Positions 1 through 52,821 of a stretch of 52,821 bases of DNA are shown piece by piece. This DNA is from a virus. A model generated the notes under the pieces. The model was given only the letters and a program-made list of their open reading frames with translations, was not told where the DNA came from and did no database searches. Within the stretch, counting starts at the first letter, position 1, and each line of letters starts with the position of its first letter. The stretch covers positions 1 to 52,821 of IMG/VR virus record IMGVR_UViG_3300010397_000052, one strand, 5' to 3'. The position numbers and the translations under genes were made by a program.

Positions 1-123
1 CAGCGCGTACCTGCGCCGGCCGCAGTGGCTCTCGAGGATGGCTGAGGTATTTCACAAATACGGGAGCGCGGCGATCTACGGCAGCACGGCCAACTGCGGC
101 GATGCCAGAGTGAATGTCTTTCC
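1..123. repeat. Terminal direct repeat, left copy
   Basis: The first 123 bases are identical to the last 123 bases of the window. The gene on the right end continues in frame through this copy, which fits a circular molecule or a circularly permuted phage genome cut open by the assembler. Unit length after removing one copy is 52,698 bp. A true short terminal repeat is possible but less likely, because the cut lies inside a gene. Confidence 0.97.
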
Positions 124-403
124 CCATCTCCGGACCACGGGCTTTTGGATGGCTCCGATGATCATGAACATGTACCCGTTCAAGGTCACGCGGCCAGAGC
201 AACGCTACCCTGCAGAGCACGGAGCCAACTGTATTACGGAATGGGCCAGAGCTCAGGGTTACCCCGCAATCATGGCTACCTGGGAGGCTGAGTCAGAGTG
301 GCCAAATTGGGATGGGATGCCGGGAGGTTTTCACCGCGAACAGCAACAAGGCTTGCTTGTTGGCGATCGGTTAACTGCTCCGCCCTACTATCCGCACCCA
401 TGA
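1..403 (+). CDS. Glycosyltransferase-like protein, 3' part (gene starts at 52418)
   Basis: This is the C-terminal part of a 227-residue protein whose start is ATG 52418 at the other end of the window. The frame is preserved exactly when 52698 is joined to 1. The protein is a tandem paralogue of the gene just before it (51717-52421): both carry an NxNPxG stretch, an NGG turn and a D-[IL]-G-[GA]-[YF] motif (HDLGAF here). The pattern is like small GT-A-type glycosyltransferases, but I see no classical DXD, so the activity is inferred. The stop TGA (401-403) overlaps the ATG at 400 of the HNH gene, which points to coupled translation. Confidence 0.75.
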   Translation, partial: SAYLRRPQWLSRMAEVFHKYGSAAIYGSTANCGDARVNVFPHLRTTGFWMAPMIMNMYPFKVTRPEQRYPAEHGANCITEWARAQGYPAIMATWEAESEWPNWDGMPGGFHREQQQGLLVGDRLTAPPYYPHP

Positions 404-852
404 AAGCTCCGACAACATTGACCCACGGATTTAACCGGAGAAAAGCGAGGCACCCTATTTACGATGTTTGGGCCAATATGCTCCGCAGGTGTCAAAATCC
501 GCGGCATCCTTATTACAATTATTACGGAGGCAGAGGGATCACTGTGTGCCAGAGGTGGCAGCGCTTTCTCAGCTTTGCTGAGGATATGCTTTCGAGCTAC
601 AAAAGAGGCTTAACTCTCGAGCGAATAGACAACGGCAAGGGCTATTCAAAAGGCAACTGCCGATGGGCAACGAGGCGAGAGCAGATGCTTAACACGCGAC
701 GCACTAGAATGATCGAGCACAACGGTCAAAAAATGTGCATAGCGGATTGGGCAAAGAAACTCAATTTGTGCCATAGCGCGCTCCGGACAAGGATAGAGCT
801 CCATGGCATAACCGTAGCCCTAACCAAAGAAAAACACTGTCATGCGCATTAG
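400..852 (+). CDS. HNH/AP2-type homing-endonuclease-like protein
   Basis: The 150-residue product contains the set of motifs typical of a phage family annotated as HNH or AP2-domain endonucleases: a W-x-x-M-x-x-R-C helix, YYGGRGI, and ERIDN followed by NCRWA. A C-terminal segment (ADWAKKLNL ... LRTRI) looks like a NUMOD-type helix-turn-helix. Family members nick or cut DNA and spread as selfish genes. The ATG at 400 overlaps the stop of the upstream glycosyltransferase-like gene, and its own end overlaps the next start by 11 bases. An ATG at 298 in the same frame would lie deep in the previous gene and is not needed. The gene separates otherwise contiguous glycosyltransferase-like genes, so it is probably an insertion. 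Confidence 0.8.
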   Translation: MKAPTTLTHGFNRRKARHPIYDVWANMLRRCQNPRHPYYNYYGGRGITVCQRWQRFLSFAEDMLSSYKRGLTLERIDNGKGYSKGNCRWATRREQMLNTRRTRMIEHNGQKMCIADWAKKLNLCHSALRTRIELHGITVALTKEKHCHAH

Positions 853-1528
853 TATTTTTTATCACACTTTGTTCTATCTTGGCACGCCTCCGACACTGCG
901 GCCGATGGCAGTCGATATCATTGCGGAGCAGGTAACCGAAATGGAGCGAACCGGACTTATCGCCGCGGCTGATGAGCTCTTTGTCGGAGTCAACGGAGGC
1001 GAGGAGAGCGAGGACATTGCAAAAATGCTCCTGCCTTCGAAAGCGAAGCTCTCTTTTCACGGGCTCAAGTCGCGAGCGGAAAACCTAACGATCGTCATGC
1101 TCGAGCGATGGGCCAAAGCCAACCCAAATTGGGCGATCCTTTATCTTCACGCCAAGGGCAGTTCCCATGAGCACGGGAGCCCTTACGGCCAAAACGTCTC
1201 GGGCCCCTGGCGGCGCGCTATGATGTTCGACTTGGTAACCAACTGGCGCGCCTGCGTCGCGGACCTTGAAGCGGGAGCGGAAATGGTCTGCTCACACTTC
1301 ATGCGCAATATGGCCGATGGCAGTCAACACATACCGGCCGGCAATTTCCTGTGGACTACTTCGAACTTTGTTCGCACTCTCCCGTCCATCTTCATGCGTG
1401 AACGGATCAAAGTCTCAGGTATCGATGCTCTCGAAAGCAGATTCGAGGCTGAGGTTTATTGGGGCAACGGTCCAAGGCTGCCGATGGTGAAGGAGTGGCG
1501 GCCCAATGGCGGAGGCGGCTGTCCGTAA
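842..1528 (+). CDS. Glycosyltransferase-like protein
   Basis: The 228-residue protein has a short N-terminal beta-strand (RISIFYHTL), an F-V-G-V-N-G-G turn near residue 48, and a W-x-I-L-Y-L-H-A-K-G-S-S-H segment near residue 98. LYLHxKG strings occur in glycosyltransferase-like proteins of surface polysaccharide loci, and the NGG turn is shared with the two upstream paralogues. The substrate is unknown. The start overlaps the end of the HNH gene and the stop TAA shares a base with the ATG of the radical SAM gene (TAATG), so it belongs to the same coupled cassette. I am fairly sure it is a gene; the enzymatic role is inferred. Confidence 0.7.
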   Translation: MRISIFYHTLFYLGTPPTLRPMAVDIIAEQVTEMERTGLIAAADELFVGVNGGEESEDIAKMLLPSKAKLSFHGLKSRAENLTIVMLERWAKANPNWAILYLHAKGSSHEHGSPYGQNVSGPWRRAMMFDLVTNWRACVADLEAGAEMVCSHFMRNMADGSQHIPAGNFLWTTSNFVRTLPSIFMRERIKVSGIDALESRFEAEVYWGNGPRLPMVKEWRPNGGGGCP

Positions 1529-2589
1529 TGAGTCCAGAGCTCGAGGCGGCTTACGCAGAGGCGGCTCTGCCGTTCATCGATGGCGCGATAACAAAGGAAA
1601 TTATCGGGCTTCGCTCCTGGCGCTACTTTCTCGAGGTAAATTCCGCGTGTAACCTCAAATGCCCCACTTGCACCAAGGGGAATAAAGCTGGGTACGAGCA
1701 TCAGACCGGGATCATGGAGCCGGAACTGATGGGCAAGATTATCGACAAGATCGCCAGCGAAAATCCCAAAGCGATCGTTTTTCTCTACGGCAATTCGGAG
1801 CCCTTTTTGCACCCTCGTTTGCCGGAGTGCATCGCAGCCGTCAAAGCTCGAGGACTGCGCTGCGAGCTCTCCACCAATCTCAACTACGTTCAGCGCCTGG
1901 ATGAGACTCTGGCCGCCAAGCCTGATTTCATGATCGTCTCGCTCTCCGGCTTCACGCAGGAGGTTTACGAGAAAGGGCACGCTGGCGGCGATATCGAAAA
2001 GGTTAAGGCGAACATGATTTTGCTGGGCGAGGCAAACGCCAGAGCGGCTCAGCGCGTGCAAATCTCCGTCAATTACCACATTTACAAAGACAATGTGGCG
2101 GATCTCGAGCTCATGAAGGCTTTTGCGGCTCAGTGCGGGATCGAGCTCTTTACAAGCACGGCCAGGGCAATCTCAATGGAAAATGCGATCCAGTATTGCC
2201 GGGAAAAGGACGCGGAGGCTACTCCGTTTGAGGTTCAGCCCCTCCGGCCGGATTGGAATCTTGCTTTGCCTCCTGTCTCCGCGCAGTGGCGGGACACAAT
2301 GGATCGGCTGAGGATCCCTCCGACGCAGGCGAGGGATATGTACGCGCAAATCCCGCTCCGCTCAGCTTGTCCGGTTGGAGCAGGAGGCATGTTTACGTTC
2401 ATCCGGCACGATGGTAAGACGTCGCTGTGCGCCTGCGTGGCAGACCGGCGCATCTCTCTCACGGATTATTTGGAAACGACTCCGGAGCAAATGATCGAGC
2501 AGCGCACAGGGCACGCCATTTGCCAGCAATGCACCAAGTACCGACTCAACCTTTACTTTCACATCGTAGATCGCCAGAAATGGGAATGA
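1528..2589 (+). CDS. Radical SAM enzyme with C-terminal cysteine cluster
   Basis: The 353-residue protein has the radical SAM motif CxxxCxxC at C41, C45 and C48 (CNLKCPTC), which binds the [4Fe-4S] cluster that cleaves S-adenosylmethionine. It follows a typical first strand (YFLEVNSAC) and precedes a GNSEPFLHP segment after the second strand. C281, C301, C303, C332 and C335 form a SPASM/twitch-like auxiliary cluster region. Such enzymes modify peptides, sugars or cofactors. ATG 1528 overlaps the preceding stop as TAATG and is preferred over 1459. It lies among glycosyltransferase-like and methyltransferase genes, which suggests a sugar- or glycan-modifying reaction, but a peptide substrate cannot be excluded. 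Confidence 0.88.
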   Translation: MSPELEAAYAEAALPFIDGAITKEIIGLRSWRYFLEVNSACNLKCPTCTKGNKAGYEHQTGIMEPELMGKIIDKIASENPKAIVFLYGNSEPFLHPRLPECIAAVKARGLRCELSTNLNYVQRLDETLAAKPDFMIVSLSGFTQEVYEKGHAGGDIEKVKANMILLGEANARAAQRVQISVNYHIYKDNVADLELMKAFAAQCGIELFTSTARAISMENAIQYCREKDAEATPFEVQPLRPDWNLALPPVSAQWRDTMDRLRIPPTQARDMYAQIPLRSACPVGAGGMFTFIRHDGKTSLCACVADRRISLTDYLETTPEQMIEQRTGHAICQQCTKYRLNLYFHIVDRQKWE

Positions 2590-3206
2590 TGAAAACCTTG
2601 GATGAGATCGCGATCAGGCACGGCACGGACAAAGCCACGCAGTTTACGCGCACTCATGCCCAACCCAAGGCTTACACGTTGCATTATGAGAAATTCTTCA
2701 CGCCGCTCCGGCACACTCCGGTAAAGCTGGTTGAGATTGGAGTTGGCGGAGGGGAATCGGTTCGCACTTGGCTGGATTACTTCGATGCCGCTTGGGTGAT
2801 CGGGATCGACAATGTTAGCGGGACTAACGAGTGGAACACTCCAAAGCAGTTCGGGGCAGGTATGGAGCAGTTCGATCGTTACGGGTTCATGGCCGCAGAC
2901 CAAACGGATCCGGTTTTTTGGGCGTGCTTCACGGCTGACGTTAAGCAAACCATCGATATCGCGATCGACGATGGCTCACATGAGCCAAGGGCGGTTCAAA
3001 TCTCTTTTGCCGGTTTGTGGCCACTGATCAAGCCGGGAGGGCTCTACTGTATTGAGGACTTGGGGTGCGGTTTCACAAGTCCTGGCTGTCAGACTCATTG
3101 GGAGTGGCTGGCGACCTACCTCGCGCCTCTGATGACCGGAGGGCTGATGGATCTCGATTCGATTTACGTTGCCCCTCAACTCGCAATAATCCGAAAGAAA
3201 GGCTGA
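2586..3206 (+). CDS. Class I SAM methyltransferase, macrocin O-methyltransferase-like
   Basis: The 206-residue protein begins LDEIAIRHGTDK, the conserved opening of the TylE/MycE group of sugar O-methyltransferases, followed by HYEKFFTPLR and SAM motif I (VEIGVGGG, residues 49-56). DDGSHEP and a later IEDL strand match the acidic metal and SAM region. These enzymes methylate hydroxyls of deoxysugars on macrolides and also occur in surface-polysaccharide loci. The gene overlaps the radical SAM gene by four bases (ATGATG at the junction; start 2586 or 2589). The long upstream extension in this frame is a shadow of that gene. The family is clear, but the acceptor is unknown. Confidence 0.85.
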   Translation: MMKTLDEIAIRHGTDKATQFTRTHAQPKAYTLHYEKFFTPLRHTPVKLVEIGVGGGESVRTWLDYFDAAWVIGIDNVSGTNEWNTPKQFGAGMEQFDRYGFMAADQTDPVFWACFTADVKQTIDIAIDDGSHEPRAVQISFAGLWPLIKPGGLYCIEDLGCGFTSPGCQTHWEWLATYLAPLMTGGLMDLDSIYVAPQLAIIRKKG

Positions 3207-3209
3207 ACC

Positions 3210-4496
3210 GTGTACACCATTCACAATCGCTGCCGTGCCTGCAACTTTGGCCCTCCTATTCTCCCTGGCGGAACAAAAGCCGGAGCCAACGCCGATCGCC
3301 TCCTGCCTGCTTTCAGCCTTGGGGTTCAGCCACTCGCTAACGATTTCTGCCAGGACGCAGAGGAGCGAGCCGGTTTTGCGCCGCTCGAGATTCTTCTCTG
3401 CCCTCAATGCGGTTTGGCGCAGTTGAGCGTAGTTGTCGACCCTGGGATCCTTTACGCCAAGGATTATCCCTACGTAACCAGCAAGAGTGACACCATGCGG
3501 CAACATTTTGAGCTCTTGTGGAATGACTGCAGCGCGCAAGCCTCCTGCAAAACCGTCCTCGAGATTGGCAGCAATGACGGCGATTTCTTGAATTACTGTC
3601 GCAGCCACGGCGCAGAAGCTGTGATCGGTATCGAGCCGGCATCAAATCTGGCGGCAGCGGCCGAAAAGCAGGGCATCCGGACGATCCGCGATTTCTTCAA
3701 CCCCGTCTCAGCCGCGATGGCGAGCCAAGCGATGCCCAAAGTGGGGATGATCTTTGCCCGTCACGTCTTTTGCCACGTACCAGACTGGCAAGCCTTCATG
3801 GCCAACTTGCAACTCCTGGCTGGGCCAGAGACGCTGATTTGTATCGAGGTGCCTTACGTGATGGATCAACTCAAGGCGATTAGTTTTGACCAGATTTATC
3901 ACGAGCACTGCAGCTATCTCTCCATCCGAGCGATCAAAGCCCTGCTCAACGGCGGCCCATTCTGCCTCAAGGATCTCAAGCACTACACCATTCACGGCGG
4001 CGCGATTCTGCTCATGATCCAGCGCCGGAGCCCTGAGATAAAGGCCAGCCAAACGGTCCTCGAGTACCTTGACGCGGAGAGCGCCACTCAAAAAAGCTGG
4101 CAGGAATTTGCGGAGAAAAGCTCCGACGCGATCGAGAAGCTCAAAGGCTTGATCAAACAACTGCGCAAAGAAGGAAAGCGCGTTGTGGGCTTTGGAGCTT
4201 CCGCCAAGAGCACCGTTTGGATTAACGCCATGGGGCTCTCCCGCGCTGATCTGTCCTGCGTCTACGATTGCACTCCTTCAAAGTGGTATCGGTACATTCC
4301 CGGCACGGATATCCCGATCGTCAACCAGGGCGGCTTTTACGTCGACGATCCGGAGTATGCCGTCATCTTCGCTTGGAATTTCGCGCAGGAAATAATGGAT
4401 AAGAACCGAAAATGGATGGAGGGCGGCGGCTCCTTCATTGTCCCCATCCCTGAGGCGAAAATCTATCGCGCTGAGGCTTGCTCCTGCAGCGTTTAG
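3210..4496 (+). CDS. Zinc-binding sugar C-methyltransferase family protein
   Basis: The 428-residue protein has the three-part architecture of sugar C-methyltransferases such as TylC3 and NovU. An N-terminal zinc-binding domain carries C8, C11, C64 and C67; a SAM domain has motif VLEIGSNDGDF (116-126); the C-terminal domain contains VVGFGASAKST (about 324-334). The region around YHEHCSY is typical of the family. The family normally adds a methyl group to C3 of an NDP-4-keto-deoxysugar. The start is GTG 3210, three bases after the previous stop. It is the last gene of the modification cassette before the portal. No sugar-nucleotide dehydratase or epimerase is present, so the substrate must come from the host. 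Confidence 0.9.
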   Translation: MYTIHNRCRACNFGPPILPGGTKAGANADRLLPAFSLGVQPLANDFCQDAEERAGFAPLEILLCPQCGLAQLSVVVDPGILYAKDYPYVTSKSDTMRQHFELLWNDCSAQASCKTVLEIGSNDGDFLNYCRSHGAEAVIGIEPASNLAAAAEKQGIRTIRDFFNPVSAAMASQAMPKVGMIFARHVFCHVPDWQAFMANLQLLAGPETLICIEVPYVMDQLKAISFDQIYHEHCSYLSIRAIKALLNGGPFCLKDLKHYTIHGGAILLMIQRRSPEIKASQTVLEYLDAESATQKSWQEFAEKSSDAIEKLKGLIKQLRKEGKRVVGFGASAKSTVWINAMGLSRADLSCVYDCTPSKWYRYIPGTDIPIVNQGGFYVDDPEYAVIFAWNFAQEIMDKNRKWMEGGGSFIVPIPEAKIYRAEACSCSV

Positions 4497-4503
4497 TCTT
4501 GCA

Positions 4504-4544
4504 GTGCTCACCGCAAGGGTTTATTGCCCACGGTGAATGAGCAC
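4504..4544 (+). promoter_or_regulatory. Hairpin holding the portal start codon in a bulge
   Basis: GTGCT (4504-4508) pairs with AGCAC (4540-4544), and CACCG (4509-4513) pairs with CGGTG (4531-4535). An inner GGG (4517-4519) can pair with CCC (4527-4529). The only interruption on the right arm is AATG (4536-4539), which contains the portal ATG at 4537. As RNA this would place the start codon in a bulge and could limit initiation. The pairing is directly visible; the regulatory role is inferred. Confidence 0.5.
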
Positions 4545-6891
4545 CGCGAAAGAAGTAACGGATCGTTGGGATAACGCCTCCCTCGTAAATCAGCAAGTTT
4601 GGGATTGGCGCTTAGCCGATCTGCCTCGCGGAGAAAATCGCACCATTTTGGATCGCCTTTACAACGGGGATCCGCCCTTCGATGAGGCGCTCGCGGAAGA
4701 GAATCAGGTAGAGATCAACCGCAATAACCTCGAGGGCCCTAACCTCCTGGGCAACGCTCGCCGGCAGTGGAACTCCGCAATGCTCAAGTCTGGTAATTTC
4801 TTCAATATCGCCGTTCACCGCGGAGCACGGAACATGCGGCGCGAGTACGGGCACACCATCACCAAGCACATCAATCGAGTACTTCGAAAGAGTATGCCTT
4901 ACAAAGAGCAGCGGCGGCAGACCGGCGCGGCCGTCATGCTCCATGGCATCGGGCCCACCCATTGGGACACTCGCCGCGGCATGGTCCCCGATGTAGTTCC
5001 GATCTCGAGCGTAATGGTGCCAAGTGAAACGCTGGTATCCGGCGCGAACATCGATCGCTTTGCCATTTTCCGAGAATACACCCCGGCTCAGCTTTACACC
5101 CTCACGCACGGTCCAAAAAAGGATCCTGGCTGGCAGATGGATACGGTTATGAGCCAATGGGATTACGTGCGCCAGATGACGCAGAAACAGCCAAACGCGA
5201 CGGCTTACCAGTACATGCCGGAGCGGATCGAGGAGCTCGCCAAGCAGGATTTGGGATTTTGGGGCTCTGATGCTGTGCCCACGATCGATTGCTGGGACTT
5301 TTACTTTCGCGGAGCCAAGGACACAGACGGTTGGTACCGGCGGATCATCCTTGATTGGGGAGTTACTCAGGAAAATTACAAGCAATACCCTGCAGGCGGG
5401 AAACCTCCGGAAAAGCCGGACAATAGCAGTTTCCTTTACACCTCCGGCGATCGGCGCTTTGCCAACTCGCTCAACGAGATCATCCACTTCAACTTTGGCG
5501 ACTGCTCCGCGGTTACTCCGTTTCGGTACCATTCAGTTCGCTCCCTGGGCTGGATGCTTTGGGGTGTGTGCGATCTCGAAAACCGGTTGCACTGCAAATT
5601 CAATGAGGCAATTTTTGAGCAACTCCTCTGGTTCTTCCGAGTCGCCGGCAATGCCGATATGACGCGCATCAAAAAGGCGCTGTTCAATCACATGGGCGTA
5701 ATCCCGGCCGGAGTGGCCATGGTCAAGAATGATGAGCGCTACAAGCCCGATGCCGCGTTGATCGAGATGGCTTTCAACCGCAATCAATCTGCAATGCAGC
5801 GCTTTTCCTCGAGCTTCACGCAGGACGGAGGCAAAAACGAAAAGGAGATGACGGCAACTGAAACCATGGCCAGGGTTAACACCGTCAATCAGCTTGTCTC
5901 AGGCATGATGCAACTGGCTTACGAATACGAGGAGGCTAAGGATTACGAGATTTGTCGGCGCGCCTGTATCCGCACGCTCCCCGATCCCATGGCCAAAGCT
6001 TTTCAGCGCGCCTGCCTCGAGGACGGAGTGCCGGAGGAGATTTTGGACGTCGATTGCTGGGAGCTCACTGAGGAGCGCACGCTTGGCTCTGGAAACAAGC
6101 AAATCGAAATGGCTCAGGTTCAGTTCCTGCAGCAACTTCGGCCGAAACTCGGGCCCGATGCGCAGCGCAAAGTTGACCACATTTCGATCGAGTCCGCTTT
6201 GGACGATGCCGCGATCGCTGAAGATCTGGCTCCGCTCGAGGGGCAAACCAAAGTCAGCAGTTCTATGCATGACGCGATGCTCTCTACTGAGCGGCTCATG
6301 CGGGGGCTCATATTTGTGCCCTCCCCTGACATGGTGTACGAAGATTATGTGAAAGTCTGGTTAGCGGACCTTACACAGATGGTTCAAGGGGCTGTGGAAT
6401 CCGGAGGGATGGCATCTCTGGCCGATATCATTGGCTGGCAGACCATGGATCGCACGATTGAGTCTTTCCTGCAGATCATGGACTCCGACGAAGAGCAGGC
6501 AGACAAGGTGCGCGGTTACCGGCAGCAACTCTCCGAGCAAATGAACGAGGTAAAAGCCTTTGTCCAGCGCCTGCAGCAACAGATGAAGGCGCAACAGACT
6601 AACGGAGGTAACGGCAACGGCGAGGCGCAAGCTGCAGTGGCGGCAGAGCAGGCTAAAACCATGGCTGAGATACAGGCAAACCAAGCCCTGGCGGCGCAGA
6701 AGCTCAAAAACGCTGAGGCGAGCCATGCGCAAAAGACGGCTCAAAGGCAGGTTCAGTTTGAGATGGATCAGCAGCGCGAAGATCGCAGGACTAACGCTGA
6801 GATCCGCCGAAAAGCCGATCAACACGCCCTCGATATCACTGCCGGCCGAATCAAAACGCTTGATCAGGCGACGGAAGAGGAGCAAGCATAA
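4537..6891 (+). CDS. Portal protein
   Basis: The 784-residue protein has the length and composition of the large portal proteins of podovirus-like phages, which form the dodecameric ring where DNA enters and leaves the head. The N-terminal half is rich in Trp, Asn and Arg (VWDWR, LDRLYNGDPPF). The middle has the long helical segments expected for the stem. The last 100 residues are a Gln/Ala/Glu-rich coiled coil. Position supports the call: terminase lies upstream across a cassette, and scaffold and capsid genes follow. No catalytic motif is expected. I did not recognise a close named homologue, so the call rests on size, order and overall pattern. Confidence 0.8.
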   Translation: MSTAKEVTDRWDNASLVNQQVWDWRLADLPRGENRTILDRLYNGDPPFDEALAEENQVEINRNNLEGPNLLGNARRQWNSAMLKSGNFFNIAVHRGARNMRREYGHTITKHINRVLRKSMPYKEQRRQTGAAVMLHGIGPTHWDTRRGMVPDVVPISSVMVPSETLVSGANIDRFAIFREYTPAQLYTLTHGPKKDPGWQMDTVMSQWDYVRQMTQKQPNATAYQYMPERIEELAKQDLGFWGSDAVPTIDCWDFYFRGAKDTDGWYRRIILDWGVTQENYKQYPAGGKPPEKPDNSSFLYTSGDRRFANSLNEIIHFNFGDCSAVTPFRYHSVRSLGWMLWGVCDLENRLHCKFNEAIFEQLLWFFRVAGNADMTRIKKALFNHMGVIPAGVAMVKNDERYKPDAALIEMAFNRNQSAMQRFSSSFTQDGGKNEKEMTATETMARVNTVNQLVSGMMQLAYEYEEAKDYEICRRACIRTLPDPMAKAFQRACLEDGVPEEILDVDCWELTEERTLGSGNKQIEMAQVQFLQQLRPKLGPDAQRKVDHISIESALDDAAIAEDLAPLEGQTKVSSSMHDAMLSTERLMRGLIFVPSPDMVYEDYVKVWLADLTQMVQGAVESGGMASLADIIGWQTMDRTIESFLQIMDSDEEQADKVRGYRQQLSEQMNEVKAFVQRLQQQMKAQQTNGGNGNGEAQAAVAAEQAKTMAEIQANQALAAQKLKNAEASHAQKTAQRQVQFEMDQQREDRRTNAEIRRKADQHALDITAGRIKTLDQATEEEQA

Positions 6892-6918
6892 GCCGAAATG
6901 CTCCCGATCTAGCGTTAC

Positions 6919-7065
6919 ATGAACCAACCCGTAAGACTTCCCGCTCTTCCGGAATATCCGCCTCTGGCGACTCCTGCAGCGACTCCGAAACCGACGCCAC
7001 CGGTTAAGCGAGCTCCGCGGCCGCGCAAGCCAGTGAGGGATAACCGGAAAATAAAATTCTACTGA
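6919..7065 (+). CDS. Small proline-rich basic protein
   Basis: A 48-residue frame begins at ATG 6919 and stops one base before the next gene. It is rich in proline (PEYPPL, PKPTPP) and ends in a basic cluster (RAPRPRKPVR). There is no recognised domain. The tight fit between two genes and the absence of another explanation for this stretch support it. It could be a minor head protein, but this is a guess from position. Confidence 0.55.
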   Translation: MNQPVRLPALPEYPPLATPAATPKPTPPVKRAPRPRKPVRDNRKIKFY

Positions 7066-7066
7066 T

Positions 7067-7339
7067 ATGCAAAACGCTCTTGAAACTTTCCGCCAGGGCC
7101 ATTACCGCAAACCTTTCGAAGATATAACCGGAACAGCCGCCTTTAAGGCCGCCTGCGATTACGCCCTGCTCGCTTTCGTCGAACAGTTACCGGACGCCAC
7201 CGGGGATCCCAACATGCTTTGGGCGACTCACTCTCAAACTGTAGGCGCACGCCGCGTACTCGAGATCCTCCGCAGTCTCCATTTGGACGAAGAACCTCAA
7301 AAACCGCTCCGCACTCCAACGCTAAAACCGCCTCAATAA
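7067..7339 (+). CDS. Small hypothetical head-region protein
   Basis: The 90-residue protein has a compact helical N-terminal part (FKAACDYALLAFVEQLP) and a proline-rich tail. It looks like a family of short proteins seen between portal and scaffold genes in phages with this gene order, but no function is assigned to that family as far as I know. It sits one base after the small proline-rich gene and four bases before the scaffold candidate. No transmembrane segment or metal motif is seen. Confidence 0.7.
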   Translation: MQNALETFRQGHYRKPFEDITGTAAFKAACDYALLAFVEQLPDATGDPNMLWATHSQTVGARRVLEILRSLHLDEEPQKPLRTPTLKPPQ

Positions 7340-7343
7340 AAAT

Positions 7344-8717
7344 ATGCCAGCAAACGCTCCCTCGGCTCCGGCCGCTCCCGCCAAACCTGTAGCCGCGCCA
7401 AAACCAGCGCCAGCGCCGAAACCGGCCGCGGCCACTCCTGCTCCGGCCGCTCAGCCAAAGCCAGCGCCCAAGGCAGCGCCGAAACCGGCCGCACCTGAGC
7501 GACCAGCGATCCAGCCAAAGCACGAAGTTGACGGCGATTGGCTCAATACCGTTGGCAAAGAGCTCGAGGACTTGGATGCAACCGGAAAAGTCACTCGCCC
7601 TGCGCCGAAACCCAAAGCCAAGCCCAAGGCAGAGGTTCCGGACGCTCCGGACGCTCCGGACGCACCTGCAGAAGAGGAAACACAGACTGAGATCCAGCCT
7701 CCGGACGCTCCGGACGCTCCCGAGACACCCGCGCCAGAGGTTCCGGAAGAGGCAGATCTCAAAACCAACGCCGGTTTGCGCAAAGCTTTCGATCGCGCTC
7801 AGCTAAAGATCAAAAACGAGCTCGAGCCGGAGCTCACCAAGGCGCGCACGCGCATTAAAGAGCTCGAGAGCCGGGAGCCGGAAGAGGTTACCCCGCTGCG
7901 CGAGAAGCTCACCGCGATCGAGAAGCGCAATCAGGAGCTCGAAAATGAGATTGAGTACGTGAATTACTCCTCGAGCAAAGAGTTTCAGGAGAAATACGCG
8001 CAGCCTTATCTCAATGCCTGGAATCGAGCGCTTAACGATGTTCAGCAACTCACGGTAGAGACTGAAAACGGCGAGACGCGGCAAGCCACTGAGGAGGATT
8101 TGCTTTACATCTCGAGGCTCAAGCTGGGCGAGGCGATAACGCAGGCTGACGCCATGTTCGGCCGCGGCGCGCCAACCATTCTCCGGCATCGCGAGCTCAT
8201 CCGTGAACTGGCGGAGGCTCAAGACAATGCTCTCAGGACTGCCAAGGACAAAGGCGGGGAGCGCCTCAAAGCACAGCAGGCGCAATCGCAGCAACAGACG
8301 GAGAAAATGCGAAAAATGTGGACGCAGACCAATCAGGCGCTCGCTGAGAAATACAAAACATGGTTTGCTCCGGAAGAGGGAGATCAGGAGGGCAACGCGC
8401 TCCTCGATAAAGGCCGGAAGCTGGCCGATCGCATGTTTAGCCCAACGGAAGAGACGCGGCCGAAAACGCCAGAGGAGGCAGTGCGATTGCACGCGCTCAT
8501 TTACAACAAGGCGGCCAATCACGATCGCCTCGCGCTCCGGCTCAAAAAAGCCTCCGCTCGAGTTGCTGAGCTCGAGGAATCCTTGAAGCAATACGAGGAG
8601 AGCGAACCGCATGGCGGCCGTCCTGGCGCTGGCGGCCGTCCGAGCTCCGCCACTTCTGCAGCCAACGAGTACGAATCTGAGATCGATGCTCTCTCAGCCA
8701 AGGGCCCGAGACGGTGA
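7344..8717 (+). CDS. Probable capsid scaffolding protein
   Basis: The 457-residue protein starts with about 130 residues of low-complexity Ala/Pro/Lys sequence, including tandem DAP repeats, followed by a long charged alpha-helical region (ELEPELTKARTRIKELESREP and onward) predicted to form coiled coils. A basic, Ser/Gly-rich C-terminus closes it. Scaffolding proteins are typically helical, acidic and poorly conserved, and their gene usually lies between portal and major capsid, as here. They direct procapsid assembly and then leave. No protease gene is visible nearby. The assignment rests on position and shape. The stop overlaps the next GTG (GTGA). Confidence 0.65.
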   Translation: MPANAPSAPAAPAKPVAAPKPAPAPKPAAATPAPAAQPKPAPKAAPKPAAPERPAIQPKHEVDGDWLNTVGKELEDLDATGKVTRPAPKPKAKPKAEVPDAPDAPDAPAEEETQTEIQPPDAPDAPETPAPEVPEEADLKTNAGLRKAFDRAQLKIKNELEPELTKARTRIKELESREPEEVTPLREKLTAIEKRNQELENEIEYVNYSSSKEFQEKYAQPYLNAWNRALNDVQQLTVETENGETRQATEEDLLYISRLKLGEAITQADAMFGRGAPTILRHRELIRELAEAQDNALRTAKDKGGERLKAQQAQSQQQTEKMRKMWTQTNQALAEKYKTWFAPEEGDQEGNALLDKGRKLADRMFSPTEETRPKTPEEAVRLHALIYNKAANHDRLALRLKKASARVAELEESLKQYEESEPHGGRPGAGGRPSSATSAANEYESEIDALSAKGPRR

Positions 8718-8959
8718 AATACGCAAACCTCACGGCCGCGCAGCTTGCCAAACTCATCAAGCGCCGGCCGATGCAAGATCACGCGGCCGCCCACGTTTGG
8801 GCGGAGCGCATCGAATCTGATAAGCAGCGTTGCGCGCTCCCAAAAAAAGAACAGCGAAAGTTAGGCTTACTCCCTCCCGTCAATGGAAACTCAAAGAACC
8901 ATCCGGCCGCTCTCGTGCCAATGCCTGTTGCAGATCTTGCCGCATCGGGAAACGACTGA
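8714..8959 (+). CDS. Small hypothetical protein overlapping scaffold and co-chaperonin genes
   Basis: The 81-residue frame starts with GTG 8714, overlapping the scaffold stop as GTGA, and runs 77 bases into the following GroES-like gene in another frame. It begins with a Leu/Ala helix (AAQLAKLIKRRP) and has no recognised domain. The GTGA junction, used repeatedly in this genome, is the best evidence for translation. The C-terminal third may be constrained by the overlap. Confidence 0.6.
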   Translation: MKYANLTAAQLAKLIKRRPMQDHAAAHVWAERIESDKQRCALPKKEQRKLGLLPPVNGNSKNHPAALVPMPVADLAASGND

Positions 8960-9281
8960 CTCAGGGCTGTTTCTGCCGGATATCGCGCACGATCGGCAGA
9001 GGGGTGACAAAGAGAAACCGGCTCATGCTCTGGTGATCGCCGTTGGGCCTTGGCGCAAAGCCAAAAACGGATATTCGATCCTCCCTGAGATTAAGCCTGG
9101 AGACAAAGTTTTGGTGTCGTTTTACGCCGGGCAGAAGCTCACTCGTTCAATCGGATCCCACCTGCGCCTGTGCTCCATCGATGACGTCCTTGCCGTCCTG
9201 CAGCCTCAGACCAAAGCGGAAAGGTTGGACGCAAATCGGGAGGCGATCCTCGATGCCGTTTTTGCGCCGCTTGAAAAATAG
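8883..9281 (+). CDS. GroES-like co-chaperonin
   Basis: The 132-residue product fits the GroES/Cpn10 fold. It opens with IRPL followed by a beta-strand (CLLQILP), has a mobile-loop region around TTDSGLFLPD, then a long insertion. It continues with ALVIAVGP, the PGDKVLVSFYAG strand pair, and ends with LCSIDDVLAVL, matching the ExDILAI end of GroES. Co-chaperonins cap the GroEL ring; T4 gp31 and RB49 CocO do this for the phage capsid protein. Lying directly before the major capsid gene makes the same role likely here: helping host GroEL fold the capsid subunit. The start is fixed by the conserved IRPL, so the 77-base overlap with the previous gene is probably real. A short Lys-rich tail follows the fold. 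Confidence 0.78.
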   Translation: METQRTIRPLSCQCLLQILPHRETTDSGLFLPDIAHDRQRGDKEKPAHALVIAVGPWRKAKNGYSILPEIKPGDKVLVSFYAGQKLTRSIGSHLRLCSIDDVLAVLQPQTKAERLDANREAILDAVFAPLEK

Positions 9282-9482
9282 CTCTTGACCCTCTCACCCT
9301 CCCGAGAGTATTGGTTCCCGCGATCAGTGAATTGCGCGAGCCCCGGTCACTCGCAAGTCCAGTGCGACTCAGGACTCTAAAAAAGCAGCCGCTAAGCTCC
9401 CACCGGGAGTCACCCGCCTGATAGGACGGAGAGTTAAGCAAACGTCCGTTAACCTTTAACGTCCGATCAAAATTTTAGTTTT
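9282..9482 (+). promoter_or_regulatory. Leader region of the major capsid gene
   Basis: This 201-base gap precedes the major capsid gene. A weak promoter-like pair is visible: TTGACC (9285-9290) and TATTGG (9309-9314) with an 18-base spacer. CTCCC (9397-9401) and GGGAG (9405-9409) form a small hairpin. AACGTCCG occurs twice just before the gene, and GGACG upstream can pair with CGTCC. The last bases before ATG are A/T-rich (CAAAATTTTAGTTTT) with no Shine-Dalgarno. A dedicated promoter and leader for the most abundant protein is plausible but not proven. Confidence 0.4.
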
Positions 9483-11030
9483 ATGGCACTCAGTTGCAAA
9501 CAGTTCACGGATTACCTGAGCCGGAAGTCCGAACACCTTGACGATAATATCATCCTTTCGATGCACCCGATCGACACTTGGATCGGGCACGTTTCGATCG
9601 GCCGCTTTGCGGCAGAGGATGGCGTTGAACACACTTTCGATCGTTTCGAGAATGTTTTCCCTGATCTCCGCGGAGCCTGGGAGGACGTTTCGGCCGGCAG
9701 TTGCATTGGCCAGCCTTGCGACCCGTCGACCACAAAGATCGGCTTGGGCTTCACCCGAGACAGCTACAAGCTGCAGCGCAAGTCCTACGAAACTGATCTC
9801 TTCTGTTTCGACCAGATTCTTTCCGCCGATCGCGCCAAACAGCAGTTTGCCCACGTCATCAGGGTTAACCGGCGCGCCTCTTCGCTGATCACCTCGCACC
9901 GGTTCCGGACGGAGGCGATTCGCATCGCCAAATACAAATGGGCGACGGCCAACAATACGCTGGTTCCCATTACTGCGACCTGGGATAGCACCATGACCTT
10001 TTTGACGGTTTCAACTTTGCCAACCAGCAAGATCACCGCTCGCCACCTGCAACGGCGCGTCCAGCCTCAGATCCGCGAAGGCGCGCTCTCTGAGGACATC
10101 AATCGTTCCGTTCAACCCATGCTCGAGTTTGTAACCGATATGGATGAAGTCTGGAACATGGTTGAGGGCAACCCCGAGCTAACCGATCACTGGCGCTTCA
10201 CGGACTTTGCTGACGCTGAGAAGTACCACAAATACGGATGGGTTGGGAAGCTGGGCAACTATGGTTTGCGCGCTGATTGGACTTCGCTCCGGTTCAACGT
10301 GTATTCGCAGAATGCGGACGGCACTACGACCCTGCAGATCGTCTACCCGTACACCAATGTTTCGGCCACGGAAGGCATTAAAGAAGTTGTGAATAACGAC
10401 TACGATAACGCCTATATCCAAGTCGACTTCATTTGGCACCGCAAAGCGATGACGTCCATGGTGCAGGACACCACGTCGATCAATCCGGAGATGCCTTTCG
10501 CCATGCGCGACTTTGCCGGAAAGTGGCAATTCGTGATGGATAACCTTACCTGTGGCACGGACGTAAACGGCAACCCGATCGCCGTGAACAACGAGCGCCG
10601 CAACAAGGGCAAATTCATCGCTGATTGGCGCTTTGCCACTCAGGCGGAATATCCTGAGCTCGCAGAAGCATTTTTCCACCTGCGCGAGCCGGCTTGCGTT
10701 GTGGACGTGCCCACCTGTAGCAGCGGCTCATACCCTGCGCAGAGCTACTCGAGCGCAAATGCTACCTGCCCCTCGAGCTCTACGGTCCTCACCTTTACGC
10801 CAGTGGCCAGCGGCTCCGGCGACTATGATATTCCGCAGGATTCGATCCTGTGCAACGGGTTGAACATATTCAATCCGCGCATCTACGGCGTAAGCACCCT
10901 GGCGCTGCTCGTTGCCTCGCTAAACACCAATCTCTCAGCAATGGGAACTTGGGCTGTCGCCAGCGCGACTACGATCACCCTCACCGGGGCGGTTTGCACC
11001 TCCGTCAATATCCCCTGGACGGTTGACTAA
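9483..11030 (+). CDS. Major capsid protein candidate
   Basis: The 515-residue protein lies where the major capsid protein is expected, after portal, scaffold and a co-chaperonin. Its long A/T-rich leader, strong hairpin downstream and large globular composition without membrane segments fit an abundant shell protein. The central part (QVDFIWHRKAM to WQFVMDNL) is mixed alpha/beta as in HK97-fold subunits. The last 110 residues are Ser/Thr-rich and beta-like (SSTVLTFTPVASGSG) with several cysteines and could be an added surface domain. I see no N-terminal delta-domain cleavage site. A decoration or other head protein is the main alternative. Confidence 0.75.
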   Translation: MALSCKQFTDYLSRKSEHLDDNIILSMHPIDTWIGHVSIGRFAAEDGVEHTFDRFENVFPDLRGAWEDVSAGSCIGQPCDPSTTKIGLGFTRDSYKLQRKSYETDLFCFDQILSADRAKQQFAHVIRVNRRASSLITSHRFRTEAIRIAKYKWATANNTLVPITATWDSTMTFLTVSTLPTSKITARHLQRRVQPQIREGALSEDINRSVQPMLEFVTDMDEVWNMVEGNPELTDHWRFTDFADAEKYHKYGWVGKLGNYGLRADWTSLRFNVYSQNADGTTTLQIVYPYTNVSATEGIKEVVNNDYDNAYIQVDFIWHRKAMTSMVQDTTSINPEMPFAMRDFAGKWQFVMDNLTCGTDVNGNPIAVNNERRNKGKFIADWRFATQAEYPELAEAFFHLREPACVVDVPTCSSGSYPAQSYSSANATCPSSSTVLTFTPVASGSGDYDIPQDSILCNGLNIFNPRIYGVSTLALLVASLNTNLSAMGTWAVASATTITLTGAVCTSVNIPWTVD

Positions 11031-11035
11031 ACACT

Positions 11036-11078
11036 TTCCCCACTTGCTGGCGGTAAGAGCGTGCCAGTGAGTGGGGAA
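11036..11078 (+). terminator. Strong hairpin after the capsid gene
   Basis: TTCCCCACT (11036-11044) pairs perfectly with AGTGGGGAA (11070-11078), and CTGGC inside the loop pairs with GCCAG. It starts five bases after the capsid stop. No U-tract follows, so it is not a textbook intrinsic terminator. It may instead stabilise the 3' end of the capsid message or act as an attenuator. Confidence 0.55.
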
Positions 11079-11095
11079 TGTTGGGTTGGAGTGGC

Positions 11096-11129
11096 GCGGC
11101 TCCCCTAACTCGGGAAGTGGGGGAGCCGC
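11096..11129 (+). terminator. Second hairpin after the capsid gene
   Basis: GCGGCTCCCC (11096-11105) and GGGGAGCCGC (11120-11129) form a perfect 10-bp stem with a 14-base loop. It lies 18 bases after the first hairpin and 24 bases before the next ATG. No U-run follows. Two strong stems in tandem suggest partial termination or message processing between the capsid and the next gene. Confidence 0.55.
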
Positions 11130-11153
11130 ATCCCCTCTCGAAAGTAAATCCTT

Positions 11154-11492
11154 ATGAAAGACACAGAGACGATGGACGAAGGGATGGACTCGCTTTATGG
11201 CGACGAAAAACCGGCCGCTAAAAGCAGCACCCCCGAAACGATCGACGAAAAGGAGCGGGAGGAAAACGCCGATACGGATATTCTCAAAACTGCGGTCCTT
11301 CAAACGGGCCCTGATGACAAAGTTGAGCCAGGGGATACGCGCACGGTCAAGGTTCTGGAAGTCTACGGCGAGACTTGCAAAGTCATGTGCGCGCCCAAAG
11401 AAAAGGAAACCCCTGAGGAGGAGGCGAGCCCCAACGAAGAAATCGATTCTATGAGCGCCGCTCACGATGAAGCGGGAGGCGCGCAGTATTAG
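11154..11492 (+). CDS. Small acidic protein
   Basis: The 112-residue protein is strongly acidic (clusters DEKEREENADTD and EKETPEEEASPNEE) with a short central beta-like segment (TRTVKVLEVYGETCKVMC). I do not recognise a family. It follows two hairpins after the capsid gene and precedes the Cys-module protein. A head completion or decoration role is possible from position only. No membrane or signal segment is present. Confidence 0.65.
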   Translation: MKDTETMDEGMDSLYGDEKPAAKSSTPETIDEKEREENADTDILKTAVLQTGPDDKVEPGDTRTVKVLEVYGETCKVMCAPKEKETPEEEASPNEEIDSMSAAHDEAGGAQY

Positions 11493-11525
11493 TGCCAGTT
11501 AATCCGAAAATCTGAGACATAAAAT

Positions 11526-11903
11526 ATGAGCTTAGCAAATTGTAACCTGAGCACACTGCAGACGGCCGCGAAGTGCTACGACTGTCTGAGCGCCACTGAA
11601 AAGCAGGCGCTAAAAGTGCGGTTCATGGCGGAGTTGTACAAAAAAGTTAGCGGCGTAGACCTGACAAACATCAATACCCTCAAGCGCACCGTTGCTTGCA
11701 TCGGGTGCGAGCCAGATTTCACCCTGGGCTCAATGGAGGTGGCGCTGTGGAAGAATGCGGCGGAAGTCGCCGGAGTTTCCATCCCGGCTACCATCCAGGC
11801 GCAGCGCGCCTTGATCTCCTGCGTCCCTTGCGGAGAGCAGAAATGGGCTCGAGCGGCAGAGGTTTATCTGCTCTGCCAACTCAGCCGGCGCACCATCAGC
11901 TAA
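11526..11903 (+). CDS. Cys-pair module protein (three modules)
   Basis: The 125-residue protein contains three CxxC pairs: CYDC (about residue 17), CIGC (about 59) and CVPC (about 100). Each is followed by a helix ending in a hydrophobic stretch such as EVYLLCQL. The same module recurs in the N-terminal third of the next gene (CFHCIP, CYQCIP, CLTC), so the two genes share a repeat family. CxxC pairs may bind zinc or form disulfides. The position in the virion block suggests a structural role. I know of no named function for this module. ATG 11526 lies after an A/T-rich leader (ACATAAAAT). Confidence 0.75.
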   Translation: MSLANCNLSTLQTAAKCYDCLSATEKQALKVRFMAELYKKVSGVDLTNINTLKRTVACIGCEPDFTLGSMEVALWKNAAEVAGVSIPATIQAQRALISCVPCGEQKWARAAEVYLLCQLSRRTIS

Positions 11904-11912
11904 GGTTAGCCC

Positions 11913-14417
11913 ATGGCTACCTGCTCGCCTCAGGCTTTGCCTCGAGAGTCGACGTGCTTTCACTGCATTCCCCCGCTTGAAAAGCACGTCCTCAAACTCT
12001 ATTTGCTGAACCTGCAGGCAGGCACATTCACGGCGCGGCAACTCTCCGTAGGGGCTACGCCTTTCCGGCCGATCTCAGGGCATCTCGCCCTGGCGGCCAA
12101 GGTTTACCTGTTGACTGTGATCAACGGGCTTTCCTTGTCCCCGAGCGCCCTCGAGGCGAGCGCCGCCTGTTACCAGTGCATCCCGAACAGCGCTCGCCTT
12201 GACGTCGAAACCTATCTCCTGGCCGTCAATGCTGGCGGCTCCCTCAATCCGGCGACACTGACCGGCCAGATCGGCCCTTACAAATCGCTGTTTCCGATTC
12301 GTGATCAAGTTGAGCTTTACCTGCTCAACATTTTGGCTGGCACTCTCTCAATCGCGGCGATCATGGCTGGCGCGAAATGCCTTACCTGCCTGAGCACCGG
12401 CCGCCTCGAGGAGATTTACATCAAGCTCCTGTGCATGGGCACTGGCGGAACTGGTTGCGTAGACGTTGCCGCCTCTCTGGTGCCTGTGATCACGGGTATT
12501 TATGACCCTGACTTGCATACGCTGATCGCTCTGAACATCGTTTTTCCTAAGGTGTGCTGCTCGCCAAGCGGATACCGGATCATCGCGCAAAACGGGCTCA
12601 CGCTGCAGACCGGCACAATTTCGGCCGCGCACGCAGGGGAAACCAATTACACGCTGCTCAATGTCGACGTGACTGGGATCCTGCTCCCTTACACTAGCCT
12701 GACCGTTAAGCAGGTTTGCTCCGGAGGGACACTCAGCGGCGGATCAAATAGCGTCGACTTTGACGAGCCTCTGGATCCTGTTGTGGTGGATTGGGCGGCG
12801 CGAGTAGTGATCAACGGCGGAGCCGCACCCTCCGTCAATAGCAAGTACGCATCCAACACCTTTATAGGCGCGCTGAGGACGGCCGGGATCTTCAGCAAGA
12901 TGAAAACGATCAACATGGTTGCTCCGGACAACCTGATCGCCGCAGAGACTCCGCTCATAGTTGGCCCTGGCCTTGATCCCTGGCCCGATGTTGGCGCATC
13001 AAATTTTGTCGCTGCGGATCTCTCCCTTTACGGGCTGGCTTGCGACGGCACCAAGGCGCTCAATACCGGAGTTGGCGGCACTCAATTGAGCCTCGCCAGC
13101 GCAGGACTGACAATCGTTGCCTCGATACTCGATCCTAATCCGACCCTCACGCTGCGGTACGATATGGGCTATCTGAATGCGGCCGCGCAAGAGTATATGT
13201 TTGTGGCGGCAGATCAGAACTCGGGCGGCGTAGTTGGGCACGCAGGCGGCTCGAGTTTCAGCAGCGGTTTGATCACCAACACCGGAGCGGCTGACTCTTT
13301 TGCGGGTTACGTCTCTTACAATCGCACCTCAGTCGTGAGGGCGGATCTGTATTGGGCAAATAATGACGTTGCCCACTCCTCGATCGGGAACAACACCAAC
13401 AATCAGACTCTCGGGCTCAGCGCAGCGCCGATTTATTTCGGAGCCGTGCGCGACTCAGCCGGAGGGGCAATCCCGTACTACAGCAAGAACACACTCTCTT
13501 TTGCCGCGGTTCATGACGGGTTGACGGCCGCGGAGTCACTGGCCTTTTTCAATGCGGTTAATGCTCTCCGAACAAGTTTCGGCGGAGGCTGGGGGGACAT
13601 TGGCGATTCTTACGTTGGCAGTTGGTCAAACCGGATCGTAGCGGCCGGAGGCGTGACGCCAGGGGCAGCCAGCAAGAGCGCCGTTCACACCTTGGCCACG
13701 GACCTTTGGTCTGCAGGTATCATCAGAAAGATTTTGCACGCTATCCCGTTGGTTTCTGACAGCCTGATCGCGGCCATTACCCCGATCTTTTACAACGGGG
13801 TAGGAAATGCCTCCTGGGCCAATACCAATTTCATCCTCGCAGATCTCACAGCCAACGGGCTCCTGGGAGCAGCTACCAAATTTCTCAATACTGGCTTTAT
13901 CCCCAATGCTTCCGGCGCTGGCTTAACCGATGGCAGCGCCGGCTTGATCGTTTACACGCACACAAACAATGCAGTTGGGGTGCAGCATGAGATCGGAGTT
14001 TATTGGGCTGCCTTCCAATCCTTCTTTGGGTTGCTCACGGATTACAATGCCGGCAACACAGAGGGCGCAGCCTGGATGTACAGCGGAAACGACAATATCA
14101 GCACGGTCACCCCTGCCAGCTTGACCGGTTATTACGCTTTCCAGCGCACGACAACCTCACGCGCTGACATTTACTTTGCGCGATCGAACGTGGCGCACTC
14201 CTCGATCGCCAACTCAGTTGGGCTGATCGGAGGCACGGCTGCAGACAAAGCCCTTTTCGCTTTTGGTGCCAATAACAACGGCGGAGGCGTTACCGGCGAA
14301 TCACTCAAGCGCCTCTCGTTCATCGCGATCACCACGGGGCTTTCATCAGCAGAATCAGCTTTGGCTTACACCGCGATTCAAGCTTTCCGGACGGCGCTGG
14401 GCGGAGGAGCAGTCTGA
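11913..14417 (+). CDS. Large modular tail or fibre protein
   Basis: The 834-residue protein has three parts. Residues 1-190 hold five repeat units, each with a YLL helix; three keep a CxxC pair (CFHC, CYQC, CLTC) and two have lost the cysteines. A short beta-rich linker follows. From about residue 290 to 834 there are two tandem copies of a 270-residue beta-rich domain. Both start with an aromatic W followed by a V-x-x-G-G segment, contain LIAA-x-TP, an AHSSI string and an end near LS-x-AES-x-A-x-x-x-A-[VI]-x-A-[LF]-RT. The copy ends resemble lectin-like domains of tail proteins. It is probably a host-contact or decoration protein. ATG 11913 follows the previous stop by nine bases. Confidence 0.75.
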   Translation: MATCSPQALPRESTCFHCIPPLEKHVLKLYLLNLQAGTFTARQLSVGATPFRPISGHLALAAKVYLLTVINGLSLSPSALEASAACYQCIPNSARLDVETYLLAVNAGGSLNPATLTGQIGPYKSLFPIRDQVELYLLNILAGTLSIAAIMAGAKCLTCLSTGRLEEIYIKLLCMGTGGTGCVDVAASLVPVITGIYDPDLHTLIALNIVFPKVCCSPSGYRIIAQNGLTLQTGTISAAHAGETNYTLLNVDVTGILLPYTSLTVKQVCSGGTLSGGSNSVDFDEPLDPVVVDWAARVVINGGAAPSVNSKYASNTFIGALRTAGIFSKMKTINMVAPDNLIAAETPLIVGPGLDPWPDVGASNFVAADLSLYGLACDGTKALNTGVGGTQLSLASAGLTIVASILDPNPTLTLRYDMGYLNAAAQEYMFVAADQNSGGVVGHAGGSSFSSGLITNTGAADSFAGYVSYNRTSVVRADLYWANNDVAHSSIGNNTNNQTLGLSAAPIYFGAVRDSAGGAIPYYSKNTLSFAAVHDGLTAAESLAFFNAVNALRTSFGGGWGDIGDSYVGSWSNRIVAAGGVTPGAASKSAVHTLATDLWSAGIIRKILHAIPLVSDSLIAAITPIFYNGVGNASWANTNFILADLTANGLLGAATKFLNTGFIPNASGAGLTDGSAGLIVYTHTNNAVGVQHEIGVYWAAFQSFFGLLTDYNAGNTEGAAWMYSGNDNISTVTPASLTGYYAFQRTTTSRADIYFARSNVAHSSIANSVGLIGGTAADKALFAFGANNNGGGVTGESLKRLSFIAITTGLSSAESALAYTAIQAFRTALGGGAV

Positions 14418-14419
14418 TT

Positions 14420-14869
14420 TCACTTATCGTGAATCTTATGCCATTCCTCACCATAAAATCTTGGAGGCGGACTACGCATTCCCTTTCGTCCCTGATCGGC
14501 ATTGTTTTCGATTACAGTACCAAGCCAGAGATGGGCAGGATTTATGCACGCCGCGCAATCCCGCGACGGTCGACAATCGTGAAGGACGCATTTGCCTTCT
14601 GGAATCTCCCCGAAATGAATAAGCCAACTGGCGCGATGCGCTTTGATCATCCCCGGAAATCTAAAGCCCCTCGAGATCTGGCCGTAGCCTTTTCCATTTT
14701 TAGAGCCAGTCCAGAGCCAGCAATGATCGGTTTTGTTAACAAATTTCCAGAACCTCTCTACGAAGTTTTCAGAAAGCCCGTGCGCCGCCAAAATCGGATT
14801 GGGATGAGGAAAGCCTTTGCCTCGAATGCTCTTGCGCCTGAAATGAGTGCGTTTAGGATGGTTTTGCAT
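14420..14869 (-). CDS. HNH homing endonuclease (minus strand)
   Basis: The 149-residue protein matches the HNH_3-type family. It shows CWLWTG with KGYGQI, AHRASWLIHFGEIPEG, a C-x-L-H-D-C site, CINPAHLWLGT and ENNADQGRKG. The histidine-metal site is complete, so the enzyme may be active. It lies in opposite orientation inside a long run of plus-strand structural genes and ends three bases past the fibre stop. This is typical of a free-standing homing endonuclease that recently moved in. It would nick or cleave related phage genomes lacking it. No intron or intein is visible around it. Confidence 0.88.
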   Translation of the reverse strand: MQNHPKRTHFRRKSIRGKGFPHPNPILAAHGLSENFVERFWKFVNKTDHCWLWTGSKNGKGYGQISRGFRFPGMIKAHRASWLIHFGEIPEGKCVLHDCRPSRDCAACINPAHLWLGTVIENNADQGRKGMRSPPPRFYGEEWHKIHDK

Positions 14870-15016
14870 AAGTCAGATAGTTTGATTTGTGCCACGCTCC
14901 GAACTGTTTCAGCAGTGTCGGGGCATTTCCATTTTCAGGAATCCGTCTTTGCAGGTCAAGGCGTATAGGGTCATTGCCTTAGGAGCAAATAATCAGAATG
15001 AGCGTAAAATTCGAGA
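14870..15016. other. Intergenic stretch between HNH gene and lysis-like cluster
   Basis: This 147-base stretch separates the divergent HNH gene from the plus-strand small membrane genes. It contains an AGGAG (14981-14985) before an ATG at 14998 that opens a 47-codon frame overlapping the next two genes. I see no convincing promoter pair, but both flanking transcripts could start here. Confidence 0.3.
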
Positions 15017-15109
15017 ATGACTCAGTGGCACAACGAAATGCTGACGCTGATCTTTTGGCTCCGGCTGGGGGCTATCGTGATCACTGCGTTCTTCATCGTA
15101 TTCCCGTAA
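15017..15109 (+). CDS. Tiny membrane peptide
   Basis: A 30-residue frame encodes a polar start (MTQWHNEM) and one hydrophobic segment (LIFW ... GAIVITAFFIVF) long enough to span a membrane. It directly precedes a row of small membrane proteins. A competing frame from ATG 14998 (47 residues, no membrane segment) has the better-placed AGGAG, so only one of the two may be used. A lysis-related role is inferred from neighbours. Confidence 0.4.
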   Translation: MTQWHNEMLTLIFWLRLGAIVITAFFIVFP

Positions 15110-15130
15110 GGTTCCCTTACTCTTGCGCTC

Positions 15131-15427
15131 ATGGCTACTGAGCGTACAAGAGAACTGAGGGAGTGGGCGACTTTCGCTCTGTCTCTCCTGACCCTGATTG
15201 GCATCCCTTGCGGCTTGCTGATTCTGCGCAACAGCCGTCTCGAAACCCGAGAGGAGATGCGCCTTGGCTACGTCTCGATCGAGGTGTATCACAATGACCT
15301 TGCTCGCCGGGATGCTGAGATTGCGCGGCGCGATGCCGATAACGCAGTAATCAGCGCCAAAATCGATCGCCTTACCATCTCCGTAGCGAGGCTCACAGAC
15401 GCGGTTAAGCTCAAGGATCCCCCATGA
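15131..15427 (+). CDS. Membrane-anchored coiled-coil protein, lysis-region candidate
   Basis: The 98-residue protein has one N-terminal transmembrane helix (FALSLLTLIGIPCGLLIL, about residues 15-32) followed by a long charged helix with an A-R-R-D-A-E-I repeat that looks like a coiled coil. This shape occurs in phage inner-membrane spanins and in some holin-like proteins. The stop overlaps the next ATG (ATGA), and a lipoprotein gene follows shortly after, which supports a lysis cassette. I cannot tell holin from spanin by sequence. Confidence 0.65.
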   Translation: MATERTRELREWATFALSLLTLIGIPCGLLILRNSRLETREEMRLGYVSIEVYHNDLARRDAEIARRDADNAVISAKIDRLTISVARLTDAVKLKDPP

Positions 15428-15735
15428 GCATCCTGGCGGCCGCGCTCCTCATAGGTGCGGTTGCGCTCTGGCTGCTCGATATCGGGATCGCTGCGTGGAA
15501 AACCGTTAATGAAAGATTTAATGAGAGCAACCTCCGCGGGGATCATCGCTTACCGGATAGCGATACTGTACGGCTGCCTTTTCTCCGCCAACTCCCTCCT
15601 AGATGCGTTCATAATCGGATTTCTGAACGTGAGTTGGAGCCAGTTGGACACAACGAGCAAGGCGCTTTTGATAGCGGCGATTGCCAAAAATTGGACAAGC
15701 ACGATGCTCGCTTACTGCTCCAAAGCAGTCGCTAA
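15424..15735 (+). CDS. Small membrane protein, overlapping frame
   Basis: ATG 15424 overlaps the preceding stop (ATGA). The first 40 residues form a clear membrane segment (MSILAAALLIGAVALWLLD) and a short polar part. The remaining 60 residues lie over the next gene in another frame and look like a shadow of it. The gene may be real with an overlapped tail, as in Rz/Rz1 pairs. Another possibility is that a frameshift near 15510 joins it to the next frame. Confidence 0.45.
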   Translation: MSILAAALLIGAVALWLLDIGIAAWKTVNERFNESNLRGDHRLPDSDTVRLPFLRQLPPRCVHNRISERELEPVGHNEQGAFDSGDCQKLDKHDARLLLQSSR

Positions 15736-15847
15736 CGCGGCTCGAGGGAGGCTCCCGATGGCTTTGGACACTGGCGACACCCGGGAATTTTCCTTGCGGC
15801 AAACGACAATCACGGCGCAGACTCCGGCAGAAACGGCAAAAACATGA
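15509..15847 (+). CDS. Holin-like membrane protein
   Basis: The 112-residue protein from ATG 15509 has two hydrophobic helices (AGIIAYRIAILYGCLF and a later ALLIAAIAKNW region) separated by a short loop, and a polar Thr-rich tail. Size and topology suit a small holin. It overlaps the frame starting at 15424 by 227 bases, and its stop overlaps the ATG of the lipoprotein gene (ATGA). No endolysin is recognisable beside it, so the holin call rests on topology and context. Confidence 0.55.
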   Translation: MKDLMRATSAGIIAYRIAILYGCLFSANSLLDAFIIGFLNVSWSQLDTTSKALLIAAIAKNWTSTMLAYCSKAVANAARGRLPMALDTGDTREFSLRQTTITAQTPAETAKT

Positions 15848-16317
15848 AAAATTTCAAACTGTCCAGATTACTCATTCCCTTCAGTGGCGCGATCACTGGA
15901 ATCGCCTTTGGCTGGCTCATTGCCTCCTGCATTCTCCCATTGTTTACCGGCTGTGCGACACTGGATCCCAACGCCGATCCGTTTGTGGTCCGCACTGAGC
16001 AGGTTCAAAAGCAGGCTGATGCTACCTTTGATTTCCTCCTGGGCGTGGACAACGCCGATCGCGGTTTCTGGCGCACCAATGCACCCGCCTTTCACAATTT
16101 CTGCGAGTACCTCCGCACGCCGATCCCGGTATCGCCAACGCACAACTCGCCGCGAATCCTGGCGATTGAGCGCAACGTGCAAGATCTCAAGGTTCAGTAC
16201 AAAGACAACCGGAGCGCCGGCAACTCCAACCTGCTCTATCAAATAAGCTCTGAACTGAGGCTCTTGGTCCTGCAGGGCAACTCATGGTCTAACATCGTTT
16301 CAACTCCTAACCGCTAA
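15844..16317 (+). CDS. Phage lipoprotein
   Basis: The 157-residue protein has a signal peptide with a basic start (MKNFKLSRLL), a hydrophobic core and a lipobox-like end LFTGC (Cys 37). It is followed by ATLDPNADPFVVRTEQ, an opening I associate with small phage lipoproteins. The mature part is mainly helical. It would be lipidated and anchored in a membrane facing the periplasm. Following two or three small membrane proteins, an outer-membrane spanin-type or exclusion role is possible. It is longer than most o-spanins. The start overlaps the previous stop (ATGA). Confidence 0.7.
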   Translation: MKNFKLSRLLIPFSGAITGIAFGWLIASCILPLFTGCATLDPNADPFVVRTEQVQKQADATFDFLLGVDNADRGFWRTNAPAFHNFCEYLRTPIPVSPTHNSPRILAIERNVQDLKVQYKDNRSAGNSNLLYQISSELRLLVLQGNSWSNIVSTPNR

Positions 16318-16323
16318 TTGTTT

Positions 16324-16533
16324 ATGGAAGCTGCAGGCTTAATCCAAATTGGACTCCAAGTGCTCCCGTTGGTGACAACCGGAGTTACTGAGTTTATTGC
16401 ATGGCTCGAGGCTCTACGCACCAACCTGAGACAATCGGGAGAATGGACTGCGGAGCAGGATGCCGCTTTTACCGCAGCGCTCGCGGCGAAAGAAAACGAT
16501 CCCCGTTACCAGCAAGACACGCCACCCGCCTAA
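16324..16533 (+). CDS. Small conserved phage protein
   Basis: The 69-residue protein starts at ATG 16324; a TTG six bases earlier is also in frame. It has an amphipathic, mildly hydrophobic N-terminal helix (LIQIGLQVLPLVTTGVTEFIAWL) and a charged helical tail with an E-x-D-A-A-F-x-A-A-L-x-A-K segment. The pattern is recurrent beside phage lysis genes, but its role is unknown to me. It follows the lipoprotein by six bases. Confidence 0.65.
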   Translation: MEAAGLIQIGLQVLPLVTTGVTEFIAWLEALRTNLRQSGEWTAEQDAAFTAALAAKENDPRYQQDTPPA

Positions 16534-16559
16534 TTGCTTCCCGGCAACGAGAATGACGC

Positions 16560-18362
16560 ATGGCAAAAACTACCGTCCTGACGGATGGTTCCTTTGATTT
16601 TAGTGGCGGAGTCGATTCGAGCCTCGTAACTACGATTCGATCAGACGTGATTCCGCACGGGCTCAGGCGGGATCAACTCGCTTGGCTCATCAATGGAGTT
16701 GTTCGCGATGGCACGATCAGCCAGCGCACCGGAATAGTTCAATTAATCCCCCGAATCACTCCAGACGGGCTTTACCAGGGCGGAATCATGTACGATCCAG
16801 TGGCGGCCAACCCCTGGCTGCTCGTAATGATTTCGGGGCACATTTACCAAGTCCTGCTCGAGGCTCCGTTCACCGTTACTGATCTCTCCGTGAAGTTCGG
16901 CCAGTTCCATCCGGCCGGAGTCGACCAAGGCTTCTTTGTCCAAGCCGAACAGTTTGTAGTGATCCAGGCTGGCGACGGCACAACCCTCCCGATCATCTAT
17001 GACGGAGTGGGGTTGCGGCGCAGCAACGGGATCCTGGGCGTAGGCAACATGAATAACGAGCTCCCGGCCGCGTTCATGATGGTCTATTACGCTCAACGCA
17101 TTTGGTACGCGCAGGGCAGATCCTACAGCGCTGGCGATATCGTTGGCGGCCCATCAGGAACACCGGCTTACAACCGGCTCGATTCAGTTGTTCACGTTAC
17201 GGAGAATCCCCTGGCAGTTGGCGGAGATGGTTTCCGGATCCCGACTACGGCCGGGACAATCCGCGCACTGGCCTATTCTGCCAACCTCGATACGGCTTTA
17301 GGCCAGGGCCCTCTTTACATCTTCACGCGCAAGCAGGTTTATGCGCTCTCTGTGCCGGTCACTCGAGCGGACTGGATTGCGGCCAATTCCGCCAATCAGC
17401 CACTGCAGACCGTTGCGCAGTTCAACAATGGAGCCGTGAGCGATCGGGGAATAACGCACGTCAACGGCGATTTGTTTTACCAGTCGCTGGATCCGGCGAT
17501 CCGCTCTTTCTTCCTGGCACTCCGTTACTTCAAGCAGTGGGGCAACAAGAGCGCCTCGAACAATATCAAGAGGGCTCTGCAGGCTACCAATCGGGCCCTT
17601 ATGCGGTTTTCCAGCGGCATCTATTTCGATAACCGGATGCTGCAGCTAATCCTCCCCGAGCAAAGTACTCGAGGCGTCATTCATAAATGCATCGCGGCGC
17701 TGGATTTCGAGATCATCTCTTCCCTGCAGGATGACCCGGGAGATCAGCCGGCTTGGGATGGAGTTTTTGACGGGCTGGATCACCTGCAGGTTTTTGCCGG
17801 CGATTTCGGAGGGCTCGAGCGAGCTTTTTCCGTGAACGTCTCGAGAGTCGATCAGTCAATCGAAGTTTGGGAGCTCACGACAACCTCACGCACGGATTTT
17901 ACGCCGGTCATCGGGAGTGAGGAGCGCCGCGTATCGTGGATAGTCGAAACGCCTGCCTTTACCTGGGGCAAAGAGTTTGAGCTTAAGGAGCTCGTTGGCG
18001 GAGAGATTTGGGTAGATAAGATTTTTGGCACTGTGCTCCTCTCCGTAGATTACCGGGAGGACGCTGATCCGTGCTGGCACAAATGGATCGAAAATCAAGT
18101 TTGCGTGGCGCGCAACTGCCAGGAGGATTTGAGCAACCCCAATTGCTACCCTCCGCCCAACTATCGGGAGGGTTACAAATGGACCGTGACGCTCCCGAAA
18201 CCGGCTCCGGTTTGCTCTCCCGGCCAGAATCGGCCGTCAACGGTTGCCTACCAGCATCAAATCAGGCTCACGATCAAAGGCTGGATGCGGATCCGCGGGA
18301 TTGTGCTGTATTCTGAGCTCAAAGAGAAATCGCTCTACGAGGGGCTAAACTGCGCTCAATGA
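16560..18362 (+). CDS. Tail or neck protein, nozzle/hub-like candidate
   Basis: The 600-residue protein begins with an FSGGVDSS turn, followed by LRRDQLAWLINGVVRDG and QRTG. A GG-V-x-S opening followed by an NQ-x-A-x-x-x-N string is common in podovirus tail hub or nozzle proteins (P22 gp10 and T7 gp12 types). The next 300 residues are beta-rich (QGGIMYDP, LLVMISGHIYQVLL) and could form a propeller. The C-terminal part has a cluster of cysteines (CWHKW, CVARNC, NCYPPP). It stops one base before the next start. The role is inferred from pattern and position; a baseplate-type protein is the alternative. Confidence 0.6.
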   Translation: MAKTTVLTDGSFDFSGGVDSSLVTTIRSDVIPHGLRRDQLAWLINGVVRDGTISQRTGIVQLIPRITPDGLYQGGIMYDPVAANPWLLVMISGHIYQVLLEAPFTVTDLSVKFGQFHPAGVDQGFFVQAEQFVVIQAGDGTTLPIIYDGVGLRRSNGILGVGNMNNELPAAFMMVYYAQRIWYAQGRSYSAGDIVGGPSGTPAYNRLDSVVHVTENPLAVGGDGFRIPTTAGTIRALAYSANLDTALGQGPLYIFTRKQVYALSVPVTRADWIAANSANQPLQTVAQFNNGAVSDRGITHVNGDLFYQSLDPAIRSFFLALRYFKQWGNKSASNNIKRALQATNRALMRFSSGIYFDNRMLQLILPEQSTRGVIHKCIAALDFEIISSLQDDPGDQPAWDGVFDGLDHLQVFAGDFGGLERAFSVNVSRVDQSIEVWELTTTSRTDFTPVIGSEERRVSWIVETPAFTWGKEFELKELVGGEIWVDKIFGTVLLSVDYREDADPCWHKWIENQVCVARNCQEDLSNPNCYPPPNYREGYKWTVTLPKPAPVCSPGQNRPSTVAYQHQIRLTIKGWMRIRGIVLYSELKEKSLYEGLNCAQ

Positions 18363-18363
18363 T

Positions 18364-20343
18364 ATGCCGATCATCCCCTGTCAGACTAAGATTACCTGTG
18401 AAGGGATCGACACCCCGTTTAGTAATTTCTCCTCTGAAGCTCCGGACCTGTTCGATTTCCGCGCCTTTGCCTGGACGTTTTGGAATCCCAACTTTCCCCT
18501 GCCACCGGATTTGACCGGCCGGGATACTGGCGATCTGCCGATTTATTGGGCGGAGGGCTGCCAAACGGTTTGTGTCTCGCTCACCTCGCAGGAGGAGGCA
18601 AACGTCTGTGCGCGCAGGCAGTCTTACCTCTGCGGCCGGAGCAACGAGGGCGGAGATGGAGTGATACCGGCGCTCTTTTCCAATGCGGCTCAGACTTGCT
18701 CAGCCATTTGCGCCAGCGGCGCGCCTTTCAGTTACACGGTTCCGGCCGGATGGTTTACGACAACCTCTCAGAGCCTCTCTGATCAGATTGCCAGGACTTA
18801 CGCGTGCGCGATCGCCAATGCGCAGATGATCTGTCTCTCGAACCTGTCCCAAGGGTGTCGAAACGTGGCGTATGCGGAGTTTATTGCGGTCACCAGGGGC
18901 ACGGGCCCTTTTGTTTTCACCCTGATCGGAGGCACGCTGCCGCCTGGGCTAACGCTGGCGCAGTTCGATTCAACGAGCGCCCTGCTCTCCGGCACTCCGA
19001 CAACGGCCGGCAACTTCACTTTTCAGGTTAGAGCGCGCAACTCTTCCGGCCAGCAAACGGCCAGGACTTACACGGTGGCGATCCTGGGAATCACAAACTT
19101 TGCCTCTGCGCCAACGGTCACGAAGGGATCCGCTTACAGTTTCCAGCTTGCAGCCAGTGGCGGCACACCTCCGTATGTGTTCAGTGTGGCGGCCGGAGCG
19201 CTCCCTGCAGGGCTCACTCTGAGCGCGACTGGCCTTATTTCGGGCACGCCGACAACGGCGGGTACCAGTAGCTTTGTTTTGGAGATTCACGACGCAACTA
19301 CAGGCGGCGCTCGCTGCCAGTTGGTGGCGTCGCTGGTGACGCAAAATAACGCAGTCTGCCCAACCGTCCTGACAAGCTTCGCAGTGGGCTCCGGCCGCCT
19401 TGCTGCTTATGCGCCGCTCACCGGGGAGATCCTTCATCCCAACAAGATTTACGCGACGGACAATACCGCGAATCAGTTCAGATACTATGACGCTGATAGC
19501 GTGACGCTTTTAGGCACGATACCTTTCGGAGGCGTAGGCTGGTCACCTCAGAGCGCGGCCTATGCTCCTGGCACGGATAAGCTCTTCATGACCGTCGACG
19601 ATTTTGGGCTTGGCTCTTGGTATATCCAGATCGTAAACACTGCAACAAACGTCCTGGGCGCAACCATCGTTGACGGCGCGAGCGGCGCTTTGTTTGGCTA
19701 TTACGGGATGCGATATGTGAGCCCCCTTAGCAAAGTACTCATGCTGGGCAGCAGTGGCGGGAGCGCAGACACAGACGCTTTGGAGCTCAATCCCGCAACC
19801 AACGCTTTTACCCGATTTTCGGTAACGGTTGCCCCTGGCGGCCCATCCATTGAGATCGCTACGGAGCTCGATTACTGCCCTGATAATGGCCGGTACTATG
19901 TGGGCACGTACGTTAATGACAACCTGCGCAGCTTTCTCCGGAGCTTCAATGCCACAACCCATGTTCAGCAATCGGCAGTAGATTTCGGCACTGATCGGAT
20001 CGTGGGCGTTTGCTGGATAGCAGATGTTACCCGCCTGTACGTTTTCACCCGCAACACCGGCAGCGGCCTTGCAAAAGTTCACGTCTACAACGTGACTACG
20101 GACACGGTTGAAACGGTGATCAGCCTGGGAAATTTCTCGCTCTCAACCTCCTCCCGTTACTGGCCTAACAAGGGCGTTTTGGCTCTGCCCTGCGGCGACA
20201 CAAAGATCCATTTCGTTGATCCAGTTGCCAATACTGAGCTCTGCTCTCTGGCTCAAACTACCAACGTCGATTCTTTCGCCATTGCCGGGGATAACCTCTG
20301 GATCTCAGGATTTGGCGCTGCAGCGATGAACGTCTATCACTGA
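18364..20343 (+). CDS. Adhesin-like protein with putative Ig domains and a propeller
   Basis: The 659-residue protein has an N-terminal 150-residue Cys-rich region (CQTVC, CARRQSYLC, CSAIC). Two putative Ig (He_PIG-type) domains follow, at about 179-240 and 267-320, each with LPxGLTL and SGTPTTAG. The last 320 residues show repeated strands with turns like APGTDKLFM, CPDNGRYYVG and WPNKGVLAL, resembling a YVTN/NHL-type beta-propeller. Such domains serve carbohydrate or surface binding. It probably sits on the tail or neck and contacts the host. The many cysteines suggest disulfides in the mature virion. The start is one base after the previous stop. Confidence 0.7.
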   Translation: MPIIPCQTKITCEGIDTPFSNFSSEAPDLFDFRAFAWTFWNPNFPLPPDLTGRDTGDLPIYWAEGCQTVCVSLTSQEEANVCARRQSYLCGRSNEGGDGVIPALFSNAAQTCSAICASGAPFSYTVPAGWFTTTSQSLSDQIARTYACAIANAQMICLSNLSQGCRNVAYAEFIAVTRGTGPFVFTLIGGTLPPGLTLAQFDSTSALLSGTPTTAGNFTFQVRARNSSGQQTARTYTVAILGITNFASAPTVTKGSAYSFQLAASGGTPPYVFSVAAGALPAGLTLSATGLISGTPTTAGTSSFVLEIHDATTGGARCQLVASLVTQNNAVCPTVLTSFAVGSGRLAAYAPLTGEILHPNKIYATDNTANQFRYYDADSVTLLGTIPFGGVGWSPQSAAYAPGTDKLFMTVDDFGLGSWYIQIVNTATNVLGATIVDGASGALFGYYGMRYVSPLSKVLMLGSSGGSADTDALELNPATNAFTRFSVTVAPGGPSIEIATELDYCPDNGRYYVGTYVNDNLRSFLRSFNATTHVQQSAVDFGTDRIVGVCWIADVTRLYVFTRNTGSGLAKVHVYNVTTDTVETVISLGNFSLSTSSRYWPNKGVLALPCGDTKIHFVDPVANTELCSLAQTTNVDSFAIAGDNLWISGFGAAAMNVYH

Positions 20344-20386
20344 GTTTTAGTTGCCAAACCAAGCGAAAGAGGAGTAATAGACCGAT

Positions 20387-21436
20387 ATGCCGAACCGCCC
20401 CACTGCAGGACTCGCCAGGAATAGTTCACTTCCCGGCGTGATCGGGCTCTGCGCGGCGGATATCTCCCGGGTGTTCGCTTTCATCAATGAGGCTCAAGAA
20501 AAGCTGGTTACTGATCCCCTGACTCCGGATGAGGGATGGTGGGGAGGCTCTGCAGTCATGGCCTTTACGGTTGTGCCGTCCAACGGTCACGCCTATATCA
20601 TCACGCCTCGAGAGGTGGCGCGGCCAGTGGCCTTTGACGTCTGTAACCGGCCGATCGGAATGCGCAACCAGCTTTGGGAGTACCTCGAATTTGGCACCGG
20701 CTTGCATCCTCGAGGCTGCGGCGCTAACTGCCAGAGCGGGTGTACTGGAAGCACGCAAGCTTTCGAGCGGGATCCGGTTCCGTGCCTTAACCCCGTGCCC
20801 ACTGTGCCTCAGGTTATCCGGCTCTACTTCACCAACGCGGCCGATGCCGGCCGGAGAGTGGCGATCGGTGGCACCGATCAAAACGGGATGCCCATTTATG
20901 GAGTCGACCCGCTCACGCAGACGGCGACTCCTGGCGAGGTGATCTATCTGGCTGGGCCATTTGCTGACTCCTCTAACCTGATCGTCCCAACCAGCTTTAC
21001 GAAAGAGGTAACGCTTGGGCAGGTTCAATTTTTCACTGTCGACTCGAGCGGTAATCAAACGCTGCTGAGCACGATGCAGCCGGGAGAGACTACAGCCAGC
21101 TATCGCCGGTACTTATTGGACGGATTGCCGCAAACTTGCTGCAACACTCCGGCCGGCAGTGTGCAGGTTTCAGCCTTTTGCCGGCTCGATTTTATCCCGG
21201 TCCAAAACGATCAGGATCCTCTTTTGATTCAGAGCATCCCGGCTCTGATCGAAGAATGCCAGAGCATCCGTTATTCTCGGATGGATGCCAGCCAAGCTCC
21301 GGCCCTCGAGAAAAAACACCACGATAAAGCGCTCTCACTTCTTAACGGCCAGTTGGATCACTACCAGGGAAAGATAACGCCAGCCGTGCGCGTCTCCCTC
21401 TTTGGCAGTGACCGGCTCCGGCCGCAACCGATTTAG
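20387..21436 (+). CDS. Neck or head-tail adaptor candidate
   Basis: The 349-residue protein starts with a helix IS-x-VFAFINEAQEKL, the kind of opening seen in head-tail adaptors (T7 gp11, P22 gp4), then Trp-rich and beta-rich segments (WWGGSAVMAFTV, YIITPREVARP). A Cys cluster (CGANCQSGC, CC) sits in the middle. The C-terminus returns to helix (EECQSIRYSRMDASQAP and HHDKALSLLNGQL). Placement between hub-like and internal-virion-like genes supports a connector. The exact role is uncertain. A GAGGAG lies 12 bases before ATG, longer than usual spacing. Confidence 0.55.
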   Translation: MPNRPTAGLARNSSLPGVIGLCAADISRVFAFINEAQEKLVTDPLTPDEGWWGGSAVMAFTVVPSNGHAYIITPREVARPVAFDVCNRPIGMRNQLWEYLEFGTGLHPRGCGANCQSGCTGSTQAFERDPVPCLNPVPTVPQVIRLYFTNAADAGRRVAIGGTDQNGMPIYGVDPLTQTATPGEVIYLAGPFADSSNLIVPTSFTKEVTLGQVQFFTVDSSGNQTLLSTMQPGETTASYRRYLLDGLPQTCCNTPAGSVQVSAFCRLDFIPVQNDQDPLLIQSIPALIEECQSIRYSRMDASQAPALEKKHHDKALSLLNGQLDHYQGKITPAVRVSLFGSDRLRPQPI

Positions 21437-21442
21437 AGCGCC

Positions 21443-22471
21443 ATGCCAGCTACTTATACGCAGCCAACGGGTTTTCAGGGTGAACCTCAGGGCCCCTCGA
21501 GCCTGCCGGGATATACTGCCCCGCGAGTCAATTATTCTACGCCGCGATCTGCTTTCGATGTTTCGACGCCAGCCGGAGTGAGCGCAGTAACGCAGTACAT
21601 CAATCAGCTTAACCGCCAGAGCCAGCAAGCAGCGTTGCGCGCCAGGATCCCGGGAGCTCAGGGGCTCGAGGAGCAGAGTACGAACATGATCCGCCAGGAG
21701 TTAGCTGGCCAGATACCGTCTGATGTTCTTTACCGGTTAGGGCAGGCAGCCTCAGAGCGCGGCGCGAGGACTGGCCAGGGAGCCGGAGGGCAAAACGAAA
21801 TGGCTGCTTACCTGCAGGCGCTGGGCTTGACCAGCATCGGGCAACAGCGCCAGGGCCAAACCGATTTGACGGCCGCTTACGGCCGAAACCCCGCGGCTCC
21901 TCTCTTTGATCCTACGACTCAGTTAATCACGCCTTACCAGCAAGGCAGCTTGCACCTGCAGGCGCAGGAGGCAGAGGATCGCACGCGGTTACAGCAGGAG
22001 CAGCTTGCAGTTGAGCGCGCCAGAATCGCGGCCGGAGCCGATGCTGCAGCCTCGAGGTATGCATCAGCTTCCGGAGGCGGAGGCGCTGGCGGCCGGCCCT
22101 CTGGCACCAGTTTTCATCCGTCCATGGAAGGCTTTGGGGGTGAGTTTGTGGCTTACTCTCCCAACGCCAACACGCAACTCGGGCTCACGATCCCGACTGA
22201 GCCTTACGGAATCAATTCTTGGTGGCAGCCGAACTACGCCAACCAGACGGGCACGGGTACCGGCAGTTACTACGCCGGGAGCGCAAGCGGGTACCAGCAG
22301 CGCGGCGATCTTGAGAATGACTTTTGGGATCCGTTGCTCTCGGGCACGACTACCGGCGACGGTTACGGAGGGCTCCCTGGCAACGATTTCGTTTCAAACG
22401 GGTTTGTCGGCAGCAATGCCGGCCCTGTCGACATACAGCCGAACATTGAGGGCGAATTTTTCGGAGGCTAA
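21443..22471 (+). CDS. Internal virion or ejection protein candidate
   Basis: The 342-residue protein has a helical middle (RARIPGAQGLEEQSTNMIRQ and QAASERGARTGQG) and a long Gly/Ser/Tyr/Asn-rich C-terminal half with no membrane segment. Short helical and low-complexity proteins of this kind lie upstream of the giant ejected protein in many podovirus-like phages. It begins six bases after the adaptor candidate and ends three bases before the next gene. No enzyme motif is visible. Function is inferred from gene order only. Confidence 0.6.
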   Translation: MPATYTQPTGFQGEPQGPSSLPGYTAPRVNYSTPRSAFDVSTPAGVSAVTQYINQLNRQSQQAALRARIPGAQGLEEQSTNMIRQELAGQIPSDVLYRLGQAASERGARTGQGAGGQNEMAAYLQALGLTSIGQQRQGQTDLTAAYGRNPAAPLFDPTTQLITPYQQGSLHLQAQEAEDRTRLQQEQLAVERARIAAGADAAASRYASASGGGGAGGRPSGTSFHPSMEGFGGEFVAYSPNANTQLGLTIPTEPYGINSWWQPNYANQTGTGTGSYYAGSASGYQQRGDLENDFWDPLLSGTTTGDGYGGLPGNDFVSNGFVGSNAGPVDIQPNIEGEFFGG

Positions 22472-22474
22472 CCC

Positions 22475-23302
22475 ATGGACGAAGAAAACGAGCAGGATTT
22501 ACCCGATTACTCTCCGGAGGAGGGTCAAGATGAACGAGAGCCGGCGATGTTGCCCACGCCTGCTCCCGCCCCCGCGGCTGCTCAACTAAGCGCGCCTGTC
22601 ATAGCGCGAGCGGCCGCCCCTTCTCCGATTGCCCCGGGCGGCGCTGGCACTGCTGTGTACTCCCCCGAGCAGCAGGCTAGCGCCGCTTTCTGGCGCAAGA
22701 TGAATTATGAGTTGCAGGGGCAACCCCTGGCAGAGGCTGAGCAAGCGCTTTCGGCCGCGCTCAAGTTTCAGGCGATCCGCGGATATCAAAAGGATCTGGA
22801 AAACGGCAAGAGCCCCGGCGAGGCGCTCTCGCGCTGGGCCCCAATGATGTTCACGGCTCCAAAGTCCTCAAACCTGGGCAACGCGGCATCGATGGTGCGC
22901 GCTACCCGTGCGCCTGCGCCCATGGTCCGGACGGCCGGAGGGCAGATTTTTCAGATTCCGCCAGGAGGTGGCGCAGCAACGGCCCTGACTCCGGCTCCGG
23001 TTCGCCCTCCGCGCACGGATCCTTTCGCCCTCGCAGAGTTTGAGCTCAAGCTTAAGCAGATTGAGAAGCTGCAAGCGGATCTCGATGTAGAACCGGCCGG
23101 CAAAGGCCGCCAAGATATTTTGAAGCGGATCGACGTAGCTCAGCGCGAGGCAGCGGCTCTCCGCCCAAGCCCTGCAGCTACGGCTCCAACTGCTCCGGCC
23201 GCTCCTGCAGGCGGAGGGAATGAAGTGTTACGGTTGACAAAGAGCGGCCGAAAGGCTGTCTTTGACTCCGCAACAAAGAAATTCCTCCGTTATGCCCAAT
23301 GA
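22475..23302 (+). CDS. Internal virion protein candidate, Ala/Pro-rich
   Basis: The 275-residue protein opens with an acidic stretch (DEENEQDLPDYSPEE), followed by an Ala/Pro linker, a compact helical domain (ASAAFWRKMNYELQ to ALSRWAPMMF), another Pro-rich linker and a coiled-coil segment (FALAEFELKLKQIEKLQADL). It closes with a basic LRLTKSGRKAVFD end. No catalytic residues are apparent. Its stop lies inside the start of the giant gene (11-base overlap), so the two are probably made together. Confidence 0.6.
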   Translation: MDEENEQDLPDYSPEEGQDEREPAMLPTPAPAPAAAQLSAPVIARAAAPSPIAPGGAGTAVYSPEQQASAAFWRKMNYELQGQPLAEAEQALSAALKFQAIRGYQKDLENGKSPGEALSRWAPMMFTAPKSSNLGNAASMVRATRAPAPMVRTAGGQIFQIPPGGGAATALTPAPVRPPRTDPFALAEFELKLKQIEKLQADLDVEPAGKGRQDILKRIDVAQREAAALRPSPAATAPTAPAAPAGGGNEVLRLTKSGRKAVFDSATKKFLRYAQ

Positions 23303-26300
23303 TACGCCTCCGACCTGGGAAGAAACTCAAGAGCTTGCCGATACTGCGCCGCCCTCCTGGGAGGATACCTCTGAGTACGTAGAGCCCCCCGCTCCGCTCC
23401 GGCCGCAACGGGTTCGCTCTGCCATAAACCAGACGATTCAAGCGGTTTATCGGCCGCTCGATCTGCTCACAAATCCGGCCGTAGTCGCCGGTTCACAGAT
23501 GGGCCAGGAGCGCGCCAAGCGAGCCAGGGAGGCGCAGATGGGTGTAGTTGCTCCCGGCTCTTTCTTCCCCGTCCCTCAGCCGCTCGCAGAGCCCACTCCG
23601 GAGGACAAAGCTGCCGGAATGGATTTGGTGCGATCGATTACTTCCGTGCCTGGGCGAGTACTGGCAGCCGGAGCTCGCACCGTGCGCGACGTGCTTAGCC
23701 CTTCAACTTACCTGCCGGAGGATATGAAAGCGCCTCCGCCTTTTGTGATTAACACTCGAGGCGAGCAGCCGGAGCTCCGCCAGATGACGCGAGCGGAAGA
23801 GGCAGCGCGGGATCCCCTGCAGGGCCCTCGAGCGCTCATCCCGGTTCGAGGCACGCAGCTTGAGCCGGAGGGGAGCGAAGGCGCACAACTGCTCTCAGGA
23901 CTGAGCACGCCGGACAATATCGGGATCATCGCGGCCGGAGGTGCAAGCAAGATTGCCGGCATGGCGCTGCTCTTCAGCATGGCCCCCGGCATCTATGAGG
24001 ACGTGAAGCGGATCGCCTCGAGTGATGTTTCCCTCGAGCAGAAACGCCAATCGATCAACAATTTGCTGATCCCTCTTGTCCTGGGAGCGAAAGGCGCTTA
24101 CGAGCGGCCGATCCCTGAGGCTCCTCAGGTTTCGGGCCCTCCGGCATTGGGTTCGATGCTGCAGATACCGGAGGGAGCGCGGCCGCCAGTGGCGAGAGCG
24201 GCCGAACTGGTAGGGCCGCCTGTGCCCGGGCGTGCTAAGTTCTTGCGGCCGGAGGTTCCTGGCACGGCCGCGGAGCCGTATGAGACGGCACTTGCGACCA
24301 TTCGAAAGGCCAATGCCAGGACTCGAAAGCAGATTCAAGCGCTATTCCCTGAGCGGCGCTTGAAAAACGAGGAGGCTGCAGATCTCCGTGATGCTGCTTG
24401 GGGTGCACAACCTCAGCCAGAGCCTCCGGCTGCTCCTCCCAAATGGGAGCAAACAGAGCCCGTCACGCGTACGCCAGAAGATCGCGCAGCGATGGGGCAC
24501 GCGCAGGAAATTGACGCGGCCGCCGAAAGGCAAGCCAGCCCGACTCAAGAGCCTCCGCTCCCTGAGGAGCCAACCGGTACAACTGTGCCCAACCCTCCGG
24601 CTCCGCCCACGCCTGCCGGAGAGGGCGCTGTAAAAAGTGTGCCCACGCCTCCGGCTGACGTCGATTACACCGATCTCGAGCAGGCAAACAAACTCAGCGG
24701 CCAGGAACTGGTTGATCTGGTTCGCAGCAAAGGCTCCGGAATAACGGAGGCATCCTATGAGTTGGGCGCAAAGCTCACGCCTGAAACCAGGGCCAAAGCG
24801 CGCCAGTACGAAGAGGCTGCCAATGCCGAAACAATGGCTGTGCTCCAAGAGGCTCAGAAACTGGCACCTCGCAGCCTCGAGCGGCTCAAAGCCTCTGAGG
24901 GCGCTTTCGCAATGCAGCAAAAGAAGCAGCTTTTCAATGAGGCTGGCCGGTTCTATGACGCAATACAGGACGTCAAGAACGGTAAGGATCTCGCGCAGGC
25001 TGCAGTTGAGCATGGAGTAAAGGAAACGGACCTGCGCAGGGTGGCAGAAGCGGCTCCGGCTGAGGCGGCCGCGACGCTCGCGCCCAAGCCAGGAATGACG
25101 CGGCTCTATCACGGTGAAGGAGCCGCGGAGGGCGCTGGCGCTGGCGGAGGTTGGTTTACGGAAAATCCGGAGTACGCGGCGCAGTTCGGAAAAGTTACTT
25201 TTGTCGACGTGCCCAAAGAGGTTGCCGATGCGGCGCGCCAAGCGGCTCGAAATACCGGTACTGGAGGCCCTCATTTCATCCTCCCTGATGAATACGTAAA
25301 GCAGGCTCAGCCAATGGCGACGCAGCCAGGGCCCAAGACGTTTGACGTTACTCCGGAAGAGCCGCCCAAGCCCAACGCTTACAAGGTGGAATTTTTGCAC
25401 AGCAGCGGGGAATGGTTACCAGAGATCACTCCCTCAACTCTCGCAGAGGCGCGCAAAGAAGCAGCGCGGCGCTTTAAAAGTGGCGTACAGATTTGGCGCA
25501 TCCGGCCATATTACGGAGAAATTTCCGAGAGCTCCGGCCCGATGGGCTCAGAGCGAGTCATTAAAAGGGCGATCGAAAACCCTCCAGAGGACACTAGCGA
25601 ACAACTCGCAGCACAAAAGTCAGACTTTCAAGAGCAGCTTAAAAAGACTGAGGGCATTCTAGCCAAAGCCAAGCGGGAGGGTTACTCAGGTGAAGCCATC
25701 AAGCATTGGGAGGATCACGCCGCCAAACTCCGTGAGCTCATCGGGGAGGAGACGGCTCCGGTTGTGGAAACTCCGGCCGCTCCGGCTGGCCCTGATCCGC
25801 TCGATAGGGTTACGCTCGCCATGCTGCCACTCAAGCAGTGGATGAAGGTAACCAAAACTGATCAGCTTCCAACGGGTTACGAGTTTACCATGATGGCAAA
25901 GCGCCTGGGAGTGAAGCGCGATCGCAAAGCTGTCCTCGAGGCACTCCACAACGAGAAACGCCTGCGCGAAATCTTCAAGCCTTTCGAGCAACCCAAAGCG
26001 GCCGCTCCGGCTGAAGAGCTCCCTAAGCATCAAACCGTACGGGATGAGCAGCCAGAGAAACAGACTCAGGGCAACTATGTGGCGGAATGGCTGCAAAAAT
26101 ATCCCGAGGGTACCAAGCTGCCCAATGGTTTGATCTCAACTGAGCAATTCTGGAAAGAGGCTCACCATGACACGATCGAAAACATTCTGAGAGGCAGGCT
26201 CACCGGGATAAAGGCGAGCGCTGTTTCGCCGCAGGCTCTGCAGTCCTACCCTGATCTTTTGGCTCTCGCGAAAAAGAAAGGCGTGTCCATTCCTGCTCCC

Positions 26301-29300
26301 TCAACTGAGGTGCCAAAAATGGACAAGGCGGAGTTTGAGGCTGCCAGGGATGCCTATAGCGCGGATAAGTTTCCGACGATCCGAAAGCCATTTGCGAAAA
26401 ACGGGAAGCTTTACACGGTTGGATCGGTTTCTGGCCCTGCCGGTAAAGGTGTTATCGAGGCTCACGAATTGACGGAAGTTGCTCCGGAAACGCCCATAAC
26501 AAAGAAAGACTTTTCGACTGGAAAGCGAGGCTATGAGGGCGAGGTAGTCTCGTACAAAGGCAAGAAATACAAGCTGGGCCCAATGGAAACTTTCGAGGAG
26601 GCTCCGGCTGAAGCTTCCACCAAAGTTGTAGGACCGGAAACGAAACCGGCTGAGCCTGAGGCGACTCCGGTGCAAGCGGCCGAAAAAGAGCTTTACGACG
26701 CTGATCAGTTCACCTCGCAGGCTGCCTCCGCCGCGGAGAAAGCAACTGTTGCCTGGGCAACTCATGTTGAGGACGTCGTAAAACCTCTCAAAGAGAAGAT
26801 CCGCCAGATACAGGCGGAAGTCTCGCGCATGGAGTATGACGCGAACCGCACCAAAATAACCGGCAAGAATAAGCTCACCAAAAAGGCATTCCTCGAGCTT
26901 CACGGAGTTGCTTCCATCGATGAGGCTCAGGCTCTCTACAAAAAGAAGAATGCCGATTGGGCAGATCTCGAGAAGCAACTCGAGGAGGCAGAGGCGAAAC
27001 GCAAAGAGCTCGAGGCTGCCAAAGAGCGCCGCTCTAAAGAATGGTCTGCAGCGGCAACCCGAGCAGGCGAACTGCGCCGCAAGGTCTATCCGGACGTGAA
27101 GCAAGGCGACGTTGGCGGCCAGCCTCTCGGCCCTGAGGCGATCGGCCCTGGCTCCGCAGCGCGTCTCGAGTTTGAGGGCCCTGAGTTTGAGCCTCCGGAT
27201 CCTGGCGCTATTGGGCTCAGTGCTGGTTCCCCGTTCTACAACCGGCTCAAGGCTAAGTATCAGCACTTTTACCAGGGCATCAGCCAGCTATTCAAGCGCA
27301 GCGCTGACAAACAAATCCTGATGCAACTGGCCAATGCGGCTGACAATCTGCCGCGCCTCGCTGGGCATCGCGCCGGCCAAGGTATCAGGGAGCGCACCTC
27401 CGCCCCTGATCGCAGCGCCCTTACCTTTGTCATGCAGGCGCTCAAAATGTCCGGAGAGGGGCTCTCTGCCGAATCTGCGGAGCGCCTGGGAGAGCTCGAG
27501 TTTGCCGGGGATCCTGGCGCTTACCTGCGCACCAAGGCAACCGATATGGAAACCCTGGCGCAGCAGTTTCTCCATGAGGGCAAAAAGCTCAATGCGGAGG
27601 CTGCCATTGCGGCCGCTAAGGCGATGCGCTTTGCGATTCGCAACTTTGCGAGGCTCCGGCCGCTCGCGGATACCGTGCGCGCTCAGTTCGATAAGCAGTT
27701 TGAGCGTGAGGGAAGAGCCGGAATCTCAACCGACTACGAGAATTGGCACGTACCGCAGCGGCATGACTTGGATCTGATGACGTCCTCAGACCGGCCGATC
27801 GTCCTGGGCCATTCCCGCGCCGCCGGTACCGCAACCGGTTTCAAGAAAGCCAAGGTGTATGAGGATTACGCGACGGCGATCGAGAATGGGTTTGTGCCTC
27901 GCTCCCTCGATATCGCGGATCTGCTCGAGCACAGGGTTAACCAGGGAGAGCGCTTGGTGCAGCGTAAGGCGCTCTTTGACCGGCTCCGAGCCATGACAGA
28001 CCCTGTGGACGGTAAAAGCCTCGCGCAGCCTATCCCGCGGCGTAGCATACCCCGGCCGGATGGAACTGTTGACGTGCAAGAGCACATTCCCCTTGGGTAT
28101 CAGCCTTTCGAAGTGATTCCCGGGTACCGGATGGCTATCCATGAGGGCTACGGCCGGCTGATGCGCGCCTTAACAGGCACCTCTCAGCTTGCAGAATCGG
28201 CCGCCGTTGGCGCGCTGCAGGACATTGCCGGCATTGAAAAGCATATTTCCTTGGCTTTAGACACCTTTCACGCCTCGAGGACCATGCAGGCGGAGCTCTC
28301 GCTCACCGGCAAACTCTCCGTTGGCGCTCGCCAGCGCCTGGGCAGAGCCCTTGTCGAATACAATCTTGGCGACCTGCAGGCGGCCGTAAGTAACGGTTCC
28401 ATAACGCAGGAAATGGCCGATTACATCAAAACTCCCCGCCCAATCGAGGTTGGCGGCCGTACGATAAGGTTATCGCCTCACGCCTTGGTCCAACTTGGTG
28501 CCAGGGAGGGCTTGAATCTGGCGCGCTTTAACGATGCCCTTTACCGGGATTGGATCCGCGAGTTTCCCGTGAGCGGCAAGGTGAATAAATGGGTGTTCGA
28601 CAAGCTGACTCGCTCCGCGATCACTCACGGCTTTCTTGCTGAGTTTGAGAGGGTTGCGAAGCAAAACCCGCAACTCAATGCGACGCAGGTAGCGCGCAAG
28701 GTGGCGAGTGACGTCAATGTGCTCTTTGGCAACCTGCAGAAAGAGAGCATTTTCCGCAATCCATCGGTTAAATCCATCCTGCAAGTCCTATTCCTGGCTC
28801 CGAATTGGGTTGAGGCGCTGGTACGCCGGGAGGGGAGGGCCCTGAAACAGGTTGCGGAAATCCCCGTGCAAATCGCAAAGGGGCAACCTGTCCATTTTGG
28901 CACCGCCGCCAAGGGCATCGGCTCAGGACTGGCCGCTTACTTCGTTGGCACTCAGTTGCTGAACCTGATCACCCGGGGACACCTCACTTTCAGCAACGAG
29001 GAGAAAGGCCACAAGTTGGATGCCTGGATCCCCGACGTCACGGGCAAAACCAAGGGCTATTTCATCTCGCCGCTCTCAGTATTCGGAGAGGTAACCCATG
29101 ATATCCTTAGGTACGCCAGGGAGAAACCGGACCTATGGGCGGCCGTCAACCAGATCGGCTCAAACAAAATGGGCAACCTGGGCAGGCTCCTCGAGGTGAT
29201 GATCTCCGGCCGGGATCCGGCCAATAACGAAAAGCTCATCGGTACTGGCAGGCGCGCAATCACGGCCGCAACCCAACTCGTACCGGTACCGATCTCCCTC

Positions 29301-29795
29301 TCACAAGCCGGGAGGGCAGTGGGCTCGAAAGTGCTCCCGGGAGTCATCCCTCCGGCCGCTCCTGGCAGTGTTCAGCGCCAGATAGTGGCCAGCGCTGGCT
29401 TTAAGACTGAGCCGGCCGGGACTGCGCAGCGCCAGATTTACGCTCTGGCTGATGAATGGAAGAGTAAGAGCTCGAGCGCAAAGCTGCGTGCTGAAGTTGA
29501 GCGCCGGTTGAAAGAGGACTTTGGGCCCTCCGATTACGCGGATCTCCGCGGCGCTCTCCTGCGTGATGACCTGGGAGCGGCGCGCAGAGCTTTCGATGAG
29601 CTCCGGAAAACCAAAGAGGCACAGGTAATTAACCGCGCTCTGCGGCATCCTCACCCCTTCACCGGGAGCGCCGCCAGCGAGCGGAGCTTTATCCGATCGC
29701 TCTCCGACCATGACAAAGCGCTGTATAAAGAGGCGCTCGAGGAGAGGAAACAGCTTTACAGCCGGTACCGGCAGATGCTTAATCGGCCGGAGTAA
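23292..29795 (+). CDS. Giant internal virion / polyvalent protein (2167 residues)
   Basis: This is the largest gene of the window. The N-terminus has repeats of the form PPxWExT (PPTWEET, PPSWEDT, later PPKWEQT). A segment at about 602-672 (TRLYHGEG, GGWFTENPEYAAQFG, FVDVPKEV, HFILPDEY) resembles ADP-ribosyltransferase-like domains of phage polyvalent proteins. Coiled-coil and small beta domains follow. The final 700 residues hold ENWHVPQRHD, long helices and one hydrophobic stretch near 1874 (GIGSGLAAYFVGTQLL). Such giants are packaged in the head and ejected with the DNA, carrying channel-forming and anti-host domains. ATG 23292 is chosen over TTG 23262. The ART-like call is tentative. Confidence 0.72.
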   Translation: MPNDTPPTWEETQELADTAPPSWEDTSEYVEPPAPLRPQRVRSAINQTIQAVYRPLDLLTNPAVVAGSQMGQERAKRAREAQMGVVAPGSFFPVPQPLAEPTPEDKAAGMDLVRSITSVPGRVLAAGARTVRDVLSPSTYLPEDMKAPPPFVINTRGEQPELRQMTRAEEAARDPLQGPRALIPVRGTQLEPEGSEGAQLLSGLSTPDNIGIIAAGGASKIAGMALLFSMAPGIYEDVKRIASSDVSLEQKRQSINNLLIPLVLGAKGAYERPIPEAPQVSGPPALGSMLQIPEGARPPVARAAELVGPPVPGRAKFLRPEVPGTAAEPYETALATIRKANARTRKQIQALFPERRLKNEEAADLRDAAWGAQPQPEPPAAPPKWEQTEPVTRTPEDRAAMGHAQEIDAAAERQASPTQEPPLPEEPTGTTVPNPPAPPTPAGEGAVKSVPTPPADVDYTDLEQANKLSGQELVDLVRSKGSGITEASYELGAKLTPETRAKARQYEEAANAETMAVLQEAQKLAPRSLERLKASEGAFAMQQKKQLFNEAGRFYDAIQDVKNGKDLAQAAVEHGVKETDLRRVAEAAPAEAAATLAPKPGMTRLYHGEGAAEGAGAGGGWFTENPEYAAQFGKVTFVDVPKEVADAARQAARNTGTGGPHFILPDEYVKQAQPMATQPGPKTFDVTPEEPPKPNAYKVEFLHSSGEWLPEITPSTLAEARKEAARRFKSGVQIWRIRPYYGEISESSGPMGSERVIKRAIENPPEDTSEQLAAQKSDFQEQLKKTEGILAKAKREGYSGEAIKHWEDHAAKLRELIGEETAPVVETPAAPAGPDPLDRVTLAMLPLKQWMKVTKTDQLPTGYEFTMMAKRLGVKRDRKAVLEALHNEKRLREIFKPFEQPKAAAPAEELPKHQTVRDEQPEKQTQGNYVAEWLQKYPEGTKLPNGLISTEQFWKEAHHDTIENILRGRLTGIKASAVSPQALQSYPDLLALAKKKGVSIPAPSTEVPKMDKAEFEAARDAYSADKFPTIRKPFAKNGKLYTVGSVSGPAGKGVIEAHELTEVAPETPITKKDFSTGKRGYEGEVVSYKGKKYKLGPMETFEEAPAEASTKVVGPETKPAEPEATPVQAAEKELYDADQFTSQAASAAEKATVAWATHVEDVVKPLKEKIRQIQAEVSRMEYDANRTKITGKNKLTKKAFLELHGVASIDEAQALYKKKNADWADLEKQLEEAEAKRKELEAAKERRSKEWSAAATRAGELRRKVYPDVKQGDVGGQPLGPEAIGPGSAARLEFEGPEFEPPDPGAIGLSAGSPFYNRLKAKYQHFYQGISQLFKRSADKQILMQLANAADNLPRLAGHRAGQGIRERTSAPDRSALTFVMQALKMSGEGLSAESAERLGELEFAGDPGAYLRTKATDMETLAQQFLHEGKKLNAEAAIAAAKAMRFAIRNFARLRPLADTVRAQFDKQFEREGRAGISTDYENWHVPQRHDLDLMTSSDRPIVLGHSRAAGTATGFKKAKVYEDYATAIENGFVPRSLDIADLLEHRVNQGERLVQRKALFDRLRAMTDPVDGKSLAQPIPRRSIPRPDGTVDVQEHIPLGYQPFEVIPGYRMAIHEGYGRLMRALTGTSQLAESAAVGALQDIAGIEKHISLALDTFHASRTMQAELSLTGKLSVGARQRLGRALVEYNLGDLQAAVSNGSITQEMADYIKTPRPIEVGGRTIRLSPHALVQLGAREGLNLARFNDALYRDWIREFPVSGKVNKWVFDKLTRSAITHGFLAEFERVAKQNPQLNATQVARKVASDVNVLFGNLQKESIFRNPSVKSILQVLFLAPNWVEALVRREGRALKQVAEIPVQIAKGQPVHFGTAAKGIGSGLAAYFVGTQLLNLITRGHLTFSNEEKGHKLDAWIPDVTGKTKGYFISPLSVFGEVTHDILRYAREKPDLWAAVNQIGSNKMGNLGRLLEVMISGRDPANNEKLIGTGRRAITAATQLVPVPISLSQAGRAVGSKVLPGVIPPAAPGSVQRQIVASAGFKTEPAGTAQRQIYALADEWKSKSSSAKLRAEVERRLKEDFGPSDYADLRGALLRDDLGAARRAFDELRKTKEAQVINRALRHPHPFTGSAASERSFIRSLSDHDKALYKEALEERKQLYSRYRQMLNRPE

Positions 29796-29799
29796 AGTT

Positions 29800-29994
29800 A
29801 TGCCAGCCAAATCTCAAAGACAGCAGAGGTTCATGGGCATGTGCGCCCACTCTCCCGGCAAAGCCAACAAGAAATGTCCTCCGCAGAAAGTTGCGGAGGA
29901 GTTTGCTCACAAACCTCCTGGCGGGTATCAGCCGCTCAAGGGGAAGCGGAAAAAGCGGATAGTGCCGCGGCCGGATCGTCATGGGTTCTATTGA
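29800..29994 (+). CDS. Small basic protein, DUF3008-like start
   Basis: The 64-residue protein begins MPAKSQRQQRFMGMCAHSP, close to the MPAKSKAQQ opening of a family of short basic proteins (DUF3008-type) found in phages and bacteria. It is Lys/Arg/Pro-rich and ends PRPDRHGFY. ATG 29800 has a GGAG seven bases upstream, one of the clearer Shine-Dalgarno sites here. It is the last gene of the rightward late block and overlaps the convergent minus-strand gene by 59 bases. Confidence 0.7.
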   Translation: MPAKSQRQQRFMGMCAHSPGKANKKCPPQKVAEEFAHKPPGGYQPLKGKRKKRIVPRPDRHGFY

Positions 29995-30415
29995 TTAGAT
30001 CGGCGGTTTCGGCGTACGTCTCCCATTCAATTAGCCAGCCATGAAAGGGCAGGCTATGAACAGTTGAAAAGAATCCGATCATCTCCGGCCAATCCTTAAA
30101 TCCGTCTCGCACCGCCAACCAATCGAGTCGCCTCGCGTTTCGAATTATTCGGCCGGAGAGAATCGGGAGGGTCACAATCCCGGCTTTGAAAGGTGTAAGC
30201 CTCACAAAAAACTGCGTGATCGTGATTGGCGTAACGCGCACACAAAACCGATCCCCAAGCCAGCGGCAATTCTTTGTCCTCATCCCGGTATAGCGCCTGA
30301 TTTTCTCTCCTGGCTTGGGCAGCCGGCCGTCTTTCCTGGGAGCTCTGATCGTGCTCAGTTTGGTATCCATGAGCAGCGCATCAGCAAAGCGATCCTTAAA
30401 GCCGTAGGTCATCAT
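29936..30415 (-). CDS. ASCH/PUA-fold-like protein
   Basis: The 159-residue protein has the layout of ASCH-type domains: FKDRFADAL near the start, then a T-I-R segment, GRLPKPGEKIRRYTGMRTKNCRWLG, and a strand with FCVRVTPI. A RxxGRxxKPGDxxxxYTGMRT string is common in phage ASCH-like proteins. The fold binds RNA or modified nucleotides in known relatives, but no role is established for the phage group. It is the last gene of the leftward early block, and its start overlaps the HTH gene stop. The 3' end runs into the convergent small gene. Confidence 0.72.
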   Translation of the reverse strand: MMTYGFKDRFADALLMDTKLSTIRAPRKDGRLPKPGEKIRRYTGMRTKNCRWLGDRFCVRVTPITITQFFVRLTPFKAGIVTLPILSGRIIRNARRLDWLAVRDGFKDWPEMIGFFSTVHSLPFHGWLIEWETYAETADLINRTHDDPAAALSAFSASP

Positions 30416-30729
30416 AACGGGAGTTGCTGTTGCCCCACCTTTACGACCTTGCGCAGGACTTGAGCGCTCGCGCCACTATCGTTTTTCCTGCGCTCCCCCG
30501 TTGGCTCGAGCTCGCCCATTTTTCTGAGCTCACTGCAGCGCGGCCGGACATTGGCCGGAGTATCCTCGATACGCCACGCGATCTCATCGGGAGTGAAATT
30601 ACCCTGATCGTATTCCGCTCTCACCTTGCGCCGGATCGTCTCAAACTTTTTCTCCCCCTGCTCTGCAGCCTCTTGACTGGTTGCGCCCTTTTGTTTGTAG
30701 CCAGGGCCCTCCGGATATTCGTTGCTCAT
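30412..30729 (-). CDS. Helix-turn-helix (winged-helix) protein
   Basis: The 105-residue protein has a pattern frequent in phage DNA-binding proteins: GPGYKQKGATSQEAAE, then a helix, FTPDEIAWRIEDTPANVRPRCSELRKMGELEPTGERR. The latter is a winged-helix unit with recognition helix around NVRPRCSEL. It may be a regulator. The start at 30729 shares a base with the upstream stop (TAATG on the minus strand), so the longer start at 30768 is not needed. It sits near the 3' end of the early operon. Confidence 0.7.
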   Translation of the reverse strand: MSNEYPEGPGYKQKGATSQEAAEQGEKKFETIRRKVRAEYDQGNFTPDEIAWRIEDTPANVRPRCSELRKMGELEPTGERRKNDSGASAQVLRKVVKVGQQQLPL

Positions 30730-31100
30730 TAGTTCATCCTCTTTTTGTGCCCACTGGCGTTTTCCCATTCAACCCTGAGCTCTGAGGTGTCGCACCAATG
30801 CCCCCATTTCGCGTTGTCCCTCATTACTTCGTCCGGAGGCTGAGGCTCAATCAGTTTGTAGCGCGCTATCACGTAGAAGCCACTCGCGGCCGGTTTGGAT
30901 GCCCTGATATGGCAGAAGGAGGGCCCACCGTCTGAGAGATCCATTTTGTAAGCGTAGAGCTTTTCTCCTGGCCGCGGCTCATCGCTGAGCTCGTTAAGCG
31001 CATCGAACTTGCCGCCCTCCTCAGTAACCCTCAGCAAATAGGGAGCGCGTTTTAGCATCAGCCTTTGGCCGGCTGCAGGACCATCATTAAAGCCTGTCAT
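30729..31100 (-). CDS. Conserved phage protein of unknown function
   Basis: The 123-residue protein has a predicted beta-rich core: MLKRAPYLLRVTE, FDALNELSDEPRPGEKLYAYKM, CHIR, GFYVIARYKLIE. The order of a R-A-P-x-x-L-R-V start, a D-A-L region and a PGE-K-x-x-x-Y turn is a pattern I associate with a common phage family without known role. It lies between the DnaC-like gene and the HTH gene, with a four-base ATGA overlap at the start. No catalytic or metal motif is evident. Confidence 0.65.
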   Translation of the reverse strand: MTGFNDGPAAGQRLMLKRAPYLLRVTEEGGKFDALNELSDEPRPGEKLYAYKMDLSDGGPSFCHIRASKPAASGFYVIARYKLIEPQPPDEVMRDNAKWGHWCDTSELRVEWENASGHKKRMN

Positions 31101-31750
31101 GGGAAGTGAATTGATTTTGTGAACTGGCGGATCCGGCGAACCATCGCCGCACCCAAACTGAAATTGTACTCGAGCTCTGCCGCCGTGCTGTTGTGCGTGA
31201 ACAGGCACGGCCGCTTTGCCGTCATGCGCTTGTCCAGTAGCGCGAAAAAGATTTTCTCCTGCGGACGCGTGAGGGCCAGCTTGTCCATATCGTCAAAGCC
31301 CACAACGTCAATCCTGGCCAGCTTGCGCACCCATTCCGCCCGATGGTAGTTGCGCGCCTCAAGCTCATGCATGAAATCTGCAGGACTGAATACCTTGCAG
31401 CGACGGCCGGAGAAATGGAGCCGGTTGACGATCAGAAACAGCGTGCGGGTTTTGCCGCTATTGGGGATCCCCCAAAGGTTTAGCCCCTGGCCGTCATAGA
31501 AGCGCCATGCGAGCGCCGCCAGGGACTTCTCGAGGCAGGGCAGCTTTGCTAACTCAGTATCCTTGAAGAGCGGAGGGCAGATGTTATTCCATTCCGATGC
31601 CAGCTTAATCTTACGCAGGCGCTCACTGCGCTCTGCGTCCTGCTTGGCTGTGCACTCCTGGCAGGTAACGCCAAAGCCCACATTGCCGGCCGTGAGAGTG
31701 GGCTCAAATTCGACGTTGGTACCGCAGAGCCTGCAGGGTGCGCAGATCAT
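31097..31750 (-). CDS. DnaC-like helicase loader ATPase
   Basis: The 217-residue AAA+ protein has an N-terminal Cys cluster (C3, C6, C9 and C30, C33) that could bind zinc. Walker A is GIPNSGKT (94-101) and Walker B VVGFDD (149-154). A sensor-type THNST segment follows. The layout matches DnaC/DnaI/IstB-type loaders, which place the replicative helicase on DNA. No helicase or primase gene is recognised, so it probably recruits the host DnaB. It overlaps the downstream gene by four bases and is preceded by a 21-codon frame with an ATGA overlap. IstB-type transposition helpers share these motifs, but no transposase is here. Confidence 0.85.
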   Translation of the reverse strand: MICAPCRLCGTNVEFEPTLTAGNVGFGVTCQECTAKQDAERSERLRKIKLASEWNNICPPLFKDTELAKLPCLEKSLAALAWRFYDGQGLNLWGIPNSGKTRTLFLIVNRLHFSGRRCKVFSPADFMHELEARNYHRAEWVRKLARIDVVGFDDMDKLALTRPQEKIFFALLDKRMTAKRPCLFTHNSTAAELEYNFSLGAAMVRRIRQFTKSIHFP

Positions 31751-31812
31751 TGAAAGAGGAAATGCCCATCCTGGCTTGCTCCTATCGGGAGCGGCGCTTG
31801 TGGTGCACTCAT
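31747..31812 (-). CDS. Possible 21-residue leader peptide
   Basis: A short frame from ATG at 31812 encodes 21 residues and ends with a TGA that overlaps the ATG of the helicase loader (ATGA). It contains PQAPLPIG and ends GHFLFQ. It could be a coupling leader that delivers ribosomes to the loader gene, or the remnant of a lost gene. The only support is the exact overlap pattern used elsewhere in this genome. Confidence 0.4.
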   Translation of the reverse strand: MSAPQAPLPIGASQDGHFLFQ

Positions 31813-31825
31813 GATTTCCGTTAAA

Positions 31826-31844
31826 CCTAAGGACTTAATTTAGG
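31826..31844 (-). terminator. Small hairpin after rusA
   Basis: On the minus strand, downstream of rusA, CCTAA and TTAGG form a short stem with a nine-base loop, followed by TTTAAC. It is weak, with no long U-run. It lies in the 136-base gap before the helicase loader and could mark a partial transcript end. The rest of this gap holds no convincing promoter pair. Confidence 0.25.
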
Positions 31845-31886
31845 AACGGGCACTCTATGAACGCGCCAGGATGAGCAAAGTGATTT

Positions 31887-32294
31887 TCAGACTTGATCGA
31901 TTTTTACGATTGTGCCGGTTCGCCCATCAGTGATCAGGGCTTGGGCGTATCGCCACCGGATCCGCTTATCCCCGTCATCGACTCCGAGGGTTGCGGCGAT
32001 TGCGTCTCGCAGGGGTTTGCAGCCAGCAGCGAGGTTATCATCGTCAAACTCTTTGTATCCAAGCCTGATGATAGTAACGACTGCGACCACCTCAGTCGCG
32101 CCGTTTTGCCGTGACTTACGCTTACTGTCCAGTGCGCGTGTTTGGTTACGTTGTAACTGGGTACATCCCACGGTACCCATACGCAGAATGTCAGCTTGGG
32201 ATCCCTTAACCGCGATTGCTTGCGCGATGAGCATTTGATTGCTGGGAGCTTGGCCGGCTTTTGTTTTTCGGAGCTCATCAAGAGTGAATTTCAT
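31887..32294 (-). CDS. rusA: RusA-family Holliday junction resolvase
   Basis: The 135-residue protein has the RusA signature: an acidic cluster FDDDN (D84-D86) followed by LAAGCKPLRDAI, and a second acidic pair GVDDGD (D106, D107). In the family these aspartates bind Mg2+ and cut symmetrically at four-way junctions. Phages use it to resolve recombination and replication intermediates before packaging. It lies three bases after the exonuclease gene in the leftward operon. An antisense frame of similar length on the plus strand is a shadow. Confidence 0.85.
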   Translation of the reverse strand: MKFTLDELRKTKAGQAPSNQMLIAQAIAVKGSQADILRMGTVGCTQLQRNQTRALDSKRKSRQNGATEVVAVVTIIRLGYKEFDDDNLAAGCKPLRDAIAATLGVDDGDKRIRWRYAQALITDGRTGTIVKIDQV

Positions 32295-32297
32295 TGC

Positions 32298-33329
32298 TCA
32301 GGACCATACAACTTTTTTGCCCCTGACAACCTCAGGGAGCTCTTTGGCTGCAGGAACAGGTACCGGCGCGCCGGTTGCCACTGTCTCAGGCAGCGGGTTA
32401 GGCACGGGATCAAACCCTTTGAGCGCCGCCTCTTTAATCGCAGCAACGGCCGCTTTCTGTTGCTCGAGAGTCGCCTTAGTTCCTGGCTCCGCTCCCGGCT
32501 GAGACGGGAAATGCTGGTTTACCCATTGCCAGTACTGCACCAGCGGCCGAAAACCGTACTCGTAGGTACCATCTTCGTCTACGTGCTCGCAGACCACAAA
32601 GGCACCCTCTTCGACCGTCGAAATGTACATGTTAGCGCAAACGATCGGCTTGTCTCCGTCCAGCTTCAGCGCCTTGCGGTAGGCGGCAAGTTGCAACCGA
32701 TGCTCGAGCCAAGCGCCTTTCTTTGGATCAGGGAGCCGCTTTGTGCTCTTGATATCCCAAAGCCGATAAATGTCCGTGCAATCCTGAAAGAGATCGTAAC
32801 AGCCGGCAAACCCTGGCCCCACAATGCACTTTTCCACCTCGATCACTGTGCCGTATTCCTCGAGCTTGGTGATCGCCGGGAGGATCCATTTTTCAACGCT
32901 TCCATCCATCGGCGTACCGGCAAAGTAATTTGCGATCTCATCATGGATCTGCGTGCCTCTGTCCCGGGCGATCGCCCCCTCCTGATCTTGCACTTTCTCA
33001 ACCTGCAGGATCCGTTTGGCAAAGGCATCGTCTTTCTCCCCTGGCTGCCGGGGACTGGTAAGCACAGCCAAGCAGGCTTGCTCGATCATCCAGTTCACCA
33101 GCGCCTCTTTGTGCAAGACTTTGAGGATGGTAGTCACGGACGGGAGCAGGTTGCGTGCTCGAGCATCAGCCAGATTAACCGGCCGCGGCCGGCCAGTGGA
33201 CTTGCCGATCACATCGTAACAAGGCTCTCCGGCCAGGGTATACCAATGAGAATCTTTGCGCTCCTGCAGGCGCGCTGCAGTTGCGCCAGGAGGAGCCGGG
33301 GGAACAATTCGGGGTGGAATTTCACTCAT
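32298..33329 (-). CDS. PD-(D/E)XK exonuclease, RecB/Cas4-like
   Basis: The 343-residue protein shows the ordered motifs of the RecB/Cas4-type nuclease superfamily: RGTQIHDEI (124-132) as motif I, GCYD with D179, the catalytic DIK (192-194, in LWDIKST) and the QLAAY helix (213-217). There is no iron-sulfur cysteine set, so it is not a classical Cas4. It probably degrades one strand of double-stranded ends to feed the annealing protein encoded nearby, as lambda Exo works with Beta. The last 70 residues are a low-complexity Ala/Pro tail. Its start overlaps the stop of the preceding small gene (ATGA). Confidence 0.85.
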   Translation of the reverse strand: MSEIPPRIVPPAPPGATAARLQERKDSHWYTLAGEPCYDVIGKSTGRPRPVNLADARARNLLPSVTTILKVLHKEALVNWMIEQACLAVLTSPRQPGEKDDAFAKRILQVEKVQDQEGAIARDRGTQIHDEIANYFAGTPMDGSVEKWILPAITKLEEYGTVIEVEKCIVGPGFAGCYDLFQDCTDIYRLWDIKSTKRLPDPKKGAWLEHRLQLAAYRKALKLDGDKPIVCANMYISTVEEGAFVVCEHVDEDGTYEYGFRPLVQYWQWVNQHFPSQPGAEPGTKATLEQQKAAVAAIKEAALKGFDPVPNPLPETVATGAPVPVPAAKELPEVVRGKKVVWS

Positions 33330-33457
33330 AACTTTTTCTTTTTCGGTTTTGATTTTCGTTTGTACACTTTGAGGATCGTAGCTACGGATGCCAGGAGGTT
33401 GCGTGTCCCGTCGACGTTGCTCAGGTGATAAATCTCGCGGAGCTCGCTATCGAGCAT
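33326..33457 (-). CDS. Small basic protein before the exonuclease
   Basis: A 43-residue frame from ATG 33457 ends with a TGA that overlaps the exonuclease start (ATGA). It has a short acidic and polar start (MLDSELREIYHL), a hydrophobic middle (LLASVATILKVY) and a strongly basic end (KRKSKPKKKK). It begins four bases after the upstream stop, so it fits the tight operon. No family is recognised. A DNA-binding role is possible from charge only. Confidence 0.6.
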   Translation of the reverse strand: MLDSELREIYHLSNVDGTRNLLASVATILKVYKRKSKPKKKKL

Positions 33458-33461
33458 CTCG

Positions 33462-33671
33462 TCACGGGATTGCGTCTAATCTCGAAACCAGTTGCGCCAC
33501 TCTTCCGCTCTTCTCTAAGTCTCTGGAGAGGGAAGCGTTGATCAGTCGCTCGTTAAGTTTAGCCTGATTTTCGCTTCGCTGTTTGAACATGACGTCAACG
33601 CCATGCTGGGAGCCAAAGCGCAAGTACCACAATTCCACGCCAGGACAAAAAACAGCGCGAGCGAATTTCAT
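33462..33671 (-). CDS. Small hypothetical early protein
   Basis: The 69-residue product is mostly helical and charged (FKQRSENQAKLNERLINASLSRDLEK) with a Leu/Val end. Its ATG (33671) overlaps the stop of the upstream gene (ATGA), which is the main support. I do not recognise it. It belongs to a run of short genes between the annealing protein and the exonuclease. Confidence 0.55.
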   Translation of the reverse strand: MKFARAVFCPGVELWYLRFGSQHGVDVMFKQRSENQAKLNERLINASLSRDLEKSGRVAQLVSRLDAIP

Positions 33672-33994
33672 TTATTTAACTGTTTTTGGAACTCTGCAGA
33701 GGCTGCCCAATCGCGCATGAGCCCGATCTGGCCCCATTGCACGGAAGAGAGCTCGAATTTCGGACGGGTAGCAAGCTCGCGGATAAATTCGGCAACTGCG
33801 CGCTGCCGATAGGCAACCGGCCAGCGCTGAACACCATCGTACCGCCCTCCTGGCAGTTGCATAGTTGCTGGCGCTGTATGGTTCCAAATCATCCGGAGTG
33901 AATTGAAAAGGTGCGAGGTGCCCATTTGGTCAACCGGGATTTTCTGCCCCGTTTGGGTCAACCAGACAAACACCTCCGCAGCCTGAGTGCTCAT
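33668..33994 (-). CDS. Conserved small phage protein
   Basis: The 108-residue protein has an MGTSHLFNSLRMIWNH segment and a YRQRAVAEFIRELATR helix, a layout I recognise from many phage early regions without an assigned role. ATG 33994 overlaps the upstream stop (ATGA); the longer start at 34102 would lie over the upstream gene. No metal motif or membrane segment is present. Confidence 0.7.
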   Translation of the reverse strand: MSTQAAEVFVWLTQTGQKIPVDQMGTSHLFNSLRMIWNHTAPATMQLPGGRYDGVQRWPVAYRQRAVAEFIRELATRPKFELSSVQWGQIGLMRDWAASAEFQKQLNK

Positions 33995-34164
33995 ATCCGG
34001 ATCCCGATGCTGCCACCGGGAACTTTCACGCGATAGTAGTACATCCTCAGGAGCGTATAATCGAACACGCCGAAAAGGATCGTGACGGTGAGTAACCCGC
34101 AAGCGAAGGCTTTCGCCGCGGCTGTGAGTCTGTCTTTGTTTGTTACCATAAAAAGGATGCTCAT
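33991..34164 (-). CDS. Small single-pass membrane protein
   Basis: The 57-residue protein starts at ATG 34164, overlapping the previous stop (ATGA). A basic segment (NKDRLTAAAK) precedes one membrane helix (AFACGLLTVTILFGVFDYTLL), followed by a short basic tail. Small membrane proteins in early phage operons sometimes serve in exclusion or inhibition of the host, but nothing specific can be said here. Confidence 0.6.
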   Translation of the reverse strand: MSILFMVTNKDRLTAAAKAFACGLLTVTILFGVFDYTLLRMYYYRVKVPGGSIGIRI

Positions 34165-34352
34165 TTTACTTTGTGGCATTTGATTGAGTGGCCCACCTTA
34201 AAGCCCCATTCCCATTCAAACGCTTTTTTGTTTGGAACGATGGATCTCCATTTCCGCTTTGCTTTTGCGTGACTGGAAAACACACCGCAAATTTGGTTTC
34301 CTGCGTCCTGATCGTGGCTCATTAGAACGTAGACGGATAGAGGCTTGTCCAT
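34161..34352 (-). CDS. Small hypothetical protein
   Basis: The 63-residue protein reads VYVLMSHDQDAG, then an ICGVFSSHAKAKRKW segment. A strand-turn-helix of this kind (V-Y-V-L ... G-V-F-x-x-x-A-K-A) is common in short phage proteins of unknown role. It starts three bases after the annealing-protein gene and overlaps the next start. Confidence 0.6.
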   Translation of the reverse strand: MDKPLSVYVLMSHDQDAGNQICGVFSSHAKAKRKWRSIVPNKKAFEWEWGFKVGHSIKCHKVK

Positions 34353-34355
34353 AGC

Positions 34356-35708
34356 TCAAAACGGTACGTCATCCTCAGCGCCGCTCATTGCCTCCGGAGA
34401 GGAGATCTCGCGCTCCCTGGATCCGGCTGGCAGATCGTGCTCATCCCGATCCGGATCGGGTTCATCCTCAGGATTTGTGAACTTATAGTGAGTACCAGCT
34501 TCATCCAGCATGGCGCGAAACTTCTTATCCCGGGCCAGATTTTCCGGCCTTGTCTGCCTCTGGTTGCCATCCCGATCTTCCCATGTTGGCGACGGTTTGA
34601 AGTTGGCCCAAAAGCCGAACAAAACCCCTTTATCGACCTTGGCTAACTGCTCCCCTACGTGCACGCCAAACGGTATCGGGAAACTCCGCCATGGCGCATC
34701 AGGCGCATCAGGATCCGGGTTTTCATCTCGAGGCACCTCGATAGGCTTTTCTGCCGGTTTGGCTGGCTCTGGCGCTTTAGAGGCCGGGAGCTCTGGCTGT
34801 TTAGCCTCCTTTTTCGGCGCTGGCTTAGGCTCCTCCGGCTTGAGCTCGTTTGGCCAAAACTCAGGCACGGCCGCGATCTCCCCGTTATCAAAGGCAACGA
34901 TCGCTTTATTGATCAGGAACATTTGACGGGTACTGGCCGGCACAAACTTTAGGGGTAAGTGCTCGAGCGTTTCAGTTGGCAACAAGCATCCCACCGTCCG
35001 AAAGTACTCGAGAGCGCGACCATCAAGCTTTCCGGCTTTGAGCGAGTTAATCATCTTCGTCCTGCCTGCCTCACTCGGATACAGGGGAGCCTTGGCAGCG
35101 GCCGGAGCGGCTGCAGGCGGCGCTTGCTGCTGAGCAGGCGATTGCCTCCTGGGAGTGGCCCTCTGTTGCTTAGCGGCTGCCGGAGGATGGTCTGCAACCA
35201 TTTCCTCCGCAGGTGTCGCCTCGTATCCAGCCAGGGTCATTACAAAGCCAAGCGGCATCCGTAGGCATTTGGCTGTTGCTCGAGTCTGCGCCATGCTCCG
35301 CAGGGCGAAAGAATCACGGTTGGCCCAATTTCGCTCAGAGCGTAGGCAGAGCGCCTCCGCAGCGCCAATGATCGAGCCGTCTCTTGTGCGCGCCTCAACT
35401 CGAGCCTCCCAACCTCCCTCAACCTCTTTGGTCCAGACCGTTACCGGGAAAACCCCCAACATGGTACCGAGCAGCGTCCATGCCTCACAGCGCGGATACT
35501 CCTTTCCAGAGATATTCGAGATCAACTTCTGACTTTTGATCACGTCCTTTAGGGCAACGGCAACCTGCGTTGCTTTCTGGATCACTACGGCCGGTTCAGT
35601 TGTGCCGAATAGCCCAACGTCCTGCTGAGGACGGAGCGCCAGGGCTTGAGTCTGCTGAGGTTTGTTACTGTCCGAAATCACTTCGACGTCTAAAGCTGTG
35701 TTGTTCAT
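34356..35708 (-). CDS. Probable single-strand annealing recombinase with SSB-like tip
   Basis: The 450-residue protein has an N-terminal domain (about 40-170) with ISGKEYPRCEAWTLLGTMLG, VEARTRDG, and RSMAQTRATAKCLR ... LAGYEATPAEEM. The last block is a hallmark of a phage group I relate to Rad52/ERF-type annealing proteins. A long Ala/Pro/Lys linker follows. A small C-terminal domain (IPFGVHVGEQLAKVDKGVL) resembles DUF3820-type domains. The protein ends EDDVPF, like the acidic tip by which SSB recruits partners. With the exonuclease and RusA it forms a recombination module. Superfamily assignment is from motif memory, not a search. Confidence 0.68.
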   Translation of the reverse strand: MNNTALDVEVISDSNKPQQTQALALRPQQDVGLFGTTEPAVVIQKATQVAVALKDVIKSQKLISNISGKEYPRCEAWTLLGTMLGVFPVTVWTKEVEGGWEARVEARTRDGSIIGAAEALCLRSERNWANRDSFALRSMAQTRATAKCLRMPLGFVMTLAGYEATPAEEMVADHPPAAAKQQRATPRRQSPAQQQAPPAAAPAAAKAPLYPSEAGRTKMINSLKAGKLDGRALEYFRTVGCLLPTETLEHLPLKFVPASTRQMFLINKAIVAFDNGEIAAVPEFWPNELKPEEPKPAPKKEAKQPELPASKAPEPAKPAEKPIEVPRDENPDPDAPDAPWRSFPIPFGVHVGEQLAKVDKGVLFGFWANFKPSPTWEDRDGNQRQTRPENLARDKKFRAMLDEAGTHYKFTNPEDEPDPDRDEHDLPAGSREREISSPEAMSGAEDDVPF

Positions 35709-35709
35709 A

Positions 35710-36006
35710 TCAGTCTAAAACCCTTTCTTTACGGATCATCCTTTGAGTGCGGCGGATCACGGCCGCGGTTTCGATCGGAACTACGGTTAATTGCGCGATA
35801 GTTGGCTCTGCGAGCCGCATTTGCTCATCGAAAACGAAGAGCTCGCCGCATTTCATGCACAAGGAAAAGTCTCCTGGCCGCGGCCGATTCTGATGGTTAC
35901 CAACTGCCTCAGACGCGGAATCCCATTCGTAACCGCAGACGTTACACTTGCCCAACGGGAGCGGTTTGCCGGCTGCGTCCAGCATCTCGAGAGGTTTAGG
36001 ATCCAT
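35710..36006 (-). CDS. Zinc-finger-like small protein
   Basis: The 98-residue protein has two Cys pairs, CNVC (about residues 21-24) and CMKC (about 50-53), in the pattern of a zinc ribbon, with a His between them. The rest is helical and basic (ETAAVIRRTQRMIRKER). ATG 36006 lies 11 bases inside the upstream gene; a longer frame from 36066 is not needed. A DNA- or RNA-binding role is plausible. It directly precedes the annealing-protein gene. Confidence 0.65.
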   Translation of the reverse strand: MDPKPLEMLDAAGKPLPLGKCNVCGYEWDSASEAVGNHQNRPRPGDFSLCMKCGELFVFDEQMRLAEPTIAQLTVVPIETAAVIRRTQRMIRKERVLD

Positions 36007-36214
36007 AGCTGAGCCCCTTTTTGAAAACGCATTTGACGCGCCTGATTTGTGGCGACGCATTTTCAACCCGATCGTAAAAGGCGTGCCAATCGTCCTTGGT
36101 CATATCGCAGGAAAGTTTCACCTGCAGGAACAACGCAGGGTTAGCGCGCAGCAGCTCCCCTGGCGGGATCCTCCGTATTGATAAAGGCAGCCTGAGCAGC
36201 GGCGTTAAGCGCAT
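35996..36214 (-). CDS. Small hypothetical early protein
   Basis: The 72-residue protein has a basic hydrophobic start (MRLTPLLRLPLSIRRIPPGELL) and a C-terminal half with KLSCDMTKDDWHAFYDRVEN. The start overlaps the previous stop by ten bases. No family is recognised. The start could be the ATG at 36259 instead, but that would overlap the upstream gene by 55 bases. Confidence 0.55.
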   Translation of the reverse strand: MRLTPLLRLPLSIRRIPPGELLRANPALFLQVKLSCDMTKDDWHAFYDRVENASPQIRRVKCVFKKGLSYGS

Positions 36215-36579
36215 AAGCTTTTCTCCTCCCTCTGCGGCCGCGCCTTGCGGATCCGCCACTCATGCCCACCAAAGCCACTAAACCGGATCCATCCTTCAGC
36301 GATTTCCTCCGGCGAACATCGTCCACTCACCCCGAGGTAGCGCACATCGCACCCGCAACCCCATCCCTGGCCGTCAACCGAAAACATGGCCGAATCTGGC
36401 CCATTAGCCTCAAGGGTAATTTCCTTGATCGTAGTTATCGCGCCTCCGGAGTCTGGATCCAAGTCCTGCAGTTCACCTCCGATCCAACTCGGATCGAGGA
36501 CAAACTTGCTCCAGAGCGGGTAAGCGCGGCCGTGAATTTTAATAGGCTCCGCCTCCTGTCCATTGGGAAGAGTGATCAT
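36205..36579 (-). CDS. Hypothetical early protein
   Basis: The 124-residue protein is mainly beta-like: IKIHGRAYPLWSKFVLDPSWIGG, a strand pair ITTIKEITLEANG, and WGCGCDVRYLGVSG. It ends with a basic stretch. A GCGC motif and one more cysteine may be structural. The ATG overlaps the upstream stop (ATGA). I do not recognise the family. Confidence 0.6.
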   Translation of the reverse strand: MITLPNGQEAEPIKIHGRAYPLWSKFVLDPSWIGGELQDLDPDSGGAITTIKEITLEANGPDSAMFSVDGQGWGCGCDVRYLGVSGRCSPEEIAEGWIRFSGFGGHEWRIRKARPQREEKSLCA

Positions 36580-36998
36580 GCCTCCTCCTTCTTTACTTCC
36601 GGCAACCCCTGCAGCTTTTTTGTCTCAGCCTCAATTTGCTTTTCGAGCGCTACGATCTCTTTCCTTAGAGCTCCAATCCGACCAATGAGCAGATCGTTGA
36701 ACTGGTTTCGGGGGTAGACATTGCGCGAGTAGAGCTTTTCCCTGCCCTCGCCTTTGAGGTTGACCCAAGCGCACTTATCATCAGTTAAGCTCGTTAACTC
36801 TCCCTGGCGAAAGTCATCGCCACAATATCGCCCTGTACACCAGCAATCGATCCGCTTGAAAGTCGGCTTTTTATCGATGCGCTTTTTGGCCAAGGCCAGC
36901 GAAGGCGCAACGCGCTCCTTCCCGTCATAAGTGAACTCCCATTGATTGCCTTTTTCGGAGTAGGCGATCTCAACTCCTTTGTACTTTTCGGTTATCAT
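36576..36998 (-). CDS. Hypothetical protein with C-terminal coiled coil
   Basis: The 140-residue protein starts with a beta-rich segment (YKGVEIAYSEKGNQWEFTYDGKE). It has a CWC-x-x-x-x-C region around residue 52 and ends with a clear coiled coil (RIGALRKEIVALEKQIEAETKKLQ). It may bind a partner through the coil. It precedes the GCGC protein by an ATGA overlap. Function unknown. Confidence 0.6.
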   Translation of the reverse strand: MITEKYKGVEIAYSEKGNQWEFTYDGKERVAPSLALAKKRIDKKPTFKRIDCWCTGRYCGDDFRQGELTSLTDDKCAWVNLKGEGREKLYSRNVYPRNQFNDLLIGRIGALRKEIVALEKQIEAETKKLQGLPEVKKEEA

Positions 36999-37007
36999 GA
37001 TTTGTCC

Positions 37008-37259
37008 TTAGGTTTGTTTGTCGAAAGTGTATCCGGCGATCTTCGTGGCAGCCTCGAGTGAGGCGAGCAGCACAGCAAAGTCTGTATTGTGGTCATGGCG
37101 CAGCACCCAACACAGCACCCCACCAACGGCCGCCAGTCGCTGCAGGTGGCTCTCTGGTAGCCCCAAATCGCATTCTTTCAGAATGATCCCCGCGAGCAGA
37201 TCGTGAGCGCGCTGGATCTCGCTGGCCGGCCGCATCGGAACTACTGGCCCCGTTGTCAT
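37008..37259 (-). CDS. Conserved small phage protein
   Basis: The 83-residue helical protein contains RAHDLLAGIIL, then AAVGGVLCWVLRHDHNTDF. The CWVLRHDHN string is a hallmark of a small phage family I recognise but cannot assign a role to. ATG 37259 overlaps the upstream stop (ATGA). It lies ten bases before the next gene. Confidence 0.7.
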   Translation of the reverse strand: MTTGPVVPMRPASEIQRAHDLLAGIILKECDLGLPESHLQRLAAVGGVLCWVLRHDHNTDFAVLLASLEAATKIAGYTFDKQT

Positions 37260-37804
37260 AAGCTGGTATTGAAAAGGACGTTGAGGACTGCGGCCGCCAT
37301 GGTTTCCCGCTCACTGACACTCATTGGCCCGATCTCTTTTCCTGGCTCCGAATAGCGCGCACTGTCCACCTTGGCGATCGCTGCTTCAAGCTCAGCGAAA
37401 ACGCGAGCCGTAAACTCAGGGATGCTCACAAGGTGCACCCTGATCACTTCCTCAGCGGCTCCGATAGTATCGGGGATGGTTTTGGGTTGCTGCAGCGCCG
37501 CCTCTGCCACCTCCAAGGCACGGCCAGGAGCGCCCATCCGGATCCAGTGGCAAACCTCTTCCCATGGCGGCGCACCTATGGCGGCCGTATCAGTAGCGCG
37601 GATCCAAGTGCATACATCGCCCCAAGTGGGCTCTGGCTCTGGCTGCTGCGATGGTTCTTGCTGCGCGGGTTCTATTGGATCGGCTGGCGCGAGGGCTCTC
37701 GGGTTTATCAGGCACCGGCTCACGCGCTCATACTCCTCAGGCGCGTCAAGCTGGCAGTAATCAGTGAGACAAACAGGGCAAGTCAGTGCGGGAAGTTTGG
37801 ACAT
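37256..37804 (-). CDS. Zinc-finger-like protein with repeated W-x-x-V-C segments
   Basis: The 182-residue protein starts with TCPVCLTDYCQL, a likely zinc-binding turn. After a Pro/Gln linker, two related segments follow: TWGDVCTWIRATD and PWEEVCHWIRMGA, an internal repeat of about 25 residues. The C-terminal half is helical (PEFTARVFAELEAAIAKVDS). No known function. The gene is near the 5' end of the leftward operon, after the zinc-ribbon gene. Confidence 0.6.
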   Translation of the reverse strand: MSKLPALTCPVCLTDYCQLDAPEEYERVSRCLINPRALAPADPIEPAQQEPSQQPEPEPTWGDVCTWIRATDTAAIGAPPWEEVCHWIRMGAPGRALEVAEAALQQPKTIPDTIGAAEEVIRVHLVSIPEFTARVFAELEAAIAKVDSARYSEPGKEIGPMSVSERETMAAAVLNVLFNTSL

Positions 37805-37839
37805 AGGCGCGATGGGTCTGGATTGTTGCGAGGGTTCTT

Positions 37840-38088
37840 TTAGCGCCAGCCAACCGGAGGGTTTCCTGTGCGCTTCATTTTCGATTGCTGCGAGGGTTCC
37901 GGAAATCGGATTTTGCGCGGCCGGCCAGGGCCGCCAAGCGAGGGCGTTTTATTCCAATTCGGGCTTTTGCACTTGGGGCAAACTTTCGGATCGTTTACTT
38001 GGGGAGTCCAAAGCCAATGGCAACGCAGGCAAGTCAACCGGGGCAAAACTACGGCCGCTTGCTGGCCGTTTTTAGGCGAGTCTTTCAT
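37840..38088 (-). CDS. Zinc-ribbon protein, first gene of leftward operon
   Basis: The 82-residue protein has a zinc ribbon (TCLRCHWLWTP ... VCPKCKSPNWNKTP) followed by GGPGRPRKIR, an AT-hook-like GRP core with basic flanks. Such zinc-ribbon/GRP proteins are common first genes of early operons and probably bind DNA. It is the promoter-proximal gene of the minus-strand block, so an early regulator role fits. Confidence 0.68.
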   Translation of the reverse strand: MKDSPKNGQQAAVVLPRLTCLRCHWLWTPQVNDPKVCPKCKSPNWNKTPSLGGPGRPRKIRFPEPSQQSKMKRTGNPPVGWR

Positions 38089-38282
38089 TTGTCCGTAAAA
38101 TTTACACCATGCACCAAGGGGAATGCAATCCGTAATTCTACAAGGTAGTAAAAAATATCTTGTAAGTCCATTCCACCTGTGATTTACTGAGCTCCTCAGG
38201 CTTGAAGAGCCGCACGAAGCGGATCGGAAAAGCCCGAGCGCCGCCAGGGCGATTCTGGCAGACAGTAAAAACGGACAACAGT
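38089..38282. promoter_or_regulatory. Divergent control region between leftward and rightward early genes
   Basis: The region lies between divergent gene blocks. A dyad TACAAG (38139-38144) - 14 bases - CTTGTA (38159-38164) and an odd palindrome GTAAA-A-TTTAC (38095-38105) are visible. A rightward promoter-like pair is TTGTAA (38160-38165) and TTTACT (38183-38188), spacer 17; it overlaps the right arm of the dyad. Leftward, TTGCAT and TAAATT are spaced 18 bases, just before the zinc-ribbon gene. The layout suits a repressor-controlled switch. The pairs are seen, their use is inferred. An in-frame ATG at 38202 could extend the next gene. Confidence 0.45.
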
Positions 38283-38456
38283 ATGCAAAACACTCCTTCG
38301 TCAGTAAACCTCATGGAAGCTCACCAACAATGGGCGAACCGTCCTGCAGATCAGCGCTTTGAAACCCTGGCCGCTCTGCGTGATTCAGTGGCAGCGCGCC
38401 GCCTGCGCTCTCGCTCCGTCGACATTGATTGCGCGGAAAGTAGAGCGCGAAATTAA
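38283..38456 (+). pseudogene. Truncated N-terminus of a DUF932-like protein
   Basis: The 57 residues begin near NLMEAHQQWANRPADQRF, then LAALRDSVAARRLRSR. This is the usual opening of DUF932-type phage and plasmid proteins, which normally run to several hundred residues. Here the frame ends after about 57 codons and the DUF932 core is missing. The next gene overlaps it by 98 bases in another frame. It looks like a remnant after a deletion, though a short functional fragment is possible. An earlier in-frame ATG at 38202 adds 27 basic residues. Confidence 0.5.
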
Positions 38457-38664
38457 GCGCGCCATTTGGGCTAGCAACGCAGCGCTTATTACCACCGCGC
38501 CTGATCTACTGGAAGCTTGCGAGCTTCTTTGCCCTCTCACGCATTACGACTCTTGCGAGGGGCTAAATTTCCACCCTGTGGAACGTGAATCACATTGCAC
38601 TTGCGGTGCCGCCAAAGCTCGATCCGCAATCGCCAAAGCCAAAGGCCAGGAGGAAAAGCCGTGA
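38359..38664 (+). CDS. Small phage protein, APDLL family
   Basis: The C-terminal part reads ALITTAPDLLEACELL, a Cys/His segment (ESHCTCGAAK) and ARSAIAKAKG. An APDLLEA ... ARxAIAKA layout is very common in short phage early proteins. The first 30-40 residues from ATG 38359 overlap the truncated gene and may not be used; a TTG at 38425 is an alternative start. The stop overlaps the next GTG (GTGA). Role unknown. Confidence 0.6.
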   Translation: MKPWPLCVIQWQRAACALAPSTLIARKVEREIKRAIWASNAALITTAPDLLEACELLCPLTHYDSCEGLNFHPVERESHCTCGAAKARSAIAKAKGQEEKP

Positions 38665-39020
38665 GAAACTTTGGACACACTCGCGCCGTAAAGGATGAGG
38701 CAGGCAATGTGATCGAGCTCAAAGATTCTCCGGCCAGGGCGGTTACGGTTTCCGAACTAGGGCGCACCTTTGGAGCCGATCACGACAAGCGCTTAGTTGT
38801 CTCGCTCGACAAGGGCGACTTGATCACTGTGCGGCCGGCCAGGACGCGCCGCAGCCTGCAAATCAAAGCCTGCGATCTTTGGTTCTACCTCCTGCGTTGT
38901 GAGGCGAACAAAAGCCAGCTTGAGCGCGCCAGGGAAAGGAAAGCGCGCAAAGCTGAGCGGCTCGCCAGGGAGCGCCAGGAGCGAGCAGAGCGCCGCCTAT
39001 TCCGCGGAGGTGCCAAGTGA
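38661..39020 (+). CDS. Conserved phage protein with basic coiled-coil tail
   Basis: The 119-residue protein has a core VTVSELGRTFGADHDKRLVVSL, DLITVRPARTRRSLQI, DLWFYLLRCEANK, and a highly charged helix (RARERKARKAERLARERQE). It is a family I recognise from phage early regions, without known function. The start GTG 38661 overlaps the previous stop and has a perfect AGGAGG eight bases upstream. This is the clearest Shine-Dalgarno site in the window. Confidence 0.72.
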   Translation: MRNFGHTRAVKDEAGNVIELKDSPARAVTVSELGRTFGADHDKRLVVSLDKGDLITVRPARTRRSLQIKACDLWFYLLRCEANKSQLERARERKARKAERLARERQERAERRLFRGGAK

Positions 39021-39667
39021 GCACCTGCTATCTTGCGGAAGTTAAAGACTGCGCGCACCGGCGCAAAACCTTTGTGGAAGTGGGCCAGCGCTGGCTCTGT
39101 CTGGATTGCAGCGCTACCCGTTGCCCTGGCTCTGAGCTCTGGCTGCGAGTCGAAACAGCGCCGCAACTCTCTCCGCGCTTCATTATCGGCCGCTCTTGCA
39201 CCAATGGCTTCACCACATTCGCAGACGGCGATTTATTCGAGCATTCCGGCCGGCTTTACAAGCTCTGCTCTTCCGGGTACGGGTGGACGTTGCGGCCGCT
39301 CATCCTTGGCACCAATCGCGCCAACTACGGCGAACACCTTGACGGATGGTTAGACCTGCCCTCCGCAATGGCTGTAATCGTGAAGCTAAACCAAGCGGCC
39401 GCGGACGCTGAGCCGCTGCCAGAGCTCCCCTGGCACGAAGCATCTGCCCTCCGTTGCAAGCAGTGCAAAACCCCGTACGTGAAGCATTCAACTTGTGGCT
39501 GCCAGTACTGCCCCGCTTGCTGGCTCTTCTGCCCTCGCTGCGGAGGGAAGCGCCGGCCAAAGGAGGGCGACATTTGCCCCGATTGCGGAGTGCGGCCGCT
39601 CGACAAGGACGGTTGGTGCAGCAAATGCGGTTACCCGGACAACGGACCAAAGGAGCCGCGGCCGTGA
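39017..39667 (+). CDS. Multi zinc-ribbon protein
   Basis: The 216-residue protein has an N-terminal C-x-x-C pair (CLDC) in a ribbon-like context, a middle domain without cysteines, and a C-terminal array of Cys pairs: CKQC, CGCQYCPAC, CPRC, CPDC and CSKC, enough for two or three zinc ribbons. Such arrays bind nucleic acid or proteins. The start GTG overlaps the previous stop, and its stop overlaps the next GTG. Function unknown, but it is a clear zinc protein. Confidence 0.7.
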   Translation: MSTCYLAEVKDCAHRRKTFVEVGQRWLCLDCSATRCPGSELWLRVETAPQLSPRFIIGRSCTNGFTTFADGDLFEHSGRLYKLCSSGYGWTLRPLILGTNRANYGEHLDGWLDLPSAMAVIVKLNQAAADAEPLPELPWHEASALRCKQCKTPYVKHSTCGCQYCPACWLFCPRCGGKRRPKEGDICPDCGVRPLDKDGWCSKCGYPDNGPKEPRP

Positions 39668-39795
39668 ACCTCATCGAATCCTTTGGCGCTTGCCTCATCT
39701 TTGCCATCCTCTTCGCTGGTATCATCGGCGCGCCTGCAGCCGTTATCCCCATCGCCCTCCTCCTCCTGGCCCTCTCCCTCTCCGACCTGCTGTGA
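39664..39795 (+). CDS. Tiny two-helix membrane protein
   Basis: A 43-residue frame from GTG 39664 (GTGA overlap) encodes a hydrophobic protein with two membrane segments (ACLIFAILFAGIIG and AVIPIALLLLALSL). It opens GTGAACCTC, the same nine bases that open the next tiny gene. Small hydrophobic proteins of this kind may be holin-like or act in exclusion; this is not testable by sequence. Confidence 0.5.
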   Translation: MNLIESFGACLIFAILFAGIIGAPAAVIPIALLLLALSLSDLL

Positions 39796-39872
39796 ACCTC
39801 TCCGCCCTCCTCCTCACTCTCCTGGCTGAGCTCCTTCTCCTGGCTCTCAACCTCTGGCACCGCAACCAATGA
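39792..39872 (+). CDS. Tiny membrane peptide
   Basis: A 26-residue frame from GTG 39792 (GTGA overlap), with one hydrophobic helix (LLLTLLAELLLLALNL), ends at TGA 39870, which overlaps the next ATG (ATGA). The exact double overlap supports it. It could be a coupling peptide for the next gene as well as a membrane peptide. Confidence 0.42.
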   Translation: MNLSALLLTLLAELLLLALNLWHRNQ

Positions 39873-40282
39873 GCACCCCAAAATTCCAACCAGGAGACAA
39901 GGTGAGCCTGCGCAACGATCAAGGCTGCGTTTTCCCCGGCAAAACCATTCTCAGCGTTACCCAATGGGAGGGCTATTCTGACTTTCGGTATTTCATCACC
40001 CCCACTGATTGCCCTCCCGCCGCGGGAAGATCAGCTAACTCCGGAGGGCAAATGAGCACCCCTCCTGCAGTCTCGCGCCGCGGCCGTAAAATCATCCTGG
40101 CTCTCACCCCTCTGCAGGTAGAAGCCCTCTACCAGCTTTGCGGCCAAGCTAACGCAGACGGCGATCACGAATCCTGGCTGCGTGGCGCTTGCGCCCCTCC
40201 CTCTGAGATCCGCGCCTGCCGCCAAGCCATGGCCCTTGTCCACTCCGCCCAAGCCATCGCCTGCAGACTCCTCCGCCCTTAG
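39869..40282 (+). CDS. SH3/KOW-like small protein with helical tail
   Basis: The 137-residue protein begins FQPGDKVSLRNDQGCVFPGKTILSV and later RYFITPTD, the pattern of a short SH3-like barrel common in phage early proteins. From residue 62 an internal ATG (MSTPPAVSRRGRK) starts a second helical part (LTPLQVEALYQLCGQAN). The protein may be a fusion of two small genes. Function unknown. The start overlaps the previous stop. Confidence 0.6.
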   Translation: MSTPKFQPGDKVSLRNDQGCVFPGKTILSVTQWEGYSDFRYFITPTDCPPAAGRSANSGGQMSTPPAVSRRGRKIILALTPLQVEALYQLCGQANADGDHESWLRGACAPPSEIRACRQAMALVHSAQAIACRLLRP

Positions 40283-40337
40283 CCCTGCAGCCGGCCAATT
40301 TCCCGGCCAGGGCCAATCCCCCCAATTTCGCTCTAGG

Positions 40338-40886
40338 ATGCCCCAGGACGATTTAGGGGGTATCCACACCCCATCCTTGACGTCAAAGCGCCGGAGCCGT
40401 CAAGCTGTGCACGCCATGCCAGCAAATCTTCCCTCCTCAGACCCTCAAAACACCCCCAAACGCACAACCCGCACTTGGACCCGCGAGCAAGCCCTCTCCT
40501 GGGGTGCGCTTGGCCGTCAACGTCGCCTCGAAAATATCGCCAAACGTGCTGAGCTCTCCGCCTTAGCCAAATCCATCAGGCGCTCTCACGACTTCCCCCA
40601 CACCTTGCAAGTCCTCCTGGCAAGAGCCTATGTCGCTTTCTCCCAACTCTCCCCTGGCTCCCCTGCTGCTGAGCGCTTGTCTCGAACCATCTTCAACCTC
40701 GAACAAATCAGACGCATCCACACCAAGGGCACCAAGGGCAATGACACTCCTCCTGCAGTTGCACAATCTGGCCCTCTTGGGATTGCTGAGCAGGAGCCGC
40801 TGCCGGCCAACCCTTCACCGGTACCGGATGCACCTCCCGAAAGCGATCCAGACTCATCCCTTCCAGAGATGTCTCCGGACCTGTAA
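40338..40886 (+). CDS. Hypothetical helical protein
   Basis: The 182-residue frame from ATG 40338 (40416 is another option) has a basic start, RTWTREQALSWGALGRQRRL, a helical body (LQVLLARAYVAFSQLSPG, AERLSRTIFNLEQIRRI), and a Pro/Ser/Glu tail. Charge and shape fit a DNA-binding accessory, but nothing specific is recognised. The coding strand here is strikingly C-rich, in contrast to the next gene. It is the last gene before the structured gap. Confidence 0.55.
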   Translation: MPQDDLGGIHTPSLTSKRRSRQAVHAMPANLPSSDPQNTPKRTTRTWTREQALSWGALGRQRRLENIAKRAELSALAKSIRRSHDFPHTLQVLLARAYVAFSQLSPGSPAAERLSRTIFNLEQIRRIHTKGTKGNDTPPAVAQSGPLGIAEQEPLPANPSPVPDAPPESDPDSSLPEMSPDL

Positions 40887-41159
40887 CGAGGTTACCCGAT
40901 CCCCTTAAAATTCGAGTGCGAAGCACCCCGATCCATTCTCTCCCTCCTCCGTACTCCGGGAGCTCATGCCAGGAGAGCTTTGATCGTACGCCTCCGGCGA
41001 GGAGTCGTGTTTAAGGGGAATGGGTGCCATGGTTCCAAAAGGAATCTCTTTTTCCACCAGGGTCGACCGTGGGGGCACCCACCCCGGGCACCCCCGCGGA
41101 GGCGCACGCGGTTTTGTTATACCCCTTGTGGTAGGCCCCTATTTTCCCAATTTTGGGAA

Positions 41160-41175
41160 TGTTCCATGTGGAAAC
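41160..41175 (+). promoter_or_regulatory. parS-like site
   Basis: TGTTCCATGTGGAAAC has a TTCCA-TG-TGGAA dyad and, from memory of known sites, differs at two of 16 positions from the parS variant TGTTCCACGTGGAACC. ParB-type proteins bind such sites to segregate DNA. No ParA or ParB gene is in the window, so a host ParB would have to act on it. A chance dyad is quite possible. Confidence 0.2.
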
Positions 41176-41212
41176 GGGGGAGGCGAAATTTGCGGAAAGC
41201 GCGTTAGTACTC

Positions 41213-41236
41213 TGTATCTGTATCTGTATCTGTATC
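41213..41236 (+). repeat. Four tandem TGTATC units
   Basis: The hexamer TGTATC occurs four times without interruption at 41213, 41219, 41225 and 41231. In the open frame upstream of the next gene it would read as alternating Cys and Ile, a sign that the stretch is not coding. It could act as iterons at an origin or be a slippage-prone repeat. Confidence 0.7.
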
Positions 41237-41266
41237 CGTCATCGTCTGCGGGAATGTCCTCTTTTT

Positions 41267-41307
41267 GTCTGGACAGAGTGTCCTGACAAGTTCCAGACTA
41301 CGTGTCA
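41267..41307 (+). promoter_or_regulatory. Overlapping alternative stem-loops before the replication gene
   Basis: GTCTGGA (41267-41273) can pair with TCCAGAC (41292-41298). Within it GGACA (41271-41275) can instead pair with TGTCC (41279-41283), and TGACA (41284-41288) with TGTCA (41303-41307). The pairings compete. They end eight bases before the ATG at 41315. Attenuation or translational control is inferred from the alternatives. Confidence 0.4.
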
Positions 41308-41314
41308 ACGATAT

Positions 41315-41902
41315 ATGAAAAGCAGAGGATTTGTGATGTTGTGGAGTGCGATTTTGGATTCGAGCGTATGGGATACGCCGCCAGAAACGAGGCTGACTTG
41401 GATAACGATGTTGCTGTTGAAGGATGCGGAAGGGTTTGTGAGGGGGACGGTGGAGACGATAAGGAGGAGGGCGAATTTGCCAGCGGAGCGGGTTCTAGAA
41501 GCTGTCCAGACATTGAGTGAGCCGGATGCGAGCAGTCATACGCCGGATGAGGAGGGGAGGAGGATTCGGGCGGTGCCTGGGGGATGGTTTGTGATCAACC
41601 ATGAGCAGTATCGATTTTCGACGGAGGCGAGGCGGGAGTTTTGGCGGGAGCAGAAGAGGAAACAGAGGGAGAAGGAGGAGGCGAAAAAGAAGCCGCGGAA
41701 GAGTGCGGGGCAGGTGAGGGCGGAGAGTGATGGGAGGGAGCGGCGGTTTGTGGAGGCTGAGAGGAATGGGAATGAGGAGTTAGCGGGATTGATCGCGGCG
41801 GAGGGGTTGCCGGAAGCGCCGGTGGTGGTGACCAGTGCGCCGCCTGAGGAGGATTTGCCAGGGCCCGAGTATCAGGGGAGCGATGAGGAGCCGCTCGCAT
41901 GA
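41315..41902 (+). CDS. Replisome-organiser-like winged-helix protein
   Basis: The 195-residue protein has an N-terminal segment like that of phage replication proteins: MLWSAILDSSVWDTP, RLTWITMLLLKDAEGFVRGTVE, then LSEPDASSHTPDEEGRRIR and GGWFVINHEQYR. This is a winged-helix unit that in relatives precedes replication initiators. The C-terminus is a charged, low-complexity tail of Lys/Glu. Codons here are strongly purine-rich with many AGG/GGG, unlike the neighbours. The start is ATG 41315; the longer frame from 41153 would translate the hexamer repeat and is rejected. It probably binds near the gap in front of it. Confidence 0.72.
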   Translation: MKSRGFVMLWSAILDSSVWDTPPETRLTWITMLLLKDAEGFVRGTVETIRRRANLPAERVLEAVQTLSEPDASSHTPDEEGRRIRAVPGGWFVINHEQYRFSTEARREFWREQKRKQREKEEAKKKPRKSAGQVRAESDGRERRFVEAERNGNEELAGLIAAEGLPEAPVVVTSAPPEEDLPGPEYQGSDEEPLA

Positions 41903-42111
41903 GCAAAAAGCTTTCGGAGTGTGAGAAGGGGTACCGGCGCTGGCTCGCGCCGGATCGGCCTACACAGGGTGCGCACTTTCCCTTTCATCGCAAGTGCTCA
42001 AATCCCGGGTGCCGAAAAATGCTTTGGAAGCGCTCGCCGGACCATGTTTCCTATTGCTCGAAAAAGTGTCGAAAACACGCTGAGCGCAAAGTCAAAAACC
42101 AAACCAAATGA
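41899..42111 (+). CDS. Small basic zinc-finger-like protein
   Basis: The 70-residue protein has a C-x-x-x-x-C pair (CSNPGC) and a CSKKC pair, with conserved basic residues between, like a small treble-clef or MYND-type finger. It ends in a basic tail. The ATG overlaps the previous stop (ATGA). A DNA-binding role is likely from charge and Cys pattern; the target is unknown. Confidence 0.65.
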   Translation: MSKKLSECEKGYRRWLAPDRPTQGAHFPFHRKCSNPGCRKMLWKRSPDHVSYCSKKCRKHAERKVKNQTK

Positions 42112-42341
42112 ACTGCGATAAAATTATGACGGCAGCACAGAGAGAAGCCAGGGATAAGGCTTACGACATTTTAGGCGAGCAATTTGATCATGTGCTCATC
42201 GCCTTAAGCTTCGAAACCGATCAAGGTTGCGTGCAGGTCAACTACTGGAAAGGCGGCTACATTCCAGCTTTGGGCTTGGCCACCTACGCCCAAAATTGGA
42301 TCTTAACCAAAACTGAACCATTGGAAGAAAAAAATTACTAA
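42108..42341 (+). CDS. Small hypothetical protein
   Basis: The 77-residue protein has a helix AQREARDKAYDILGEQFDH followed by two or three strands (VLIALSFETD, VQVNYWKGGYIPAL), a small alpha/beta layout seen in many phage proteins without function. ATG 42108 overlaps the previous stop (ATGA); an internal ATG at 42126 is also possible. Confidence 0.65.
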   Translation: MNCDKIMTAAQREARDKAYDILGEQFDHVLIALSFETDQGCVQVNYWKGGYIPALGLATYAQNWILTKTEPLEEKNY

Positions 42342-42342
42342 C

Positions 42343-42879
42343 GTGAACATCAACGAACATCCGATCTATAAAGCGATCTACGAACTGTGCCTGGAAATCG
42401 AGAAGCTCCCAGGCTCCGAGCAGCAAACGAAGGTTGTAACGATGGCCGGGGCATTAGAACACCCAGCCCGACAACTCATTGAGGAGAAAGACAAACTGTT
42501 CTCGCAGTGCATCGAGAAGAATGAATGGTCCGAGCATCTCGCTAAACAAATCTGTGAAATGGAGGACGCCTTGGGGTTTAAGCAGGACTGCATGGACAGA
42601 GAAACCGGCGCATTTGTCCCGACAATGGGGCCATGGAAAGAGCGGGTGCGCGATCTAATAGCCAAAGAGGGCCAGCTTGGCGATGTGCTTAACGAACGCA
42701 ACAATCTTCGCGATATAGTTCTAAGCATCCGAGACATCACCGGTCAAGGACTTCGCGAAATAAGACAGGCTGCGCGGCGGCAAGTTCCGGCTGGCTTAGG
42801 CTACTGCCCCAACTGCGGCTGGTGCCATGCTGCAAACGATGAGTGCGTTAGACAAGGAACGATTCCGAGCATCCAATAA
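42343..42879 (+). CDS. Conserved phage protein with C-terminal zinc-like pair
   Basis: The 178-residue protein begins EHPIYKAIYELCLEIEKLP, an opening found in many phage early proteins. It continues with coiled-coil-like helices and ends with CPNCGWC-H and a lone Cys. The start is GTG 42343, one base after the previous stop. Function unknown. It is the longest of the short genes in this rightward block. Confidence 0.68.
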   Translation: MNINEHPIYKAIYELCLEIEKLPGSEQQTKVVTMAGALEHPARQLIEEKDKLFSQCIEKNEWSEHLAKQICEMEDALGFKQDCMDRETGAFVPTMGPWKERVRDLIAKEGQLGDVLNERNNLRDIVLSIRDITGQGLREIRQAARRQVPAGLGYCPNCGWCHAANDECVRQGTIPSIQ

Positions 42880-42947
42880 ACAAGGCTTTCGATGATCTTT
42901 GCTTAGCTGTCCGCGAGCTTACGGGGGGCAGACCAGAGAGCAAGGTC

Positions 42948-43040
42948 ATGGACGTTTACAGAGCGAAGAGCGCGATTGAGCGAGAAGTGATGAAGGTGCT
43001 CGCAGCACTTCGAGCCGGGGAACGGAAACAGGACGGATGA
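42948..43040 (+). CDS. Short frame, possibly a gene remnant
   Basis: A 30-residue frame from ATG 42948 encodes a helical peptide (DVYRAKSAIEREVMKVLAAL). The same frame stays open upstream to 42852 and would read sensible residues (FDDLCLAVRELTGG), but it has no usual start codon there. It may be the tail of a gene that lost its start, or a small gene in its own right. It fills the gap before the next gene, whose ATG lies ten bases later. Confidence 0.35.
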   Translation: MDVYRAKSAIEREVMKVLAALRAGERKQDG

Positions 43041-43049
43041 GATAAAGAA

Positions 43050-43469
43050 ATGAGCGCGAACAAAGTTTTGGAGAGAGCGAAAAATGCAGCTCAAAAATAC
43101 TTGGATCGGGCACCTGATCCAATGCCAAAAGCAGAGGCGATTAGTGCCTGCGCCTTGGTTCTTGTTCAGGTTGAAGAAGAGCTCTACAAATTGAAATCCG
43201 AAATCGAGACGCTTAAGGAATCTCGGGCCGTCGCCGTCGATTGTGAGCAAACCAGCCGCAATGAGGCTAACCGGCTGCGTGGCGAACTTGATGAATCACG
43301 GGGCAGGTTGCTTAAAGCGGAAAGCACCCTCGAAAGACTCAACTACCGACACTGCGACATTGCTGCTTGCGCTTGTGACGGCTACCATTTTTGGCCGCCT
43401 GCGAAACTCACCGATCGTCAGCACTTGGATCATCACTGCGGAGAAAATCCGGAAAAGATCTATGAGTGA
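43050..43469 (+). CDS. Coiled-coil protein with Cys/His end
   Basis: The 139-residue protein has a coiled coil (VEEELYKLKSEIETLKES and RLRGELDESRGRLLKAESTLERL) and a C-terminal segment with HCDIAACACDGYHF and a later HHC. The latter may bind a metal. No family is recognised. The stop overlaps the next gene by eight bases. Confidence 0.6.
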   Translation: MSANKVLERAKNAAQKYLDRAPDPMPKAEAISACALVLVQVEEELYKLKSEIETLKESRAVAVDCEQTSRNEANRLRGELDESRGRLLKAESTLERLNYRHCDIAACACDGYHFWPPAKLTDRQHLDHHCGENPEKIYE

Positions 43470-43665
43470 AAAAACAGAACCTCAAACGCTACCTGATCCT
43501 GTCATCCAAAGCCTTAAGTTGTGGATGGCGGAAGTAACGAGCTTGCTCTGTCACCAGCCAGAGATCCCCCTGTCGCACAAAACCGATTTGTGCAGCGCGC
43601 TGACTGATTTCGACAGGGCGCTCGCCTTCTATACCGGTAAAGCTAGAGTCGACCAGAGCCAATGA
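43462..43665 (+). CDS. Small helical protein
   Basis: The 67-residue protein from ATG 43462 is helical with a hydrophobic middle (VIQSLKLWMAEVTSLLC) and a basic end. The longer frame starting at 43243 overlaps the previous gene almost fully and is not used. The stop overlaps the next ATG (ATGA). Function unknown. Confidence 0.58.
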   Translation: MSEKTEPQTLPDPVIQSLKLWMAEVTSLLCHQPEIPLSHKTDLCSALTDFDRALAFYTGKARVDQSQ

Positions 43666-43847
43666 AAGAGGAGCAGATTCGTTCGATGGGGGAGATCCAA
43701 GAGGCAGTTCGGGAGAAATTCAATCCGGAGTGGCGGCAGCAACTGGCGATGCACCTCGAGATGTTCGCTGGGCCAGGGACTCCGGTTGAACAACTGATGG
43801 CTTCGAAGCGCGCAGGGCGGGAAGCGCGACGGCGGCGCAAGCTTTAG
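43662..43847 (+). CDS. Small basic protein
   Basis: The 61-residue protein begins with an acidic helix (MKEEQIRSMGEIQEAV) and ends with a strongly basic one (SKRAGREARRRRKL). The ATG overlaps the previous stop (ATGA). It is the last gene of the rightward early block, with its 3' end overlapping the convergent gene by four bases. Confidence 0.58.
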   Translation: MKEEQIRSMGEIQEAVREKFNPEWRQQLAMHLEMFAGPGTPVEQLMASKRAGREARRRRKL

Positions 43848-44107
43848 GGCTTTTTGCGGCGTCGCTTTTTGGGAGGGTGTTGGGCGAAGTATTTGGCGGG
43901 ATCGATGAAAGCGATAGAGCCGGATCCTGGCTCGCGTTTCCAGACAATGAGGATGTACTCGCCGGTGGCGAATTTGGCCGGCACAGGCTGAAGGGCCATG
44001 AGCATCGGCACGTCCATTTCGGCAAAGCGCCTCTGCAGGTTAACCATGCTCGAGGTAGCAAAGTCTCCGATCCGCGATCGCATTTTCCGTCGAAGCGCGA
44101 AGTCCAA
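43844..44107 (-). CDS. Small protein with basic tail
   Basis: The 87-residue protein reads QPVPAKFATGEYILIVWKREPGSGSIAFIDPAKYFA, a strand-turn-strand pattern, and ends in a basic tail (PPKKRRRKKP). The first 25 residues are helical and basic; a second ATG at 44083 is possible. Several other frames cover this region, but this one has the most protein-like pattern. Function unknown. Confidence 0.5.
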   Translation of the reverse strand: MDFALRRKMRSRIGDFATSSMVNLQRRFAEMDVPMLMALQPVPAKFATGEYILIVWKREPGSGSIAFIDPAKYFAQHPPKKRRRKKP

Positions 44108-44133
44108 TATCCGTTCATGGAGTAGAGTAGGCC

Positions 44134-44271
44134 ATGGCTATAAACGCATTTACGATTCTGGTTGTGATCAGTCTGCTCCTGGCAGTGGGTTCGATGATCC
44201 GTCCTCAGTGGCCTTTGCTGGCTGTGGCGGTGTTGCTCCTGGCAGTGGCGCTACTCATTGGGGGGAAGTGA
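44134..44271 (+). CDS. Tiny membrane protein built from a duplicated helix
   Basis: A 45-residue frame on the plus strand has two membrane segments (AFTILVVISLLLAVG and LLAVAVLLLAVALLIG) separated by a short MIRPQWP loop. The 15-base string TGCTCCTGGCAGTGG occurs at 44174 and again 60 bases later, in frame, so the second helix partly arose by duplication. The gene stands between minus-strand genes. A holin or exclusion role is conceivable but unproven. Confidence 0.5.
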   Translation: MAINAFTILVVISLLLAVGSMIRPQWPLLAVAVLLLAVALLIGGK

Positions 44272-44273
44272 TT

Positions 44274-44819
44274 TTAGCGTAACCTCGCAGCGCAGATCAT
44301 TTTCTCAATCTGCAAAAGCGCCTCATCTAGTCGATCGCAGCGCCGCCTTTGATCGGCTGCCCACTTTACGAGCGCAACGCTGGCGCAGTTGTGGGCATTG
44401 AGGGTAGTGAAATCCAATTTGCACCCGAGCACCTCCTCGATCCCGGTTTTCCATTTTTCATCCCTGGCGCTTGCCTCCTTAACCGCGAGCCCGAGATCAT
44501 GGCGGCAAGCCTCAAGCTGTGCAGTCGTTTCATTCCAGCTTTTCCTATCCTCCTCGAGCTCTTTTTGGAGGCGTCGTAAATTTGCGCGCAGCCGGCCGTT
44601 GTCCTCCTCGAGCACTTTGTATAATTCTCGCTCGCGATCGAGATTTTTTTGCAGGTTTGCGAGCTCCTCATTAAGGACTTTGTTTTGGTGGCGCTCGAGC
44701 CCTAACACTGCAGACTCGCCCTGGCATTCCTTAAGGGTGTCCTCGATAAACTTGGCCAGGGATCGAGCGTGAGCCTCACTGACAAAAAAATCTCTGGCGT
44801 ATTCCAAGGGCGTTTTCAT
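44274..44819 (-). CDS. Coiled-coil protein
   Basis: The 181-residue protein has a long coiled coil (NKVLNEELANLQKNL, LYKVLEEDNGRLRANL, RRLQKELEEDRKSW) between a helical start and a C-terminal helical domain (NCASVALVKWAADQRRRC). No enzyme motif is visible. It is the 3'-most gene of the leftward block that begins at the repressor, and its ATG overlaps the upstream stop (ATGA). Possibly a structural adaptor for a complex. Confidence 0.62.
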   Translation of the reverse strand: MKTPLEYARDFFVSEAHARSLAKFIEDTLKECQGESAVLGLERHQNKVLNEELANLQKNLDRERELYKVLEEDNGRLRANLRRLQKELEEDRKSWNETTAQLEACRHDLGLAVKEASARDEKWKTGIEEVLGCKLDFTTLNAHNCASVALVKWAADQRRRCDRLDEALLQIEKMICAARLR

Positions 44820-45103
44820 TTATTTCCGATCTGTGGTCTGACTTTGGGGTTTTCCTCTTCAAATTCCGTGAGCATTGCCAGGACTTGGAAGAGGTTTTCT
44901 TGGCGCATTATGGTGTAGCGCAGGAACATGATCCCGCACCTGCAGCGCTCGCAGAATGGGCCCCCATGGTTCACCCTGGCCGCGTTTCCGATGCCGCTCG
45001 CCTCGCACTTTTTGTGAGTGTCATGGCACGGGATTTTCGCTTTGCAGGTTTCGCACAAGTGCCAGTGGTCTACTGACTCCTCACTGAGTGGCTCCGTGAT
45101 CAT
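44816..45103 (-). CDS. Cys-rich zinc-binding protein
   Basis: The 95-residue protein has Cys/His pairs in ribbon-like spacing (HLCETC, IPCHDTHKKC) and another set CERCRC, then a helical tail. Two zinc sites are likely. The ATG overlaps the upstream stop (ATGA). Nothing further about its role is visible. Confidence 0.62.
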   Translation of the reverse strand: MITEPLSEESVDHWHLCETCKAKIPCHDTHKKCEASGIGNAARVNHGGPFCERCRCGIMFLRYTIMRQENLFQVLAMLTEFEEENPKVRPQIGNK

Positions 45104-45456
45104 TCTGGTGCTCCTCTCTCTCCATCGTTGCAGCCGTCAAATTCAAGCCCTGGCTGCTTATGGATTACCTCTTCCAGTTGCTGCAGGCAGAAGCGGCTCA
45201 CAGGTTCAGCGCGGTACTCTTCAACCATCTTGAGCGCGATCTCCTCACTCACTGGTGAGATGCAATAGATCGCTTCCGGCCGGTAAAAGCGCGTGAAAGC
45301 TTTTTCGGTTTTCACCTCCGGCACGTCGACGCGCAGGAAAGCGCCTCCGGCGATCACTGTTTCAGTGCATTTGCCGATGATCCGGTTGTGTCCGAATAAT
45401 TCGACAAGGCACCATTCTTCAAACTTTGCTACAGGTTCATTGGGTGTTTGGGTCAT
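45100..45456 (-). CDS. Conserved phage protein of unknown function
   Basis: The 118-residue protein reads WCLVELFGHNRIIGKCTETVIAGGAFLRVDVPE, then TRFYRPEAIYCISPVSEEIA. A V-V-E-L-x-G-H start followed by an R-V-D-V-P strand and an A-I-Y-x-I-x-P-x-x-E-E string is a common phage and plasmid family. I am not aware of a function. It is beta-rich with a helical end, and overlaps the next gene by four bases. Confidence 0.7.
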   Translation of the reverse strand: MTQTPNEPVAKFEEWCLVELFGHNRIIGKCTETVIAGGAFLRVDVPEVKTEKAFTRFYRPEAIYCISPVSEEIALKMVEEYRAEPVSRFCLQQLEEVIHKQPGLEFDGCNDGERGAPE

Positions 45457-45715
45457 AACGAGTGGTATTTACGAGTTTAAGGATGCGAGCGGGGATCTTG
45501 TAACGGCGCTCAGAGCCGGAGCTCGAGCCGGCTGGCGCTTTGGGTTTCGGCCAGCAATGCCAGCGCATACAATCTCCGCACTGCCAGGAGATGAGGGATG
45601 AGGTGCACATCGAGCCCAAAAACTTGTCCAGTGCTTTCTTGCTGAGGAAGGCCGGGAGGTTCGCCACCTCGCAGATCGGCGCGCCTCCTGGCCAGCGTGC
45701 GGGAGCGAGACTCAT
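45437..45715 (-). CDS. Small Cys-containing hypothetical protein
   Basis: The 92-residue protein has an ICEVANLPAFLSKKALDKFLG segment and a CGDCMRWHCW motif with three cysteines and a His, which may bind zinc. The ATG overlaps the stop of the lipoprotein gene (ATGA). The C-terminal 20 bases overlap the next gene. Function unknown. Confidence 0.55.
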   Translation of the reverse strand: MSLAPARWPGGAPICEVANLPAFLSKKALDKFLGSMCTSSLISWQCGDCMRWHCWPKPKAPAGSSSGSERRYKIPARILKLVNTTRYDPNTQ

Positions 45716-46266
45716 GGCTTACGGATCCTGGCCGGTATCACATGATACCCGGGAGTGACGTAGGTTGCCTCCTCAGAAAAGGGGCTCTCAAACCCTTGCA
45801 GGTTGTAAGCCGTGACGGCAAAAAAATACGCTGTGTTGGTGTGGAGCCCGAGCAAGTCCCAAGTCAAGGCAGCGCTGCAGTCGACCGAATTGGTATAAGC
45901 GCGCTGGCCGCACCCCCAATAAAGCCGATACCCGTCCGTGCCTGGAGTTGGACTTGGATCCCATGCCAGCCTTACTCCTGGCTCCTCCCAAACGCGGTAA
46001 AACGCTGGCGGCGGTTCGCGCACGACGTAAACGCGCAGGTTGGTGTTGGTCACCTCTGACCAGCTAAACAGGTTGGGCGAGTTGAAAACGTGCACGGGCC
46101 CTGCGTTAGTCCACTCGAGCAGCAGGCTCAGAGTCTTTGCCTCCTCTGCCAGGGCGGCGCGAGGTTTGTATTTCACTTTTGGCGGGAGCGGCACAGCCGG
46201 CGTTCGAGTCGCCGGCCGTGCGCAACCGAAAAGCAAAATCAGGCTAATCAGAGCCAGATTCTTCAT
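45712..46266 (-). CDS. Lipoprotein with fibronectin type III-like domain
   Basis: The 184-residue protein has a signal peptide from ATG 46266 (MKNLALISLILLFGC) with Cys 15 at a lipobox. The longer start at 46308 would bury the signal and is rejected. After a Pro/Lys linker comes a beta-domain with VRLAWDPSPTPGTDGYRLYWG and LHTNTAYFFAVTAYNLQGFESPFSEE, a standard Fn3 pattern. An exported lipoprotein with an Fn3 domain could act at the cell surface, for example in exclusion. It overlaps the upstream gene by 23 bases. Confidence 0.75.
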   Translation of the reverse strand: MKNLALISLILLFGCARPATRTPAVPLPPKVKYKPRAALAEEAKTLSLLLEWTNAGPVHVFNSPNLFSWSEVTNTNLRVYVVREPPPAFYRVWEEPGVRLAWDPSPTPGTDGYRLYWGCGQRAYTNSVDCSAALTWDLLGLHTNTAYFFAVTAYNLQGFESPFSEEATYVTPGYHVIPARIRKP

Positions 46267-46546
46267 TCTCTTCCCCGGGTTCGACTTTGACGGTACGGAC
46301 CTTGGCATGATTTTTACCTTTTTTGAGGAGCAACTCTTGATCCCCGAAACGGTAGCGCTCGATCCCTTTCTCCGCCATGAGATCGAGCATTTTGGTTTCG
46401 ATTGCTCCCAACTCCTCCGCGAGCTCGCTCTTCTTGTCGCGGATATCGATGAACTTGTAACCCAAGGTTTCGAGCGCTTTGATTTTTGGCAGGCTCACTC
46501 CCGGCGAATTTCCGAGATCGAGATCCTGAGACTGTGGACGGGCCAT
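46244..46546 (-). CDS. Small conserved phage protein
   Basis: The 100-residue protein has a helical core (ALETLGYKFIDIRDKKSELAEELGAIE), then LMAEKGIERYRFGDQELLL, and a basic/acidic tail. A helix followed by a G-I-x-R-Y-R-F-x-D pattern is common in short phage proteins near replication genes. ATG 46546 is the only good start. Function unknown. Confidence 0.65.
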   Translation of the reverse strand: MARPQSQDLDLGNSPGVSLPKIKALETLGYKFIDIRDKKSELAEELGAIETKMLDLMAEKGIERYRFGDQELLLKKGKNHAKVRTVKVEPGEENEESGSD

Positions 46547-46597
46547 TAACTATCCTTTCTGTTTTGAGGTTTATTGGTTGAAGTGACTGCAGGGAAA

Positions 46598-47167
46598 TTA
46601 TCGGCGTCGATCCGGAGGCACAAAAGGCAAGCCAACAAATTTGAAAATGTCCTCCTCGCTATAGACTGGCCAATGCTGGCGCTCCCTGGAATTTACAAAC
46701 CCAGATCCATACGCCTCGAGGTTCCAGCCTTTCCTTTTGGCCAGGGTCGCAACCTTGATATTCAGCATTTTCGGGCCAGTCCTGATAAAGAGCGTCATAA
46801 ACCAGTTGCTCTCAGTCGTGAAAAAGAAATCGACGGGGATCCCGCTATTGGTGTGCACAGCCAGCTTATTTTTCTCTCCCCACATTTCGCTTCCGGACGA
46901 ATTACGCCGCCTCCAAAGCGTGCTCCATTGGATCATTCGATCGAGCTCCTTGGCGGTGTGATCAACGGCGGTTTTCTTGTCCCCGAACAGATCGTCATCG
47001 CGAAGCTCGATCTTAGGGATGATCACAAACTCGATATCGGAAACGAATCTCAAGCCGCGGCGCAGGGAGCCAGCAACCTTGAGGCGCATAGCGTGAGGCT
47101 GCAGCGCCGTGTAGAGCTCCTTTGCCACCTCGAGCGCTGTCTCGCGAGGGAACTTGCCTTTGCTCAT
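46598..47167 (-). CDS. PolX-like nucleotidyltransferase
   Basis: The 189-residue protein has the Pol-beta nucleotidyltransferase signature: GS (33-34) in VAGSLRRG, the metal pair D44 and E46 in SDIEF, and the third acidic residue D113 in GIPVDFFF. The region WFMTLFIRTGPKMLNIKVATLAKRKGW ... YGSGF parallels the thumb of bacterial PolX. It lacks the 8-kDa lyase, helix-hairpin-helix and PHP domains, so it is a minimal version. It may fill short gaps in repair or recombination; transfer to another substrate is not excluded. It overlaps the upstream gene by four bases. Confidence 0.8.
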   Translation of the reverse strand: MSKGKFPRETALEVAKELYTALQPHAMRLKVAGSLRRGLRFVSDIEFVIIPKIELRDDDLFGDKKTAVDHTAKELDRMIQWSTLWRRRNSSGSEMWGEKNKLAVHTNSGIPVDFFFTTESNWFMTLFIRTGPKMLNIKVATLAKRKGWNLEAYGSGFVNSRERQHWPVYSEEDIFKFVGLPFVPPDRRR

Positions 47168-47622
47168 GACTCAGTGCTTTCCGGCAATGCCTTGAAGCCT
47201 CCGGCTCTCATCGCCTCAAACAAAGTTTGTTTGCCGTCCCAAGCGTAGGGAAGGAAAACCTGCAGCGCCTCCGCCTGTTTCATTTCCACCATGGACACTT
47301 GCACGTCAATCCAGTCCTGTACCAGTTTCCAAGCTGTTCGCTCCGCCTGCTCGAAGAGCGTTTTCTTGGCTGCCTCTCGAGGCTGCCGGTGCGTCGCGCA
47401 GTAGTGCCGCCAGAGCGCCTCATAACAGGCGTGCACATTGGCCGGGAGCCGAATCGGGATCGATCGCTTGCCGTCCGGAATGTTGAATATAATGGAAATG
47501 ATCGAGGAGTTTGGACCGTAGGTTTTAGTTATGTGCGTCGCGCCAATGGCCGCGAGCTTCCACTCGATCCGGCTGATCGTTGTCTCTTTGGCGATCCCTG
47601 AGGTGTAATTTTTGATGTTCAC
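47164..47622 (-). CDS. Phage protein between nucleotidyltransferase and DHH genes
   Basis: The 152-residue protein from GTG 47622 (GTGA overlap with the DHH gene) starts with TSGIAKETTISRIEWKLAAIGATHITKTYG, then IISIIFNIPDGKRSIPIRLPANV, a strand-rich region, and a helical C-terminus (RTAWKLVQDWIDVQVSMVEM, FLPYAWDGKQTLFEAM). I recognise the overall layout from metagenomic phages and bacteria but not a function. A nucleic-acid role is suggested by its neighbours. Confidence 0.65.
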   Translation of the reverse strand: MNIKNYTSGIAKETTISRIEWKLAAIGATHITKTYGPNSSIISIIFNIPDGKRSIPIRLPANVHACYEALWRHYCATHRQPREAAKKTLFEQAERTAWKLVQDWIDVQVSMVEMKQAEALQVFLPYAWDGKQTLFEAMRAGGFKALPESTES

Positions 47623-48551
47623 AGCGGGAAGGGCAAAGTTTTGCAGGTGAAACCGCACGCGCCTTTGTGCCCTCCGCCTCCGTGCTTGGCGGCAATCTTC
47701 GAAAGATCCAGATCGGTTTTGTGCTTGGCGTGATAGAGGCTCACATTCCATTGCCGGCCGTCCCAACAAAAGCCCATGAGGGCATCATGGCCAGTTGCCT
47801 CAATATCGCGGCTCGCGAAAAACATCGAATTGAAGCGCGCAGAATTGATGCACAGGAAATTGAGCTCCTCCCATTTCATCAGAAAGCTCCTGGCCCTGCA
47901 GGTGTCAGCATCGACCTGTTTAGCGTAGCGCTGGGCCAAGTCTCCGCCAAAGAGCATGTTCTTGAGGATCCGCTCATCGTTGGCGAAAAGCGCGTGATAC
48001 GTGCTGAGCCCAATCTCCCCGCACTTGAGCGCATACTGGAAAGTTTCGGCCGCGGGATTGCGCTTATCCCAAATGTCGTACTCGCCAGCCAGTTGCACAG
48101 CCAGGGGCTCTTTTACCAGTCGATCAATAAACTCCTGCTTTTTGGGCAATCCTCCGCCGATGTTCCGGATGCTGTAGTTGAGAAACCATTGCCAAGCCAA
48201 CCGGCACGCGGCAACTCCGTCGATCCGATAGCCAGGGATGCCCGTTGGGTGTGAGGCGATCGACGTCGCATGATGATCGATCCAAATGAACCTTTCCCAA
48301 TTAAATCCCGGCAGATCGGAGGCATCGAAGCCAAAAGTCTTATCCAATGGGAGATCCATCACGTAAACCCGATCTGAGTCAACGATCTGCGAAAGAGTTA
48401 GAAACTCATTTGGAAAGTCCCATCCGATAAACTCAACCTCAGGCGGAGGCGAGCCAGGGCTATAGCGATCGATGAGCAGGAAATGCCGTGCGATCTCGCG
48501 GCAGAAAATGCCATCAGCGTCTGCGGAGTGGTGAATTACGGTGATCTTCAT
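47619..48551 (-). CDS. DHH-family phosphoesterase
   Basis: The 310-residue protein carries the DHH superfamily motifs: HHSADADGIF with D11 and D13, an aspartate strand (YVMDLPL), the DHH triad (92-94, in WIDHHATS), and a DHHA1-type end (KHGGGGHKGACGF). Relatives include RecJ, NrnA-type oligoribonuclease/pAp phosphatases and c-di-AMP phosphodiesterases. It needs Mn2+ or Mg2+. A role in nucleic-acid end processing or in degrading host signalling nucleotides is possible. ATG 48551 is chosen because the conserved strand starts at once; the 24 extra residues from 48623 overlap the repressor gene. Confidence 0.85.
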   Translation of the reverse strand: MKITVIHHSADADGIFCREIARHFLLIDRYSPGSPPPEVEFIGWDFPNEFLTLSQIVDSDRVYVMDLPLDKTFGFDASDLPGFNWERFIWIDHHATSIASHPTGIPGYRIDGVAACRLAWQWFLNYSIRNIGGGLPKKQEFIDRLVKEPLAVQLAGEYDIWDKRNPAAETFQYALKCGEIGLSTYHALFANDERILKNMLFGGDLAQRYAKQVDADTCRARSFLMKWEELNFLCINSARFNSMFFASRDIEATGHDALMGFCWDGRQWNVSLYHAKHKTDLDLSKIAAKHGGGGHKGACGFTCKTLPFPL

Positions 48552-48702
48552 TGGGTTGTAGTGATTGCTCGAGCCGGATAACGATTTCTGCCGGGAGCGT
48601 TCTTTTGTTGCGCTTAGCTTCATCCTCTAACCGGTTGGCCAACTCGATCGGGAGTCTCGGGAAGTAGAAGCCGCTTTTAAGTTTCTTGTTGCGAGTTGCC
48701 AT
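48514..48702 (-). CDS. Arc-like ribbon-helix-helix repressor
   Basis: The 62-residue protein has the ribbon-helix-helix layout: a strand (GFYFPRLP), then helix A (IELANRLEDEAKRNKRT) and helix B (LPAEIVIRLEQSL). Arc and Mnt have this size and shape, and bind operators as dimers. ATG 48702 is chosen; ATG 48711 adds three residues. It is the first gene of the leftward block, divergent from the terminase gene, so it probably regulates one or both. It overlaps the DHH gene at its 3' end. Confidence 0.78.
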   Translation of the reverse strand: MATRNKKLKSGFYFPRLPIELANRLEDEAKRNKRTLPAEIVIRLEQSLQPNEDHRNSPLRRR

Positions 48703-48751
48703 GGCGCGCATACTACAAAGCCGTAGCTATACCGCAATAAGATAATTCAAC
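48703..48751. promoter_or_regulatory. Divergent promoter/operator between repressor and terminase
   Basis: The short region between divergent genes has a dyad CTAC (48713-48716) - 6 bases - GTAG (48723-48726), and a TAGCTA palindrome. On the minus strand TTGCGG and TAGTAT are spaced 16 bases, a weak promoter pair that would begin the repressor transcript very close to its ATG. On the plus strand TAAGAT lies shortly before the terminase ATG. The dyad is a candidate operator for the Arc-like protein. Confidence 0.35.
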
Positions 48752-50551
48752 ATGATTAAATACGGGCTTTCCTGGCCAGATAACTACACAGCCGTAAACG
48801 TGGAAATCGATATGATCCGCGCTGGCGGCAAGATTGAGCGCGGCGGCAAGAGCTACGGCGAGGGGCTCTTTCATCATTACCGGTGCATGTTCAATCTGCT
48901 CTGGCCGGAGGATGATCATCACCGTTGGAGTGATCTCTGCCTCAAGCGCAAGACCGAGCATGAGATCGTGATCATGATGGGCAGCGGCGACTCCAATAAA
49001 ACCTACATCAGTTCCAAATACGTCCTCTGCAATTGGTGGGTTCTTCCATTCAATACCCTCTGGATCATTTCGAGCACAGAGTTGCGCGGCGCAGAGCTCC
49101 GGAATTGGGGCGCAATCAAAGGGCTTTTCAATCGTGCTCGAGAGCGGTTCCCATGGCTGCCGGGAGTGGTCCTCGAGTCAAAGACGTGCATAACTCCCGA
49201 CGTCATCTCAGAGGGTGGCGTTGCTGGGCGGCTCCTCACCAAAGGGATCATCTTTGTCCCCTGCAAAAAGGGCGGCCAATGGGTGGGCATGGGCGCTTAT
49301 GCCGGCGTGAAACCGCCCAAGGGCGGCCGCCTGGGCCATTTCGGGGATGAGGTGAGCTTCATGCATCCCAATTTCCTCAATGCTTACGCGAATTGGTACG
49401 GGAAAAACTTTGAGGCGATTTTGGACGGCAACCCTACGGACCTTGACGATCCGTTGTGCACGGCCGCAAAACCGATCGGCGGCTGGGAGGCGTGGAAAGA
49501 CAACGGCAAAACGCAGGAATGGTTAAGCACCTTTTACAATGCTTGGGTGATCGCTTTGGATGGGCGCGACTCACCCAACATGGATCAACCCAAGAACCTG
49601 CCGCCTCGCTACCCCTATCTCATTCACTGGAAAAAGCATGAGGCAGTCCTCCGGCTCCATGGTCCGGACCATCCCCTTTACTGGCAGCAATGCGTAGGCA
49701 AGCCGCTCCCCGGCACGGAGAAATTCAGAATCATCCCGCACTCCCTGCCAGAGACAAGCGGCGCGTACGATCAGGTTGTATGGGAAGGATCGGACATAAC
49801 CGATATTGTCTCGCTGGATGCCGCTTACGGTGGCGAGGGTGGCGATCGCTGTATTCTCACGCACTTGCGTTTCGGCCGCGATATCGAGGGGCGCGACGTG
49901 ATCGAGGTGAAAGCTCAGCCAACCGTCCCCGTCGCAGTTCAGACCGGAGGCGATCGAGTTGAAAAGCAGATCGCCAAATTCTGTAGATCCTATTGCGAGG
50001 GTTACAAGATCCCTCCCTCGAGCTTCTACTTCGACGGCCGGTCAACCCTGGCAGTTACCTTTGCTCAGGTGTGGTCTGCGGAAGTCAATGTGGTGGACTT
50101 CGGAGGGCCAGCCACCAAGCGGCCGGTTTCGCAGGATGAATTTGTTATCGACAAGGACACAGGCGAAAAGCGGCTCAAACGCTGCGATGAGCATTACTCC
50201 AAATTCGTTACGGAGCTTTGGTTTTCCATCTACTACCTGATGATCGGCCGGCAGATTCGCAACCTGCCAAAGGATTGCGCCACGGAGCTCCGGAGGCGGA
50301 TCTGGCGTTTGGTTTCCAAGAGCCGAATTGAGGCAGAGACAAAGAAGGAAATGAAAGAGCGCCTCACGGAGAGCCCTGATATGGCTGATTCGCTGGTGAC
50401 GGGTGTTGAGGGAGCGAGGCGGCAAGGTTTCCTGATCGCAATCCTCAAAGATGTAACGGCGCAAAAGCAGGAGGATGACGATTGGCTCGAACAAGAACTT
50501 GCTAAGCATCGGGAATTTATGCAAAAGACAGAGCTTAAGTCGCGAAAATGA
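48752..50551 (+). CDS. terL: Terminase large subunit
   Basis: The 599-residue protein shows the two-domain terminase motor. The Walker A loop is GSGDSNKT (77-84), with Asn in place of the usual Gly before Lys. Walker B ends with D199-E200 (GHFGDEVS). A coupling-type segment GNPTD follows. The RNaseH-like nuclease has D356 (VSLDAAYGGEGGD), D428 (YFDGRS) and D543/D546 (SPDMAD). It packages DNA through the portal and cuts it. No small subunit is recognised nearby. It starts the rightward late and modification block, and its stop overlaps the next ATG (ATGA). Confidence 0.9.
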   Translation: MIKYGLSWPDNYTAVNVEIDMIRAGGKIERGGKSYGEGLFHHYRCMFNLLWPEDDHHRWSDLCLKRKTEHEIVIMMGSGDSNKTYISSKYVLCNWWVLPFNTLWIISSTELRGAELRNWGAIKGLFNRARERFPWLPGVVLESKTCITPDVISEGGVAGRLLTKGIIFVPCKKGGQWVGMGAYAGVKPPKGGRLGHFGDEVSFMHPNFLNAYANWYGKNFEAILDGNPTDLDDPLCTAAKPIGGWEAWKDNGKTQEWLSTFYNAWVIALDGRDSPNMDQPKNLPPRYPYLIHWKKHEAVLRLHGPDHPLYWQQCVGKPLPGTEKFRIIPHSLPETSGAYDQVVWEGSDITDIVSLDAAYGGEGGDRCILTHLRFGRDIEGRDVIEVKAQPTVPVAVQTGGDRVEKQIAKFCRSYCEGYKIPPSSFYFDGRSTLAVTFAQVWSAEVNVVDFGGPATKRPVSQDEFVIDKDTGEKRLKRCDEHYSKFVTELWFSIYYLMIGRQIRNLPKDCATELRRRIWRLVSKSRIEAETKKEMKERLTESPDMADSLVTGVEGARRQGFLIAILKDVTAQKQEDDDWLEQELAKHREFMQKTELKSRK

Positions 50552-50730
50552 AATCACTCCCGCTCCCAAACTCAGTCCTCCCGGCAAAGCTTTACGTGAT
50601 TTTAGACGGCTCCGGTAAAGTCGTGGATGAGGTAACCGCGAGCAACTCCTGGCAGGCGCTTCAGACAGCCAGTGAGCGCGCCAAGGATCCAACCAAGTGC
50701 CGCACTGCAATCCTCAAACCCAAGCCCTAA
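50548..50730 (+). CDS. Small hypothetical protein
   Basis: The 60-residue protein reads LPAKLYVILDGSGKVVDEVTASNSWQALQTASERA: two strands followed by a helix. The ATG overlaps the terminase stop (ATGA). I do not recognise it. The next gene starts three bases after its stop. Confidence 0.6.
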   Translation: MKSLPLPNSVLPAKLYVILDGSGKVVDEVTASNSWQALQTASERAKDPTKCRTAILKPKP

Positions 50731-50733
50731 GTT

Positions 50734-51039
50734 ATGGATCAACCTTTCTCTCGTAGCACGTTTCCAAATGGCGGCTGGCAATTCCTGCAGCCTCAAACCA
50801 TGTGGAAAGCTCCGACTCCGATCGCGAGCACCTTTACGCAGACTGTAGAGCTCATTATCAAGCATCGGATGAAAAATCCGGCGATCGTCGCGCAGCACGG
50901 GCTCTCCCTGGATCCGGTTGCAGTGGGCAACGAGCTCGAGGCTTACAATCTCCAGCGCCTGGGGCTGCAGTTACCTCCGGCGAGCCCATCGGCCGGACAA
51001 GTTGTCGTGCCTCTGGCAACCTCCTGCTGCGGTCACTGA
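50734..51039 (+). CDS. Small virion-region protein, first of a tandem pair
   Basis: The 101-residue protein shares its N-terminal two thirds with the next gene: FPNGGWQFLQ, a W-x-A-P string, I-I-x-H-R-x-x-N-P-A, and LDP-x-x-VGNELE. It lacks the Cys-rich C-terminal domain of the paralogue and ends with a short CCGH. The pair arose by duplication. The fold is not recognised. It lies between terminase and the glycosyltransferase-like genes. Confidence 0.68.
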   Translation: MDQPFSRSTFPNGGWQFLQPQTMWKAPTPIASTFTQTVELIIKHRMKNPAIVAQHGLSLDPVAVGNELEAYNLQRLGLQLPPASPSAGQVVVPLATSCCGH

Positions 51040-51042
51040 TTT

Positions 51043-51720
51043 ATGCAGACATTTAATCGATCAGTTTTCCCAAATGGCGGCTGGCAATTTTACCAGAGCC
51101 AAAGCAAATGGAGTGCGCCCAATCCCAAGGGCAATACTTTCGATCGGCAGGTGGCAGAGATTATCGAGCATCGGAAAAGAAATCCCGCGATGCTGATTCA
51201 GCACAAGCTTTCCATCGATCCGGCCGTAGTGGGCAACGAGCTCGAGAGCTTCAACCGTGCGCGCCTGGGCATCCCGGCGATCCAGCCAGCGCGCCAGGAG
51301 ATCCCCCCTCCGGAAAGCTCCCCGCTTCTTTCGGTACCGGTACGCGACGCGATTTCAGCCGTGAAAAAGATTGCGGCCGGAGCGGCGCTGCTCATGGAAT
51401 GGGAAGAGAGCGGCTTGCCTCCAGAGCCTGCAGCGGTTTCAGAATCCAGGGCGGCAATCTGCGCCGTCTGTCCCAAGAACGAAAAGGGCAAGAGCCTCAC
51501 GGAGCTCTTCACGGTCCCGGCCGCAAACCGGATCAAAGAGAAACTGAAGCGCTTGCATGAAATGGATCTCAAAACCTCGAAGGACGCGGAGCTAAACGTC
51601 TGCAGCGCCTGCCTTTGTCCCCTCAAGCTCAAGGTGCATACCCCTATGAGCCTGATCCAGAAACGTCTCAAACCGGAACAGCGCGCAGAGCTCGATCCCA
51701 AATGCTGGATCCTGGCGTGA
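51043..51720 (+). CDS. Zinc-like Cys protein, second of a tandem pair
   Basis: The 225-residue protein starts with the domain shared with the gene before it (FPNGGWQFYQ ... VGNELESFN). After a Pro linker it continues with a helical segment and a Cys domain: ICAVCPKNEKG, LFTVPAANRIKEKL, VCSACLCPLKLKVHTP, DPKCWIL. I associate this Cys domain with phage genes that stand beside glycosyltransferase-like genes; function unknown. At least six cysteines could bind zinc or an Fe-S cluster. The stop overlaps a GTG (51717) that starts the next gene. Confidence 0.72.
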   Translation: MQTFNRSVFPNGGWQFYQSQSKWSAPNPKGNTFDRQVAEIIEHRKRNPAMLIQHKLSIDPAVVGNELESFNRARLGIPAIQPARQEIPPPESSPLLSVPVRDAISAVKKIAAGAALLMEWEESGLPPEPAAVSESRAAICAVCPKNEKGKSLTELFTVPAANRIKEKLKRLHEMDLKTSKDAELNVCSACLCPLKLKVHTPMSLIQKRLKPEQRAELDPKCWILA

Positions 51721-52421
51721 TCCATGTTGTTTATATCGCGGTTTCTGGCGGCCCTCTCACTCACGATTACTGCGCTCGCTTCGTTGGGAGTTACCTCGCC
51801 AACCCTCCCGGCGCGACTAACCGCGTAATTGTGGTCTGCAACGGCGGCGCGCTCCCGCTCGAAACGCAGATGCTTTTCCTCCCGCTCAACGCCACCTTTC
51901 TCCTCCGCAGCAACGATCCGTCCTGGGATATCGGCGGTTACATGGACGCGGCGCTGCAGTTTCAGGGAAAGTTTCTCTTTTGCTGCGGCGAGACGGTTTA
52001 TTTTCACCGCGAGGGCTGGCTTGCCAGGATGGCTGAGGCTTGGGAGAAATACGGCAACGGTATGTATGGCTCTTTCTCGAGCAACCTTGTCCGGACGCAC
52101 CTCAACACAACAGCGTTTGCCTGTGATTCCGCCTCGCTCCTGAGCTACCCGCGGCCGATGAGTCGCGCTGATCGCTACAATTTCGAGCACGGCTCAGACG
52201 CGCTCTGGCGTCGACTTCATCAGCACGGCAAACCGGTTAAGCTGGTAACGTGGAACGGAGTTTGGGAGCCGGTTCACTGGCGCTTGCCCATGGATATCAT
52301 GTGGCGCGGCAATCAGAGTAACTGCCTGAGCTTCTGCTCGCATACTGATCGCTATCGCGCAGCCACTCCGGTGATTCAACGTCAATGGTCTGCCTGGGCT
52401 GATGGTCCTTACCGCTTATGA
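51717..52421 (+). CDS. Glycosyltransferase-like protein
   Basis: The 234-residue protein from GTG 51717 (GTGA overlap; ATG 51702 is an alternative) is a tandem paralogue of the next gene. Both have a first strand, a F-[VI]-x-x-Y-x-x-NP-x-G stretch, an NGG turn and a D-[IL]-G-[GA]-[YF] motif (WDIGGY, about 70-75). Then follow [LF]-F-[LC]-x-G, a W-L-x-RM-A-E helix and a YG segment. These features resemble small GT-A-type sugar transferases. Acceptor and donor are unknown, and no DXD is obvious. The stop overlaps the next ATG (ATGA). Confidence 0.72.
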   Translation: MIHVVYIAVSGGPLTHDYCARFVGSYLANPPGATNRVIVVCNGGALPLETQMLFLPLNATFLLRSNDPSWDIGGYMDAALQFQGKFLFCCGETVYFHREGWLARMAEAWEKYGNGMYGSFSSNLVRTHLNTTAFACDSASLLSYPRPMSRADRYNFEHGSDALWRRLHQHGKPVKLVTWNGVWEPVHWRLPMDIMWRGNQSNCLSFCSHTDRYRAATPVIQRQWSAWADGPYRL

Positions 52422-52821
52422 GAATCGCAGTCGTTTACATTTTCCCAGTTTTCGAGGGGGCGTTTTTCGATAACGCCTGCCGGTTCATCGCCACTTACAA
52501 CGAGAATCCAGCCGGGATGGAGCACCAGCTTATTTTTGTTTCCAACGGCGGCAAGCCAACCCTCGAAATGCGCGGCTTGGCGGAATCCTGCGCGCATCCG
52601 GTTGAATGGTTCGAGCACGATAACAGCGGCCACGATTTAGGCGCTTTCCAAGCGGCCGCTCGAGCGATCCCCTGTGATATGATGCTTTTTTTGGGAAGCA
52701 GCGCGTACCTGCGCCGGCCGCAGTGGCTCTCGAGGATGGCTGAGGTATTTCACAAATACGGGAGCGCGGCGATCTACGGCAGCACGGCCAACTGCGGCGA
52801 TGCCAGAGTGAATGTCTTTCC
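52418..52821 (+). CDS. Glycosyltransferase-like protein, 5' part (continues at 1-403)
   Basis: ATG 52418 overlaps the stop of the previous gene. The frame runs to the window end and continues in frame at position 1, for a total of 227 residues. This part holds the first strand (RIAVVYIFPVF), the NGG turn (42-44 region) and HDLGAF (72-77). See the entry at 1-403 for the C-terminal part. The gene is intact on the closed circle. Confidence 0.78.
   Translation, partial: MRIAVVYIFPVFEGAFFDNACRFIATYNENPAGMEHQLIFVSNGGKPTLEMRGLAESCAHPVEWFEHDNSGHDLGAFQAAARAIPCDMMLFLGSSAYLRRPQWLSRMAEVFHKYGSAAIYGSTANCGDARVNVF
52699..52821. repeat. Terminal direct repeat, right copy
   Basis: The last 123 bases equal the first 123 bases of the window. 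They lie inside one gene that stays in frame across the join, which argues for an assembly overlap of a circular or circularly permuted molecule. Confidence 0.97.

Follow-up and report, generated by a model that had tools for sequence, protein, structure and literature searches.

A GroES homologue encoded beside the capsid gene of an uncultivated bacterial virus

GroES is a nearly universal bacterial gene, and why phages bring a GroES of their own is still argued for T4, chamber size being set against a subtler fit. Gp31 of phage T4 is reported to replace GroES for gp23 (~56 kDa), to have a mobile loop of 22 compared with 16 residues, to form a chamber that is 8% larger and to be without roof loops (PMC6318259); T-even gp31 homologues of comparable size are described as preferring their own gp23 (PMC3012670). 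GroES is also reported as one of 13 core genes in 82 HTVC023P-type genomes (PMC9599517), so that finding a GroES gene among head genes is in itself no novelty.

The locus described here lies in an uncultivated bacterial virus (IMG/VR record IMGVR_UViG_3300010397_000052, positions 1-52,821), and this whole stretch of 52,821 nt is referred to below as the window. From its sequence alone, a GroES-like co-chaperonin had been predicted directly upstream of the capsid gene, as the phage's own lid for host GroEL. Features of the locus are collected in Table 1.

Table 1. Coordinates of the GroES gene, its parts and the neighbouring head-module features in the window
Feature	Position	Strand	Basis
784-aa gene at portal position	4537..6891	+	Conserved position; putative role
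Small conserved gene, 90 aa	7067..7339	+	Gene family F4, 41 members; 9 phmmer matches
Scaffold-like gene, 457 aa	7344..8717	+	Conserved position; putative role from position and composition
Conserved 81-aa gene	8714..8959	+	Other frame; overlaps end of 7344-8717 and first 77 nt of GroES
Phage GroES/Cpn10 gene, 132 aa	8883..9281	+	Pfam PF00166, PHROG 3188, PDB sequence matches, AF2 model
GroES exchange stretch, unalignable to L010	8930..9272	+	blastn blocks end at 8929 and resume at 9273
Putative GroEL-binding tripeptide L29-F30-L31 (I25-V26-L27 of E. coli GroES)	8967..8975	+	Alignments
7-residue insertion HDRQRGD, residues 36-42, after GLFLPDIA of mobile loop	8988..9008	+	Alignments
Trp57 (Gly in bacterial GroES), preceding roof segment	9051..9053	+	Alignment
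C-terminal extension, residues 108-132, predicted helix 111-127	9204..9278	+	Outside Pfam match; AF2
TTGACC box, possible -35 of capsid promoter	9285..9290	+	TTGAC recurrence in relatives
Conserved leader of capsid gene, ~150 nt	9335..9482	+	nhmmer
Major capsid protein, predicted HK97 fold, N4-like, 515 aa, 57.7 kDa (calculated)	9483..11030	+	AF2, Foldseek, VIA

The GroES homologue and its mobile loop

The product of the predicted gene is a homologue of Cpn10/GroES, in family and in beta-barrel fold. Cpn10 (PF00166) was matched at E 2e-12 and 47.4 bits, well over the cut-off of 21.1, the match spanning residues 7-105 of the protein and positions 2-92 of the 93 in the profile, and PHROG 3188 ('co-chaperonin GroES') was matched at E 3.8e-11. 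GroES chains in the PDB were matched in a single-sequence search (E 1.5e-9) and also by a 15-sequence profile; T4 gp31 was not among the PDB matches listed for either search. The motifs that had suggested a Cpn10 protein (IRPL, PGDKVLV and DDVLAVL) were present in the 132-aa product as quoted. An AlphaFold2 (AF2) model built with the same 15 sequences was of moderate quality (mean pLDDT 77, pTM 0.61), and GroES structures matched it at Z 9 to 10.8 (best 8wuc, Z 10.8, rmsd 2.5 over 90 residues), with T4 gp31 at Z 7.5 (1g31) and 6.9 (2cgt) and unrelated rows at about 5 and below; Cpn10 structures were likewise matched by Foldseek. The Cpn10 fold, on which the original prediction had staked itself, was thus recovered in the model.

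The window GroES was at most 43% identical to 30 bacterial GroES, all of one bacterial class. Values of dN/dS were 0.26 (window vs L006) and 0.07 (L010 vs L007), and the gene is under purifying selection. The C-terminal extension was whole in only L006 among the other 14 aligned homologues.

The outer positions of the tripeptide, read from alignments, were Ile or Leu in 15/15 phage homologues and the middle residue was free (F, A, L, W, T, V, H or Q), a pattern that agrees with published GroES mutants, in which I25 and L27, and not V26, are required for GroEL binding (PMC5575113); by this pattern the GroEL-binding edge of the window GroES is intact. The insertion that had been noticed after the mobile loop amounts to seven residues and is missing from three aligned PDB chains. 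Lengths were compared over a loop segment running from L15 to V51, in 15 phage proteins and in 30 bacterial GroES loci that all came from the class of one Pedosphaera MAG. The segment measured 37 residues in the window and 30 (29 loci) or 31 (one locus) in the bacteria, so that all 30 were shorter by 6 or 7 residues. Among the 15 phage proteins it measured 30 (one), 33 (one), 37 (eight), 38 (one), 41 (one) and 44 residues (three), L015 being the single clade member without the extension (30 residues). Position 57 was Trp in 15/15 of the phage clade and Gly in 30/30 bacterial GroES, and the roof segment comprised 22 residues in 14/15 phage and 30/30 bacterial proteins.

Head genes and gene linkage in relatives

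The capsid protein had no Pfam or PHROG match, its 38-sequence profile found nothing among PDB sequences, and no match was obtained among 50,697 phage records. Its AF2 model was again moderate (pLDDT 72.6, pTM 0.62). The best Foldseek match of this model was phage N4 (9e99, E 2.4e-10) and the best VIA-align match was Moo19 (Z 16.4, rmsd 4.8, 290 residues), with HK97 itself (1ohg) at Z 13.4; the structure matches cover the protein up to residue ~405. The model points to an HK97-fold capsid protein with N4-like phages as its nearest solved relatives, and the name 'capsid' that had been given to the gene after GroES is borne out by both structure searches.

In the window and its relatives the genes run in the order 784-aa gene, 90-aa gene, 457-aa gene, GroES and capsid gene, the gap between the last two being 201 nt in the window. 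No significant Pfam, PHROG or PDB match was found for the 784-aa product, and no PDB match for the product of 48752-50551, a putative terminase. The 457-aa scaffold-like protein has an Ala/Pro-rich start followed by charged, helical-looking sequence, and neither it nor the 81-aa gene matched a Pfam or PHROG family; homologous ORFs of the 81-aa gene were present in L006, L007, L008, L009/L018, L010, L012 and L022. Just upstream of the head module, 3210-4496 encodes a sugar C-methyltransferase-like protein (PF08421, PF13489, PF08484), an unusual phage cargo. Elsewhere in the window are a 2177-aa ORF that may encode a large virion protein (23262-29795; sole PHROG match weak, E 0.032), matches to a DnaC-like helicase loader (31097-31750, minus strand) and a phage exonuclease (32298-33329, minus strand), and a 189-aa protein with the DNA polymerase beta thumb domain PF14791 (46598-47167, minus strand, E 3.9e-12).

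To follow the linkage of the two genes, IMG/VR was scanned with the capsid protein, which gave 75 loci, and Pfam Cpn10 was sought in all 75 records, some of which may be fragments. Cpn10 matches were found in 15 of 38 records and in 7 of 37 records, five of these seven lying over the cut-off. Capsid identity was at least 60% in 17 of 76 records with the window counted, and in 16 of these 17 Cpn10 preceded the capsid gene in the same orientation, at a distance of 11-2652 bp in those relatives; the seventeenth record, L013, is truncated and starts only 429 bp ahead of the capsid gene. From the agreement of their genes and spacings, L009 and L018 appear to be the same virus. Among the other 59 records, Cpn10 over the cut-off preceded the capsid gene, again in the same orientation, in L055 and L056 (1065 bp), which are one virus by their identical gene tables; it was over the cut-off but elsewhere in L023, L058 and L077, and below the cut-off in L062 and L080. 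Further single-protein scans for GroES relatives yielded no new records. A 109-aa ORF in L016 (4974-5303), similar to the start of the capsid protein and preceding the full gene at 5512, is a partial duplication.

A collection of bacterial and archaeal genomes yielded a single match, L103:2338-3684, a capsid protein with 38% identity encoded on a 7.4-kb contig of a Pedosphaera MAG. In the class of this MAG 3 of 384 genomes matched, the one strong match being the same MAG; this hints, though weakly, that the family at large may have Verrucomicrobiota as hosts.

The region between GroES and the capsid gene bears on the further claim that GroES lies within the head operon. Of 64 distinct loci, 55 had TTGAC within the 300 nt that precede the capsid gene, compared with 24% (851/3519) of random stretches of the same loci, and the capsid gene may therefore own a promoter downstream of GroES. 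The TTGACC site was not called in a consensus promoter scan, in which promoter and terminator counts matched those of shuffled sequences. As for the claim itself, GroES does adjoin the capsid gene among head genes and overlaps the 81-aa gene, but with a TTGAC box between it and the capsid gene the word 'operon' needs care; a shared message is possible. The leader of the capsid gene was better conserved than nearby coding DNA, matching L007 at 118.0 bits over 130 nt in nhmmer despite a capsid dS of 0.82. It had no Rfam match and an MFE z-score of -1.0, and the consensus of eight leader RNA sequences contained 9 pairs with little covariation; a possible GTGGAC...GTCCAC hairpin was seen in the leaders of relatives.

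Exchange of GroES between close relatives

The capsid protein of L010 was 99.8% and its scaffold-like protein 97.6% identical to those of the window, whereas its GroES was only 61.1% identical. At the DNA level, blastn identity between the window and L010 was 94.4% up to 8929 and 91-97% over 9273-9316 and 9354-14404; eight other genes or gene parts were 88.6-98.4% identical, and GroES past its shared 47 nt was 53.8% identical. L007, with a capsid protein 93% identical, carries a GroES of the L010 type together with a truncated GroES of the window type nearer the capsid gene, in an 81-codon open frame. The GroES of L010 and L007 paired at 100/100 in a 41-row tree, and the phage rows split at 99/90 from 25 bacterial rows, all of one class. 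The difference between GroES and capsid identities in L010, the borders of the aligned blocks and the remnant in L007 together show that GroES has been exchanged while the capsid protein was kept. That one capsid protein occurs with two GroES types 61% identical argues against a tight fitting of lid to capsid protein.

Beside the L010-type GroES stands a minus-strand gene (L010:3976-4608 and L007:3227-3859), the L010 copy of which matches PHROG 4652, a family of unknown function. HNH endonuclease genes separate GroES from the capsid gene in L007 (4323-4811) and L008 (4289-4777), by PHROG matches, and in L009/L018 (L009:4124-4762), by sequence likeness. The PHROG 4652 insert gene or the HNH genes might have helped the exchange.

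Function and comparison with known systems

The protein is probably a working co-chaperonin lid on host GroEL for phage head proteins, inherited with the head genes and also exchanged. Seven GroES copies would form a heptameric lid, which would cap host GroEL through the Ile/Leu-x-Ile/Leu edge of the lengthened mobile loop, and phage head proteins would fold in the phage-modified cage so formed; the client would most likely be the 57.7-kDa capsid protein, a plausible assignment from the gene linkage and the T4 parallel. GroES would then be inherited with the head genes and separately exchanged, the most likely reason being change in the GroEL of the host. GroEL (PF00118) was found in none of the 22 records tested, the window included, and in 14 of 14 control genomes, which speaks against a phage-encoded GroEL partner in those 22 records. 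With the Cpn10 fold, the neighbouring capsid gene and the conserved linkage, this gives partial support to the original prediction of the phage's own lid for host GroEL.

The size of the capsid protein, which had been proposed as the reason for the lid, fared less well. Size was tested in those relatives whose record spans 50 kb or more and whose called capsid ORF reaches 510 aa, 20 records in all (510-626 aa), a count that omits records whose capsid ORF the gene caller missed. Cpn10 was over the cut-off in seven (L006, L011, L015, L016, L023, L032, L056), and no Pfam Cpn10 match was found in the other 13 (L019, L020, L024, L025, L031, L034, L057, L059, L060, L063, L065, L068, L070). Together with phages that carry GroES in the head module and have capsid proteins of ~300 aa, these large-capsid relatives weaken the idea that a big capsid protein is what calls for GroES; size by itself is not a sufficient explanation. 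It may not be the whole answer in T4 either, given the preference of T-even gp31 homologues for their own gp23 (PMC3012670).

Phages with small capsid proteins came from the named phages. The window GroES gave 13 weak tblastn matches there, 11 in unannotated records and 2 in annotated groS. A bacterial GroES query gave 80 records, 22 of which were examined, chosen for variety and annotation. In eight the GroES gene lay in a head module (HTVC027P, CRP-902, HTVC023P, DSL-LC04, ct2G2228, Pag-Yong1, ct2os315 and 023Pt_psg01), separated by three genes from the capsid or head gene; five of the eight have a portal or connector annotated upstream, and capsid protein length, measured in four, was 300-304 aa. 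These eight GroES had 34 or 35 loop-segment residues and none had Gly at 57. Among the other 14, two reached at least 33 residues (PBR31, with GroES two genes before terminase, and ET-ABTNL-9, from a record without annotated genes) and 11 had Gly57; BcepSaruman (short gene named portal nearby) and Mvi-JY20 (record start) were counted as lying elsewhere. A loop segment of at least 33 residues was therefore present in 22 of 23 head-module GroES, the 15 of the window clade included, against 2 of 14 elsewhere; a Fisher test on these counts treats related sequences as independent, and no weight is placed on its p-value. The two head-module groups did not join in a quick tree with weak supports, and they are counted as two lineages and not as 23 independent cases. 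One open-access library, in searches not aimed exactly at this point, gave no paper discussing loop length by gene position.

A tentative generalization, which we regard as possible but somewhat doubtful, is that head-module GroES are a distinct functional class, swapped as separate modules to suit the GroEL of the host, with no change in the capsid protein, and that two lineages independently lengthened the loop segment and lost the Gly before the roof, whatever the capsid size. If so, the lid and not the capsid protein would be the host-adapting part. Natural tests are provided by near-identical phages that differ in GroES but not in capsid protein, by relatives without GroES whose capsid proteins are as large or larger, and by a distant small-capsid lineage with a long loop; together these cases separate a bigger cage for a big capsid protein from an adapter to host GroEL. 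Two features merit attention: the long loop, which is common to another head-module lineage, and the fact that GroES was replaced without a change in the capsid protein.

Other readings of the gene were weighed against a lid for head proteins. The protein might instead be a general co-chaperonin tuned to host GroEL, with several clients (portal, scaffold, tail) and a place in the head module that reflects expression timing. We consider this rather unlikely, since the place upstream of the capsid gene is kept in 16 of 17 close relatives and T-even gp31 homologues are described as preferring their own gp23 (PMC3012670); it would nonetheless accommodate one capsid protein living with two GroES types, the many larger-capsid relatives that do without GroES, the HTVC023P-type head-module GroES with capsid proteins of ~300 aa, and the TTGAC box, by which GroES and the capsid gene may be transcribed apart.

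The intact binding edge, and the location of the gene among structural genes in two phage lineages, fit folding better than a takeover of host GroEL, in which the lid would divert or block GroEL and the folding of phage proteins would be secondary; the longer loop and altered residue 57 could change the release cycle, but we judge such a takeover improbable. Least credible of all is a captured, functionless host gene or contaminating host DNA. GroES was indeed present in 53 of 57 genomes, yet the window protein is at most 43% identical to the 30 bacterial GroES of one class, groups with the other phage proteins on one side of a branch (99/90) that has 25 of them on the other, has dN/dS values of 0.26 and 0.07 for its gene and keeps a fixed place among phage head genes.

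Bacterial GroES (30 loci; E. coli 1aon; M. tuberculosis 1hx5) share with the window GroES the fold, the GroEL-binding edge and a 22-residue roof, whereas the window protein has seven extra loop residues, Trp57 in place of Gly and a C-terminal extension. GroES genes away from head genes (RaK2, PBECO4, Motura, Vibrio D93 and immuto, the last with GroEL) also encode a phage Cpn10, but these jumbo and other phages have 28-30 segment residues and Gly57, like bacteria. HTVC023P-type GroES (pelagiphages, Roseobacter CRP-902, Planktothrix Pag-Yong1) are likewise encoded among head genes, ahead of the capsid gene, and with 34-35 segment residues and no Gly57 they are longer than the bacterial 30, as in the window clade. 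In those phages three genes intervene and the capsid protein is ~300 aa, whereas the window GroES is last before a 515-aa capsid gene, and none of them was among the tblastn matches listed for the window GroES.

With T4 gp31, a phage co-chaperonin grouped here with RB49 CocO, the window GroES has in common the phage-encoded Cpn10 fold and a longer mobile loop, and the proteins concerned are of similar mass, gp23 at ~56 kDa and the window capsid protein at 57.7 kDa. T4 gene 31 is not known to stand beside gene 23. The sequence of the window GroES is nearer to bacterial GroES than to gp31. Where gp31 is described as being without roof loops (PMC6318259), the window GroES keeps a roof segment of 22 residues, the bacterial length, so that its loop is like that of gp31 and its roof like that of bacterial GroES.

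Follow-up and report, generated by a model that had tools for sequence, protein, structure and literature searches.

Hoc-like capsid display proteins are anchored to the capsid and display Ig domains. In the Rad50 zinc hook, a CxxC sits at the turn between two helices, and the CHCH/twin-CX9C and alpha-hairpinin folds are helical hairpins with an outer and an inner cysteine pair. In the capsid of the Agrobacterium phage Milano, a minor capsid protein (mCP) and the linkers LP1 and LP2 are tied by disulfides (PMC10491603). LP2 is small and looks like the strand at the N-terminus of LP1, whose Ig domain stands out from the shell; the particle is weakened when the disulfides are reduced (PMC10491603).

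The window analyzed here is a whole IMG/VR virus record of 52,821 bp, and two of its genes share a cysteine-pair repeat. As in Milano, a small protein has an anchor in common with the N-terminus of a larger, putative display protein, and there is more than one such gene. Cysteine-based covalent crosslinks on the capsid, which we propose here, would be a further likeness. The Milano linkers bind as short extended strands, whereas the proteins here carry tandem repeats that are predicted to be helical hairpins. A tblastn search with the repeat gave no homologous linker protein in 50,697 phage records, a collection that may not include Milano itself. The best reading is that the repeat proteins may function like LP1 and LP2, which would be a likeness of working and not of membership.

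The other systems are similar in part. As in the Rad50 hook, a CxxC at a hairpin turn could clip two hairpins, but here there is no long coiled coil, the repeats are in tandem, the cysteine spacing varies and the end cysteines are coupled. A single unit bracketed by end cysteines has Cys1, 2, 3 and 4 in the same order as the CHCH and alpha-hairpinin folds. However, its spacing is C-x10-C-x2-C-x14-C and not that of CX9C or CX3C pairs, and the outer pair brackets one to five hairpins. CHCH/twin-CX9C membership was rejected because this spacing does not provide the two CX9C motifs in antiparallel helices that define that family. Like Hoc-like proteins, the repeat proteins are proposed to be capsid-anchored and to display Ig-like domains, but the anchor is an N-terminal array of cysteine hairpins and each phage has several paralogues.

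Two repeat genes in the window

The putative major capsid protein (MCP) is a 515-aa protein encoded on the plus strand (9483..11030), and the putative portal gene lies at 4537-6891. Since neither protein has a significant match in PHROGs or the PDB, or a relative among 50,697 cultured-phage records, both names were given from size, gene order and conservation. Identification by homology was attempted and not obtained, and a profile comparison of the putative MCP with the T7 and HK97 capsid proteins gave nothing. A conserved acidic protein of 112 aa (11154..11492, plus strand) occupies the slot between the putative MCP and the first repeat gene. Ahead of the structural genes, a radical SAM protein, a methyltransferase and a C-methyltransferase (PF08484, E 1.2e-37) are encoded consecutively at 1459-4496, a trio that looks like a sugar-modification cassette. 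A 2,177-aa protein (23262-29795) is without any cysteine and had no significant family match.

The initial annotation had described a repeated Cys-pair module in two genes, and this was borne out, with three units in a small protein and five at the N-terminus of a large one, all on the plus strand. The small protein (125 aa; 11526..11903), defined by its ORF, alignment and HMM, consists of units only. Its 8 Cys make up 6.4% of the residues, and dN/dS against its orthologues is 0.04-0.09. Unit 1 (11541..11657; from alignment and sequence) has an opening Cys6 and the apex pair CYDC (Cys17, Cys20). Unit 2 (11658..11777; from alignment) has the apex pair CIGC; it is divergent and weak in the HMM, and its orthologues retain the Cys pair. 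Unit 3 (11778..11900; from alignment and HMM) has the apex pair CVPC and a closing Cys117 after YLL, and its spacing matches that of the third unit of the proteins from loci L058 and L060.

The large protein (834 aa; 11913..14417) consists of a five-unit array (residues 1-180), a linker and two copies of a C-terminal domain of ~260 residues, which were recognized by reading the sequence; this C-terminus has no Pfam match. The HMM detected unit 4 (11922..12026), with an opening Cys4 and the apex pair CFHC, unit 6 (12135..12242), with CYQC, and unit 8 (12345..12452), with CLTC and a closing Cys174 after LL. In units 5 (12027..12134) and 7 (12243..12344), both apex cysteines are lost (PFRP and PYKS, respectively). 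Thus, all six CxxC motifs listed in the initial annotation are present and its two Cys-less units are real, but the array ends at ~12452 and not at 12480. The helix said to end in YLL does so exactly in five of the eight units, and the other three deviate. Directly past this gene is an HNH-like ORF on the minus strand (14420-14869); a similar ORF was found at a different location in L054 (11308-11820), suggesting mobile homing endonucleases.

All eight units fall into one register, C1-x-x-C4 ... Y16-L17-L18, with a period of ~36 residues (~35-40 aa). Compared with shuffled sequences, unit pairs scored as high as z = 13.5, and the small protein aligned with the large one at E 3e-5. An HMM built from the units of other viruses only was run against the 1,035 six-frame ORFs of the window, and it matched exactly these two genes (E 1.2e-19 for the large array and 1.6e-5 for the small protein). 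Units 2, 5 and 7 are weak singly (<5 bits with this HMM), but they are in register and supported by orthologues. The arrays are under purifying selection, with dN/dS of 0.04-0.26. The units align with one another and recur independently in other genomes, as a tandem repeat family does.

The initial annotation knew of no name for the module, and our searches agree. We counted a domain as named if it scored above the curated cut-off or at E <= 1e-3. No significant match to Pfam, PHROG or NCBIfam was found for the window proteins and four distant members. The best sub-threshold matches, PF14599 (E 0.006; 16.9 bits against a cut-off of 27) and phrog_22954 (E 0.24), were rejected as chance. A profile search of the PDB (profile A3) gave 0 matches at E <= 5, and Foldseek found no neighbor at E <= 1e-3 for a two-unit model of moderate confidence. 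There was no tblastn match to the repeat in the 50,697 cultured-phage records. One pattern scan of contigs from bacterial genomes gave four matches, each of which was due to chance on reading. No paper describing the repeat was found in the literature available outside subscription. The repeat is absent from current family libraries.

Gene order and exchangeable C-termini in related viruses

Distant members of the repeat were first exposed with a degenerate DNA pattern. Every virus record examined contained units, which mostly occupied two to four genes in a row. Three more scans of viral sequences with patterns added few new members, as one was too strict and two returned mostly chance matches. 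Because of this, and to remove selection bias, loci were then gathered by the putative MCP alone. This sample consists of 76 loci, selected only by a homologue of the putative MCP that is 31-100% identical. Many of these contigs (L069-L144) are ~52-57 kb long and have their gene order in common. Together with the lack of any relative of the putative MCP and portal among the cultured-phage records, they apparently represent a large uncultured phage group.

An iterated unit profile detected unit genes in 71 of the 76 MCP-chosen loci (161 ORFs, ~290 units); among the 12,495 ORFs at the 76 loci, no unit ORF lies on the minus strand. In 70 of these 71 loci, the distance from the MCP gene to the start of the first unit gene downstream is 32-1,423 bp, mostly 244-500 bp. 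One of the five unit-negative loci is cut by a contig end. At L094, L105, L108 and L119, the MCP homologue is present and the profile found no unit gene, which may reflect loss, divergence or relocation. L135 contains the sole case of a unit-like ORF upstream of the MCP gene, at a distance of ~5 kb (2222-2605). An acidic ORF of ~100 residues occupies the slot between the MCP and the unit genes in 69 loci. It is unnamed and has a consensus-like KxGDxxxxxVxxVxxDxxxVxYA core with acidic tails. The putative MCP itself has six near-invariant Cys (window residues 74, 79, 108, 405, 412 and 429) across 75 homologues down to 31% identity.

Small unit-only proteins, mostly of one to three units, adjoin proteins with one to five units before an unrelated C-terminus, and the two kinds of gene are adjacent in most loci. 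Among 40 unit-fused proteins, the C-terminal domains recognized by Pfam were LRR_5, Laminin_G_3, fn3, YadA_head and FlgD_ig. Close relatives keep the array (65-80% identity), while the remainder has diverged or been replaced; L006 has 36% identity in its C-terminal part (415 codons). Keeping the array while the remainder changes fits an anchor with exchangeable cargo.

Pairing of the cysteines and predicted fold

The consensus of ~300 units is CDPQTLLAAAKCFACLPPGQLLAVKLYLLAQI. Cysteines are concentrated at the apex, where 214 units have at least two, 15 have one and 17 have none; across the non-apex positions inside units, 3 of 4,487 residues are Cys. The apex spacing is CxxC in 167 of 246 units, CxxxC in 30 and CxC in 12, and CC also occurs. 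Two further positions lie at the ends of an array. An opening Cys was found in 72/134 first units compared to 5/127 other units, and a closing Cys in 73/134 last units compared to 7/127 others.

The opening and closing cysteines of an array are gained and lost together. Both were present in 67 arrays and neither in 56, with only one in 11 (67/5/6/56; Fisher 1e-24), and the coupling also holds separately within one-, two- and three-unit proteins. If u is a unit and parentheses are the end cysteines, the bracketed arrays are (u) in 24 cases, (uu) in 24, (uuu) in 9, (uuuu) in 2 and (uuuuu) in 1, and the split forms are (u)(u) in 2, (u)(uu) in 1 and (uu)(u) in 1. A further 56 arrays are unbracketed, and about 13 of the 134 violate the bracket rule. 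When end cysteines were permuted within each virus, the coupling remained significant (p = 0.002). Sister pairs were compared at a Cys-masked similarity of >=0.3: the closing Cys differed in 18/18 pairs in which the opening Cys differed and in 2/46 pairs in which the opening Cys was unchanged. With the similarity threshold relaxed to 0.2, these values were 30/35 and 3/58. Shared ancestry therefore fails to explain the coupling. An association between the cysteines of the putative MCP and the end-Cys state tracks two clades and was discarded as evidence.

The total number of Cys is even in 116 of the 134 arrays. Even counts and coupled end cysteines match what paired cysteines predict, while the 15 units with a single apex Cys run counter to strict pairing. 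The end staple is not essential, since ~42% of arrays are without both end cysteines.

A two-unit member was modeled with AlphaFold2 (pLDDT 70, pTM 0.48) as four helices that form helix-loop-helix twice. This model is adequate for secondary structure and inadequate for Cys distances, and the full-length model of the 834-aa protein (pLDDT 29) is unusable. The units are predicted, with modest confidence, to be helical hairpins.

A proposed linker or decoration layer and its alternatives

The repeat family, its linkage and its cysteine pairing rules are solid. For their function, we propose that the ~36-residue module is a helix-loop-helix hairpin with a Cys pair, usually CxxC, at or near the turn, and that one to five of these hairpins follow one another in a rigid array of helices. 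Each hairpin would be stapled locally by its apex pair, most likely as a disulfide. The second pair, made of the Cys that opens the first unit and the Cys that closes the last, would staple the ends of the array, either within a chain or between neighboring chains. Since an even number of helices puts both array ends on the same side, an opening-closing bond can close a single hairpin or a bundle or join successive subunits. The two kinds of pair together would give stapled rigid rods. Small array-only proteins could then be linkers or cement, while the larger proteins would use the array as an N-terminal anchor to display exchangeable C-terminal domains of the LRR, laminin-G/ConA, Ig/fn3 and YadA-head types. 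In this uncultured lineage of tailed phages, the set most likely builds a covalently hardened layer of decoration or linker proteins on capsid or neck. We are led to this reading by the gene order, by the C-termini that can be exchanged and by the six near-invariant Cys of the putative MCP. We give an even chance to the whole of it, in which the disulfide chemistry, the virion location, the identity of the MCP and the display role are all inferred. Because the cytoplasm in which phage proteins fold is reducing, the disulfides could form only at a late stage or once the cell has lysed.

That the end cysteines join chains is a doubtful extension, in which the last hairpin of one subunit is stacked on the first one of the following subunit and a disulfide takes the place of the absent peptide bond. 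Whatever their length, repeat proteins would in this way polymerize around the capsid as a covalent ring or mesh, and display proteins would be inserted by the same rule. If true, this would be a modular chainmail built from one repeat.

The initial annotation suggested an assembly or zinc-binding module in the virion. The genomic position is indeed typical of virion genes, but zinc binding was not established, and disulfides fit at least as well given that apex cysteines are lost only in pairs, that their spacing varies, that the units have almost no Cys elsewhere, that Cys counts are even and that the end cysteines are coupled. Apex cysteines may still be zinc ligands, with hairpin apices of different chains or distant units around one Zn that, as in the Rad50 hook, clips the small protein to the large one, and we hold this to be unlikely but worth keeping in view. 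It would work in a reducing cytoplasm, it suits the CxxC near the turn of the predicted hairpin in 167 of 246 units and the weak zinc-ribbon match of the small protein to PF14599, and each of the two window proteins has three Cys-bearing units. A zinc ribbon or hook calls for two CxxC (four thiols) that can come together within a chain or dimer at conserved spacing, and each unit here has one pair. However, the apex spacing ranges from CC and CxC to CxxxC, the small and large proteins of other viruses differ in how many apex pairs they have, and the coupled end cysteines are left unexplained. Furthermore, units with and without Cys take turns along the large window protein, so its neighboring units cannot share a zinc, which excludes zinc sites between adjacent units of that chain.

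The large protein had also been called a fibre to which the small one is perhaps linked, and our data established neither the fibre nor a binding of the two proteins. As tail fibres or spikes, the large unit-fused proteins would attach to the tail through the array, and the small proteins would connect the fibres. Tail fibres do usually combine a constant N-terminus with adhesin-like C-termini that vary. The genes are, however, directly behind the putative MCP gene in 70/71 loci and ahead of later structural genes such as g16560, which favors the capsid or neck, and unit-only paralogues are as regular in the cluster as the fused ones. We therefore consider fibres rather unlikely. More improbable still is that these proteins stay with the cell and not the virion, perhaps in the periplasm, on the surface or as assembly chaperones. 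Cys pairs suit an oxidizing compartment. Nevertheless, linkage to the structural genes is strict, the protein starts (e.g. MATCSPQAL and MAIDCDPNAL) have no hydrophobic signal peptide as judged by eye, and domain types such as those fused at the C-termini are common on virion surfaces.

Returning to the proposed stapled decoration layer, we find repeat genes behind the putative capsid gene in 70/76 related uncultured phages, which probably represents a new way of stapling and decorating a shell. No cultured relative was found for the phage lineage that has this repeat as a hallmark module, and the matched opening and closing cysteines of the repeat are a code, readable from sequence, that marks where covalent staples are expected. 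If confirmed, it would be a repeat-based way to harden a virion and swap its surface domains. It would also provide a handle to search metagenomes for this lineage and a possible modular scaffold for particle display.

Follow-up and report, generated by a model that had tools for sequence, protein, structure and literature searches.

What would a phage do with a set of sugar enzymes placed between its terminase and portal genes, and on what would these enzymes act? The question is raised by a viral window of 52,821 nt (the whole stretch of DNA analysed here; IMG/VR record IMGVR_UViG_3300010397_000052, positions 1–52,821). The first and last 123 bases of the window are identical, and with this direct terminal repeat the contig is circular. 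Its ends split one glycosyltransferase (GT) gene, GT2, which on the circle is a single intact ORF of 227 aa. The cassette therefore continues, as an earlier note on this DNA had proposed, across the junction into positions 1–4496. The genes concerned are as follows.

48752–50551, plus strand: terminase large subunit (terL), the upstream flank; PHROG 2, E = 1.1e-8, in two of four aligned relatives
50734–51039, plus strand: short paralogue of the N-terminal part of the Cys-rich protein, 57.9% identical to residues 2–77 of 51043–51720
51043–51720, plus strand: Cys-rich protein (gpC), the left border of the glycan island, directly before the cassette in nearly all relatives
51717–52421, plus strand: GT1, predicted GT-A-fold glycosyltransferase with a GTG start; AlphaFold2 pLDDT 91.9
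52418–52821 continuing at 1–403, plus strand: GT2, paralogue of GT1 (31% identical)
400–852, plus strand: free-standing HNH endonuclease; PHROG 3377, E = 6.9e-48
842–1528, plus strand: GT3, predicted GT-A-fold nucleotide-sugar enzyme; AlphaFold2 pLDDT 90.2
1528–2589, plus strand: radical SAM enzyme (rSAM) with a twitch/SPASM-like C-terminal Cys set; Pfam Radical_SAM, 7.9e-9
2586–3206, plus strand: MycE/TylE-like sugar O-methyltransferase (O-MT), from profile matches
3210–4496, plus strand: predicted sugar 3-C-methyltransferase (C-MT); Methyltransf_13, 23 and 14, all three Pfam models above cut-off
4537–6891, plus strand: portal-position protein, the right flank, from size and position; relatives 34–98% identical
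9483–11030: likely major capsid protein, from position

The PDB profile matches of terL are weak, every one of them to a large terminase or a 'Gene 2 protein', and a Walker-A-like motif (GSGDSNKT) was read by eye in its sequence. The portal label of 4537–6891 found no confirming match in any library searched. In an alignment of relatives, gpC has near-invariant cysteines (C140, C143, C187, C190, C192 and C221), which suggests a metal site, and the window and its closest relatives carry a second copy of its N-terminal part as a gene of its own. Elsewhere in the phage, the structural region holds a 2177-aa ORF (23262–29795) that has no match in Pfam or PHROGs and a protein with two He_PIG immunoglobulin-like domains (18364–20343; 2.3e-22), a candidate surface protein. 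On the minus strand, a 189-aa protein (46598–47167) matches the DNA polymerase beta thumb domain (3.9e-12), which is unusual in a phage. In five relatives, a conserved protein of about 430 aa is encoded just 3' of the portal-position gene (L009:9440–10735, L006:11492–12775, L010:11020–12312, L011:11793–13085 and L013:11433–12728); it was not seen in the window, and the L009 copy has no Pfam match. The terL, portal-position, GT2 and Cys-rich proteins have zero relatives in 50,697 phage records, so isolates give no clue to the host, and a scan of bacterial genomes found no prophage.

The Cys-rich gene, GT1, GT2, HNH, GT3, rSAM, O-MT, C-MT and the portal-position gene form a chain in one direction. 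Most cassette junctions are overlaps of a few bases (GTGA, ATGA, ATGA), GT3 and rSAM share one base, and the widest gap within the cassette is 3 nt. Three GT-like genes, a radical SAM enzyme and both methyltransferases, reported in the earlier note as one chain between terL and portal, are thus all present, overlapping or nearly abutting, the portal by position. The HNH gene between GT2 and GT3 had been missed there; it is not at the GT2/GT3 junction in the close relatives L003, L004, L005 and L009, and by this comparison it is apparently a mobile insert in the chain. The cassette genes are under purifying selection (dN/dS 0.06–0.18 against the nearest distinct relative), which, together with the same gene order and place in most relatives, argues that the chain is not due to chance.

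Profile matches bear out the labels 'TylE-like' and 'zinc C-methyltransferase' that the two methyltransferases had been given. The C-MT profile matches D-mycarose 3-C-methyltransferase (4rv9, E = 1.3e-102) and TcaB9 (1e-84) over nearly the full length, and ten residues (C8, C11, C64, C67, Y82, Y86, H185, Y230, E232 and H233) are invariant in nine homologues. After TcaB9, we take the four cysteines to bind zinc, and the Tyr-x-Glu-His motif with the upstream His and Tyr residues to form the active site. The enzyme thus matches the TylC3/TcaB9 type in sequence, and methylation at C-3 of a sugar is predicted. The O-MT profile matches MycE (3ssm, E = 3.5e-26) and demethylmacrocin O-methyltransferase (8ia9, 3.9e-22) in a region that spans the metal-binding and catalytic core, where D128, D129, H132 and E157 of the IDDGSH...IED core are invariant. 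Its nearest relatives in isolated phages in some cases adjoin a GT gene, for example upstream of the terminase in McProf. In eight relatives of the window an RmlD-like reductase (SDR) is also encoded, with profile matches to 3,5-epimerase/4-reductase and UDP-L-rhamnose synthase; it co-occurs with C-MT in 8/8 cases and always precedes it (Fisher p 0.03, the phages not being independent). No dTDP-sugar synthesis genes are obvious in the phage, which must thus rely on the host for the dTDP-sugar.

As to the transfer of the sugar, structure prediction had been proposed as a check on the GT-like proteins, and GT1 and GT3 both come out as predicted GT-A folds. The best solved match of the GT1 model is the fucosyltransferase WrtF (E = 3e-7, Z 14.2, rmsd 3.0, 171 residues), and RmlT with TDP-rhamnose follows at Z 14.1; GT2 would have the same fold by homology to GT1. 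The GT3 model has its top Z score (13.4; rmsd 3.0, 167 residues) with heparosan synthase 2. The top Foldseek rows for GT3 are cytidylyltransferases of the same fold, so that the fold also fits sugar nucleotidyltransferases, and from its model GT3 is a probable glycosyltransferase. That GT3 is a further paralogue of GT1 and GT2 was rejected by hhalign (probability 1.2%). The GT1/2 and GT3 profiles gave no PDB sequence match, and the GT1/GT2 and GT3 alignments contain no invariant DxD motif. This metal-binding motif is common, not universal, in GT-A enzymes.

In the rSAM enzyme, the CX3CX2C motif (C41, C45, C48) is present in 13/13 aligned sequences, and C281-X14-G-X4-C301...C332-X2-C335 is kept in all 11 full-length close relatives, C281 being unaligned in the distant outlier L015. 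The auxiliary Cys motif of SPASM/twitch enzymes is CX9-15GX4C ... CX2C(X5CX3C); the CX5CX3C part and a Pfam SPASM match are both absent here, and the C-terminal cysteines may form an auxiliary iron-sulphur site that is twitch-like at most. In the bacterial genome scan its relatives were distant (27–36% identity). In L020, a goat-gut bacterial contig, the rSAM relative (36%) has a C-MT on one side and an O-MT on the other, both of the phage-cassette families, in a run of RmlC (dTDP-4-dehydrorhamnose 3,5-epimerase), NAD epimerase, C-MT, rSAM, O-MT, two GTs, an ABC transporter and a sugar nucleotidyltransferase. In L021 it lies beside a polysaccharide flippase and DegT aminotransferases, and in L022 beside TylF and other methyltransferases.

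The distribution of the cassette was analysed in two sets of relatives. The first came from searches with rSAM, GT3 and C-MT and comprises 34 contigs with a complete interval from the Cys-rich to the portal-position gene; GT1/2-type genes occur in 32 of these, GT3 in 31, rSAM in 23, O-MT and C-MT in 22 each, and the RmlD-like SDR in 8. The second, unbiased set used the portal-position gene as seed and comprises 31 loci that extend 5 kb or more upstream. In 23 of them, two or more cassette genes lie upstream of the portal-position gene; among the remaining eight, one has C-MT alone and seven have no cassette gene. The idea that the conservation is an artefact of using cassette genes as bait was rejected, since it held in this portal-seeded search (23/31). 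Related phages thus keep the cassette in its place between terL and the portal-position gene, a conservation on which the earlier note had made its proposal depend. Six of the seven cassette-less loci were read, and all six hold other apparent sugar genes between the Cys-rich and portal-position genes: GT-like proteins with DUF5672 relatives in L183 and L201, methyltransferases related to the O-MT profile in L182, L186, L189 and L201, and a cytidylyltransferase gene in L183. The GT labels in L182–L201 come from sequence reading and from similarity to Pfam-tested relatives, and the L182 GT-like protein had no match in a PDB sequence search. Because the cassette-less loci hold these other sugar genes, the interval appears to be a glycan island in which the borders are constant and the content varies. 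It also takes insertions, as judged from HNH genes at differing junctions and from the DNA methyltransferase genes of L011, where two of them (one identified by Pfam, one by reading) lie between GT genes at 2259–4848; such genes are inside the cassette in L012 as well. Moreover, one large GT protein apparently replaces two small GTs in 9/10 single-GT12 cassettes versus 0/22 with two or more (Fisher 4e-7, from a hand count made after seeing the data, in phages that are not independent), which we regard as a lead only.

The content of the island also changes among close relatives. Between the window and its nearest relative, L086, protein identity is 97–99% for terL, GT1, GT2, GT3, O-MT, C-MT and the portal-position protein versus 79% for rSAM, and dS is 0.81 for rSAM versus 0.15–0.32 for the others; such a divergent allele looks like the sign of a recent exchange of a single gene. 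L003 is a mosaic, with terL and GT1 of the window type (98%) and GT2, GT3 and O-MT of the L087 type (94, 99.6 and 98%). Since every cassette gene has a dN/dS below 0.2 in close comparison, the swapped alleles look functional. This gene exchange among phages suggests selection for a changing surface sugar. Somewhat short of even odds, we would go further and regard the terL–portal interval as a phage 'serotype locus', that is, an island of fixed position and polymorphic content, where enzymes that include a new sugar-acting radical SAM family make many different virion glycans, with reshuffling from phage to phage under diversifying selection.

Taken as a whole, the enzyme families, conserved catalytic residues, conserved location and gene exchange seen here give good support to the proposal that a coordinated pathway makes and attaches an unusual methylated sugar. 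We consider, with a probability of about 60%, that this is a virion-glycosylation cassette in the structural module, which makes and attaches an O- and/or C-methylated deoxysugar, most likely on virion proteins, an acceptor that we infer. C-MT would methylate C-3 of a nucleotide sugar supplied by the host, most probably dTDP-4-keto-6-deoxyglucose or something closely related; the 4-keto group would then be reduced by the RmlD-like reductase in some relatives and by the host elsewhere. The rSAM enzyme may alter the sugar further by radical chemistry, for example by epimerising or dehydrogenating it, both of these being guesses from the analogy of BtrN and enzymes like it. GT1, GT2 and GT3 would assemble a short glycan on an acceptor in the cytoplasm, for which newly made capsid or tail proteins are the likeliest candidates. 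MycE-type enzymes methylate the sugar once it is attached, and the O-MT would presumably act after transfer, in a step order that is itself presumed. No transmembrane segment is predicted in the cassette proteins (no hydropathy peak of at least 1.6 over 19 residues). This predicted absence of membrane proteins and the position within the structural module point to an acceptor in the cytoplasm that is produced together with the cassette enzymes, as capsid and tail proteins would be. Of the two targets between which the earlier note had not decided, the virion is thus favoured over the host surface. In the likely major capsid protein of the window, residues 406–445 are 40% Ser/Thr; the stretch is poorly conserved among relatives and is only suggestive of a glycosylation patch.

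The cassette could instead decorate the host cell surface (O-antigen, capsule or another surface glycan) during infection and so shut out superinfecting phages or alter receptors. Among bacterial loci, the nearest gene arrangements (L020 and L021) are of the surface-polysaccharide type with a flippase or ABC transporter, and the bacterial rSAM relatives examined sit in loci of this type. However, neither a flippase nor a GT of the undecaprenyl-linked GtrB-like or membrane type is encoded in the cassette, its proteins lack transmembrane segments, and the cassette is placed in the structural module, not near an early or lysogeny region; no integrase was found among the ORFs scanned, although most of the phage genes match no family. 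The Gtr serotype-conversion cassettes of temperate phages, which are likewise phage-encoded glycosylation systems, act via the membrane proteins GtrA, GtrB and Gtr, and membrane proteins of this type are absent here. A host-surface target is in our judgement unlikely. A separate role for rSAM, in which it would modify a peptide (RiPP-like or in protein maturation) beside an unrelated sugar module, we regard as improbable. It is similar in sequence to SPASM peptide and metalloenzyme maturases, its nearest named families being remote, and it is absent from 11/34 cassettes. On the other side, the C-MT, rSAM and O-MT trio recurs in the bacterial dTDP-sugar locus L020, the relatives in L021 and L022 are found among sugar aminotransferases, a flippase, TylF and other methyltransferases, and no precursor peptide gene was noticed; from these contexts a sugar or glycan is a much likelier rSAM substrate than a peptide. 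The least likely target, and a very improbable one, is phage DNA hypermodified with a glycan against restriction: phage GTs can put diverse glycans on DNA, as PMC12619734 states in citing Pyle et al. 2024, and DNA methyltransferase genes occur inside the cassettes of L011 and L012, but MycE/TylC3-type enzymes belong to sugar pathways, and the main ORFs scanned include no thymidylate synthase-like hydroxymethylase or other base-priming enzyme, a weak point since most genes match no family.

Virion glycosylation, the reading that we prefer, has precedents, and the claim that this kind of system is undescribed finds no support beside them. In Corndog and Cluster O mycobacteriophages, an O-methyltransferase and three GTs are encoded between portal and protease, and capsid modification was proposed (PMC4351075); enzymes of the Corndog type are reported to modify capsid and tail tube in a passage of PMC11600133 that cites Freeman et al. 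2023. The likeness lies in an O-methyltransferase and three tandem GT genes in a virion structural operon adjoining the portal gene, and the window accordingly has the Corndog-type gene content of several GTs and a methyltransferase inside the virion structural module. In contrast, the Corndog set lies between portal and protease whereas the present one lies between terL and portal, and the papers, so far as their descriptions go, list no radical SAM enzyme, sugar C-methyltransferase or RmlD-like reductase. In the chlorovirus PBCV-1, the GT-A and methyltransferase domains of A064R/A061L, encoded by the virus, make the methylated rhamnose end of the capsid glycan (PMC9614988); that, however, is a eukaryotic virus with fused domains and an N-glycan, and its set has no C-methyltransferase or rSAM. 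The branched-deoxysugar pathways of antibiotics (TylC3/TcaB9 and MycE/TylE) hold clear sequence relatives of C-MT and O-MT with the same catalytic residues, but they serve antibiotic tailoring in bacteria and have no phage structural context. In the isolated Synechococcus phage DSL-LC02 (OR032571), a C-MT relative (22% identity) has GDP-mannose dehydratase, GDP-fucose synthase and many GTs as its neighbours, although this phage is of another group, has no annotated rSAM and does not carry the genes at the terL–portal junction. Thus, the present system is best described as a variant of phage virion glycosylation, to which a sugar C-methyltransferase/reductase arm, a conserved rSAM and the behaviour of a polymorphic island are added. 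Similar coats are known from a few phages, but this gene set and this swapping locus are not.

Up to now, reports of sugars on the phage surface have come from a few mycobacteriophages, with hints from other phages. In the present group, the window and dozens of relatives known from environmental DNA only carry a swappable block of sugar genes inside their particle-assembly genes. A locus devoted to such sugars, with fast swapping of its genes, is maintained by this whole group of uncultivated phages, and its branched-sugar and radical chemistry is otherwise met mainly in antibiotics and bacterial envelopes. The locus would also be a source of new sugar enzymes, above all of the radical SAM family that it has in common with bacterial polysaccharide loci. 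If the glycan is on the virion, it could affect the stability of the particle, its adsorption and its recognition.
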